From Pseudomonadota bacterium (GTDB taxonomy: Bacteria; Pseudomonadota; Alphaproteobacteria; Acetobacterales; Acetobacteraceae), in the NCBI GenBank assembly GCA_021826225.1, contig JAKBAV010000009.1, positions 1 through 40,458 on the forward strand: DNA of 40,458 nt, given 5' to 3'. The position numbers and the translations under genes are program-made. Of the stretch, positions 1-40,458 are shown one piece after another. Position 1 is the stretch's first letter. Each line of letters starts with the position of its first letter. The notes beneath the pieces are model-generated. The model had not been told where the DNA came from, made no database searches, and saw only the letters and a list, made by a program, of their open reading frames with translations.

Positions 1-3
1 ATC

Positions 4-77
4 TGGAGCGGGTAGCGAGAATCGAACTCGCGCATCGAGCTTGGGAAGCTAGCAGGCTACCATTACATCATACCCGC
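4..77 (-). tRNA. tRNA-Gly (anticodon CCC)
   Basis: Read on the minus strand this folds as a tRNA. The 7-bp acceptor stem is GCGGGTA/TACCCGC (71-77 with 8-14), the T stem is GCGAG/CTCGC with loop TTCGATT, and the anticodon loop TTCCCAA gives anticodon CCC, which reads GGG glycine codons. The terminal CCA is encoded at 4-6. The anticodon stem CTAGC/GCTCG has one T-C mismatch at its second pair, and the D stem is weak. The D arm resembles other alphaproteobacterial Gly(CCC) tRNAs from memory, so I take the gene as functional. Confidence 0.93.
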
Positions 78-164
78 CCAGTGGTGCCGTCATAGAGCGG
101 AGTTATTGACCGCGCAAGCTGGCCGATATTGACCGGGCGGGCGCGCGGGCGTAGGCCGAAATCA

Positions 165-233
165 CCTCGTGATTTGTCCAGCCGGATTGCGGCGAGGCTG
201 GCCTGGCCAGAAGCAAAACAAACGCTAAAGAGG
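165..233 (+). promoter_or_regulatory. SAM-II riboswitch (metA/metX-type) upstream of metZ
   Basis: The leader of metZ carries the landmarks of the SAM-II class. Helix P1 forms between CCTCG (165-169) and CGAGG (193-197). Its loop holds the conserved TGATTTG (170-176) and a GCCGGATTGC stretch. An accessory hairpin, CTGGC/GCCAG, lies at 198-210. The 3' part AAGC...AAACGCTAAAGAGG (211-233) supplies the conserved GCTAAA and the pseudoknot strand. SAM-II elements are known ahead of methionine biosynthesis genes in alphaproteobacteria, where bound S-adenosylmethionine lowers expression. The start codon is about 63 nt downstream, so the AAAGAGG in the pseudoknot is not the metZ ribosome binding site, and control may act on termination or folding. 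A weak promoter (TTGACC at 129, TAGGCC at 152, 17-bp spacing) would start transcription next to P1. Confidence 0.85.
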
Positions 234-295
234 CTAGAAGGCGCTGCATTGGCCGCGCCTTTCCTCCCGTGGCAGGACCGTGAACTGGGAGAGCC

Positions 296-1552
296 ATGAT
301 GACCGATACGCCGAACCTTCCGCTTGCCACCGACCTGACCGATGCCGGGCCCGGCCGCAGCAACAATACCCGCCTCGCCACCGACCTGATCCATGCCGGG
401 CGCATCCGCAGCAATCTCGATGAGAACGCCGAGGCTTTGTTCCTCACCTCGGGCTTCGCCTATGAGAGCGCCGAGCAGGCGGAGGCGGTGTTCACCAACA
501 AGATCCAGCATTTTCAATATTCCCGTTTCGCCAACCCGACCGTGCAGATGCTGGAGCAGCGCCTTGCCCGTATCGAGGGCGCGGAAGTTTGCCGCTGCAC
601 GGCCACGGGCATGGCGGCGGTGAGTGCCGCCCTGCTCTGCGGGCTGAAAACCGGGCAGCGCGTGGTCGCGGCACGGGCGCTGTTCGGCTCGTGTCACTGG
701 ATCGTCAGTACCTTGCTGCCGCAATACGGGATCGAGACCGTGTTCGTGGAGGGCAGCGACATGGCGGAATGGCGCCGGGCGCTGAGCCAGCCCACGGCGC
801 TGGTGCTGCTCGAATCCCCCTCCAACCCGATGCTCGATATCGTGGACCTGCGCGCGGTGGCGGAGCTGACCCATGCGGCCGGCGGCATCGTGGTGGTGGA
901 TAACGTGTTCGCCACACCGTTGCTGCAGAAGCCGCTGGAGCTGGGCGCGGATGTCGTCGTATACTCGACCACCAAGCATATGGATGGCCAGGGCCGCGTG
1001 CTCGGCGGCGCGGTGCTCGGCGCGAAGGCCTGGATGGAGGAGGTGTTCCAGCCTTTCTTCCGCAATACCGGCCCGGCAATGTCGCCCTTCAATGCCTGGG
1101 TGACGCTGAAGGGGATGGAAACCCTGGGCCTGCGCCTGAGCGCGCAAAGCGCAACGGCCGAGACCCTCGCCCGCTTCCTGGAACAGCAGCCGGGGGTGAA
1201 GCGCGCATTGTATCCAACCCTAGAATCGCATCCGCAGCGCGCGCTGGCCATGGCGCAGATGTCGGGCGGCGGCACGATGGTGACCTTCGAGCTGGAGGGC
1301 GGCAAGGAGGCATCGTTCAAGCTGATGAACGCGCTGCGGGTGATCACGATCTCCAATAATCTCGGCGACACGAAATCCCTCGTCACCCACCCGGCGACCA
1401 CGACGCATATGCGGATCGGGGCGGAGGAGCGGGCGCGTCTGGGCATTACCGATGGCGTGCTCCGGCTTTCGGTCGGGCTGGAGGATGTGCAGGATCTGAT
1501 CGAGGATCTGAGCCACGGCCTGGCCGCCGCCGGAGGGAACGCAGCACTCTAA
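296..1552 (+). CDS. metZ: O-succinylhomoserine sulfhydrylase
   Basis: PLP-dependent Cys/Met metabolism enzyme that makes homocysteine from an activated homoserine and sulfide in methionine synthesis. The PLP lysine is K227 in STTKHMDGQGRVLGG, and the family blocks YSRFANPT, ATGMAAV and VVDNVFATP are present. The length of 418 aa is normal for MetZ. ATG codons at 296 and 299 are adjacent; GGGAG at 287-291 fits 299 better. An in-frame stop at 281 rules out a longer form. Residues 10-26 and 27-41 are a divergent tandem copy (LATDL.DAG..RSN versus LATDLIHAGRIRSN); the second copy matches the usual MetZ start, so the first is an added 17 codons. The SAM-II element upstream supports feedback by SAM. 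Its end overlaps convergent dinB by 4 bp. Confidence 0.93.
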   Translation: MMTDTPNLPLATDLTDAGPGRSNNTRLATDLIHAGRIRSNLDENAEALFLTSGFAYESAEQAEAVFTNKIQHFQYSRFANPTVQMLEQRLARIEGAEVCRCTATGMAAVSAALLCGLKTGQRVVAARALFGSCHWIVSTLLPQYGIETVFVEGSDMAEWRRALSQPTALVLLESPSNPMLDIVDLRAVAELTHAAGGIVVVDNVFATPLLQKPLELGADVVVYSTTKHMDGQGRVLGGAVLGAKAWMEEVFQPFFRNTGPAMSPFNAWVTLKGMETLGLRLSAQSATAETLARFLEQQPGVKRALYPTLESHPQRALAMAQMSGGGTMVTFELEGGKEASFKLMNALRVITISNNLGDTKSLVTHPATTTHMRIGAEERARLGITDGVLRLSVGLEDVQDLIEDLSHGLAAAGGNAAL

Positions 1553-2784
1553 CCACGTCCGCGCTTCACCGCGTCCTGGCCGAAGCGGGCGCGCAGGCTG
1601 TCTATGGCGGTCTGGCGGGCGCGGCGGCGGGGTGCCGTGCTGTCGGCGAGGTCGCCTTTATCGGCCAGTGCCGCATCCGCCAGGGGTGCGGCGCCAATGC
1701 CGATGAGGCGGAAAGCGGTGCCGCCGGTCTCACGCGCCAGCAAGGCACGGGCGTGCTCGAACATGGTTTCCGGCAGCTGGGTGGGGTTGGGCAGGCGCTG
1801 GCTGCGCGTGCGGGACTGGAACTGATCGGTTTTGAGCTTCAGCACCAGCCCGCCGGCGGCCTGGTGCGCCGCGGCGAGGCGACGGCCAAGTTTTTCGCAG
1901 AGCCGCCAGAGCTCGGCTTCCAGCGCGGCTGGATCGCGCAGGTCGGTGGCAAAGGTGGTCTCGGCGCTGATCGATTTGGTCTCGCGCTCCGGGTTGACCG
2001 GGCGCGGATCCTCGCCGCGGGCGCGGGCGGCGAGGGCTGGCCCTTCATCGCCGAGACGCAGGGCGGCATGGCCATCGAGCGCGGCGAGCTGGCCGATGGT
2101 GGTGATGCCCATGGCCGCAAGGCGCTTCGCCTGGGCCGGGCCGATGCCGGGGAGGATGCGCACGGGCGCGGGCGCGAGCAGGCCGGGAGCCTCGGCGCCG
2201 AACACGAAAAATCCGCGTGGTTTGCCGCGCTCGGCGGCGAGCTTGGCGAGCAGCCGGTTGGGCGCGAGGCCGATGGAAATGGTGATGCCCAGTTCAGCCT
2301 CCACCCGGCGCGCCAAACGGTTGAGCACGATGGCCGGCGGGGCCTGGTGCAGGGATTGCGTGCCGGTGAGGTCGAGCACGGCTTCATCGACGGATTGCAT
2401 CTGCACCAGCGGCGTCAAAGCTTCCATCATGGCGCGTATCTGGCGCGAGACGGCGGCGTATTTACGCATGTCCGGCGGCACCACGATGGCTTGCGGGCAG
2501 AGCTGCCGGGCCTTGAACATCGGCATGGCGGAGCGCACGCCGTAAAGCCGGGCGACATAGCAGCAGGTGGAGACCACGCCGCGCGCGCCGCCGCCGACGA
2601 TAACCGGCAGGTCGCGCCATTCAGGATGGTCGCGCTTTTCCACGGCGGCGAAGAAGGCGTCGCAATCGACATGGCCGATGGCGAGGGTGAGAAGTTGCGG
2701 ATGGCGGATTATGCGCACAGAGCCGCAGGACTGGCACGGGCTGACGGCCGTGATCTGGTCGCAATCCCGGCAGAACGCCGTCAC
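1549..2784 (-). CDS. dinB: DNA polymerase IV (Y family) with N-terminal zinc-ribbon-like motif
   Basis: Error-prone Y-family polymerase for translesion synthesis. The catalytic blocks are visible: HVDCDAFFAAVE (D40, with F44-F45 at the steric-gate position) and SVDEAVLDL (D133, E134), followed by the helix-hairpin-helix LPGIGPAQAKRLAAMGI and a C-terminal little-finger domain. Ahead of the polymerase core is a short extension with two CxxC pairs, C5-C8 and C17-C20, likely a zinc-binding knuckle; from memory this extension recurs in alphaproteobacterial DinB. The usual SIDEAF block reads SVDEAV here, a conservative change. It is convergent with metZ, and a 24-bp gap separates it from the gene upstream. 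I see no clear LexA box. Confidence 0.93.
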   Translation of the reverse strand: MTAFCRDCDQITAVSPCQSCGSVRIIRHPQLLTLAIGHVDCDAFFAAVEKRDHPEWRDLPVIVGGGARGVVSTCCYVARLYGVRSAMPMFKARQLCPQAIVVPPDMRKYAAVSRQIRAMMEALTPLVQMQSVDEAVLDLTGTQSLHQAPPAIVLNRLARRVEAELGITISIGLAPNRLLAKLAAERGKPRGFFVFGAEAPGLLAPAPVRILPGIGPAQAKRLAAMGITTIGQLAALDGHAALRLGDEGPALAARARGEDPRPVNPERETKSISAETTFATDLRDPAALEAELWRLCEKLGRRLAAAHQAAGGLVLKLKTDQFQSRTRSQRLPNPTQLPETMFEHARALLARETGGTAFRLIGIGAAPLADAALADKGDLADSTAPRRRARQTAIDSLRARFGQDAVKRGRG

Positions 2785-2808
2785 GAGAGGCCTTTCAAGT
2801 AGCGGTTT

Positions 2809-3603
2809 CTACGCGGAATCATCGATGACATAAGCCGAGGTCAGCCCGCCATCGATGGGATAGGCGGCACCCGTGATGAAACTGGCTTCGTCGCTGGCGA
2901 GAAAGGCCACGACATTGGCGATCTCGGCGGGTTGGGCGAGGCGGCCCATGGGGAGGTATCGGCGGCGCAGCGCCCACGCCTCCTCATCGGCGAGGAAGAC
3001 ATTGACCAGCGGCGTGGCCGTGGGGCCAGGACAGATGGCGACCGCGCGGATTTTTTTTCGCGCATACATGATGGCGATTTCGCGCGTCATCGAAAGCACC
3101 CCGCCTTTGGCGGCAGTGTAGGCGATTTGCGGAAAGGCGGAGCCGACCAGCGCCACGATCGAGGCATTGTTGATGATGACACCGCCGCCGGCCGCTTCAA
3201 GATAAGGAATACCGGCCTTGCAGCAGAGAAAGACCGAGGTGAGGTTGGCGGCGATGGTCGCATCCCAGATGGGCAGCGGGGTTTCAACCGGGCCGCTATC
3301 CTCACCCAGGCAGATGCCGGCATTGTTGAAGATGATGTCGATGCCGCCGAACATGGCCGCCCCCTCGGCGAACATGGCCGTGCAGGCGGCCTCATGGGTG
3401 AGATTGCCGATAACGGTGGCGGCGCGGCCGCCGGCGGCGCGGATAGCTGCAACCGTGGCTTCGGCGGGGCCGGCATGTAGGTCGGCGCAGATCACGGCCG
3501 CGCCCTCGCGCGCGAATTTTTCGGCGGTGGCACGGCCGATGCCGCCACCGGCGCCGGTGATGAAGGCGCGTTTGCCGTGCAGGCGCATCGGGCTCACAGA
3601 CAT
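2809..3603 (-). CDS. SDR-family NAD(P)-dependent oxidoreductase
   Basis: Classical short-chain dehydrogenase of 264 aa. It has the nucleotide-binding GAGGGIG motif (17-23), NNAG (93-96), catalytic Ser148, and YTAAK (162-166) with the Tyr and Lys of the active site. The end IDGGLTSAYV is typical of the family. D41 after the second strand hints at NAD(H) preference, by inference only. The substrate cannot be read from the sequence. Its start overlaps the end of the TIM-barrel gene upstream by 10 bp, so the two are almost surely co-translated and may serve one pathway. Confidence 0.9.
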   Translation of the reverse strand: MSVSPMRLHGKRAFITGAGGGIGRATAEKFAREGAAVICADLHAGPAEATVAAIRAAGGRAATVIGNLTHEAACTAMFAEGAAMFGGIDIIFNNAGICLGEDSGPVETPLPIWDATIAANLTSVFLCCKAGIPYLEAAGGGVIINNASIVALVGSAFPQIAYTAAKGGVLSMTREIAIMYARKKIRAVAICPGPTATPLVNVFLADEEAWALRRRYLPMGRLAQPAEIANVVAFLASDEASFITGAAYPIDGGLTSAYVIDDSA

Positions 3604-4259
3604 GCGCCGATTTCCTTGAGTTGCGCGATGAGACCCGGCCGGGTGGGGGCAAAACTGCCATCGAAGACGGCGGAGCCGATGGTGAAGGCATCCACCCCCG
3701 CCGCGCGCAGGGCGGCGATGCGGGCGGGGCTGTCAACGCCGCCGGCGCAGATCAGTTTTTTGCCGCCGCAGGCCGCGCGGACGGCACGGACCAGATCCAG
3801 CGGCTCGGCCTGCGTGGCGCGATAGGCCAGCAGGTCAACCCCGGCGCAGCCCTGGGCGATGTAATCCGCGGTTTGGGCGGCGATTTGCGCCACACTTCCG
3901 CCAAGCTGCGTCGGGTGGCCAAGCGGCGTTCCAGGGAAGGGGTAATACCGGATGAAGCTGCCTTGCAGAATGGCGAGGGTTTCCGCAACCTGGGTGCCGC
4001 CGAGCAGATGGCCGACGCCGATGGCGGCGGCGAAGCGGGCGGATTGCAGGGCGGCCTCGGGTGAGGTGGCGACGACTTCGAGATAGCTCTCGGCGCCAAG
4101 GGCCTGGATGCCGGCATTGAGCGCGCGCAGGGTTGGCGCATCCGCGCCGATATCCTTGAAGCCGATATGTTTCAGGCCGAGCGGGACGATTTGCGCCAGT
4201 ATAGCCAGGCAGTCAGGCACCGTACGGTCCTGGCGGGTGAGCATGAAGATAAAGTCCAT
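3594..4259 (-). CDS. Small TIM-barrel protein of unknown reaction
   Basis: A 221-aa alpha/beta-barrel-like protein. Signs of the fold are repeated beta-alpha units (GLKHIGFKDIG, YLEVVATS, GVGHLLGGT, GVDLLAYRAT, LICAGGVDSPARIAAL) and a phosphate-binding-type C-terminal stretch, GVDAFTIGSAVFDG, as in ribulose-phosphate-binding barrels. The opening MDFIFMLTRQDRTVPDC matches a conserved but poorly characterised bacterial family that I recall without an assigned reaction. It is the first gene of the pair with the SDR downstream; a sugar or sugar-acid substrate would suit both but is a guess. Confidence 0.75.
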   Translation of the reverse strand: MDFIFMLTRQDRTVPDCLAILAQIVPLGLKHIGFKDIGADAPTLRALNAGIQALGAESYLEVVATSPEAALQSARFAAAIGVGHLLGGTQVAETLAILQGSFIRYYPFPGTPLGHPTQLGGSVAQIAAQTADYIAQGCAGVDLLAYRATQAEPLDLVRAVRAACGGKKLICAGGVDSPARIAALRAAGVDAFTIGSAVFDGSFAPTRPGLIAQLKEIGACL

Positions 4260-4280
4260 GCCGCCATCATGCTCACTGGC

Positions 4281-5336
4281 TTACAGGCGAGGCAATGACA
4301 GCAAATGACTTTTTATGCCCTGCTCACGCCCCGGGCGCATGAACCTGCGTTCGACGCCGTAATGCAGCAGGGCGGCGATGACGAGCGAGAGGCTGAGGGT
4401 GAGGGGCAGGAATATCGCCGAGAAGACTGCGGCGCTGCCATGGGTCAGCGGACCGAGGAGGAGGGTGACGGCACGCTCGACAGGCGCGTTGACCAGATAG
4501 AGCGGATAGGAGATGGCGCCGAGATACAGGACTGCGCGGTGCTCCAGTATGGCGCCCCAGGGTCTGGAATTGGCCAGCAGGATGGCGCCCCAGGCAAGCG
4601 GGGGCAAGGCTTTTTCCGGGCTGGTGAGCAGGCCGATGGCGCAGGCGCCGATGAGGCAGGGCAGCAGCGTGGCGCGCTGGCCGCGCAACCAGGCGGCGCT
4701 GGCGAGGCCCAGGGCGAAATACGGGGCGGCATCGGGGAAGAAGGCGCGGCTAAAGGCGCCACCATAGGGGAGCAGGTGCCAGGCGGCGCCGAGTGCCAGA
4801 ACGGCCAGAGCGAAGCGGCCGAGATGTCGCGGGACGATGAGACCGATGAGGACGTAGAATTGCCACTCGGTGGAAAGGCTCCAGGCCGGACCGAGCAGGG
4901 TGATATAAGCATAGGGCAAGGCGGCTTGCGGGATGAGGCCGTGCAAGAGGGTGAGATGCGCGAGCAGATGCGGCCAGAACGGCCGGGGCAACGCGGCGGC
5001 CACCAAGTCCCGCGCGGGCAGCGAAACCCACGGCAGGGTGCGCAGCGGATCGCCCAGATCGGCGATGGCGATGGCGGCGGCGAGGACGATGAAATAGACC
5101 GGCAGCAGGCGCCGGGCGCGGGCCATGATGAAGGGCCGGAAGGCGCCGCCGAAACGCTCTAGCGACGCTGCTATGACCAGGCCGCTCAGCGCGAAGAACA
5201 GGTCCACCGCGGCCTCGCCATGACGGAACAGGGACTGCACGAAGCCAGGAGCGATGGTGAGCGGCAAGGCATGGCCGAGCATGACGTAGACCGCCAGAAT
5301 GCCGCGCATACCATCCAGGCGTCTGAGGCGACCCAT
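4281..5336 (-). CDS. Acyltransferase family 3 (OafA/YrhL-like) membrane protein
   Basis: Integral membrane O-acyltransferase of 351 aa with about ten hydrophobic helices. Family marks include the opening LRRLDGMRGILAVYVMLGHA, with the conserved His at residue 22, then LFFALSGLVIA and RARRLLPVYF. Enzymes of this family move acyl groups from a cytoplasmic donor onto sugars or other surface molecules. No cell-wall or polysaccharide gene lies beside it, so the target is unknown. It lies 21 bp upstream of the TIM-barrel gene on the same strand and diverges from the permease across a 195-bp gap. Confidence 0.88.
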   Translation of the reverse strand: MGRLRRLDGMRGILAVYVMLGHALPLTIAPGFVQSLFRHGEAAVDLFFALSGLVIAASLERFGGAFRPFIMARARRLLPVYFIVLAAAIAIADLGDPLRTLPWVSLPARDLVAAALPRPFWPHLLAHLTLLHGLIPQAALPYAYITLLGPAWSLSTEWQFYVLIGLIVPRHLGRFALAVLALGAAWHLLPYGGAFSRAFFPDAAPYFALGLASAAWLRGQRATLLPCLIGACAIGLLTSPEKALPPLAWGAILLANSRPWGAILEHRAVLYLGAISYPLYLVNAPVERAVTLLLGPLTHGSAAVFSAIFLPLTLSLSLVIAALLHYGVERRFMRPGREQGIKSHLLSLPRL

Positions 5337-5531
5337 GACTGCAACTTAACCTTGTGTTCATGAAAAATCCAGTTTTAAAGCTTGCTTTGCCGCTAAGCTC
5401 CGGGGCCGGCGCGCTGGTGTCCTAAATTTAATGCCAGTTGACGGATTGTGCTAAAAGGCGGACCCTTCCCGCGCCGTGGAACACGGCAGGAAGCCAATAA
5501 TCACACCCGGCCCATACAGGGGGAACAACCA

Positions 5532-6950
5532 ATGAGCAGCATTACCAGGAGCGGCGAGCGCCTGAAGCGCGACAGCCTCGGCCTCAGCCAGATCATCGCC
5601 TCGACACTGGCCAATATCGCACCGGCCATGAGTTTCTTCTTCGGCTTCGGCCTTATCGTCACGGGCGCCGGCGTCGGCGCCCCGCTCACCATTCTGGTCG
5701 CCATGGTGGTGATCCTGTTTCTCACCAACACGCTGGCGGAGTTTTCTAAATACCGCCCCTCCACCGGCTCGTTCGTCACCTTTATCGGCATGTCCTTCGG
5801 CCCCGTCGCCGGTGCCGCCGCGTCGCTATTCGTCGTCACCGGCTATTGCATCGCGGCGGCCTCGGTCGTGGTGATTGCCGGCGGCTGGGCGGCGCAGACG
5901 CTGCAGGTTTTCCTCGGCATCCATGTGCCCTGGCAGGTGCTCAGCATCGTCGTCACCGGCATTGTCGGCCTGCTGGTCTCGCGCGGCATCAGCCTGTCCA
6001 CCACCTGGGCGGCCATCTTCTTCTATTTCGAACTGGTGCTGCTGCTGGTTGGCGCCGTGATCATGCTCTACGTGAACCGCGCCTCCCTCTCCTGGGCGCC
6101 GCTGATGTTCTCCTCCGTCGTCGGCGGCTGGAAGGGCATCGGGCTTGGTTTCCCGCTCGCCATCTATTTGTTCATCGGCTGGGAAAACTCCGCCATGCTG
6201 GCTGAGGAAACCACAAACCCACGGCGCAATGTGCCGCGCGCGCTCATCACCGGCACGCTCTCCATCGGCATTCTCTACATGTTTCTGGCCTTCGCCACGG
6301 AGACGGCGTTCCACAACAACGTCACCGCCATCGGCAATTCCAGCATTCCGTTCGTGGATGCCTTCAAGGCCTCGGCCGCGGGCATTCTCATCATTGCCTA
6401 TATTGCCGGCGTCACCAGCATTTTCTCCTCGCTCATCGGCCTGACCAACGCGCAGGCGCGCATTCTGTTCAGCTCCTCGCGCGAAGGGCTGCTGCCGGCC
6501 TTCTTCGGTAAAATCCACCCGCAGCACCGCACACCGCATGCCGCGATGTGGGCGTATATCGTCATGGCACTGCTCATCGTGCTGGTGTTCGGCACGATCT
6601 ATGCAATCGACCCGGTGACCCTGTTCGGCGATACCGGCACGCTCGGCACCATTCCGGTGGTGGTGACGTATCTGATCACCAATCTCGCTCTGCCCGTCTA
6701 CATGCTGCGCCACCACCGGGCGGATTTCAGCTTCATCCGGCATCTCTTGATCCCGCTTCTGGGCACGGTTTTCATGCTGTTCCCGCTTTACGGCCTGGTG
6801 CAGTTCGGCCAGCCTTATCCGTTCAACATCTACCCGTATCTGGCGCTGGGTCTGCTCGTGCTCTCGCTGATCTACGGCGCCATCCTGGCCAATCGCGACC
6901 CTGATCTGGTGCAGCGCATCGGCTCCTACGTGGCCGACGAAGAGTACTGA
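5532..6950 (+). CDS. APC-superfamily amino acid permease
   Basis: A 472-aa transporter with about 12 membrane segments. It opens with the usual APC pattern: a short basic N-terminus, then LGLSQIIASTLANIAPAMSF in the first helix. The consensus block GWENSAMLAEETTNPRRNVP sits in the middle. The substrate, probably an amino acid or polyamine, cannot be specified. The reading frame is open upstream to 5448, but the start at 5532 is preferred because AGGGGGAA (5518-5525) sits 6 nt ahead and the hydrophobic core follows directly. A perfect 11-bp hairpin follows the stop. Confidence 0.9.
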   Translation: MSSITRSGERLKRDSLGLSQIIASTLANIAPAMSFFFGFGLIVTGAGVGAPLTILVAMVVILFLTNTLAEFSKYRPSTGSFVTFIGMSFGPVAGAAASLFVVTGYCIAAASVVVIAGGWAAQTLQVFLGIHVPWQVLSIVVTGIVGLLVSRGISLSTTWAAIFFYFELVLLLVGAVIMLYVNRASLSWAPLMFSSVVGGWKGIGLGFPLAIYLFIGWENSAMLAEETTNPRRNVPRALITGTLSIGILYMFLAFATETAFHNNVTAIGNSSIPFVDAFKASAAGILIIAYIAGVTSIFSSLIGLTNAQARILFSSSREGLLPAFFGKIHPQHRTPHAAMWAYIVMALLIVLVFGTIYAIDPVTLFGDTGTLGTIPVVVTYLITNLALPVYMLRHHRADFSFIRHLLIPLLGTVFMLFPLYGLVQFGQPYPFNIYPYLALGLLVLSLIYGAILANRDPDLVQRIGSYVADEEY

Positions 6951-6958
6951 TCGCCTAA

Positions 6959-6986
6959 ATCCGGGCGGCGCGCGTGCCGCCCGGAT
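6959..6986 (+). terminator. GC-rich hairpin after the permease gene
   Basis: Perfect 11-bp stem, ATCCGGGCGGC (6959-6969) with GCCGCCCGGAT (6976-6986), and a 6-nt loop, starting 9 nt after the permease stop. It lacks a T tract, so it is a weak or Rho-assisted terminator, or an mRNA-stabilising hairpin. Confidence 0.6.
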
Positions 6987-7051
6987 CATCTGCAATCCTT
7001 CGAGATGAAAAACCTGTCTCCCCGGCCGCTTTGCCATGCTATGTTACTGCC

Positions 7052-7501
7052 ATGAAGCGTCGGTTTCTGCTTTTCGCCATCCCCGCCCTGACCGCCCCGC
7101 TGCCGGCCCTGGCCTATGAGGTCAGCCATACCGACGCGCAATGGCGGAAGATCCTCACCCCCGCGCAGTACAACATCCTGCGCCAGGCGGGCACCGAGCC
7201 GCCTTTCAGCTCTCCATTACTGAGCGAAACACGCCCCGGCACCTATCATTGCGCCGGTTGCGCGCTCGCCGTGTTTTCCGCGAAAACCAAATATGATTCC
7301 GGCGAGGGCTGGCCAAGCTTCTGGGCGCCCTTGCCGCACGCCGTACTGACCGCCGACGATACCTCCCTCAGCATGGACCGCACGGAAATCCATTGCCGGC
7401 GCTGCGGCGGCCATCTCGGCCATGTGTTCCCCGATGGCCCGCCGCCGACCGGCCTGCGTTACTGCATCGACGGGTTGGCGCTGACATTTACGCCCGCCTG
7501 A
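7052..7501 (+). CDS. msrB: Exported peptide-methionine (R)-S-oxide reductase
   Basis: MsrB reduces the R epimer of methionine sulfoxide. The zinc-binding CxxC pairs (CAGC and CRRC) and the block GHVFPDGPPPTGLRYCID with the catalytic Cys are present. The protein is 149 aa. It starts with MKRRFLLFAIPALTAPLPALA, a signal peptide with likely cleavage after ALA, so it works in the periplasm or is membrane-held. The ATG at 7052 is chosen because it puts the Arg-Arg and hydrophobic core at the true N-terminus. No good ribosome binding site is visible, so the mRNA may be nearly leaderless. Repair of oxidised envelope proteins is the likely role. Confidence 0.92.
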   Translation: MKRRFLLFAIPALTAPLPALAYEVSHTDAQWRKILTPAQYNILRQAGTEPPFSSPLLSETRPGTYHCAGCALAVFSAKTKYDSGEGWPSFWAPLPHAVLTADDTSLSMDRTEIHCRRCGGHLGHVFPDGPPPTGLRYCIDGLALTFTPA

Positions 7502-7510
7502 TCCACGCCA

Positions 7511-8548
7511 TCACGCGGGGCGCGGTGAATCCACTTTACCCCTGGTATAGGCGAAGGACTCCGCGATTTTCTCCAGCATATGCACCCCCGCCGTGGTCGG
7601 CCGGAAGCGCGGCGCCTGCCCCTCCACCAGACAAGTCGGCAGGCATTCCACCGGCGCGTGGAAATCCGGGTCGAAGAAAAACGGCAGGGCGTAGCGGTCG
7701 GCGCCCGAGACATTCACCACGCGATGCGGCGTGGAACGAAATACGCCGTTGCTCCAGCGTTCCATCATGTCCCCGATATTCACGACGAAGCTGCCCGGCA
7801 GCGGCGGTGCATCGAGCCATACGCCATCGCGGCGGCGCACCTGCAGACCGCCGGCCGCATCCTGGTGCAGCAATGTCAGGCAGCCATAATCGGTATGCGC
7901 GCCGGCGCCGATCTGCCGCTCGGTAATCCGGCCGGTCTGCGGCGGGTAGTGCAAGGGGGCCAGGGTTGTCATGGTAATCCCCAGCAAGGGCTCGAAAAAT
8001 GCTTCGTCCAGGCCCAAAGCGAGCGCGAAGCCGCCAATCACGCGCCGCCCGAGTTCCACCATCTCGTCATAATAAGCCTGCATCACGTCACGCCAGCCTG
8101 GCAGGTCCGGCCATTGGTTGGGGCCGTGCAGCGGCAGGCCGGCGCGCACGCGCTCATGGTCGGGGGCAAGATCGCGGCCGATTTTGAGCCCTTCCTTGAA
8201 ATCCCCCGCATCCTGCTTCGCGGGATCGAGATTCTCGCTGCCCAGCCGGAACCAGCCGCGATGGCAGGAGGAACGCTCGATGGCGATTTGCCCCTTCAGT
8301 GCTTCCGGCAGGTCGAAGAACCGCCTGGCCTGCGCGTAGACGGCATCAATTTGCGCCTGCGGCACGCCATGCCCAACCGCATAGAAAAACCCGATCTCGC
8401 GGCAGGCCCGGCCGATGGCCTCGACCATCGCCACCTTACCCGGCACCGCCTGGCCAGGACCGCGGCGCAGCGGCGAGATATCGATGACGGGGACCGCATC
8501 CAGCCGCGCCGCGCGGAGCGAAAAATCGAGCTCTATGGTGTGCGACAT
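7511..8548 (-). CDS. Isopenicillin N synthase-like 2-oxoglutarate/Fe(II) oxygenase
   Basis: Non-haem iron oxygenase of 345 aa. The iron triad is HxD in AGAHTDYG (H218, D220) and H275 in STPHRVVN. The N-terminal DIOX_N region begins VPVIDISPL. The usual RxS motif that holds the 2-oxoglutarate carboxylate reads RYALPFFFDPD, so Arg285 is kept but the Ser is Ala287; this may alter cosubstrate binding. The frame is open to 8575, but the ATG at 8548 gives the usual spacing to the first strand. The substrate is unknown. It is divergent from the kinase gene with about 47 bp between starts. Confidence 0.85.
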   Translation of the reverse strand: MSHTIELDFSLRAARLDAVPVIDISPLRRGPGQAVPGKVAMVEAIGRACREIGFFYAVGHGVPQAQIDAVYAQARRFFDLPEALKGQIAIERSSCHRGWFRLGSENLDPAKQDAGDFKEGLKIGRDLAPDHERVRAGLPLHGPNQWPDLPGWRDVMQAYYDEMVELGRRVIGGFALALGLDEAFFEPLLGITMTTLAPLHYPPQTGRITERQIGAGAHTDYGCLTLLHQDAAGGLQVRRRDGVWLDAPPLPGSFVVNIGDMMERWSNGVFRSTPHRVVNVSGADRYALPFFFDPDFHAPVECLPTCLVEGQAPRFRPTTAGVHMLEKIAESFAYTRGKVDSPRPA

Positions 8549-8595
8549 GGGGCAAATGCTAACCTCACCGCGCATCGCTTACCAGGGGCAGTTCA

Positions 8596-10179
8596 GTGGA
8601 CCAGAAATATCTTCTCGGCATCGACCTCGGCGCCGGCAGCCTGAAAGCCACCATCATCGGCAGCACCGGCCATATCGTGGGGGAGAGCGCGCATCCCATC
8701 ACCACCAGCATTCCGCATTTCGGCTGGTCCGAGCAGGACCCGGCCACGTGGTTTGCCGCACTCTGCACCGCCACAAGGGGCGCTCTGGCGGCGGCTGACA
8801 TTGCGCCCGGCGCCATTGCCGGCATCGGCGTCTCGGCCGGGGCGCATATCCCGGTCCTCACCGGGGAAAACGGCGCCATACTGCGCCCCGCCATCATGTG
8901 GAACGACCAGCGCGCCGCCGCCCAGGCCGCCGCCTTGCACGAGCAGGCCGGGGCGCGGATTATCGCCACCGCCCTGAACCGCGCCAACCCGACCTGGACC
9001 CTGGCCATGCTGGCCTGGCTACGGGAAAACGAGCCCGCCACCATGGCCCGGGCGCAGCGGCTCTATCTGGCCAAGGACTGGCTGCGCTCCTGCCTGACCA
9101 GCACCTGGGAGACGGATTTTTCCGATGCGATCGGCGCCATGCTGGGCGATGACGGCACGAAAAACTGGTCCCCGGAACTGGCCGCGCTCATCGGGCTCGA
9201 CCTTGCATTGCTGCCGCCCATCGTGGCGCCAGAGCAGGTGGTGGGCGGGGTAACGGCGCGGGCCGCGGCACTGACGGGCCTTGCCGAAGGCACGCCGGTC
9301 ATCTGCGGTTCCAACGATACGACCGTCGAGTTTTTCGGCGCCGGCGCCATCAGGCCCGGCATGGGGGCGATCAAGCTGGCGACAGCCGGGGTGCTGTATC
9401 TGGCGACGCAAGGCCCGGCGGTGCATCCGCCCATCTCCTGCTATCCGCATATCATGCCGGGTCTGTATTACGCCGCCACGGGCACGAATTCCTGCGCCTC
9501 GGCGCATCGCTGGCTGCGCGATCTGATGTTTGCCGGAGGCGGGTTGGCTGGAGGCACGTTTGGCGAAGGCGGCTTCACCGGAAACAGGTTTGAAGAAGGC
9601 GGCTTCGCCGGGAGTAGGTTTGAAGAAGGCGGCTTCGCCGCCATGGACGCGCTGGCCGCCGCCACGCCGCCCGGCGCGCGCGGCCTGCTCTTCCACCCGT
9701 ATCTGCAAGGCGAGCGGGCGCCTTACTGGGACCCGCTGCTGCGCGCCGATTTCATCGGCCTCACCATCAGCCACGGCAAACCCGAATTCGCCCGCGCGCT
9801 TTATGAGGGGCTGGCTTTTTCCATCCGCGACCTGCTGGAAGCCGCGCGGGCCCTGGGGTTCAGCTTCGGCACCATCCGGCTGATGGGCGGCGGCGCGCGC
9901 TCCGCCTGCTGGCGTCAGATCATCGCCGATGTCACCGGGCTGACCATCGAGCGTACGGAATCGGCCGATGCCTCCTTCGGCGCGGCGTTGCTCGCGGGGA
10001 TCGGCACAGGCCTGTTCGCCGGGCCGGAGGAGGCAGTTGCCCGCTGCGTGCGGCTGGCCGATACCACCATGCCCGATCCGCAGGCCGGGCTGTTCTATGA
10101 CCAGCTATTTGGCGTGTACAAGGACGCCCAGGCGGCTCTGGCCGGGATTAACCACCGGCTGCATGCGCTTGTGAGCTGA
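8596..10179 (+). CDS. FGGY-family carbohydrate kinase (xylulokinase-like)
   Basis: ATP-dependent sugar kinase of 527 aa. The N-terminal phosphate loop is LLGIDLGAGSLKATI, the catalytic base is probably D241 in CGSNDTTVEFFG, and the second domain has FHPYLQGERAPYWDP and LMGGGARSACWRQIIAD. It aligns best in memory with xylulokinases, but the usual HG-type substrate motif after GIGVS is replaced by AGAHIPV, so the sugar is uncertain. Translation starts at GTG 8596 with AGGGG at 8584-8588. Residues 321-350 are three 10-residue repeats (RFEEGGFAGS type) from a 30-bp tandem expansion next to the conserved ALAAATPPGARGLLF, making the protein longer than usual. Confidence 0.88.
   Translation: MDQKYLLGIDLGAGSLKATIIGSTGHIVGESAHPITTSIPHFGWSEQDPATWFAALCTATRGALAAADIAPGAIAGIGVSAGAHIPVLTGENGAILRPAIMWNDQRAAAQAAALHEQAGARIIATALNRANPTWTLAMLAWLRENEPATMARAQRLYLAKDWLRSCLTSTWETDFSDAIGAMLGDDGTKNWSPELAALIGLDLALLPPIVAPEQVVGGVTARAAALTGLAEGTPVICGSNDTTVEFFGAGAIRPGMGAIKLATAGVLYLATQGPAVHPPISCYPHIMPGLYYAATGTNSCASAHRWLRDLMFAGGGLAGGTFGEGGFTGNRFEEGGFAGSRFEEGGFAAMDALAAATPPGARGLLFHPYLQGERAPYWDPLLRADFIGLTISHGKPEFARALYEGLAFSIRDLLEAARALGFSFGTIRLMGGGARSACWRQIIADVTGLTIERTESADASFGAALLAGIGTGLFAGPEEAVARCVRLADTTMPDPQAGLFYDQLFGVYKDAQAALAGINHRLHALVS
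9556..9645 (+). repeat. Three 30-bp tandem units inside the sugar kinase gene
   Basis: Units at 9556-9585, 9586-9615 and 9616-9645 share the core GGTTTGAAGAAGGCGGCTTC. The last two are identical over 25 bp, and the first differs at several bases. The 30-bp period keeps the frame and encodes (R/T)F(E/G)EGGF(A/T)G(S/N) three times. Replication slippage is the simplest origin. Confidence 0.93.
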
Positions 10180-10204
10180 AAGCGGGCTGAGCTGAAAACG
10201 GGCG

Positions 10205-10250
10205 TTAGAGCGGGATGACATTTGATCGACTCAAGTGAATCCCACTCTAA
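10205..10250. repeat. Palindromic element between convergent kinase and ppx genes
   Basis: Imperfect inverted repeat with TTAGAG and CTCTAA at its ends. The left arm TTAGAGCGGGATGACATTTGA faces the right arm TCAAGTGAATCCCACTCTAA around a short centre. It may act as a two-way terminator or be a REP-like interspersed element. A 16-bp direct repeat (10173-10188 and 10189-10204) spans the kinase stop codon just before it. Confidence 0.7.
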
Positions 10251-10260
10251 TTCCATGTTG

Positions 10261-10323
10261 TAGAGGGCGATTCAGACTTCAGATTAACCCAAAGACGGGT
10301 CAATCTTACGTCATCGCACTCTA
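10261..10323. repeat. Second palindrome with TAGAG/CTCTA ends
   Basis: The left arm starts TAGAGGGCGATTCAG and the right arm ends GTCATCGCACTCTA; inner parts AGATTAACCC and GGGTCAATCT also pair. It shares its end pattern with the element 10 bp upstream, so the two look like degenerate copies of one family. Its right end contains the ppx stop codon (10321-10323). Confidence 0.6.
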
Positions 10324-11829
10324 GCGCAATTCGGTTTCGGCTTCGAGGCCGAGCATCTGCGCCAGACGGTCCAGCCGGCGCAGCACGGCTTCGCCCGCGA
10401 ACACGCCATTGGCGGCGGCGAGGCCCAGCACCAGCCTGCCATTGCCAAGGGTAAGGCCCGTGCCGGCGAGCAGATGCGGCGTGCCGGCGGAGAGTGTGTA
10501 AGCGAGGCGAAGCGCAGTGCCGAGGGTCTCGGCGCGGCGGGCGGCGTGCATATCGAGCAATGTGCGGGCCGGGGCCAGGAAGGCGCATTCGGGCGGGGCC
10601 TCGTAGCGCAGGGCGATGGTGAGGGCGAGGAAGGCGCGCGCGTGATGGTCGAGCGCCATGCCGGCCTGGCGCAACACCCGCTGATAAGCCTGTTCGGCGC
10701 GGTATTCGGGATGTTCGTGGCTGCCAATATCGGAGAGCCAGCACGCGGCCTGACGCAGGCGGCGCTGGGCCGGGGTTTCGCTGGGGAAAAGCGGCGCGGT
10801 CCAGCCGAACAAGGCGGGCGGCAGATTGGCGTCGCGGATCACCCCGCGCGTGAGGTCACGCGAGGCGGCGAGCAGCGGGTCCTCGGCGCGGATGGCGGGC
10901 GGCAGCAGCCGGGTGAACCAGCCCTCGCGCAGGCCGTTGGCGGAAAACACCACGCGCGCGGCGCCGGTGGCGCGCAGCAGGCGGCGCAGGATGATGGCGG
11001 CATAAGGCAGGTCCTCGATACGGCGGCGGGGCACGCCCGGCATGCGCTCGATGAGCTTGCGCCCGGCCTCGGAGATCACCCCGGCCAGGTCGCGGGCTTC
11101 CTCGCGGCCGATCGTGTAATGGTGCACCATGTTCAGCGGGTAGCCGGTCTGGGCGATATGGATGCGCGCTAGCGCACGGAAGGCGCCGCCGGAGACGTAA
11201 AGATCCTTGCCGGCGGCTTCGGCGGCGAAGGGAATGGCATCGAGCTCCGCCGTGACGATGGCGCGGGCCTTGAGCAGATCCTCGGCCGCGCGGTCGGCCA
11301 GGCGGATGACGCCGATCGGCATGGTGGCGGCGGGGCCGATGCGCCCGGCATCGAGCCGTACAAGTTCGAGCGAGCCGCCACCGAGATCGGCCAGAATGCC
11401 GTCGGCCCCGGGAATGCCGCAGAGTACGCCCTCCGCGGAGAGTTCGGCTTCCTGCGCCCCGGACAGGATTTTAATCCGCATCTCGGGCAGGCGCGCGGCC
11501 AGGCGCTTGACGAATTCCGCGCCATTTTCCGCGTCGCGCACGGCCGAGGTGGCCAGAACATCAAACGGCGTGGCGCCCATGGCGCGGGCGATGGCGGCAT
11601 AGCGGTGCAGCACGGTTTCGGCCTGGGCGGTGGCGGCATCGTCCAGCTTGCCGGTGCTCGTCATGCCTTTGGCCAGGCGCAGCACGGCCTTCTCGTTGAA
11701 AATCTGCAGCGGGTTGCGGTTCTCGCCCTCATAGATGACGAGGCGGACGGAGTTTGAGCCTAGATCAACCACGGCGCGGCGTGTGGCCTGCGCTTCGGCC
11801 TGGGAAGGCGTGGGGGTGAGCTGGTCCAT
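10321..11829 (-). CDS. ppx: Ppx/GppA-family exopolyphosphatase
   Basis: ASKHA-fold phosphatase of 502 aa that hydrolyses terminal phosphate from polyphosphate, or pppGpp in GppA members. The two phosphate loops are VVDLGSNSVRLVIY at the N-terminus and ILADLGGGSLELV in the middle; ATSAVRDAENG and ILSGAQEAELSAEG are further family blocks. The C-terminal region holds HD-like helices (ACWLSDIGSHEHPEYRAEQAY), as in long Ppx proteins. No polyphosphate kinase gene is adjacent. The start at 11829 puts MDQLTPTPSQAEAQA ahead of the fold. The stop lies in a palindrome. Confidence 0.9.
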   Translation of the reverse strand: MDQLTPTPSQAEAQATRRAVVDLGSNSVRLVIYEGENRNPLQIFNEKAVLRLAKGMTSTGKLDDAATAQAETVLHRYAAIARAMGATPFDVLATSAVRDAENGAEFVKRLAARLPEMRIKILSGAQEAELSAEGVLCGIPGADGILADLGGGSLELVRLDAGRIGPAATMPIGVIRLADRAAEDLLKARAIVTAELDAIPFAAEAAGKDLYVSGGAFRALARIHIAQTGYPLNMVHHYTIGREEARDLAGVISEAGRKLIERMPGVPRRRIEDLPYAAIILRRLLRATGAARVVFSANGLREGWFTRLLPPAIRAEDPLLAASRDLTRGVIRDANLPPALFGWTAPLFPSETPAQRRLRQAACWLSDIGSHEHPEYRAEQAYQRVLRQAGMALDHHARAFLALTIALRYEAPPECAFLAPARTLLDMHAARRAETLGTALRLAYTLSAGTPHLLAGTGLTLGNGRLVLGLAAANGVFAGEAVLRRLDRLAQMLGLEAETELR

Positions 11830-11896
11830 GGTGCAGTTTTCCCCGGTTCGGTCGGCGCATATAGCTAAAGTTTAGTGACGTTATGGTAACCCGGCT

Positions 11897-12301
11897 TTAG
11901 CCCAGATCAAGCGTGAGTGTTAGGGCGTCCGCGCCATCGGCGTAGTAGGATTTGCGGCGGCCGGCGGAGATGAAGCCGCGTGCGGCGTAGAAGGCGCGGG
12001 CCGGCGTGTTGCGCTCCGCGACTTCCAGGTGAATGCGGGTGACCCCGGCGGCGCGGCAGGCGGCGATGCCCCGGTCCAGCAGCGTGGTGGCGATGCCCTG
12101 GCGCGGCGCCGTAACGCCGATGGTGATAATCTCGGCCTCGTCGAGCACGATACGCAGGAGCAGAAACCCGCCGCGCTCATCGAGAAACCCATGCATGCCG
12201 GGCTGCGCCAGCATCGTCGCGAAACTGGCTTCGTCCCACGGGGCATCAGCAAAGGCGCCGGCATGTAATGCGGCGAACGCGGCGGCATAAGCGGGGCTCA
12301 T
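11897..12301 (-). CDS. rimI: RimI-like ribosomal protein N-acetyltransferase (GNAT)
   Basis: GNAT acetyltransferase of 134 aa. The acetyl-CoA loop is seen in IGVTAPRQGIATTLLDRGI and the C-terminal fold in LEVAERNTPARAFYAARGF, typical of RimI, which acetylates the N-terminus of S18 in E. coli. The ATG at 12301 overlaps the tsaB stop by 4 bp (ATGA), so it is preferred to the open frame reaching 12424. The tsaB-rimI pairing is common in bacteria and supports the call. Confidence 0.88.
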   Translation of the reverse strand: MSPAYAAAFAALHAGAFADAPWDEASFATMLAQPGMHGFLDERGGFLLLRIVLDEAEIITIGVTAPRQGIATTLLDRGIAACRAAGVTRIHLEVAERNTPARAFYAARGFISAGRRKSYYADGADALTLTLDLG

Positions 12302-12954
12302 CGCGGCGCGGGGCGCAGGCCGGCGGCGGGCAGCTTGGCTTCGGGCGGGTCTATATAGGCGGGCAGCGCGGGCAGTGGGGCAAGCCCGGCGGCGGCCCGG
12401 GCCTGGGCGGCGCGCACGGTCCATACCGGGTCGATCGCGCGGGCATTGGTCAGCAGCACGTCGGCGCCACGCGCGGCGAGGCGGGCGGCGGTTGCGGCCG
12501 CTTCGTCCCCGGCCAGGGCTATGGCACCGGCGGGACGGGGGATGTCGGCATCGGCACAGGCCTGCGCGATGCCGTCGCGGAGCAGAAACAGGCGGTTCCG
12601 CCGTGCGCGGAGCACCACCCAGAGCGGGCGGTGCAATTGCGGGAAGGCAATGGCATAGGCGGCATCGGCGGGAACGCCCCAGAGCGGGATGCCCGATCCG
12701 GCGGCAAAGCCCTGGGCGAGCGCTATGCTGGTGCGCAGGCCGGTAAAACTGCCCGGGCCGATACCGACGGCGATATTGGTGATGGCGTGCTCGCGCGCGG
12801 CCTCTTCCAGCATGGCCTGTTCCAGCAAAGGCGGCAGGGTTTCGATGAGGCCGGGGCGCAGCGGCGCGAAAACCTTGTGCAGCACGGTGCCGTCCGCCGC
12901 CAGCACGGCAAGCCCGGCATGGCTGCCCGAGGCGTCCAGCCCCAGCCAGGTCAC
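12298..12954 (-). CDS. tsaB: tRNA threonylcarbamoyladenosine biosynthesis protein TsaB
   Basis: TsaB partners TsaD and TsaE to make t6A37 on ANN-reading tRNAs. The 218-aa protein opens MTWLGLDASGSHAGLAVL and has the hallmark GIGPGSFTGLRTSIALAQGF, followed by a degenerate C-terminal ASKHA half, as expected for the non-catalytic paralogue. It overlaps rimI by 4 bp, and only 10 bp separates it from the reductase gene upstream. Confidence 0.92.
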   Translation of the reverse strand: MTWLGLDASGSHAGLAVLAADGTVLHKVFAPLRPGLIETLPPLLEQAMLEEAAREHAITNIAVGIGPGSFTGLRTSIALAQGFAAGSGIPLWGVPADAAYAIAFPQLHRPLWVVLRARRNRLFLLRDGIAQACADADIPRPAGAIALAGDEAAATAARLAARGADVLLTNARAIDPVWTVRAAQARAAAGLAPLPALPAYIDPPEAKLPAAGLRPAPR

Positions 12955-12964
12955 GCGGGAAAGC

Positions 12965-13549
12965 TCACGTGAGCGTCACGGCCTGCTCAAAGCTCAGGCG
13001 CGGCAGGCGGGGGGCAAGTTCCTCGGCCCGTGGATAGCCGAGATTGATGAGGAAATTGGATTTCCAGCTATTGGCGTTGAAGAAAATCCGGTCGAGCCTG
13101 GGGCGGTCGAAGCCGGACATCGGCCCGCAGACCAGGCCAAGAGCGCGGGCGGCAAGCATGAAATACGCGCCCTGCAGGGTGGAATTGCGGAAGGCGGTCT
13201 CCTCCGAGAGGTCCGGATTGCCCACAAACCAGGCTTTCAGATCATTGCCCGGATTCAGCTCCGGCAGCCTGGCGTGAAACAGCGCGTCATAGGCAACCAC
13301 GACAATGGCGGGCGCGGCCATGGTCTTTTCAATATTGCCCAGGCTGAGGCACGGCCGGAGCCGTTCCTTGGCCTCGGCCGAACGGATGACGAGGAAGCGG
13401 CCCGGCAGGCTGTTGCCCGAGGTCGGGCCAAACTTGACCAGATCATAGAGCGCGTTCAGGGTTTCGTCCGCAACCGGCGTGTCCGCGAAGGATTCATGCG
13501 TGCGCGCGGTGCGGAACAGCGCATCGAGCGCCGTATCGTCCAAAACCAT
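12965..13549 (-). CDS. RutE/HadB-like nitroreductase-family protein
   Basis: Flavin-dependent reductase of 194 aa close to the malonic-semialdehyde reductase RutE group. Family marks are LFRTARTHESFADTPV, VKFGPTSGNSLPGRFLVI, the alanine-rich ALGLVCGPMSGFD and the end KSNFLINLGYP. RutE acts in pyrimidine breakdown in E. coli, but no other rut gene is here, so a general aldehyde or quinone reductase role is equally possible. It sits between the NifU-type gene (20-bp gap) and tsaB on one strand. Confidence 0.85.
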   Translation of the reverse strand: MVLDDTALDALFRTARTHESFADTPVADETLNALYDLVKFGPTSGNSLPGRFLVIRSAEAKERLRPCLSLGNIEKTMAAPAIVVVAYDALFHARLPELNPGNDLKAWFVGNPDLSEETAFRNSTLQGAYFMLAARALGLVCGPMSGFDRPRLDRIFFNANSWKSNFLINLGYPRAEELAPRLPRLSFEQAVTLT

Positions 13550-13569
13550 TCCTGCTCACTCCTCTGTTC

Positions 13570-14124
13570 TCAGGCGGCCTGTGTAACCGAGGTGACCTCC
13601 GGAATATAGTGCTTCAGCATGGTCTCGATGCCATGCTTCAGCGTGGCGCTGGAGGACGGGCAGCCGGCGCAGGAGCCCTGCATCTTCAGGCTCACCACGC
13701 CGTCGCGGAAGCCGCGAAAGATGATGTCCCCGCCATCGCCCGCCACGGCGGGACGGATGCGGGTGTCGAGCAGATCCTTGATCTGGGCGGCGATCTCGGC
13801 GTCTTCCGGGGCAAAATCCTCGGCTTCGAGGGTCACATTCTCGCGCAGTATCGGGCGGTCTTCGACCAGATGCTCCATCAGCAGGCCGAGCACCTGGGGC
13901 TTGAGCGCCTGCCATTCGATGGCGCCGGATTTGGTGATGGTGACGAAATCGCCGCCCAGAAACACCCGCGCCACGCCTTCCAGGCCGAACAGCGCCTCGG
14001 CGAGCGGGGAGATGAGGGCGGCATCGGCATCGGCGAAATCGGCGGTCTTATCGCCCAGTATGGCGCGGCCGGGCAGGAATTTGAGGGTCGCCGGATTGGG
14101 CGTGCCTTCGGTCTCGATGAACAT
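13570..14124 (-). CDS. NifU-domain Fe-S cluster scaffold/carrier protein
   Basis: A 184-aa protein with an N-terminal Nfu_N domain (MFIETEGTPNPATLKFLPG) and a C-terminal NifU domain (IRPAVAGDGGDIIFRGFRDG) carrying CxxC at C152-C155, which binds a Fe-S cluster for transfer to target enzymes. The frame is open to 14295, but the ATG at 14124 with TGAGGAC 7 nt ahead matches the conserved family start. It may be co-transcribed with the reductase, tsaB and rimI genes downstream. Confidence 0.93.
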   Translation of the reverse strand: MFIETEGTPNPATLKFLPGRAILGDKTADFADADAALISPLAEALFGLEGVARVFLGGDFVTITKSGAIEWQALKPQVLGLLMEHLVEDRPILRENVTLEAEDFAPEDAEIAAQIKDLLDTRIRPAVAGDGGDIIFRGFRDGVVSLKMQGSCAGCPSSSATLKHGIETMLKHYIPEVTSVTQAA

Positions 14125-14268
14125 TTTTAAGTCCTCACGGCAAAGGGGACCAAAGCGGTCCTGATATGGTGCTAGATTGGCGGTTTTTGCCGGAATGGCA
14201 AGTGGGGCATGGCTGCCGGGCGCGCAAAGCGGATTGGCAAAAGGCACCGGGAGGGGCAGATTTGGGGT

Positions 14269-15048
14269 ATGCTTCCCGTAATATTCCTGAGCCATGGCTC
14301 CCCGATGACCGCGATCACGGATTCACCCGCGCGGCGGTTTCTGCAACAGCTGGGTGGGACGCTGCCTCGCCCGGCGGCGATCCTGGTCGCCTCCGCGCAT
14401 TGGGAGACAGCTTCACCGCGTTTTTCGGCGCCAGCGCGAAACGAGACGATCCATGATTTTTATGGCTTTCCTGACGCGCTGTACGGGCTGAGCTACACTG
14501 CGCCGCCGGCCCCAGCCGTGGCGGCGCGGGCGGCGGGCCTGGCAAAGGCCGCTGGGCTGAAGGCTGCGGTGGATACCTCGCGCGGGCTCGACCATGGCGC
14601 CTGGCTGCCGCTGCTGCTGGCCTGGCCGGAAGCGGATATACCGGTGGCGCAGGTTTCTGTGCAGAGCGCGCTGGGGCCGGCGCATCATCTGGCGCTCGGC
14701 GCGGCGCTCGCCCCGTTACGGAACGAGAACGTACTGATCATCGGCAGCGGCAGTTTCACCCATGATCTGCGGCGCTTCCGGCGGAATGTGGATATCGCGG
14801 CACCCGAGACGGCGGATGTGACGGCGTTCGCGCAATGGATGGATGCGGCGATCATGGCCGGGGATTGGCCGGCGCTGGCGGATTACCGCGCGCGCGCGCC
14901 CTTCGCGGCCGAAGAGCACCCGACCGAGGAACATCTGCTGCCGCTGCACCTGGCGGCGGGTGCCGCCGGGGCGGGTGCGAAAGCGAAACGCTTGCACCGC
15001 TCCGTTGAATTCGGCTTTTTACGCATGGATGCGTATCAATTCGGCTGA
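14269..15048 (+). CDS. LigB/DODA-type class III extradiol dioxygenase
   Basis: A 259-aa YgiD-like protein. Metal-ligand His residues are likely those in IFLSHGSPM and VASAHWET, with further conserved His in HDFYGFPDALY and RGLDHGAWLPL. These enzymes open catechol-type rings or act as DOPA dioxygenases; the physiological substrate is unknown for most bacterial members. The start at ATG 14269 places LPVIFLSHGSP at the N-terminus, as in the family; the frame is open to 14209. GGAGGGG lies 12 nt upstream, a long spacing. It is convergent with the flagellar cluster, 7 bp away. Confidence 0.87.
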   Translation: MLPVIFLSHGSPMTAITDSPARRFLQQLGGTLPRPAAILVASAHWETASPRFSAPARNETIHDFYGFPDALYGLSYTAPPAPAVAARAAGLAKAAGLKAAVDTSRGLDHGAWLPLLLAWPEADIPVAQVSVQSALGPAHHLALGAALAPLRNENVLIIGSGSFTHDLRRFRRNVDIAAPETADVTAFAQWMDAAIMAGDWPALADYRARAPFAAEEHPTEEHLLPLHLAAGAAGAGAKAKRLHRSVEFGFLRMDAYQFG

Positions 15049-15055
15049 ACCAGGT

Positions 15056-15535
15056 TCACGCCTCGGCGATGAGCCGCCCGCTTTCCTGCACGCCGAGGGC
15101 CGCCAGGGATTTGAGCGCGGCATTCAGGCCGCGATTGAGCTGCTGCGCGCGGCGGTTGGCGCTGACCGATTTTTTCGCGAAACGCGATAATGCGGCGCGC
15201 AGGGCCTCGGCCAGGCCGGCGGCATCCGCTTCCTCGATTTTGCGTAATTGCGCGGCGGCGGCGGCGAGGTTGCAGGCGCCGAGGCGGGCCATGGTTTCCG
15301 TGATCTCGGCGAAAGCCGGGCCGGCGGCTTTCAACGCCGCCTCGATACCGGCGGCGGCATCGGAAATATCATTGGGCTTGCCTGTGAGCATCAGCGAATC
15401 GAGGCATTGCAGCTGGCGGCTGAGATCTTCGACCAGATCCAGGCCCTGCCGCAATATTTCGGTGACAGGGGGGAGCGCCGGGGCCGGTTGCGCCGGCGCG
15501 GCTCTGTCGTTGAACTGCCCGGCCATGTTCATCAT
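15056..15535 (-). CDS. Probable FlgN-like flagellar export chaperone
   Basis: A 159-aa helical protein, the last gene of the flagellar run. Heptad-like helices (VTEILRQGLDLVEDLSRQLQCLDSLML and ANRRAQQLNRGLNAALKSLAALG) and its place directly after flgM match FlgN, the chaperone for the hook-filament junction proteins FlgK and FlgL. Sequence identity to known FlgN is too low for me to be certain. It overlaps the flgM stop by 4 bp. ATG codons at 15535, 15532 and 15526 are all possible starts. Confidence 0.6.
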   Translation of the reverse strand: MMNMAGQFNDRAAPAQPAPALPPVTEILRQGLDLVEDLSRQLQCLDSLMLTGKPNDISDAAAGIEAALKAAGPAFAEITETMARLGACNLAAAAAQLRKIEEADAAGLAEALRAALSRFAKKSVSANRRAQQLNRGLNAALKSLAALGVQESGRLIAEA

Positions 15536-15852
15536 TTTGATTCTTTCAGCACGGTGGCTATGGCCTGGGCGAGGTTTTCCGGCGACACGTTGTAACTGCC
15601 ATTGGCGAGCTGGGCGCGGATATTGGCGACGGCGGCTTTGTCGATGCCGGCGGCGCCTTGCGCGGCGGCGAGCACCTGGGCGCCGGATTGCGCGGCGGCG
15701 CTCAGCGTAACGGAATCGGTCTGCGGCGCGGCGGCACTGGCGGGCTGTCCCGCCAAAAGGGGCGTCGCCTGCCCCGCCATGGGGTTCGCGGTCTGGCTGG
15801 GCTGGGCGTCCGGCAGGCTGGGCTGGCGAAAAGGCGGGATGGTATTGCTCAT
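15532..15852 (-). CDS. flgM: Anti-sigma-28 factor FlgM
   Basis: A 106-aa protein with a disordered Pro/Ala/Gln-rich first half. Its C-terminal helices (VTLSAAAQSGAQVLAAAQ and IDKAAVANIRAQLANGSYNV, ending SPENLAQAIATVLKES) match the FliA-binding part of FlgM. It holds FliA inactive until the hook is complete and FlgM is exported. Its target, fliA, is in the same cluster about 13 kb upstream in the reading direction. It overlaps both neighbours by 4 bp. Confidence 0.85.
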   Translation of the reverse strand: MSNTIPPFRQPSLPDAQPSQTANPMAGQATPLLAGQPASAAAPQTDSVTLSAAAQSGAQVLAAAQGAAGIDKAAVANIRAQLANGSYNVSPENLAQAIATVLKESK

Positions 15853-16232
15853 GCGGCTATCACGCTTTCAGATGATTTTATCATGTCACGGTCGAGGATC
15901 GCCAAAGCCTGCTCGAAATCCTGCAGGGCTGAAACGCTGTTCTCGGTATTCGCGCGCAGCAGCGTGAAGCGCAAGGCGGCATAGATCGTCATCAGCGCTG
16001 GTCCGAGCGTCGTGCCTTCGGAGGTGTCAAGTATGCCGCTCATCACATTCAGCAGCTCATCGGCCCGCGCGATCATGATCGCCTTGGTCGCGGCATCGCC
16101 CTGCTCGATGGCGAGGCCGGCGCGGCGGCCATACTGGCGCAGGGCGCGCCAGCCCTGACGCAGCCAGGCGAGATCGGCGGCGCCGTCGAACATGCTGGCG
16201 CGGTAGGTACTGATGAGGTCGGTGCCACTCAT
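15849..16232 (-). CDS. fliS: FliS-like flagellin chaperone
   Basis: A 127-aa protein that opens with the FliS pattern of a Tyr-containing N-terminus (ISTYRASMFDGA), followed by four helices, with AIMIARADELLNVMSGILD matching the second-helix region. FliS binds the flagellin C-terminus and stops early polymerisation. It follows fliD by 9 bp, the standard fliD-fliS order. The identity is low but context is strong. Confidence 0.75.
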   Translation of the reverse strand: MSGTDLISTYRASMFDGAADLAWLRQGWRALRQYGRRAGLAIEQGDAATKAIMIARADELLNVMSGILDTSEGTTLGPALMTIYAALRFTLLRANTENSVSALQDFEQALAILDRDMIKSSESVIAA

Positions 16233-16241
16233 GTGTTGCCC

Positions 16242-17633
16242 TTATGATTTGCTACTGGAGCCGCTGCCGAGAAAAATGCTGAGGTAGGTCTGAGTGATGG
16301 AGGCGCTGCTCGCCTTGTTTTCCGCGACGATGTAACCCTGCTGGAGAATTTTGAGCTGGGCCGCGTTTTCCTTGGAAATCTGCAGCGATTGCGCGTCGAT
16401 CGAGGTGATGAGGGCGTTGAGCGAGGCTGTGGCGGCGGCGATGAAGCCGGTGCTCTTGCTGGTGATCGTGCCGCCGGCCGAACCGCTCGACGTGCCGAGC
16501 GCGCCGGTGGTAAGGCCGTTCAGCGTGCTATACAGGCTGCCTATAAGATTCTGCACCGAAATGGGACTTTTGGCATATTCGCTGGCGAAGCTGGTGGCGT
16601 TGAAGGAGACGACGCCCGAACCGCTCACGGATAACCCCACGGCACCGGCGGATACACCGCTGGCGGCCAGCCCGCTGACCGCGCTGAGCATCTCATTCTT
16701 GAGTTCAGTGGCGGAAAAATTACCCAGAAGCGGCCCCGCCGTCGCGGTGCTGCTGCCGGAGCCGGCGGTTGAGGCCGGGGTGAATTTGGTCATTTTGGCG
16801 ATGGTGGAAATTGCCGCGTTAAGGCTGGTGGCGACCGCCTGGACGGAGCTTGAGAGATTGGTGGGCGAGGAGGAGACCGAAACAACCGCATTGCCGGACC
16901 CTGCCAGCGCAATGGTCACGCCGGCCACCGCATTGGTCAACGTGTTGGTGCTGCTGGTGAGCGGCACGCCGTTGAGCGTGAGCGTGGCATTGCTGGCGGT
17001 CTGCGCCAAAACCTCGCCGGCATGGGCGGAGCCGGGGTTATAGTCGAATTGCGCCAGCGCGCCGGTGCCGGATACGTTGAATGCCCCGGCACTGCCCGTG
17101 GCGCTGCTGGTAAGCACCAGACGCGCCCCGGCCGAGGTGCCGATGACGCTGGCCTGCACACCACCCGGGGTTTTATTGATGGCGGCGGCGACGCCGTTCA
17201 GCGTCAGGCTGCCCGAGCCGATGGCAATGGTCTCATTTTTACCGCCAACGGCAAAGACCAGCGCGCCCGCGCCACCCGCAAGCGTGGCCGCGCCGGAGCT
17301 GAGCCGGTTGGAATAAATCTCCTGCGATTTAGCCAGAGAAATACTGGTAAGATTATAGGCGCCGGTGGCGGCCGTGTTGCTGACGGTGGCGGTGGCCTTG
17401 GTGCTATCCGTGGTGGAGGCGTTGCGGCTGCTGATGCTGGCGACGTTTTTGATGTTGGCGAGCGCCTGCGACAAGGTGGAGACGGCGCCATTGATATTGC
17501 CCCAGGCGGTAATACTGGCCTGCTCGGTGGTGACCTGGGCCTTCAACGCGGTGATGGGGGCCTGCATCCGCGCCTCGACCGTTGCGATCTGGCTGGCAAT
17601 CTGTGAGGATCCGAGGTTGCTGATGCTGGTCAT
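16242..17633 (-). CDS. fliD: Flagellar filament cap protein FliD
   Basis: A 463-aa cap protein that promotes flagellin assembly at the filament tip. The N-terminus (SSQIASQIATVEARMQAPI then LKAQVTTEQASITAWG) is the FliD_N coiled region; a Ser/Thr/Ala-rich central domain and the C-terminal coil (QISKENAAQLKILQQGYIVAENKAS) complete the family pattern. The middle is rich in short Ser, Thr and Ala runs, like the flagellin upstream. A strong hairpin lies between flagellin and fliD, so fliD probably depends on read-through or its own promoter. Confidence 0.88.
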   Translation of the reverse strand: MTSISNLGSSQIASQIATVEARMQAPITALKAQVTTEQASITAWGNINGAVSTLSQALANIKNVASISSRNASTTDSTKATATVSNTAATGAYNLTSISLAKSQEIYSNRLSSGAATLAGGAGALVFAVGGKNETIAIGSGSLTLNGVAAAINKTPGGVQASVIGTSAGARLVLTSSATGSAGAFNVSGTGALAQFDYNPGSAHAGEVLAQTASNATLTLNGVPLTSSTNTLTNAVAGVTIALAGSGNAVVSVSSSPTNLSSSVQAVATSLNAAISTIAKMTKFTPASTAGSGSSTATAGPLLGNFSATELKNEMLSAVSGLAASGVSAGAVGLSVSGSGVVSFNATSFASEYAKSPISVQNLIGSLYSTLNGLTTGALGTSSGSAGGTITSKSTGFIAAATASLNALITSIDAQSLQISKENAAQLKILQQGYIVAENKASSASITQTYLSIFLGSGSSSKS

Positions 17634-17663
17634 GGTCTGCCTGCGAATGATGGGGAAAAGGGA

Positions 17664-17689
17664 TCAGGCCGGGGTTACCCCCGGCCTGA
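17664..17689 (-). terminator. Hairpin terminator after the flagellin gene
   Basis: Perfect 11-bp stem TCAGGCCGGGG/CCCCGGCCTGA with a 4-nt loop, 10 nt past the flagellin stop. On the minus strand it is followed by TCCCTTTTCCCC, a short T-rich tail. It would end most flagellin transcripts and keep fliD-fliS expression lower than flagellin. Confidence 0.75.
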
Positions 17690-17698
17690 AGCGCGCGA

Positions 17699-19222
17699 TT
17701 ACGGCAGCAGCGAGAGATAGCTCTGCTGCAGCTGGGTCGAGGATTTGAGCGCGGCGACACCGGCCTGCGCCTGGATCTGCGATTCGGTAAGCTTGTTGCT
17801 CACCGCCGGGATGTTGGCATCCTGCACCACGCCGAGCGCGGTGTTGAGGTTCTGGCTAGTGGTGTTCATGTTGTTGATGTTCGCCGTGAGGGCCTGCTGC
17901 ACCGCGCCGAGCTGGCCACCCTGGTTGTTAAGGGCGCCGAGCGCGTATTTCACCACGTTGATGGCGGTGTTGGCGCCCGCCGTGGTGGAGACGTTGATGG
18001 AGGACAGCGCGGTCAACGTGGACTTGTTGGCCAGGCCGATATTCGACGCATGCGCCACCGAGAAGGCACCGGAGGACTGGAACTGCACCTGGCCCTGGAC
18101 GACGGCGGAGGCCGAGGCACCGGACTTGATAACGCTGGCCGTGCCGCCGAGGGTTTTCAACGAGCCGGAGCTGGCGCCGGTGATGTTGATGTTGTAGCCG
18201 GCGGTCTGGCTCAACTGGATCTGGCCCGTGGTGCTGGTAAGCGATGCCACGATGCCGCTGGTCGAGGACTGACCGTTGATCTGGCTGACCATCTGTGCCG
18301 CGGAAGAGGCGGTGATGGTCTGCTTGGTGCCGATGCCCGAGCCATTCGTGCCGCCCGAACCCTTGCCGGACTGGATGGCGAAGGAATAGCCGCCATTCGT
18401 GCCGGCCGTGCCCAGCGCCAGCGTGATGCTGGTGGTGGCCTGCGCCTGCACGCCGGTGGTGCCCGAGACATTGTTGATGGCGGCGGCCAGCGATGCAGCC
18501 GATTCCTGCTTGGTGTTGGTGGCGACATTGGCGGTGCCGCCATTCGCGCCGGTTATGTTGAGCTCCGTCGCCGCCGTGGTGGCAACCGTGAACGCGCCGC
18601 CGGCACCGGAGGCGATCTGCGCCGTGGTTGCCTTGGTGAGGGCGGCGGAGGTCGCCTTCACGTTGGTGCCATAGATCGTGGCGCCGCTCACCGTGGAGGC
18701 GTTCATGCCGATGGCCGAGGCGGTGAGGTTGCTGATGGACAGCGTCGCGGTCTGGCCTTCATTGGCGCCGACCTGGAACTGCACACCGGAGAAGCTGCCA
18801 CTGAGCAGGTTGATGTTGTTGAACTGCGTCTGGTTGGCGATGGTGCTCACCTGCCCGGTGAGCTGGCCGACCAGATTCTGCAACGACTGGGATTCGGCCG
18901 GCGTCTGCGTGCCGTTGGCGGCCTGCACCGAAATGGAGTTGAGCTGCTGCACGATGCCGATCTGCTGGGTAATGGCGCCCTGCGCCGTCTGCAGCAGGGA
19001 CACACCCTGGTTGGCGTTGGAAATCGCCTGGGTCAGCCCGTTGAGCTGGGAGGTGAAGCCCTGGGCGGTAATGTAGCCGGCCGGATTATCAGCCGGGGTG
19101 TTGATGGACAGGCCGCTCGCGAGCTGGCTCTGCAGGCCGGTGGTTGAGGCGGAGGTATTCGAGATCGAGTTGAGCGCCTGAAGCGCGCCGGTATTGGTGA
19201 GGATTGAACCTACGGCCGACAT
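17699..19222 (-). CDS. fliC: Flagellin
   Basis: Filament subunit of 507 aa. Conserved ends are present: the N-terminal D0/D1 (GALQALNSISNTSASTTGLQ, LASGLSINTPADNPAGY, LNSISVQAANGTQTPAE, FNNINLLSGSF) and the C-terminal D1/D0 (NTTSQNLNTALGVVQDANIP, ending LQQSYLSLLP). The middle, roughly residues 165-400, is very rich in Ser, Thr, Ala and Gly with few charged residues, the type of surface that is O-glycosylated in other bacteria. AAGGAG (19229-19234) precedes the ATG by 6 nt, a strong site. A 107-bp gap upstream could hold its own promoter, but I find no convincing sigma-28 or sigma-54 match. A terminator follows. Confidence 0.93.
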   Translation of the reverse strand: MSAVGSILTNTGALQALNSISNTSASTTGLQSQLASGLSINTPADNPAGYITAQGFTSQLNGLTQAISNANQGVSLLQTAQGAITQQIGIVQQLNSISVQAANGTQTPAESQSLQNLVGQLTGQVSTIANQTQFNNINLLSGSFSGVQFQVGANEGQTATLSISNLTASAIGMNASTVSGATIYGTNVKATSAALTKATTAQIASGAGGAFTVATTAATELNITGANGGTANVATNTKQESAASLAAAINNVSGTTGVQAQATTSITLALGTAGTNGGYSFAIQSGKGSGGTNGSGIGTKQTITASSAAQMVSQINGQSSTSGIVASLTSTTGQIQLSQTAGYNINITGASSGSLKTLGGTASVIKSGASASAVVQGQVQFQSSGAFSVAHASNIGLANKSTLTALSSINVSTTAGANTAINVVKYALGALNNQGGQLGAVQQALTANINNMNTTSQNLNTALGVVQDANIPAVSNKLTESQIQAQAGVAALKSSTQLQQSYLSLLP

Positions 19223-19329
19223 AGTAAACTCCTTGGGTTGCGGTTGTCGTACCCATTAATTCGGGTGGCGGCGGATAAGTTTTCCTGCTTCCACAACTTT
19301 AGTTTGAGCCAGACATAAAACCCGGTTCA

Positions 19330-20010
19330 TCATTGCAGCACGAGCTCCACCCCGGCGGCGGTCACCTGCGCGGTGAAGCGGCGGCCGGTGCCGGGATTGG
19401 TGAGCAGGATGGTGTCGCCGATGCGCCCGGTCTGCTCCGCCGTGGCATCGAGCGTGAGCTGCACCCCGCCGCTGCGGACATTCACCGCCACGGTCTGCCC
19501 GGCTTTGACCATGATGGGGGCCTGCACCGTATCCGCCGTGAGCGGCATGCCGGCGGCGAGCGACATGTCGGTGGTCGCGCCGATCAGCTGGGCGGGGTCA
19601 AAATAGACCTGGCGCCCGGCGAATTGCGCCACCGGCAAGGCGGCCAGGCGCAGATCGGCTGCGGTGAGCGGCTGGCCGGCGGCAAGAGGGCGGGCGGCAA
19701 CCACAATGCTCTCGCTCTGCGCGATGGTGACGCTGATATAGAGGGTCCAGCCGGGAGCGGCGCAATGCACCGCCGCCTGCTCGTAGGGGGCGGTGCCGCT
19801 CAGTGTTACCGCGAGCGGCGCGGCGCAGCCCTGCATGGCACGAGCGCCGGTGAGAGGGCCGAGGCTGAGGCTGGCGCCGGGCGGCACCACCGCGATGGCC
19901 GCTTGGCGCACCGCCGCCGCCACATCGTCCATGCTTTCGCCGTTGGCGAGGGCAAAGCCCGGCACAGCGGCAAGCCATGCTGCCAAAGCGAGGCTATACG
20001 GGCGCATCAT
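19330..20010 (-). CDS. flgA: P-ring assembly chaperone FlgA
   Basis: Periplasmic protein needed for P-ring formation. The 226-aa protein begins with a signal peptide (MMRPYSLALAAWLAAVPGFALA). The SAF-type block ARPLAAGQPLTAADLRLAALP and the C-terminal part VKAGQTVAVNVRSGGVQLTLDA with GDTILLTNPGTGRRF are typical. The ATG at 20010 overlaps the glycosyltransferase stop by 4 bp, so the two are translationally coupled; a second ATG follows at 20007. Confidence 0.9.
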   Translation of the reverse strand: MMRPYSLALAAWLAAVPGFALANGESMDDVAAAVRQAAIAVVPPGASLSLGPLTGARAMQGCAAPLAVTLSGTAPYEQAAVHCAAPGWTLYISVTIAQSESIVVAARPLAAGQPLTAADLRLAALPVAQFAGRQVYFDPAQLIGATTDMSLAAGMPLTADTVQAPIMVKAGQTVAVNVRSGGVQLTLDATAEQTGRIGDTILLTNPGTGRRFTAQVTAAGVELVLQ

Positions 20011-23000
20011 TCAGCCGCGCTACGCAGGGCGGCGCCACACGCGAGAGGAAGCCAGGGCGGCGGAGCCGCCAAGATCCAGGGCGGCGGAGCGTCTTCCAGC
20101 CCGGGGAGCGCCAGGGCGGCGCGGCGGGCGGCACGGCCCTGTTCCAGCGTGGCTTTTAGGTCCGCTATGGCGCCGCGCAGCGCCTCGCTCCACGCACCCA
20201 TGCGGGCCGGCAAAGCCAGGGCGCCAAGGCTGGCGGGCATGTCCAACCGGTCATCGGTGAGAATATGACACCCGGCGGCGGCGGCGATGAGCGCGGGGTA
20301 ATGGTCGGCATGCGTCTCGGTGGCGGCCGGGCGGAGCATGATCTGCGGGCCCAGTTCGGCGCAGGCCTCGGCCCAGGCGAATTCCGATTCCTGCGGCGCG
20401 ATGCGCGCCACCGCCCCGGCATATTGCGCGCCCCGGCGCTCGACGACGATCCACGAGGCGATGTCCAGCGTTTCATTGATGAGGTCGATCAGCCAGGGTG
20501 GGGCAATGCCCTCGTCGAACCAGAGCACGCGCGGCTTGGTGTTCAGCCCCGTGCCGAAGGTGAGTTCCTGCCAGATACGCGGCGACAAAGCCGGGCGCCA
20601 TAATGCGATGGGCTGGCCGGGTGTCGCGAGCCGGCGCAATTGCGTGACCAGCCCGGGCGAGGTGGCGAAAACGCTGGCCGCCGCGGTCAGGGCCGGCAGT
20701 GCGTCATGCTCCGGCAGGGCGGTGTAGACAGCCGTATAGACCGGGCTGTGCGGATGCGGCGGACGCAGCGGGTTCACGCGCACCCAGCCGGCGGCATCGC
20801 GGCGGCCGAGATCGGCGGCGCCAGGCAGCTCGGGCGCCCAATCGGCCTCGGCGATGCCGGCGCGGCGCAAGGCCCGCGCGGCATTGAGCACCGCTTCACC
20901 GGCCACGGCCTCGCCGGTGACGAGCAGGCTATGTGGGTCGCAGGGCTGGGCGCGGATCAGGCCGGTGCGGGATTCGCTCGCCAGCAGGTCGCCATGCAGC
21001 GAGAGGGCGGGATGGTGGTAGGGATCGGCCCAGGGTAGCGCCCGGGCCGCCGGCGTGCCGGTACGGAAGGCCGCGGCGGCATCGAGCTGCACCACGGCGG
21101 CGGGGGCGAGGAAGGAGATATCCGGCGTCCAGACCAGCCTGCCACCCTGGGCGCCACCATGAGCACGAAGCTGGGCGCAGAGATCGATCCACAGCGCATC
21201 GCCGGCAAGCGGCGGAAATTCGCAGGCCTGGAGTGAAGCGGTGCGGACCAGCAGGCCCGGCGGGGCGATGGCGCTGGCCTCCTGATCGACCAGCAGCCAG
21301 CCGCCGGGGCCAGGATCGTCCGGCATGTGCCCGGCACCGAGCCTGGTATCGGCACCGATGACGATGGGACCCTGCACGGCGGCCTGGCGCAGATCGCCGC
21401 CCGCCGGCACCAGCGTGCGCGCCCCGGCCATGACGATGGCCGGGTCGGCCAGCCGCGCGCGCAAGCCCGCCACCCAGTTGGGCGCGGTGGGCTGGGCCCG
21501 GATATCGGCGATGGCGAGGAGCGGGGTAGCGGCCATGGCCACGGCCTGGGCCAGGGCCGCCGAGGGGGTGAGGCCGGGGGCGGGCAACACGGCCAGCACC
21601 TTGCCTTCGAGCGCCGCGTTGGACTGGGTGACGGCGGTGAGATAATTTTGCATCTGCGGGCTCAACGCGGCGCCCGCGAGGATGATGGGGCCACTTAATG
21701 GGCCGGCATTCAGCAATGTGGCGAGCCAGGCATCGAGTGCCGGAATATCGCCCTCCTCGCAGAGCAGCAGCGTCGTCGTGCCGGGGTCCTGGGTGATACG
21801 CATGTGGTGGAACAGGCCGGGATGCTGGCGCGCCTGGACATCGGCCTTCAGCCCGCAGCGTTCGAGATGCTGCTTCAGCGCATCGGCGGCACGGGCGCAG
21901 AACACGTCGATTTTGATGTCGTCACGCTGGCTCTGAGCGCTGCGGGTGAACAGGGCTTCCGGCAGGCGGATGATGTTCGCCGCGTTCCCCTCGGCCAGGC
22001 GGAGCTGGAAGTCGTACTCCTCGGCGCCGGCGCAAGCCGAGTTGAAGCCGCCCAGGCGCAGTACATCGGATCCGCGATACCAGACCCAGTCCCCGATATA
22101 GGCTGATTGGCGGAGCCGTGTGACATCCCAGCCCGGCTTATGGCGCACCCAGCCGCCGCCGGCGCGCGGTACGATCTCGTCGCAATACAGCATCGCGGCA
22201 TCGCTCTCGCGGGCGGTGAGGGCGAAACGCTGGCAGGCATCCGGGGCGATGGTGTCCCCAGCATTGATGATGGCAACATAATCGGCGGCGCTGGCTTCCA
22301 GGTTCAGCTCGGCGCAGGCGATGCGCGTGGCGGCCTCGGGCTCGGGCGGTACGGCGATGGTGGTGATGCCAGTAATGGCGACCTCTTCCACGGCGAGAAT
22401 TTTGATGCGCGCCGGGGGCAGCCATTGCGCATGCAGGGATTCCAGCGTCTCGTTAACGGCGGCGGCGCGGCCGCGCGGCGCCACGATGATGACGGAGACG
22501 CTCGGTAGCGGGCCTGCGTATTTAGTGAGGGCGGCTTCAGTGAGGGCGGTCAGGCGGGCGCGGGCGCCATCATCGGTGCGCTCCGCCGGGCGCAATCCGG
22601 TGGCGGGCGCGGCGGGTGACGCGGCATTGGTGACGAGCGAGCCGCCAAGGGCGGGAATGACGCGGCCCCGGCTGGCGCCGATTTCGGTGAGGAACCCGAC
22701 CAGATCGGCGGTTTCAGCGGCGAAACCATCCCACAAAGCGGGCGAGACCTGGCGCTTGCAGATCGCCCCCCAGGTCGCCTCGACGAGCTGACGCAGCGGC
22801 CGGCAGAGATCCGCCTGGGGCAGCGGCGCGGCGCGGTTGAGCTGGGTGGTGAGATAGGCGGCGGCATCACGCAGCGCGGCATCGCCGCCCAGTTCCAGGC
22901 CGAGCTCCGCACCGATCCGTATCAGCGCCACCTGGGGTTCGGCCAGCAGCTCGTGATAGGTGAGCCAGCTGCGCGGCAGATGCCGGGCCTGGCGCTCGGC

Positions 23001-23492
23001 GGCGGTGACATAGCTCATCCACAGCAGGGCGGCATGGGCGCGGCTCAAGCCATTTTTCAACGATTGGCTGGCGGCGGCGGTCCAGGGGTCGCGGAAAATA
23101 TGCACGACATGCGGCTTGTGCCCGGCCTGGCGCGCGGCACGCTCGTAAAGCGGCAGCGTGCGGCACAGATGCGGGTGTTTGAGGCCCCAGATTTTATCCT
23201 GCTGCGTGAAGCGGCGGCGCAATATGTCATCCAGCCGGGTGAGCATGGTGGCGAGGTCGGCGCGCTCGGCCCAGCCCAGCGGCAAGCCGCGCACATCCGT
23301 CCAGTCGATGCCGAGGCGGTTGAACAATTCGACATCGAATTCGATCAGCTCCGGGATTTCATAGAAGCCGAGCGGGTTATGCTCGTTCGGATCGGCCTCG
23401 TTATAGAATTTTACACCCGCGCGGGACAAGGCGCCCGAAAGTGCCGAGGTTCCGCTGCGGTAATAGCCGACGATGAAAATCGCATCCGACAT
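20007..23492 (-). CDS. Giant sulfotransferase-glycosyltransferase fusion, candidate flagellin-modifying enzyme
   Basis: A 1161-aa multidomain protein. Residues 1-270 look like a PAPS-dependent sulfotransferase: a 5'-phosphosulfate loop in FIVGYYRSGTSALSGAL (about 6-22) and a 3'-phosphate site in VVHIFRDPWTAAASQSLKNG (R134, S142). Residues 330-510 form a GT2-type glycosyltransferase (PSVSVIIVAPRGRAAAV, AIINAGDTIAPDA, YCDE at 436-439 and AEEYDFQLRLAE). About 570-830 looks like a second, degenerate GT2-like module, and 870-1161 a GT-B-like tail (HYPALIAAAAGCHILTDD). AGGGAG overlaps the flgL stop, 9 nt before the ATG, and the end overlaps flgA by 4 bp, so it is made with flagellar proteins. Sugar addition or sulfation of flagellin is inferred, not shown. 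A 24-bp direct repeat lies near the 3' end. Confidence 0.8.
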   Translation of the reverse strand: MSDAIFIVGYYRSGTSALSGALSRAGVKFYNEADPNEHNPLGFYEIPELIEFDVELFNRLGIDWTDVRGLPLGWAERADLATMLTRLDDILRRRFTQQDKIWGLKHPHLCRTLPLYERAARQAGHKPHVVHIFRDPWTAAASQSLKNGLSRAHAALLWMSYVTAAERQARHLPRSWLTYHELLAEPQVALIRIGAELGLELGGDAALRDAAAYLTTQLNRAAPLPQADLCRPLRQLVEATWGAICKRQVSPALWDGFAAETADLVGFLTEIGASRGRVIPALGGSLVTNAASPAAPATGLRPAERTDDGARARLTALTEAALTKYAGPLPSVSVIIVAPRGRAAAVNETLESLHAQWLPPARIKILAVEEVAITGITTIAVPPEPEAATRIACAELNLEASAADYVAIINAGDTIAPDACQRFALTARESDAAMLYCDEIVPRAGGGWVRHKPGWDVTRLRQSAYIGDWVWYRGSDVLRLGGFNSACAGAEEYDFQLRLAEGNAANIIRLPEALFTRSAQSQRDDIKIDVFCARAADALKQHLERCGLKADVQARQHPGLFHHMRITQDPGTTTLLLCEEGDIPALDAWLATLLNAGPLSGPIILAGAALSPQMQNYLTAVTQSNAALEGKVLAVLPAPGLTPSAALAQAVAMAATPLLAIADIRAQPTAPNWVAGLRARLADPAIVMAGARTLVPAGGDLRQAAVQGPIVIGADTRLGAGHMPDDPGPGGWLLVDQEASAIAPPGLLVRTASLQACEFPPLAGDALWIDLCAQLRAHGGAQGGRLVWTPDISFLAPAAVVQLDAAAAFRTGTPAARALPWADPYHHPALSLHGDLLASESRTGLIRAQPCDPHSLLVTGEAVAGEAVLNAARALRRAGIAEADWAPELPGAADLGRRDAAGWVRVNPLRPPHPHSPVYTAVYTALPEHDALPALTAAASVFATSPGLVTQLRRLATPGQPIALWRPALSPRIWQELTFGTGLNTKPRVLWFDEGIAPPWLIDLINETLDIASWIVVERRGAQYAGAVARIAPQESEFAWAEACAELGPQIMLRPAATETHADHYPALIAAAAGCHILTDDRLDMPASLGALALPARMGAWSEALRGAIADLKATLEQGRAARRAALALPGLEDAPPPWILAAPPPWLPLACGAALRSAAE
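20052..20090 (-). repeat. 24-bp in-frame direct repeat near the 3' end of the fusion gene
   Basis: CCAGGGCGGCGGAGC occurs at 20052-20066 and 20076-20090, 24 bp apart, and a partial copy CCAGGGCGGCG follows near 20110. On the coding strand this gives two APPPW motifs (APPPWILAAPPPWLPLA). Confidence 0.85.
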
Positions 23493-23505
23493 GGTGCGCT
23501 ACTCC

Positions 23506-24714
23506 CTAAATATAGTTGAACAGGCTGAGGCCCTGGACGGTGCCGAATGTCTTCATGGCGGCCTGCAGCGCGGTCATGGTCTGGTCGAGCGCGGCGATGG
23601 CGGCCGGGGTGTTGACGGCGGTGGCGTTGGTGACGCTGGTCTGCGCCTCGGTGGACTGGTTGGTGTTGCCGGCGCCGGTGGCGGTGATGGCCTGCAGGGT
23701 AACGCCGTTTTGCGCCTGGGCGGTGGTGACGCTCTGCTGGTACTGGGCGATGCCGGCCAGGCCTTGGTTCAGGATCTGGTTGGTCTGCGCCACCTGGGCC
23801 GGGGTGCCGCCAGCATTGGAAAGTGCTGTGTAGATGGTTTTGAGCAGCGCAAACGCGGATTGGGTGCGGGCCGGGGCAATGGTGAAACTATCGCCATTCG
23901 CGGGTGTGCCGGTGATGTTGTAATCAACCCCGGCGAGCTGCAGGCTGGTGCCGGTGAGGCTGGCGGTGGTGAGGCTGCCGCTGGCGATGGTGCTGCCGCC
24001 TTGCGTCGCGGTATAGGTATTGCCGGCGCCGATGCTGACCGTAATGGGCGCGCTGCTCTGCTGGAAGGCGTTGGCGGCGGCGGCATTGACCGCGCCCTGC
24101 GGGATGATCTGGCCGGTGCCGGTATTGGCGGCGGCGGCGGTGACGCTGCCGATGCCATCGCCCTGCAGCGCGCCGGTGAAGACCGTGCCATTGGCGATGG
24201 TGCTCGCGGTCGAGGTCTCGCCGATGCTGGCCTGAGAGGCCGCGCCATCGCCGAAATAGGCGATATTGCCCGTGGTGTCCGGCTGGAACGGCGCAAGCCC
24301 GCCGCGCGAGCCGCCGAACAGATAGGTCCCATTGGGCGCGGTGGTGTTGCCGATGGCGAGGAGCTGTTGCGCGGCCGATTGCACCTGCCCCGCCAGCGCA
24401 TTCAGGTTCTGGCTGTTGCTGGTGCCGTTGAGCGCCTGCTCGACGATGGACTGCACGTTGTTGAGCAGGGCGCCGGTGGCGCTGTAGGCGTTATTGGCGG
24501 CGCCGAGCTGCACCTGAATGGCGGCCTGGGTGGTGTTGTCATTGGCGAGGCGGCTGACCTGATCGGTGCCGAGTGCCGCGGTCTGGTAGGCGGCCGGGTT
24601 CTGGTCGGGCGTCTGCACCGTCAGCCCCGTGGAAATCTGCTGCTGCAGCGTGTTGATCTGAGCTTCCTGCGCGACCAGCGAATTGGTGAAATTGGAATAG
24701 AATGAAAGATCCAT
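23506..24714 (-). CDS. flgL: Hook-filament junction protein FlgL (HAP3)
   Basis: Flagellin-like junction protein of 402 aa. The N-terminus (SFYSNFTNSLVAQEAQINTL then ISTGLTVQTPDQNPAAY) and the C-terminus (TALQAAMKTFGTVQGLSLFNYI) follow the FlgL pattern, and TYLFGGSRGGLAPF is the typical (L/F)FGG block of FlgL. The ATG at 24714 is chosen for AAGGAG 7 nt upstream; the frame is open to 24786. The usual partner flgK is not beside it. The gap to fliJ upstream is 56 bp, larger than earlier junctions. Confidence 0.9.
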   Translation of the reverse strand: MDLSFYSNFTNSLVAQEAQINTLQQQISTGLTVQTPDQNPAAYQTAALGTDQVSRLANDNTTQAAIQVQLGAANNAYSATGALLNNVQSIVEQALNGTSNSQNLNALAGQVQSAAQQLLAIGNTTAPNGTYLFGGSRGGLAPFQPDTTGNIAYFGDGAASQASIGETSTASTIANGTVFTGALQGDGIGSVTAAAANTGTGQIIPQGAVNAAAANAFQQSSAPITVSIGAGNTYTATQGGSTIASGSLTTASLTGTSLQLAGVDYNITGTPANGDSFTIAPARTQSAFALLKTIYTALSNAGGTPAQVAQTNQILNQGLAGIAQYQQSVTTAQAQNGVTLQAITATGAGNTNQSTEAQTSVTNATAVNTPAAIAALDQTMTALQAAMKTFGTVQGLSLFNYI

Positions 24715-24770
24715 TTTGGCGCTCCTTGACCAGGCCGGACCAGACCGGCGAGGGAAATGAGGTTTCATGT

Positions 24771-25181
24771 TCATGCCGGCCGCCACGGCCGCGCGCGCTC
24801 GGCCTTCTGTTCGGCGGCCGCGGCGGCGGCACGGGTGGCAGCGGTGAGTTTGGCGGCGAGCTTGCGACGGTAGGCGCCGAGCCTGGCGAGGTCATCGGCA
24901 GCACTTTGCAACCGCGCCGACGCCGCCGCCTCGGTGGCGGCGATCTGCGCCGCCGCGGCTTGTGCGCCGGCGCTGAAATGGCTGGCGCGGCGGGCCTCGG
25001 CGGCCGGAATTGCGCGCCCATCCTGCCAGCTTGCCGCGAGCCGGCCGCGATAGGCCTCCAGCAGCTCGCATTGCTGCCGGCTTTGCATGAGGGCGGTGGC
25101 CTGGCTGCGGAGAGTATCGCGCAGCCGCGCCTCGCGCTCGGCCGCCAGCAGGTCGAGCCTGGCGATGAGTTGCGGCTTCAT
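24771..25181 (-). CDS. fliJ: FliJ-like export apparatus stalk protein
   Basis: A 136-aa, almost wholly helical and Ala/Arg-rich protein, predicted antiparallel coiled coil (LIARLDLLAAEREARLRDTL to RLGAYRRKLAAKLTAATRA). FliJ inserts into the FliI hexamer like the gamma stalk of F1-ATPase. Position right after fliI with a 4-bp overlap is the main evidence, since FliJ sequences are poorly conserved. Confidence 0.75.
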   Translation of the reverse strand: MKPQLIARLDLLAAEREARLRDTLRSQATALMQSRQQCELLEAYRGRLAASWQDGRAIPAAEARRASHFSAGAQAAAAQIAATEAAASARLQSAADDLARLGAYRRKLAAKLTAATRAAAAAAEQKAERARPWRPA

Positions 25182-26527
25182 GGCGCGGCACCCGGCTCGG
25201 CCAGGGCGGCTTCAAGCGCGGCGAGGCTGGCGGCGAGGCCGCAGCCGGCATCGGCATCCTGGCGCAGCACCGCCTCCATGGCAGGGGCACGGCGCAGCGC
25301 TTCGTCAAGCAGCGCGTCGCGTCCGGGGGCGTAGGCGCCAAGGTCGATGATGTCCTGCTTCTCGGCGCGCCGCGCCCAGAGCGCGCGGAAGCGGGCGGCG
25401 AGGCGCAGATGCGCCGGGCTGACCAGTGCCGGCATCGGGCGGGAGAGCGAGGCGGTGATGTCGATTGGCGGGTAGATGGCGGCCTCGGTGAGCGCCCGGG
25501 AAAGCACGATATGGCCATCCAGCACCGAGCGCGCGGTATCGGCCACCGGATCGCCGACATGGTCGTCGCCTTCGACCAGCACGGTATAGATGGCGGTGAT
25601 GGAGCCCTGCGCGGCAGCGCCATTGCCGGCGCGCTCGACATAGGCGGCCAGCGCGCCGAACACCGAAGGCGGGTAGCCCTTGGTGGCGGGCGGCTCGCCG
25701 GCGGCCAGGCCGATCTCGCGCAGGCCCATGGCGAGGCGGGTGAGGCTGTCCACGACGAGCAGGACATGCTTGCCCTGGGCGCGGAAGAACTCGGCGGCAG
25801 CGGCGGCACGGTAAGCGCCATGGACGCGGCCCAGAGCGGTGTCATCAGCCGGCGAGGCGATGACCACGCTGCGCGGCCGGGCAGGCCCGATATGATCTTC
25901 GATGAACTCGCGAATTTCGCGGCCACGCTCGCCGATCATGCCGACGACCACGATATCGGCATCGGCATGGCGCGCGATCATGCCGAGCAGCGTGGTTTTG
26001 CCGACGCCCGAACCCGCGAACAGCCCGACGCGCATGCCCCGCCCGAAACTGGCCAGCGCGTTGATGGCGCGGATGCCGGTATCGAACGGTTGCGCGATGC
26101 GCTGCCGTGCCATCGGGTTGATGGCGATGCCGAGCAACGGCCAGGGCTGGGTGACATCGGGCGGTGCCAGGCCATCGAGCGGCCCACCCCGCGCATCGAG
26201 CACGCGGCCGAGCAGAGCATCCCCCATCAGCGGCGCCGGCGCGCGGCTTTCGACATGGATGCGCGCGCCGCGCACTACGCCGCGCGTGCCCTGTTCGGGC
26301 ATGACCAGCAGCGTGCCGGCCGCGAAACCGACGATTTCGGCGGGCAAAGCCGCGCCATGCTCCATTTCGATGAGGCAGCGCGCGCCGACCGGGGCGCGGA
26401 TGCCCGAAGCGTGCAACACCTCGCCATTGGAGCGCGTGATGCGGCCGAAGCGGCGTACCGGGTCTGTGGCCATGGCCTGGGCCACGCGCGCATGTGCCAG
26501 ATCGCGGATATGCCCGGTATCGATCAT
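25178..26527 (-). CDS. fliI: Flagellar export ATPase FliI
   Basis: F1-beta-like ATPase of 449 aa that powers flagellar protein export with FliH and FliJ. Walker A is AGSGVGKTT (171-179), GERGRE is at 199-204, and Walker B is HVLLVVDSLTR (254-264). The ERAGNGAAAQGSITAIYTVL region and the late ITASLSRPMPALV are conserved. It overlaps fliH and fliJ by 4 bp each, so the three export ATPase parts are coupled. Confidence 0.95.
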   Translation of the reverse strand: MIDTGHIRDLAHARVAQAMATDPVRRFGRITRSNGEVLHASGIRAPVGARCLIEMEHGAALPAEIVGFAAGTLLVMPEQGTRGVVRGARIHVESRAPAPLMGDALLGRVLDARGGPLDGLAPPDVTQPWPLLGIAINPMARQRIAQPFDTGIRAINALASFGRGMRVGLFAGSGVGKTTLLGMIARHADADIVVVGMIGERGREIREFIEDHIGPARPRSVVIASPADDTALGRVHGAYRAAAAAEFFRAQGKHVLLVVDSLTRLAMGLREIGLAAGEPPATKGYPPSVFGALAAYVERAGNGAAAQGSITAIYTVLVEGDDHVGDPVADTARSVLDGHIVLSRALTEAAIYPPIDITASLSRPMPALVSPAHLRLAARFRALWARRAEKQDIIDLGAYAPGRDALLDEALRRAPAMEAVLRQDADAGCGLAASLAALEAALAEPGAAP

Positions 26528-27228
26528 GCGCCCTCCGCCGCCAGGCCGAGTGCCGCGCGCATGGTCTCAAGCCGGCCCTGCAGCGTGGCGTCCCACTCGA
26601 CCTTGTCGACCGGATCGCCATCCGGGGTGACGATTTCCACCATCGCGCCGCCGGCTGTTATCGTTTCATCGGCCAGGAGCTGCGCCGTGCCGGGCGGTAT
26701 GGTACCGGCGATGAGCCGATGATCGGCGGGGTTGAGGCGCAGGCGCAGCATCTGGCGGGCACCGCGCTCGGCGGCGGCCTCATCGAGCAGCTTGGTGACG
26801 AGTCCGTGAAGCCCGTCCGCGCCGGCATCAGCGGCCGGGCTTATATTGCCGGCGAGCCCGCCTGGGCCGCTATGGCGGGCGAGCCCGCCGAGGCCGATAT
26901 GCCGGGCGAGCAGAAAGCCGAGTTCGACGGCAAGCTCGGCAAGCTCGCGCTCCTTCTGCGCCAGCGGCGCCATGAGCTGCGCCGCGGCCACGCCGAACGC
27001 GGCGATGGCGGAGCCGAGTGCGCCTTCAAGCGGGGCGAGCGCGGCGCGGGCGGCGGTCTCGCCGGCGGCGCGCGCCTCGGCCTCGGCGGCATCACGCAGT
27101 TTTGCTACTTCCTGGCGCACGTGGCGGGCAATCTCGGCATCCCGCGCGGCACTCTCGGCGGTATCCGGCGACAACACGTTCTGTACGAAAGCCTTGTTGC
27201 GGGCGTGCGAGATGGTGACGAAGCTCAT
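26524..27228 (-). CDS. fliH: FliH-like negative regulator/stator of the export ATPase
   Basis: A 234-aa protein with an N-terminal charged helix (RDAEIARHVRQEVAKLRDAA), a long central coiled coil and a C-terminal globular part (LRLRLNPADHRLIAG, GGAMVEIVTPDGDPVDKVEW) as in FliH, which dimerises and binds FliI. The start at 27228 overlaps the small membrane gene by 4 bp; the longer open frame to 27360 lies inside that gene. Residues about 101-126 contain a glycine-rich 9-residue tandem repeat (RHIGLGGLA, RHSGPGGLA, GNISPAADA) unusual for FliH and made by a 27-bp duplication. Confidence 0.85.
   Translation of the reverse strand: MSFVTISHARNKAFVQNVLSPDTAESAARDAEIARHVRQEVAKLRDAAEAEARAAGETAARAALAPLEGALGSAIAAFGVAAAQLMAPLAQKERELAELAVELGFLLARHIGLGGLARHSGPGGLAGNISPAADAGADGLHGLVTKLLDEAAAERGARQMLRLRLNPADHRLIAGTIPPGTAQLLADETITAGGAMVEIVTPDGDPVDKVEWDATLQGRLETMRAALGLAAEGA
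26844..26924 (-). repeat. 27-bp tandem repeat inside fliH
   Basis: Units at 26844-26870 and 26871-26897 share GGCGAGCCCGCC and differ at few bases; a third, more diverged unit follows at 26898-26924 (TATGCCGGGCGAGC). The period of 27 bp preserves the frame. Confidence 0.8.
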
Positions 27229-27479
27229 GATTCGGCGCCATCGTGGCGCATCGTGGTCAGCGCGCGGCCGAAAACGGCGCCGAACAAGCCGAGCAGCGGG
27301 CCACACAGCGCGAGGCCGGCGCGGGTGAGCAGCGCCACGGTGCAGGCACCGCAGAGCCACACGCCGATACTGGCCGGGCTCATCACCTCCGGCTCATGCG
27401 CGGCCGCCCAGGCGGTCATGGCCGCCAGAGTGAGCATGAACGGGCTGAGAATCTGTTTCGGCTTTGCTGGTTTTGCCAT
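27225..27479 (-). CDS. Small two-helix membrane protein in the flagellar operon
   Basis: I do not recognise this 84-aa protein. It begins MAKPAKPKQILSPFMLTLAA, a basic start followed by a first hydrophobic helix (about 12-28), then a second helix (about 36-62, IGVWLCGACTVALLTRAGLA), and ends in a charged tail. The ATG at 27479 is preferred over 27485 because AGGAG lies 6 nt ahead of it and directly abuts the other. It is locked between motB (9-bp gap) and fliH (4-bp overlap), so it is surely expressed with them. Stator support or export-gate anchoring are possible but unproven roles. Confidence 0.8.
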   Translation of the reverse strand: MAKPAKPKQILSPFMLTLAAMTAWAAAHEPEVMSPASIGVWLCGACTVALLTRAGLALCGPLLGLFGAVFGRALTTMRHDGAES

Positions 27480-27488
27480 CTGCATCTC

Positions 27489-28304
27489 CTATGGCTGCGC
27501 GGGGGCGGGGGCGTGCACCACGACGACGACCCGGCGGTTAGCCGCGCGGCCAAGGTCTGTGCTGTTATCAGCAACCGGTGCGAACTGGCCGAAGCCTTCG
27601 GCGGCGAGCTGACCGCCGGGCAGGCCGGCATTCGTAAAAAGCTGTACGACGCTGACCGAGCGCTCCGAGGAGAGCGACCAGTTGGAGGGAAACTGCGCCG
27701 TGGCGATGGGCTGGTTATCCGTATAGCCCTGCACGACGACCCTGAAATTCGCCGGGAGCTTGACCAGCCCGGCGGCAACCTGTTGCAGCAATGTCACCGC
27801 CTCGGGCTTCAGCGCCGCCTCGCCGGAGGGAAACAGCACCGAGGCGTCGAGCTGGATGGTGAGGGTGAGCGGTGCGTTGCTGATGGTGACCTGGTGCTTA
27901 TCGATCAGCGGCTGGAACAGGGCCGTTAGTTTCAGTTGCAGCGCCTGCAATGCCTGCATGGATTGCGCGAGCTGGTGTGCCACATCCTTCGGCAGCCTGG
28001 CGCCCGGCGCCTCGGCATGTTCGGGAATCGGCGAGGTGTGGTGCTGCAGCACGCCGCGCGAGCCCGAGGGGGTCTGCACCGTGATCGAGGGCGGGGTACC
28101 GTGAAATGCCTTGATGAAAGCCTGCGCGATTTCGTCTTCCTTGTGATGATTGCGCGTGGACGAGGCGTAGAGCACGACGAAGGTGGCGAGCAGCAGGGTA
28201 AGCAGATCGGCATAGGAAATGACCCAGCGCTCATGATTGGCATGACCTTCTGCATGAGGCTTTTTTTTGCCGCGCCGGGGCGGGGAATGCGGGGGGCTGG
28301 ACAT
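27489..28304 (-). CDS. motB: Flagellar motor stator protein MotB
   Basis: A 271-aa stator subunit. A basic cytoplasmic N-terminus is followed by one membrane helix, SYADLLTLLLATFVVLYASS, with the ion-binding Asp at D33. The C-terminal OmpA-like peptidoglycan-binding domain is clear (VVVQGYTDNQPIA, SLSSERSVSVVQLF, GRAANRRVVVVV). The ATG at 28304, 4 nt after the motA stop, is used; the open frame to 28544 lies inside motA. Confidence 0.93.
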   Translation of the reverse strand: MSSPPHSPPRRGKKKPHAEGHANHERWVISYADLLTLLLATFVVLYASSTRNHHKEDEIAQAFIKAFHGTPPSITVQTPSGSRGVLQHHTSPIPEHAEAPGARLPKDVAHQLAQSMQALQALQLKLTALFQPLIDKHQVTISNAPLTLTIQLDASVLFPSGEAALKPEAVTLLQQVAAGLVKLPANFRVVVQGYTDNQPIATAQFPSNWSLSSERSVSVVQLFTNAGLPGGQLAAEGFGQFAPVADNSTDLGRAANRRVVVVVHAPAPAQP

Positions 28305-28308
28305 GGGG

Positions 28309-29109
28309 CTACTCCGCCGGCTGCGCGGCGCCGGCCGGCTCGTCGCCGGTCTCGGGCTTAACAGGGGATTTTTTGGTCTCGAGGAAGCTTTGCAGATTCT
28401 GCCTGATAACGATGCCGGGCTTGCCTTCCGCCAGCAGCATGAAGCCCTGGATGACGACATGGCGCTCGCGCTCCAGCTCCTTGGCCAGATGTTTGAAGCG
28501 CGCGCCCAGCGGCAGGGCGATGAGGTTGGCGAAGCCGACACCATAGATGGTGGCGACGAAAGCGGTGGCGATACCTTGGCCCAGCTCCTCGGGATGGTCG
28601 AGCCGCATCATCACATGGATGAGACCGAGCACGGCGCCCATCACGCCGATGGTGGGGGAATAGCCGCCAAGCGCCTCCCAGACCTCGGCCGGGGCCATTT
28701 GCGTGCGGCCGGCATTTTCACCCATGATTTCGAGAATCGTCGCGAAATCATCGGGGCCGGTATTGTCGACGATCATCTGCAGGCCCTGCCTCTGGAAGGG
28801 ATCTGCAACGGTGGGGATGATGTTTTCCAGCGCGAGCGTGCCCTGGCTGCGCGCCAGGGTGGACCATTCCGCCACCTGCTCGATGAATTTAGGCAGATCG
28901 GTTTTGGGCGGTTTGGCGAGCCAGCCCAGCCCCTTCATGGCGGTTATCATTGGCCCCAGGCCGAAATGCACCAGCGAGGCCGAGAAGGCGCCGCACAACA
29001 CGATGATGACGGCGGTGACGCTGAACAGCGAGGATAGCGGATCGGAATCCGATATCGCGCCGCCGACGACGCAGAGTATGCCAAGGACGAGTCCGAGCAG
29101 GCTGGTCAT
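28309..29109 (-). CDS. motA: Flagellar motor stator protein MotA
   Basis: A 266-aa membrane protein forming the stator ion channel with MotB. It has two N-terminal helices (SLLGLVLGILCVVGGAIS and VTAVIIVLCGAFSASLVHFG), a charged cytoplasmic loop (RQGLQMIVDNTGPDD), then two more helices (SPTIGVMGAVLGLIHVM and ATAFVATIYGVGFANLIALP) with the conserved Pro and TM4 Gly/Ala pattern. It overlaps fliA by 4 bp. Whether it uses H+ or Na+ cannot be told here. Confidence 0.93.
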   Translation of the reverse strand: MTSLLGLVLGILCVVGGAISDSDPLSSLFSVTAVIIVLCGAFSASLVHFGLGPMITAMKGLGWLAKPPKTDLPKFIEQVAEWSTLARSQGTLALENIIPTVADPFQRQGLQMIVDNTGPDDFATILEIMGENAGRTQMAPAEVWEALGGYSPTIGVMGAVLGLIHVMMRLDHPEELGQGIATAFVATIYGVGFANLIALPLGARFKHLAKELERERHVVIQGFMLLAEGKPGIVIRQNLQSFLETKKSPVKPETGDEPAGAAQPAE

Positions 29110-29681
29110 GGCACCGTGTTTCCCTTATGCGCGGCGTTGATAGTGATGGCGAGACTCTCCAGCGCGCGCTTGCGCAGACGTGAGGCATAGCCTTCCGAAA
29201 CATCGAGGATCGCGGCGATTTCGCGGTTGTTCATGTCATCATAGAAATGCATGGCGAGAATCTGGTATTCCAGCCGTGGCAGGGTTTTCAGCGCGGCGAT
29301 GAGCAATATGCGATTATCGGCGCTGGTGAGCAGGCTGAGCGGGTCCTGCGGGGCGGTGCCGTTTTCGACCGCGGCATGGTCGACATCCTCGGGCTCGAAC
29401 AGAATATGGCCGCGCCGGCTGGCGCCTTCGCGGCGCAGCCCGTCGATCATCGCGCCACGGATGCGGCGGCTGGCGAAAGCCTGGAAGGTGACGCCGTGGC
29501 TGATATCGAAGCGCTGCATCGATTCCATCATGCCGATGGCCCCCCATTGCAGTAATTCATCCAGCTCCGCCCATGGCATTCTGGATTTTATGAGCAGCGC
29601 CATGCGCTTGACCCAGCCACCATAGAGCGTGGTGAGGGAGGCCACATCCGTGGCGGCGGCGGGGACGGAAATATCAGCCAT
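29106..29681 (-). CDS. fliA: Flagellar sigma factor FliA (sigma-28)
   Basis: A 191-aa sigma factor of the FliA group that drives late flagellar genes. Region 2 is in LDELLQWGAIGMMESMQRFD and VTFQAFASRRIRGAMIDGLR; region 4 is TLPRLEYQILAMHFYDDMNN then REIAAILDVSEGYASRLRKRAL with the DNA-binding helix-turn-helix. It is shorter than the usual 230-240 aa, mainly in the middle region-3 part. The ATG at 29681 overlaps flhA by 8 bp; the longer frame is inside flhA. FlgM in the same cluster is its expected inhibitor. Confidence 0.9.
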   Translation of the reverse strand: MADISVPAAATDVASLTTLYGGWVKRMALLIKSRMPWAELDELLQWGAIGMMESMQRFDISHGVTFQAFASRRIRGAMIDGLRREGASRRGHILFEPEDVDHAAVENGTAPQDPLSLLTSADNRILLIAALKTLPRLEYQILAMHFYDDMNNREIAAILDVSEGYASRLRKRALESLAITINAAHKGNTVP

Positions 29682-31767
29682 CCGCCACCCCTGGCTCGGC
29701 AGTCTGCACCACCTGCAGCGGCATCGTGTCGGGGATTTCCTCCAGCGCCACCACGGCGATGAGTCCGGCGGCGGCGCGCGCCACGGCACGGCGCAAAATG
29801 CCGGGCACGACCAGAACCGGCTTTATGCCGCGTGCCCGCATCGCCCGCGCCGCCGCCTCGGCCGCCTGGCGCAGATGCTGCGCGGTCTCCGCCTCGACCT
29901 CCGCACCTATGGCATTCTCCTTGGCGGTACGAAGGGATTTTCCGATAAGCTCTTCCAGGCGCGGCGGCAGAACGGCAACACGGAAAGCCGGGTCGGCGCC
30001 GGCAATCTGGCTGACAATGAAGCGGCCGAGCCGCAGGCGCACGGCGACGAGCAGTTTTTCCGCATCCTTGGCGCCGCCATCCGCCGCTTCCACCAGCGCT
30101 TCGGCGATACGCTCGAAATCGCGGATCGGCACTTCCTCAGCGAGCAGTCCCTGCAGCACCTGGCGTACCAGCCCCACGGAGAGGTTATTACGCAAATCCT
30201 CGGCCAAACGCGGCGTGGTTTCGGCGAGGCGCGAGAGCAGCCCCTCGACCTGCGGGCGGCCCAGCAATTCCGCGCCATGGCGCTTCAGAATTTCAGCGAA
30301 ATGCGTGGCCATGGCGGAAGGCGCGTCGACCACCGTGTAGCCAAGCTCTTCCGCCGCCGGAATGGCGCCCTGTGGCACCCATACAGCCGCCTGGCCAAAA
30401 GCCGGGTCTTTCACCGGGCGGCCGATGCTGAGTTTTTCCACCACCATCGGGCCTTCGATGGCGAGCCATTGCCCCGGCCATGCCTCGCCACCGCCAATCG
30501 GCGCGCCGCGCAGGGTGAAGCGATAGCCATGCGCCGGCAGATCCGAGGAATCGCGCACATGCACGGCGGGGACCAGAAACCCCATGGCGCGGCCATAGCG
30601 CTGGCGAACGGCGGTGAGGCGGTTGAGCAGGCGACCCTCGCCCTGGCCGACGAGTGGCGCCAGGCCGAAGCCGATATTCATGCCGAGCGGATCGACGCCT
30701 GTGACATCCACCAGGGAATCTGTCTTCACCTCATTGGCGGGAACCGGCACGGCATTGGCCGCCGCTTCCGGAGACGCCGCCAGCCGCGCCGCACGGTCGA
30801 GCCGCCAGGCGGCGGTGCCGAGCGCGCCGCCCAGCAGCAGGAAGGGAATATGCGCCATTTGCGGCACCAGCCCGATAGCCCCGGTAATGGCACCGGCAAT
30901 GGCCAGCGCCTGCGGGTATTTCGCGAGCTGGGATTTGATCTGCTCGCCGATATCCTCACCCGTGGCAACCCGCGTGACGACGAGGCCGGCGGCGATGGAG
31001 ATGGTGAGCGAGGGGATTTGCGCGGCCAGACCGTCACCCACCGTGAGCAGGGTGTAGGTCCGCGCGGCATCGGCCAGCGGCAGGCCGTATTGCAGCGTGC
31101 CGATGATAAGCCCGCCCAGCATGTTGACGAGCAGGATGATCATGGCGGCGACGACATCGCCGCGCACGAATTTGGATGCGCCATCCATGGCGCCGAAAAA
31201 ATCCGCCTCGCGGCGCAGATTATCACGACGACGCTCGGCGGCGGCGGGGGAGAGAAGCCCGGCATTGATCTCGGCATCGATCGCCATCTGCCGGCCGGGC
31301 AATGAGTCGAGCATGAAACGCGCCGAGACTTCCGCGACGCGGCTGGCGCCCTTGGTGACGACGACGAAATTGATGATGATGAGAATGAGAAAGATGATGC
31401 CGCCGACAACGTAATTGCCGCCGACCGCGAACTGGCCGAAGGATTCGATGACATGCCCGGCGGCTCCCGGGCCGGTATAGCCGTTGAGCAATATGGCCCG
31501 CGCGGTGGCCACGTTGAGCGCCAAGCGCATCAGGGTAGTGGCCAGCAGCACCGAGGGGAAGGAGGAGAATTCGGACGGGCTCGGGATGTAGAGCGAGGCA
31601 CCGAGGATGACCAGCCCCGCCGAGATGTTGAGCGCGAACAGAAACGAAATCGCCGCCGGCGGCAGCGGCACCACCAGCATCACCAGCACCAGCAGGATGA
31701 CGATGGGGCCCGAGAGCTGCGTGAAGCTCAGCGCACCGGGGCGTGGCAAGGCGAGCGCGTCAGCCAT
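29674..31767 (-). CDS. flhA: Flagellar export gate protein FlhA
   Basis: A 697-aa export gate component with the normal length. The first half has about eight membrane helices (PIVILLVLVMLVVPLPPAAI, LVILGASLYIPSPSEFSSFP) and the FHIPEP-type loop RVAEVSARFMLDSLPGRQMA then DAEINAGLLS; the C-terminal cytosolic ring begins around residue 340 and includes the late LARHGAELLGRPQ-like segment seen here as LKRHGAELLGRPQVEGLL. It overlaps fliQ and fliA by 8 bp each. Confidence 0.96.
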   Translation of the reverse strand: MADALALPRPGALSFTQLSGPIVILLVLVMLVVPLPPAAISFLFALNISAGLVILGASLYIPSPSEFSSFPSVLLATTLMRLALNVATARAILLNGYTGPGAAGHVIESFGQFAVGGNYVVGGIIFLILIIINFVVVTKGASRVAEVSARFMLDSLPGRQMAIDAEINAGLLSPAAAERRRDNLRREADFFGAMDGASKFVRGDVVAAMIILLVNMLGGLIIGTLQYGLPLADAARTYTLLTVGDGLAAQIPSLTISIAAGLVVTRVATGEDIGEQIKSQLAKYPQALAIAGAITGAIGLVPQMAHIPFLLLGGALGTAAWRLDRAARLAASPEAAANAVPVPANEVKTDSLVDVTGVDPLGMNIGFGLAPLVGQGEGRLLNRLTAVRQRYGRAMGFLVPAVHVRDSSDLPAHGYRFTLRGAPIGGGEAWPGQWLAIEGPMVVEKLSIGRPVKDPAFGQAAVWVPQGAIPAAEELGYTVVDAPSAMATHFAEILKRHGAELLGRPQVEGLLSRLAETTPRLAEDLRNNLSVGLVRQVLQGLLAEEVPIRDFERIAEALVEAADGGAKDAEKLLVAVRLRLGRFIVSQIAGADPAFRVAVLPPRLEELIGKSLRTAKENAIGAEVEAETAQHLRQAAEAAARAMRARGIKPVLVVPGILRRAVARAAAGLIAVVALEEIPDTMPLQVVQTAEPGVADG

Positions 31768-32023
31768 GCAGCAGGGCCGGAATGGCGTTGAACAGATCCA
31801 TGGCGTAAGTCTCGACGCCGCTCAGCATGAAGCCGCCCGCCGCGATGGTGAGCACGGCGATGCCGCCCAGCTTCAGCACGAAGGGAATAGACGCCTCGCG
31901 CACCTGCGTCGCGGTCTGCACCACCCCGACACCCAGCCCGATGGCGAGCATGAGCAGCAGGACGGGTCCCGCGAGCTGCGCGAAGGCGAACCAGGCGCCG
32001 GTGCTGATACTGGTCGCGCTCAC
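31760..32023 (-). CDS. fliQ: Flagellar export gate protein FliQ
   Basis: An 87-aa export gate subunit with two membrane helices (LAGPVLLLMLAIGLGVGVVQ and LKLGGIAVLTIAAGGFMLSG) around TATQVREASIPFV, matching the Q-T-Q-hairpin of FliQ. It lies between fliM-fliN (4-bp overlap) and flhA (8-bp overlap). The companions fliP and fliR, which form the gate with FliQ, are not in this window. Confidence 0.92.
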   Translation of the reverse strand: MSATSISTGAWFAFAQLAGPVLLLMLAIGLGVGVVQTATQVREASIPFVLKLGGIAVLTIAAGGFMLSGVETYAMDLFNAIPALLHG

Positions 32024-32379
32024 GCGACAGCTCCGGCTTCCGCCGCGGCATCCTCGGCCAGGCCTGTAACACGCACGCCGTAACGGTCATTGGCGACGGC
32101 CACGACCTCGCCATAGGCGAGCTTCTGGCCATTGGCGAAAATCACCAGCGGCTCACCGACCATCTGGTCGAGTGCGACGATCTGGCCATGGCGCAACGCC
32201 CGCAGATCCTTCACGGTGATCTGGGTACGGCCAAGCTCGACGGTAAGCGCCACCTGCACGCGGTCGAGCACGTTGCGCCCGGCTATGACGGGGGCGCCGC
32301 GCGGCTGCGGCTGGATGCGCTCCAGCTCCACGCGTTCCGGCTCCGCCAGTTTCTCGGCGCGGTCTTTCGGCTCGGTCAT
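32020..32379 (-). CDS. fliN: Possible separate FliN from an internal start
   Basis: An internal ATG at 32379 within the fusion gene is preceded by AAGGAG with 8-nt spacing and opens MTEPKDRAEKLAEPERVELE, a charged N-terminus like that of many FliN proteins, followed by the complete FliN SpoA domain (119 aa in all). Related type III secretion SctQ genes are known to make a short C-terminal product in this way. The signal is seen; its use is inferred. Confidence 0.55.
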   Translation of the reverse strand: MTEPKDRAEKLAEPERVELERIQPQPRGAPVIAGRNVLDRVQVALTVELGRTQITVKDLRALRHGQIVALDQMVGEPLVIFANGQKLAYGEVVAVANDRYGVRVTGLAEDAAAEAGAVA

Positions 32380-33270
32380 GTCGCCATCTCCTTGCGATTC
32401 CGATTTAACGCGGCAGCAGACATGACCGTCCGCCTGTCCGTAATCGGCACGAAATAAATCAACCTCGCCGGATACCGCGACGGCATCCGGCGCCACTGTG
32501 AAGGGCAGCACATCGCCCGGGCGCAGTTTTGTGAACAAGGCGAGTGGCACGCTGGCACGGGCGAGTTCGAAGCGGATATCCACCGGCGTGGTTTCGGCCA
32601 GCGTCTCGATGGCGACGGTCCAGCCGGCATCGGCGCCACGGCCGCCGAGCAGGCCGGATTGCGAGGCAACCTTGAGCTCCAGTGGCTCGAACCCGGCATA
32701 GGGCGCGATGAGCTTGATGGTGCCCGAGCCAAGCGCCGTTTCAAAAATACCGGTAACCGCGATCATCCAGTCCTGGCCATCGGCGATGGCGAGCATGCCG
32801 GTGGCGTTCTCATAGCCGATGGGCTTGAGGTCGAGCTGGATCAGCGGGTGCAGTGTTTCGGCAATGGTTTCAAGCGCGAGGTCGATCACCTGCTTGCCGA
32901 TCCTGGCTTCCAGGGCCGACAGCTCATAACGCTCAAACGGATGCGCCGTGTTGGCACCGCACATGGCATCGACCACCGCGCCGATGAGATCGCCATCGAT
33001 GGCGAGCAGCATGCGGCCACGCAGCGGCGCCAGCTCGCAAATACCGGCGAGCATGACCTCGGGCAGAGCCGACATGGCGGATTCATGGCTGATGACGTTG
33101 TTGATGCAGGATAACAACTGCACCGAATGGCGCATCTTCTGGAACAGGGAAAAGGCGATCTGGCGCATGAAACGATCCGACAACGTTTCCATAAGCACGG
33201 AACGCAGTTGCGGCGCGCGCATCGAATCGAGAAGGTCGAGCGATTCCGCATCGGGGTAGTCTTCAAGCAT
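32020..33270 (-). CDS. FliM-FliN fusion flagellar switch protein
   Basis: A 416-aa protein joining both C-ring switch parts. Residues 1-220 are the FliM middle domain (RQIAFSLFQKMRHSVQLL, LLAIDGDLIGAVVDAMCGAN, RYELSALEARIGKQVIDLAL). About 225-290 is a first SpoA domain (VPLALFTKLRPGDVLPFTVA). A charged linker follows, and 331-405 is a FliN-type SpoA domain (RVQVALTVELGRTQITVKDL, GEVVAVANDRYGVRVTGL). No FliM-type EIDALL CheY-binding motif is clear at the N-terminus; DAESLDLLDSM may be a degenerate form. The linker region contains AAGGAG 8 nt before ATG 32379, so FliN may also be made alone. It overlaps fliK by 8 bp and fliQ by 4 bp. Confidence 0.9.
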   Translation of the reverse strand: MLEDYPDAESLDLLDSMRAPQLRSVLMETLSDRFMRQIAFSLFQKMRHSVQLLSCINNVISHESAMSALPEVMLAGICELAPLRGRMLLAIDGDLIGAVVDAMCGANTAHPFERYELSALEARIGKQVIDLALETIAETLHPLIQLDLKPIGYENATGMLAIADGQDWMIAVTGIFETALGSGTIKLIAPYAGFEPLELKVASQSGLLGGRGADAGWTVAIETLAETTPVDIRFELARASVPLALFTKLRPGDVLPFTVAPDAVAVSGEVDLFRADYGQADGHVCCRVKSESQGDGDMTEPKDRAEKLAEPERVELERIQPQPRGAPVIAGRNVLDRVQVALTVELGRTQITVKDLRALRHGQIVALDQMVGEPLVIFANGQKLAYGEVVAVANDRYGVRVTGLAEDAAAEAGAVA

Positions 33271-34678
33271 AGACGCTCACGCCGCTGCTGGCCGGTAATT
33301 CCACGTCGCCGCGCGGCGTTTGTGGCGGCTCCGCCATGGCGGAGGGCGGTTGATACGCCCCCTGCCCGGCATTCTGGTTGAACTGCCCGCCAACCTGCGC
33401 CTGGCCAAGCATGATGCCCGATTGCGCCAGAGCCGGCCCCAGCCCGCTGAGGTTATTCTGCAGCATCGTGCTCGCCGCCTGGGTGGTGGGCAGGAACGTC
33501 ACATTCAACAGCCCGCTCTGGCCCAACGCGACATGCACGGCCAGATTGCCGAGGCCCGGCGGGTCGAGCTTCAATACGGTGCCGCTTTGCCCGGCCTGGT
33601 GCATGGCGGTAACGGCAGCGGCCAACCCGGCGGCGCTGGACTGGGTTACGGGTGCGGTGGCGGAGGCAACCGCGGAGGCGGCGGCTTGCGATGGCGCGCG
33701 CGTCTGGCCGCTATCGTGCACGGCATCGTGCACGGCAAAGGCAGCGAGGCCCGCTTGCATAGGGGGTGGCGCCGGTCTGAGCAGGGCTCTGTCATCCTTT
33801 GCCGCCGGGCGGGCGGCGGCCATGACGGCGGCATCCCCCTCGCCTGGCTTGCCGGCGGCGGCGGGTGGGCTCACCGCGACCGCATGCGCCGTACCCGGGG
33901 ACACGGCATGAACCGCAGGCGTGGTGGCTGGTTTTACAGAGGTTGCTGCCGAGGGGGGCGTGGCTGGCACGGCGGCAAGGGCGGGCATGGCGGGCAGAGG
34001 TGTAACCTGGACGGCGGCTGGAAGCGCCGCGGCGTGGCTCCCCAGCGTGGTGGCGCTAGGCGTGGTGGCGCTAGGCGTGATGGCGCTAAGCGGGGCGACG
34101 CTAAGCGTGGTGGCGGGCGGCGGAGCAGTGGGCTGGAGTGCGGCATCGCTTTGCTGCGTCAGCTCCGCCGCCCCCGCAGCGGCTCTTGGCGCGTGGGCTG
34201 GCGCGCCGGGTGGCAGGACGGTATTTGGCCTGGCATTCGCCGGCGGGCTGGGCGCCACGGCCATCGCGCTTCGTGGCCCCGACGGCGGCACGGCCACATC
34301 CGGACCGGCGGGGAGAGTCTGGCTCCCCGGAATCACCACCGCGACCATGGCGGGCCCGGTGGTCTTATCCCGCATCGGCGCCGGGGGCATGGCGCCGGGG
34401 GCCGCCGGTGCTGCCGGCTTCCTGCCTTGGTACAGCAGGGCCTTTTCACTCGCCGCCAGAACCGGCGCCGCGCCCGCGGCGCCATCCGGTGCCGGAACGG
34501 TAATGCCGGCGCTCTGCGAGGCGGTAGCGGGCACAACCCTGGTGGACGATCGCAATGGCGCGGCCACGCTCTCGGCCTGCGTCAGCGCCTCCTGAAAGCC
34601 ACCGGCATCGCCCGGCACGGCGGTTGCTGCAGGCAGGGATGGCGGGGATACGCTGATTATGCTGGCTGGCTGCATCAC
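33263..34678 (-). CDS. fliK: FliK-like hook-length control protein
   Basis: A 471-aa protein, mostly low-complexity Ala/Pro/Thr/Val sequence, as in the ruler part of FliK. The C-terminal folded domain is recognisable (TVLKLDPPGLGNLAVHVALG, LLNVTFLPTTQAASTMLQNN, LSGLGPALAQSGIMLGQAQV), followed by a Gln/Asn-rich tail. FliK is exported and switches export from hook to filament. A run of five 15-bp repeats encodes PSATT-type pentapeptides about residues 188-212. It overlaps fliG by 4 bp and fliM-fliN by 8 bp. Confidence 0.85.
   Translation of the reverse strand: MMQPASIISVSPPSLPAATAVPGDAGGFQEALTQAESVAAPLRSSTRVVPATASQSAGITVPAPDGAAGAAPVLAASEKALLYQGRKPAAPAAPGAMPPAPMRDKTTGPAMVAVVIPGSQTLPAGPDVAVPPSGPRSAMAVAPSPPANARPNTVLPPGAPAHAPRAAAGAAELTQQSDAALQPTAPPPATTLSVAPLSAITPSATTPSATTLGSHAAALPAAVQVTPLPAMPALAAVPATPPSAATSVKPATTPAVHAVSPGTAHAVAVSPPAAAGKPGEGDAAVMAAARPAAKDDRALLRPAPPPMQAGLAAFAVHDAVHDSGQTRAPSQAAASAVASATAPVTQSSAAGLAAAVTAMHQAGQSGTVLKLDPPGLGNLAVHVALGQSGLLNVTFLPTTQAASTMLQNNLSGLGPALAQSGIMLGQAQVGGQFNQNAGQGAYQPPSAMAEPPQTPRGDVELPASSGVSVYA
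34043..34117 (-). repeat. Five 15-bp tandem units inside fliK
   Basis: Units at 34043, 34058, 34073, 34088 and 34103 follow the form AGGCGTGGTGGCGCT with a few changes. On the coding strand they give (S/A)xTPS or ATTPS pentapeptides. The period keeps the frame and changes ruler length by five residues per unit. Confidence 0.9.
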
Positions 34679-35697
34679 ACCATCTCCTCGGTGGCACTGA
34701 TGGTGATGCGCCCCTCGCCTGCAAGGCGCAGCGCCACCTCCACAATCTCGCTCTGCGCCTGCAGCGCATCCGCACGGCGGATGGGCACACCGGAGCGCAG
34801 CTCCTCCTTCAGCACCTCCACCTGCCGCGCGGAAAGATTCTGGAAGAATCGTAATCGCAACGTTTCGTCCACCAGGCGCAAGGAGGGTGCCAGCTTGTCA
34901 GCCGGGACTTCGCGCAGCAATATCTGCATCGAGCGATCCGTGAGCTTGCCCAGATCGAGGAAGGTGAAGAGATTCTCGCGGATCTTCTCCGCCGTCTTGG
35001 CATCGCGCGTATCTATGGCGCTCAGCACCATGTCGGACATGGCGCTCGGGAAATGATTCAGAATATCGGCCGTTTGCTTGGCGCCCCCAAGATTGGTCAC
35101 GCGCCGGCCGACACTGCCTGAGGCGCTCATCAGCTCCTCCAGCATGTCGCGCAGTTCCACCACGACACTGGGTGACACGACATCAAGCGTGGAGAAACGG
35201 TAAAGCGATTCTGCCGCCAGGTCTTCCGGCAGGAAGGTGAGCAGATTGGCACCCATTTCATGCGGAATATGCGCCAGCAGCAAGGCGATGGTCTGCGGCC
35301 GCTCATGCGCCATCTGCATTGCCAGCGTGCGCGCATCAGCATTGGGCGGCAGGTGGAAGGCCGAGCGCCGCTCCGAGCGGTTGAGCCGCTCCAATATCTC
35401 GCGCGCCTGCGTCTCGCCCAGGGCGGATACCAGCACGCGGTTAAGGAATTTAATGCCATCACCACCGACACCGGTAATACCAAGCTCACCGGCGAAGTTG
35501 AGCATGACATCCTCACGCACATCCGGCGCCACGGACTTCAACGTTGTCATGGCAATCGAGATGCGGTTGACCGCCGCCTCGTCCATCTCGCGCAATACGG
35601 CAGCGGCGGTGCCCTCGCCGAGTTCGCGCAGCACCATCGCCGCGCGCTCTGGTCCGCTCAAGCCGGGCCCCGCGATTTGTTTCTGGGTCTCACTCAT
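34675..35697 (-). CDS. fliG: Flagellar switch/torque protein FliG
   Basis: A 340-aa rotor protein linking the MS ring to FliM and the stator. It has the N-terminal FliF-binding helices (SGPERAAMVLRELGEGTAAA), the middle EHPQ-like block HERPQTIALLLAHIP, and the C-terminal torque domain with charged residues (LTDRSMQILLREVPADKLAP, SARQVEVLKEELRSGVPIRR). The ATG at 35697 overlaps the fliF stop by 8 bp; the open frame to 35778 is inside fliF. Confidence 0.95.
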   Translation of the reverse strand: MSETQKQIAGPGLSGPERAAMVLRELGEGTAAAVLREMDEAAVNRISIAMTTLKSVAPDVREDVMLNFAGELGITGVGGDGIKFLNRVLVSALGETQAREILERLNRSERRSAFHLPPNADARTLAMQMAHERPQTIALLLAHIPHEMGANLLTFLPEDLAAESLYRFSTLDVVSPSVVVELRDMLEELMSASGSVGRRVTNLGGAKQTADILNHFPSAMSDMVLSAIDTRDAKTAEKIRENLFTFLDLGKLTDRSMQILLREVPADKLAPSLRLVDETLRLRFFQNLSARQVEVLKEELRSGVPIRRADALQAQSEIVEVALRLAGEGRITISATEEMV

Positions 35698-37183
35698 TGT
35701 CTTCCGCCCAATTTTGCAACAGGCGCGCCACGCCTGGAATATTCTCGGCCGCCTGCTCACGCAGATCGGAGAAGTCACGCGGCGGCAGAACGACTGGCAT
35801 CGGCCGCACCGGCGGTGGCAGATAGGCGTTGAGGTTGACCGCGGAAAGCCGCTTGCCCGCCGGCACCGCGAAGCCGAACAGCAAGGCGCCAGCCGCCATC
35901 ATTTCCAGCAGCGCCTGCGCGAGCGGCGGCACGGCGGCGATATAGGGGGCTGCCACGAATTGCCCTTGCGGCTTCTGGAAGGAGGCCGCGAGCACGTTCA
36001 CCTTGACATCCGGATAGGCGAAGGCGCCGGAGATCGCGGTTTTCACCTGATCCAGCGTGACCGCGCCGCCAAGCGATGCCTTGTTGAGAATCACGGAAAC
36101 CGCAATGGATTTCACGGCCCAGTCCGGATCCACGATATCCGCGTCGCTCTCATCGGTGGCATAGGTCTGGTCGGTGTTGGAGCTGCTCTGCCTGGGCCCG
36201 GCCGGGGGGTTCGCGGCGCCAGCCACGGGCGGCGTGGGGGTGGCGGTGGTCGGCGCCGGCGGTTCGTTGGACAGCGCGCCGGGGATGCCGCTTGCCAGGG
36301 CATTGTCAGCGGTCTCGGTGGATTGCGATTCTGTCTGGTGCACGACGAGATGGTTGGGCCCATAAGTGATCTGGTGGATGTGTTCCTGCGTGAAATCCAG
36401 ATTGGCCGACACGTCGGTTTCAAAATTTCCGGCGCCGACCAGGGGGATCAGCAATGCCGCGACGCGCGCCGCGGCAATCGCCTCGATCTGCGCCGTCGTC
36501 TGCAACTGCGTGCCAGTATTCATCGCGCCGCCGGCTGGAAACACGGTCATGCCACTCGTCGTCTCAACCGTAACATCGCCGGCGGCAAGGCCGGGCACAG
36601 CACCCGAAACCAGATTGGCGATGGCCTGGCCCTGCGCCTGTGCCGCCGCTGCATCCGCCTGGATGACCACGGAAGCGGCGGGCTTGGGCTGATCCGCGAG
36701 AAACGGCGTGTCCCGTGGCAAAGCGAGAAAAACCTGAGCGACATGGATGCCGGCCATGCTCTGAATGGATTGCTGCAGCGAGAGTTGCAGGGCCTGCTGC
36801 GCCATAGTCGATTGCGCCAGATCCGACGCCGTCATCGGAGCATCCTCGAGCTGCGACCAGGCGGTCTGCACATCGGAACCGGGCACCTGGAGCTGGCCGA
36901 GCTGCAGCCGCGCCTGCGCCAATTGCGGCTGCGGCACGGTGATGATATTGCCCGCCGCCTGCAACTGGTATGGAATGCCGAGCTTCTGCAATTGCGCAAT
37001 GACCTTGCCGCCATCCGCCGGCGACAGGCCTTCATCGAGCACCGCGTAAGGCGGTCCGGATGTTTCAAACCACAGCGCCACGCCGAGCGAGACCAGGATG
37101 GCGGCGGCCACCACCCGAAGCAGCTTTGGCAGGGCCACCAGGGTTTGCCCCAGCCGCGTGAAGAATTGCCGCCACTCAGGCAT
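35690..37183 (-). CDS. fliF: Flagellar MS-ring protein FliF
   Basis: A 497-aa membrane ring protein with a first membrane helix at about 22-40 (RVVAAAILVSLGVALWF), ring-building motifs (YAVLDEGLSPADGGKVIAQL, ALQLSLQQSIQSMAGIHVAQ, PKPAASVVIQADAAA), a disordered Pro/Thr loop (about 300-335), a second helix near 420-440, and the cytoplasmic FliG-binding tail (PGVARLLQNWAEDNE). Slightly shorter than the usual 530-560 aa. Two bp separate it from fliE. Confidence 0.94.
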   Translation of the reverse strand: MPEWRQFFTRLGQTLVALPKLLRVVAAAILVSLGVALWFETSGPPYAVLDEGLSPADGGKVIAQLQKLGIPYQLQAAGNIITVPQPQLAQARLQLGQLQVPGSDVQTAWSQLEDAPMTASDLAQSTMAQQALQLSLQQSIQSMAGIHVAQVFLALPRDTPFLADQPKPAASVVIQADAAAAQAQGQAIANLVSGAVPGLAAGDVTVETTSGMTVFPAGGAMNTGTQLQTTAQIEAIAAARVAALLIPLVGAGNFETDVSANLDFTQEHIHQITYGPNHLVVHQTESQSTETADNALASGIPGALSNEPPAPTTATPTPPVAGAANPPAGPRQSSSNTDQTYATDESDADIVDPDWAVKSIAVSVILNKASLGGAVTLDQVKTAISGAFAYPDVKVNVLAASFQKPQGQFVAAPYIAAVPPLAQALLEMMAAGALLFGFAVPAGKRLSAVNLNAYLPPPVRPMPVVLPPRDFSDLREQAAENIPGVARLLQNWAEDNE

Positions 37184-37185
37184 GG

Positions 37186-37485
37186 TCAGAACTGCATGTT
37201 CATGATGGATTGATAGGCACCGACGAGTTCGTTACGAACCGCCACAGCGGCATTCCACGCCACCGCGGCATGGTCGTTCGCGACCAGCGCCTTGGCCAGC
37301 GTGGCACCCGGCACGCCGGCGGCGAAGCCGGCCTCCGCCGTCGTGGCCTGGCTCTGCGCCGCGCTCACGCCGTGCAGCGCCTGATTGAGGGAATCCAGGA
37401 ATCCCGGCTGTGGCGCGGCGGATACCAGTGCGGAATCAGGTGGCGCGGATGCGCCAAGAGCCGGAAGTAATACGGCACTCAGCAT
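37186..37485 (-). CDS. fliE: Flagellar rod/MS-ring junction protein FliE
   Basis: A 99-aa protein that joins the MS ring to the rod and opens the export gate. The FliE pattern is seen in GFLDSLNQALHGVSAAQSQA and in the C-terminus AAVAVRNELVGAYQSIMNMQ, ending MQF. The ATG at 37485 has GGAGGG 9 nt ahead. It is the first gene of the minus-strand flagellar run, so the promoter for at least the early part should lie in the divergent region beyond 37,486. Confidence 0.88.
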   Translation of the reverse strand: MLSAVLLPALGASAPPDSALVSAAPQPGFLDSLNQALHGVSAAQSQATTAEAGFAAGVPGATLAKALVANDHAAVAWNAAVAVRNELVGAYQSIMNMQF

Positions 37486-37923
37486 GAGATCATACCCTCC
37501 CCCCGGATTGTTTTATACCCGCCCGTCTCCGTTCCGCTCCGGGATTTTTCATCTGCTCGCGCCATGATGTGATCTCGCTTTATTTTTCTGAAAAGATTCA
37601 TATTCATCTACCATTCAGCTCTTAACGAAACTCTAACCCTTATTGCCATCGCCCTGGGCCGGCAGGATCATCCGCGGAGGGCTGAACGGCATGACGACAG
37701 AGATAGCGGGCGTGGGCTAATGGTTTCTTAAAAACGCACCCGCAGATGTACGATGTTAAATGAACACCCCGAGATTTTTTTACAGTCCGGATTTTTTACA
37801 GCCCAGGATTTTGCGCGTTTGGACGAGATACGACCCGACGCGGCCGTCTTAACCGCGTTTCAACATTTTCGGGTCACACTAGATCATCCCGTGCAAAAAT
37901 CAGCCGAATGGAGCCCTGCATAG
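37486..37923. promoter_or_regulatory. Divergent regulatory region between fliE and cheY-like genes
   Basis: A 438-bp gene-free stretch that must contain promoters for the long flagellar run and for the cheY-like gene. It is AT-richer than its surroundings (for example 37,580-37,650). A 16-bp tandem direct repeat lies at 37773-37804. A TATAAA on the minus strand about 25 bp before fliE has no good -35. No clear sigma-54 or sigma-28 site was found. Confidence 0.55.
37773..37804 (+). repeat. 16-bp direct repeat in the divergent promoter region
   Basis: GATTTTTTTACAGTCC (37773-37788) is followed directly by GGATTTTTTACAGCCC (37789-37804), and a shorter GGATTTT follows at 37807. The repeat may be two binding sites for a regulator or a slippage product. 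Confidence 0.75.
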
Positions 37924-38295
37924 ATGCCAACGATACTTGTACTCGACGACTCAGCCACAATGGTCATGAGTCTGTCGCACATCCTCAAGGGCGCCGGCTA
38001 CGACGTCGAAACCGGCATGAACGGCCGGGAAGGCATCATCAAGCTGACCGACGGCATCAAGCCCTCGGTCATCCTGACCGATCTCAACATGCCGGAGCTC
38101 GATGGCATCGGCTTCATCAAGGAGGCGCGCAAGATCGCCGCCACGCGATTCACGCCGATCATCGTGCTCACCACTGAATCCGGCGGGCGCAAGCGCGATG
38201 AGGCGCGGGCGGCGGGCGCCTCGGGCTGGCTGACCAAGCCGGCGGAACCGAACCAGCTTCTATCCGTCGTCAAGCAACTCTGCCCGGCACGCTGA
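37924..38295 (+). CDS. CheY-like single-domain response regulator
   Basis: A 123-aa receiver domain alone. Acidic pocket D8-D9, phosphoacceptor D53 (VILTDLNMPELDG), T83/T84 and K105 (WLTKPAEPNQ) are all present, so it should be phosphorylated. It resembles CheY proteins that bind the flagellar switch or compete for phosphate. GGAG lies about 10 nt before ATG. The gene downstream starts 11 bp after its stop and encodes a possible phosphatase. It is divergent from fliE. Confidence 0.92.
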   Translation: MPTILVLDDSATMVMSLSHILKGAGYDVETGMNGREGIIKLTDGIKPSVILTDLNMPELDGIGFIKEARKIAATRFTPIIVLTTESGGRKRDEARAAGASGWLTKPAEPNQLLSVVKQLCPAR

Positions 38296-38306
38296 GGATT
38301 CTGATC

Positions 38307-38753
38307 ATGGGCGAAACAGCCGAAGCCAACGAACGGATCGTCTGCGCCATACTGGCCGAGCAGGTCGCGGCGCTGCGAGAGCGCATGGATGCCACGACGG
38401 CGTTTGACCTGCTCTGGCGCACATCGGCTCTGCTGTCATGGCTTTCGGGATTGCTCGGCGACATGTCCGCCCATTCCACCCACAGCAACCCGGTACTCGA
38501 ACGAGAACACGCCGAGGCGATGACCGAGATTGCGGAAATCCGCCGGGCATTGGACGAGTTGGCATTCGTGCAGGCACAGCGACAGGATTTCGCCAAGCAG
38601 ATTGCCGATTGCGTGGTGGTGGCGCTGGAGCGGATGGCGGTGGCGGAAATGCCGCCGGGGACCAGCTTCTCCTCCATGGATCTCGCCGCTCTTTATGTCA
38701 GCGCCGATCAGCGCAAGCTGCATGATGAGGTAGTGCTCCGCCTCAACCGCTGA
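38307..38753 (+). CDS. Small helical protein with a CheZ/CheT-like QDxxxQ motif
   Basis: I cannot place this 148-aa protein in a named family with certainty. It is predicted mostly helical, with a long central helix (LEREHAEAMTEIAEIRRALD). Residues 93-98, QDFAKQ in AQRQDFAKQIADCVV, match the QDLTGQ catalytic motif of the CheY phosphatase CheZ (Asp and Gln four apart, D94 and Q98). It follows the CheY-like gene by 11 bp. A CheZ-like or CheT-like partner of that receiver is my inference. Confidence 0.7.
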   Translation: MGETAEANERIVCAILAEQVAALRERMDATTAFDLLWRTSALLSWLSGLLGDMSAHSTHSNPVLEREHAEAMTEIAEIRRALDELAFVQAQRQDFAKQIADCVVVALERMAVAEMPPGTSFSSMDLAALYVSADQRKLHDEVVLRLNR

Positions 38754-39123
38754 TTTCGGCATTCCTCCCATGCGTGGCGCTTGCCCGTCCAGGCCACAGC
38801 AATGTGAGCCTGGCGGCAGCGTCTGCGCAACATGCGGAAGAGACCAAAATATGCACCGGCATTACGATCGGGATATGCCCGCGAATAATTTTTCGCGGAC
38901 ATAATTTCTCAAGATCTGGTGAAGATCGCGCCGGATATCGTCCAACTTAAGCATGTCATCCGCTCGGCCGCGCGGATGCCCCTGAGCGGGCGTGGAAAAA
39001 CAAAGTGCCATGGCCTGCGCTATTCATGTCTTCATTTACGGGTTTTTAAGATCGGTACCCTATACATCATGTGCAAGGCGATGGTCATCTTCGGACCATC
39101 CGTGTTGGGAAAGGGTGCTGCGC
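38754..39123 (+). promoter_or_regulatory. Non-coding region upstream of flgB
   Basis: A 370-bp gap with no convincing gene. It holds a 7-bp hairpin CCGCGAA/TTCGCGG (38879-38898), possibly a weak terminator for the cheY-like pair, and a second stem CATCCGC/GCGGATG (38957-38978). A TATACA at 39061-39066 is a possible -10 for flgB, with TTTACG 20 bp upstream, too far for a strong promoter. Confidence 0.45.
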
Positions 39124-39489
39124 ATGCAACTCGGCGTCATCGATTTTTACGGCAGTGTGCTGAATGCGCGGCAGGAGCGAGCCACGCTCGTCGCCGACAA
39201 TATCGCCAATGCCGACACGCCGAATTACAAGGCGGTCGATATTTCCTTCGCTGCCGCGCTTGCCGCGCAACTCGGCAGCGGTGCCAACACCGGTAACGTG
39301 ACCAGTGCCACGGCACCACTTTACCGGAGTGATGGCGTGGTCGGGTTGAACGGTAATGATGTGTCGCTGGATACCGAACGTGTGAACGCCGCCGCCAATG
39401 GCGAGGCGATCCAGGCCGCGACCGTGTTCCTGCACCAGGCGACGACCGATATGGTGACCGCTTTGCGGCCCAATCCCTCAGGCATCTAG
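39124..39489 (+). CDS. flgB: Flagellar rod protein FlgB
   Basis: A 121-aa proximal rod subunit. The rod motif ATLVADNIANADTPNYKAVD is plain, and the end SLDTERVNAAANGEAIQAAT matches FlgB. The ATG at 39124 is used because AAAGGG is 8 nt ahead and the conserved core starts at once; the frame is open to 38992. It heads a flgB-flgC-flgD run on the plus strand. Confidence 0.92.
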   Translation: MQLGVIDFYGSVLNARQERATLVADNIANADTPNYKAVDISFAAALAAQLGSGANTGNVTSATAPLYRSDGVVGLNGNDVSLDTERVNAAANGEAIQAATVFLHQATTDMVTALRPNPSGI

Positions 39490-39504
39490 TTCAAGGAGGC
39501 ATGA

Positions 39505-39939
39505 ATGAGCAGTTCCGATATTTTTTCCATCGCCGGCAGCGCCCTGAATGCTCAGGACATGCGCATGGCGGCCATCGCCGCGAACCTGGCGAATGTCGAC
39601 TCGGTGACCAGGCCGGGGCAGCAGCCCTACCGCGCGCATGAGCTCGTGTTCCAGGCGGCGCAACTGGCCGATGGCAATTATGCCGGCGGCTTGACCACGC
39701 CGGACCCCGGCGTGCAGGTGGCCGGTATGGTGCAAAGCAACGCGCAGCCCACCCGCACATATAATCCTGGCAGCCCCTTTGCGGATGCAAAAGGTTACGT
39801 AACAGGCTCTAATGTCAGCCAGGTCGATGAAATGGTGAACATGATCGACAGCTCAAACGCCTATTCCGCCTCGGTTGCGATGATGCAACAGGCGAGCCGT
39901 ATCGACCAGCAGATGATTTCCAGTTTTCAGGTGACATGA
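39505..39939 (+). CDS. flgC: Flagellar rod protein FlgC
   Basis: A 144-aa proximal rod subunit. The N-terminus (SIAGSALNAQDMRMAAIAAN then LANVDSV) and the C-terminus (VNMIDSSNAYSASVAMMQQA) are typical, with the rod-protein helices at both ends. AAGGAGG lies about 6 nt ahead of the ATG. It is 15 bp after flgB, and its stop overlaps the flgD start (ATGATGA). Confidence 0.94.
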   Translation: MSSSDIFSIAGSALNAQDMRMAAIAANLANVDSVTRPGQQPYRAHELVFQAAQLADGNYAGGLTTPDPGVQVAGMVQSNAQPTRTYNPGSPFADAKGYVTGSNVSQVDEMVNMIDSSNAYSASVAMMQQASRIDQQMISSFQVT

Positions 39940-40458
39940 TGACCAATCTCGCAATTCCCAGTGCCGCCGCCGCTGCCGCCAACGCGGCCGCCGTGGCGGC
40001 CTCCACCACCGCCACCAAAACATCAACCACCGGCTCCGGCTCAGCGGCCAGCCTGACCCAGGCAAATTTCTTGCAGCTTCTCACGGCACAGCTGAAATAC
40101 CAGTCACCGAATAATCCGGCCGACCCGACGCAGATGGCCTCGGAATTCGCCGCGATTTCCACGGTGGAAGGAATCAATTCGCTGAATACCAAGCTCAGCG
40201 CGCTTTCCACCAGCGCCGGCGCCGGCCAGGTGGCACAGGCTTCCGCCCTCGTTGGCAAACAGGTTGCGGTGGTCGGCAATACGGTGACCACGAATGCCAG
40301 CGGCAGCACGGCCGGCGCGTTCAGCCTCGCAGCGGCCTCCGCGAACACGGATGTCACGATTCTCAACCAGGACGGCAGCGTGGCCCACACACTCGCACTC
40401 GGTCCCCTGGCGCCCGGGCAACAAAGCTTCACCTGGCCCGGCGGCACGGCCGGAACAT
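39936..40458 (+). CDS. flgD: Hook cap protein FlgD, 5' part
   Basis: Reading frame runs off the window end after 174 codons. The FlgD signature NFLQLLTAQLKYQSPNNPAD then PTQMASEFAAISTVEGINSL is clear, preceded by an Ala/Ser/Thr-rich leader. Later QASALVGKQVAVVGNTV is also FlgD-like. FlgD caps the growing hook. ATG at 39936 or 39939; both are in frame and overlap flgC, so it is coupled to it. Confidence 0.93.
   Translation, partial: MMTNLAIPSAAAAAANAAAVAASTTATKTSTTGSGSAASLTQANFLQLLTAQLKYQSPNNPADPTQMASEFAAISTVEGINSLNTKLSALSTSAGAGQVAQASALVGKQVAVVGNTVTTNASGSTAGAFSLAAASANTDVTILNQDGSVAHTLALGPLAPGQQSFTWPGGTAGT

Follow-up and report, generated by a model that had tools for sequence, protein, structure and literature searches.

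Within a stretch of 40,458 nucleotides from an alphaproteobacterium of the Acetobacteraceae, which was analysed as a whole and is called the window here, the flagellar operon encodes a protein of 1161 residues that joins a sulfotransferase head to three glycosyltransferase-like modules. We consider it rather probable that this protein, referred to below as the giant, is a soluble cytoplasmic enzyme of the flagellar glycan, which would glycosylate flagellin, or another protein of the filament, and would sulfate the glycan before export. A flagellar role for the giant is well supported by the genomics; that it has the two activities, in this order, that it handles a sugar, that it works in the cytoplasm and that flagellin is its acceptor are points that we infer. 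The wider reading, which we hold to be evenly balanced, is that one polypeptide attaches sugar to the filament and, using PAPS, O-sulfates the resulting glycan, so that acidophilic and other alphaproteobacteria have a sulfated flagellum, and that sulfotransferases were recruited more than once into the flagellin glycosylation loci of two proteobacterial classes, in parallel to the fused methyltransferases.

The original prediction of a giant open reading frame embedded in a flagellar operon turned out to describe a real gene, since the frame is intact, begins 13 nt from flgL and overlaps flgA by 4 nt. The Ser/Thr-rich flagellin said to lie nearby is also there, as the gene after flgA (507 residues, 25.6% Ser+Thr), and is followed by fliD, fliS and flgM. 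On the other side, the minus-strand flagellar run reaches back to fliF, ending at 37183. One of its genes, at 29674-31767, is presumably flhA, a name that we gave from its own sequence, and is conserved in relatives. Of the frames scanned in the flagellar run, none was recognisable as a gene for sugar synthesis. Divergent from the run, on the plus strand at 37924-39939, lie a response regulator gene and then two frames with flagellar rod-protein domains. The genome of the window is 2.6 Mb in size and 87% complete, and holds a rich sulfotransferase set, with 13 Sulfotransfer_3 matches, ten of them above the cut-off.

Features of the window, in order of position
Feature	Positions	Strand	Remarks
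fliS and flgM	15532..16232	minus	
fliD, filament cap	16242..17633	minus	scored below the cut-offs of the models
flagellin, proposed acceptor	17699..19222	minus	507 aa, 25.6% Ser+Thr, 6 Tyr
flgA	19330..20010	minus	downstream of the giant, 4-nt overlap (ATGA) with its stop; TIGR03170 above cut-off, PF13144
giant: sulfotransferase / GT2 / degenerate GT2 / GT-B protein, 1161 aa	20007..23492	minus	window copy counted among the 35 distinct copies
module 4, about residues 852-1147: GT-B (GT4-like) domain	20052..20939	minus	EX7E-type motif lost
module 3 (GT2-2), about residues 566-837: second GT2-like domain	20982..21797	minus	DxD and nucleotide-site motifs lost
module 2 (GT2-1), about residues 329-565: GT2-like GT-A domain	21798..22508	minus	AGD, Y-x-DE, KP, EE invariant
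module 1, residues 1-275: PAPS-sulfotransferase fold	22668..23492	minus	P-loop YYRSGTS, E45, K105, R134, S142
flgL	23506..24786	minus	directly upstream of the giant, 13 nt gap; TIGR02550 above cut-off
rest of flagellar run: fliI, fliH-like, motB, motA, sigma factor, flhA, fliM, fliK, fliG, fliF	25178..37183	minus	

A search of contigs recovered 24 loci with the giant, labelled Acidocella or just Proteobacteria, Rhodospirillales or bacterium; the closest relatives of the window that carry a genus name are Acidocella. The giant was found in two of the three sampled genomes of a second genus of the family, in 3 of 13 genomes of a third (g96) and in two of the three genomes of g167, a genus of another family of the same class, and a full-length copy occurred in one genome of a 120-genome sample of the family of g167. 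Pooling all copies and removing duplicates by a comparison over 600 nt left 35 distinct ones, five of which are cut by a contig end; besides Acidocella, the full-length homologues come from two more genera in the family and from one other family of the class. One copy (L062, the same as L095 and L119) carries an in-frame stop after residue 1018, through decay or an assembly error.

Comparing the neighbourhoods of these copies, we found flgL as the next upstream gene on the same strand in all 34 that could be tested, the 35th contig beginning inside the giant, and flgA as the next downstream gene in 31 of 31, the other four contigs ending inside it. No testable copy lay away from flgL (0/34), so that the possibility, allowed for in the original prediction, that homologues lie outside flagellar clusters in most genomes is not borne out. 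No giant was seen beside other alphaproteobacterial FlgL matches (G534, G980, G897, G953 and G890, in stretches of 5-20 kb). Among 200 genomes of the family, the six with a full-length giant are the same six that have a strong FlgL match, and one further FlgL-like match, weak and stop-ridden, is in a genome without the giant. Since this type of FlgL is strong in only 6 of the 200, the flagellar system has a scattered distribution and could have been passed from one lineage to another. The genome G187 has two strong FlgL matches and two flagellar clusters with a giant in each, both clusters carrying fliS, fliD, flagellin, flgA, giant, flgL and fliI in the stretches examined. Its two giants, in L073 and L074, are 53% and 61% identical to that of the window, and that of L074 is the giant of L052 (Acidocella facilis ATCC 35904). 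Pairwise identities of the giant correlate with those of FlgL and FlgA (Mantel r 0.957 and 0.961, 0/999 permutations as high, n=29), although high values would also be expected for any two chromosomal genes inherited together.

Predicted structures matched the four-module make-up that had been read from the sequence, with the head folded as a sulfotransferase, a pair of GT2-like domains behind it and a GT-B tail that resembles GT4. Structurally, module 1 comes closest to tyrosylprotein sulfotransferases, and its Pfam score for PF13469 (Sulfotransfer_3) is 22 bits against a gathering cut-off of 27; module 1 is therefore placed in the sulfotransferase fold, not in the family PF13469. At E<=10, Pfam returned just two families for the giant, both of sulfotransferases, with no glycosyltransferase family and no TPR or Maf domain. 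NCBIfam gave no match to it at E<=0.01, a PDB sequence search with the whole giant gave nothing useful, and the best E in a PDB search with the head profile was only about 0.1.

In an alignment of 29 copies, four of them remote, 154 positions are invariant, 64 of which fall in the head, 36 in GT2-1, 14 in GT2-2, 6 in between, 30 in the GT-B tail and 4 in the linker. The P-loop residues R12, S13, G14 and T15 of the head, together with E45, K105, R134 and S142, are the same in 29/29 copies, RSGT being the P-loop of the PAPS-dependent sulfotransferase fold and the R...S pair its 3'-phosphate residues. Equally constant (29/29) are the AGD, Y-x-DE, KP and EE motifs of GT2-1, with variation at the Asp two residues past EE, a possible catalytic residue, which is G in L048 and E in L058. 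By our reading of alignments with relatives from another class (see below), GT2-2 has lost the N-N-D at the DxD position and the nucleotide motif of the D-N-D/G-S type, while in the GT-B tail the E of an L-L-E-Y-G stretch is gone. Most catalytic-type residues are kept in the head and GT2-1, and GT2-1 alone among the three glycosyltransferase-like modules keeps most of its motifs. Identity to the four remote copies is 0.39-0.43 in modules 1 and 2 and 0.20-0.31 in modules 3 and 4. All four modules, including the two whose key motifs are lost, are under purifying selection, with dN/dS (five pairs, Nei-Gojobori) of 0.08-0.13 for the head, 0.07-0.19 for GT2-1, 0.08-0.27 for GT2-2 and 0.09-0.22 for GT-B, the head having the lowest value in 4 of the 5 pairs. 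Residues 105-108 read K-H-P-H and residue 146 is K in all 29 giants, as opposed to K-D/E-P-R and R in 36/36 stand-alone or otherwise fused sulfotransferase relatives. This change is peculiar to the clade of the giants and lies close to the active site of the sulfotransferase, and the acceptor or the catalysis may have changed with it.

Relatives of the parts were found in the class of genome G590, which we take to be Gammaproteobacteria. Matches to the giant at E<=1e-15 occurred in 26 of 369 genomes of that class, with at most two candidates scored per genome, and the surroundings (up to 20 kb) were read at 21 of the 26, the other five being head-only matches. The glycosyltransferase part was matched in eight genomes, at a flagellar locus in every one. 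In seven of these (L164, L165, L178, L179, L180, L181 and L182) the relative is beside the flagellin gene, and in six of the seven, all except L179, it lies between flgL and flagellin; the relative in L116 adjoins fliK (PF02120) and a gene of NeuB type, and the stretch examined there contains no flagellin. Residues 329-1149 of the giant match the L116 protein over a GT2-GT2-GT4 core (E 5e-30, 24% identity), and residues 332-890 match the L165 protein (E 3e-32, 30% identity).

Two of these loci have a sulfotransferase fused to the glycosyltransferase core between flgL and flagellin, in proteins of 1599 (L164) and 1525 (L165) residues ordered GT4 - ST - GT2 - GT2 - GT4-like tail, the tail being read from sequence; in both loci a gene of methyltransferase type separates flgL from the fusion. 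The sulfotransferase module of the fusion is below the Pfam cut-off in L165 and has no Pfam match in L164, where it is 37% identical to the giants. A methyltransferase module precedes the core in L116 and L178, and the whole set reads as a putative modular family with a common GT2-GT2-GT4 core and exchangeable glycan-decorating heads. Beside the fusion of L164, in the same flgL-flagellin interval (L164:12265-17580), is a second giant of 1771 residues, which seems from its sequence to have a TPR-like start, GT2-like and GT4-like modules and then GT2-GT2-GT4-like ones. In a glycosyltransferase tree made by a quick method, the corresponding part of this second giant groups with non-flagellar rows on a long branch; the L138 fusion (same place as L164) stands beside the giants with an SH-aLRT of only 91, and L142 (same place as L165) is elsewhere. 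The sulfotransferase tree unites all 11 of its giant rows with support of 100/100, at the end of a long stem, places L165 with L173 (98/86, possibly a long-branch artefact) and leaves L164 on an unresolved fork.

The other 13 of the 21 loci read, which were matched via the sulfotransferase head, had no match to any flagellar query, and in L168 and L183 the same frame also matches the glycosyltransferase part, more weakly. L168 encodes an ST-GT2-GT2 fusion (Pfam) in an O-antigen-like cluster, the neighbours being read from the starts of their frames. Next to it, at L168:13967-16440, are three tandem small frames that share WSAK-GCTFAVKW and look sulfotransferase-like by eye. The stand-alone sulfotransferase relatives L114 and L115 are likewise among polysaccharide-type genes, as read from frame starts, and L115 has a match to the glycosyltransferase part next door, within a sugar gene cluster. 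Together with the second giant of L164 and its place in the tree, this match shows that the tie between the glycosyltransferase part and flagella has exceptions. Architecture alone is no proof of a flagellar acceptor; it is the position that carries the argument.

With the linkage to flgL and flgA and the flagellar location of the glycosyltransferase relatives in 8/8 genomes, the reading in which the giant adds sugar and sulfate to the flagellum gains support at the genomic and structural level. In the mechanism that we favour, a nucleotide sugar would serve GT2-1 as donor for glycosylating Ser/Thr of flagellin, or for extending a sugar already present there, and the head would then use PAPS to sulfate the glycan while the subunit still awaits export. 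Modules 3 and 4 would be glycosyltransferase folds that have decayed but are retained as a scaffold or to bind the acceptor. The giant would work in the cytoplasm, on flagellin ahead of its export; inspection of its sequence by eye revealed neither a transmembrane segment nor a signal region. An APS kinase, the source of PAPS, was found in 21 of the 22 giant holders tested, with no match in G351 (94% complete), and a supply of PAPS is therefore plausible. As a marker of the giant, APS kinase and PAPS supply were rejected, the gene having no match in the giant holder G351 and being present in G130, which has no giant.

If the head were instead a protein sulfotransferase acting on Tyr (or Ser/Thr) of flagellin or of hook-associated proteins, with the glycosyltransferase modules as a binding scaffold, the similarity of its predicted structure to tyrosylprotein sulfotransferases, whose target is protein, would be accounted for. 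We regard this as unlikely. No Tyr in the variable region of flagellin is conserved in more than 9 of 22 rows, and in one flagellin the aligned stretch contains just one Tyr, so that direct Tyr sulfation is disfavoured for flagellin; moreover, a mere scaffold sits poorly with the invariant motifs of GT2-1, and the stand-alone relatives in L114 and L115 keep company with polysaccharide-type genes. FlgL, in which five Tyr are kept in 22/22 rows, is a possible target of such a reaction. The opposite division of labour, a flagellin glycosylation enzyme whose head is non-catalytic and used in binding, would fit the sub-threshold Pfam score of the head and the clade-wide replacement of K-D/E-P-R by K-H-P-H and of R by K at 146. 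It is decidedly unlikely in our view, given that the P-loop, E45, K105, R134 and S142 are invariant, that the dN/dS of the head is the lowest of the modules in most pairs and that sulfotransferase modules recur in two other flagellar islands.

The two remaining alternatives concern the acceptor. That it is FlgL, FlgK or FliD at the ends of the filament, not flagellin, could be argued from flgL being the constant neighbour of the giant and from flagellin and fliD being on the opposite strand in the f12 genomes (L112 and L113); the chance of this seems slender, as seven of the eight glycosyltransferase relatives in the other class are beside flagellin, and known enzymes in a similar position modify flagellin, according to the available part of PMC3927599. 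The surface-polysaccharide role that the original prediction had offered as an alternative, in which the giant is merely located in the flagellar operon, draws on the fusion of L168 and the sulfotransferase relatives of L114 and L115, all in O-antigen-type or sugar gene clusters. It has lost ground and now appears very improbable indeed: all 34 testable copies are with flgL, both flagellar clusters of G187 keep the giant, and the relatives of its glycosyltransferase part in the other class are flagellar throughout. We favour the reading of the giant as an enzyme that both glycosylates and sulfates.

Bacterial flagellin glycans have been reported with methyl, phosphate and sulfonate groups (for the sulfonate, in the available part of PMC5207245). 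In the open-licence literature, among the matches listed, there was no PAPS-type O-sulfation of bacterial flagellin and no PAPS-sulfotransferase acting on it. Words starting with 'sulf' are absent from the main texts, as available, of PMC4875605, PMC3927599, PMC7874193 and PMC7591256, and in that of PMC12645811 there is one, for a detergent. If the proposal is true, there are bacteria with a sulfated sugar coat on their flagella. For the filament of an acidophile, a surface with a permanent negative charge, one not titrated away at low pH, would make sense. In archaea, sulfated filaments for swimming came about in a different way. Sulfated archaellins of Halobacterium were reportedly described by Wieland in 1985. 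These archaellins bear sulfated N-glycans made by sulfotransferases, and loss of the sulfation has only a small effect on motility (excerpts of PMC11980604). The sulfated sugar on a swimming filament is what we propose for the giant as well, but in Halobacterium the glycan is an archaeal N-glycan, the sulfotransferase genes are separate and the filament is unrelated, as far as the same excerpts describe them.

Fusion of a glycosyltransferase to a glycan-decorating enzyme has precedents. Fused methyltransferase-glycosyltransferase proteins occur in enterobacterial islands (part of PMC4875605), and type B flagellin of C. difficile is modified by a GT2 with a methyltransferase domain, the glycan ending in a sulfonated taurine cap (parts of PMC5207245 and PMC5207246). 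The latter resembles our proposal in the fusion and in that the flagellin glycan of a bacterium carries an anionic group with sulfur; it differs in that the sulfur is that of a taurine sulfonate and the fused domain is a methyltransferase, the word 'sulfotransferase' being absent from both main texts as available. Caulobacter FlmG, which combines TPR with a glycosyltransferase and works with pseudaminic acid, is, from what is available of PMC7591256, like the giant in being a modular, cytoplasmic, alphaproteobacterial flagellin glycosyltransferase, as is proposed here for the latter, and differs in its TPR, for which the giant has no Pfam match.

The giant is also like the Fgt1 and Fgt2 enzymes of flgL-fliC islands, as a large soluble glycosyltransferase near flgL and flagellin. 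P. aeruginosa FgtA (PA1091) is a flagellin glycosyltransferase of this island type. The P. syringae genes for flagellin glycosyltransferases, fgt1 and fgt2, lie on the upstream side of fliC, within a cluster whose map runs from flgL to fliD (available part of PMC3927599). The likeness extends to a homologous glycosyltransferase core in the same position, as found in the genomes of the other class, not in the sequences of Fgt1 or FgtA themselves. Unlike Fgt1/Fgt2 and FgtA, the giant adds a sulfotransferase head, and its second GT2 and its GT-B module are degenerate. Among the flagellin glycosyltransferases encoded close to flgL and fliC, the giant is a new variant.
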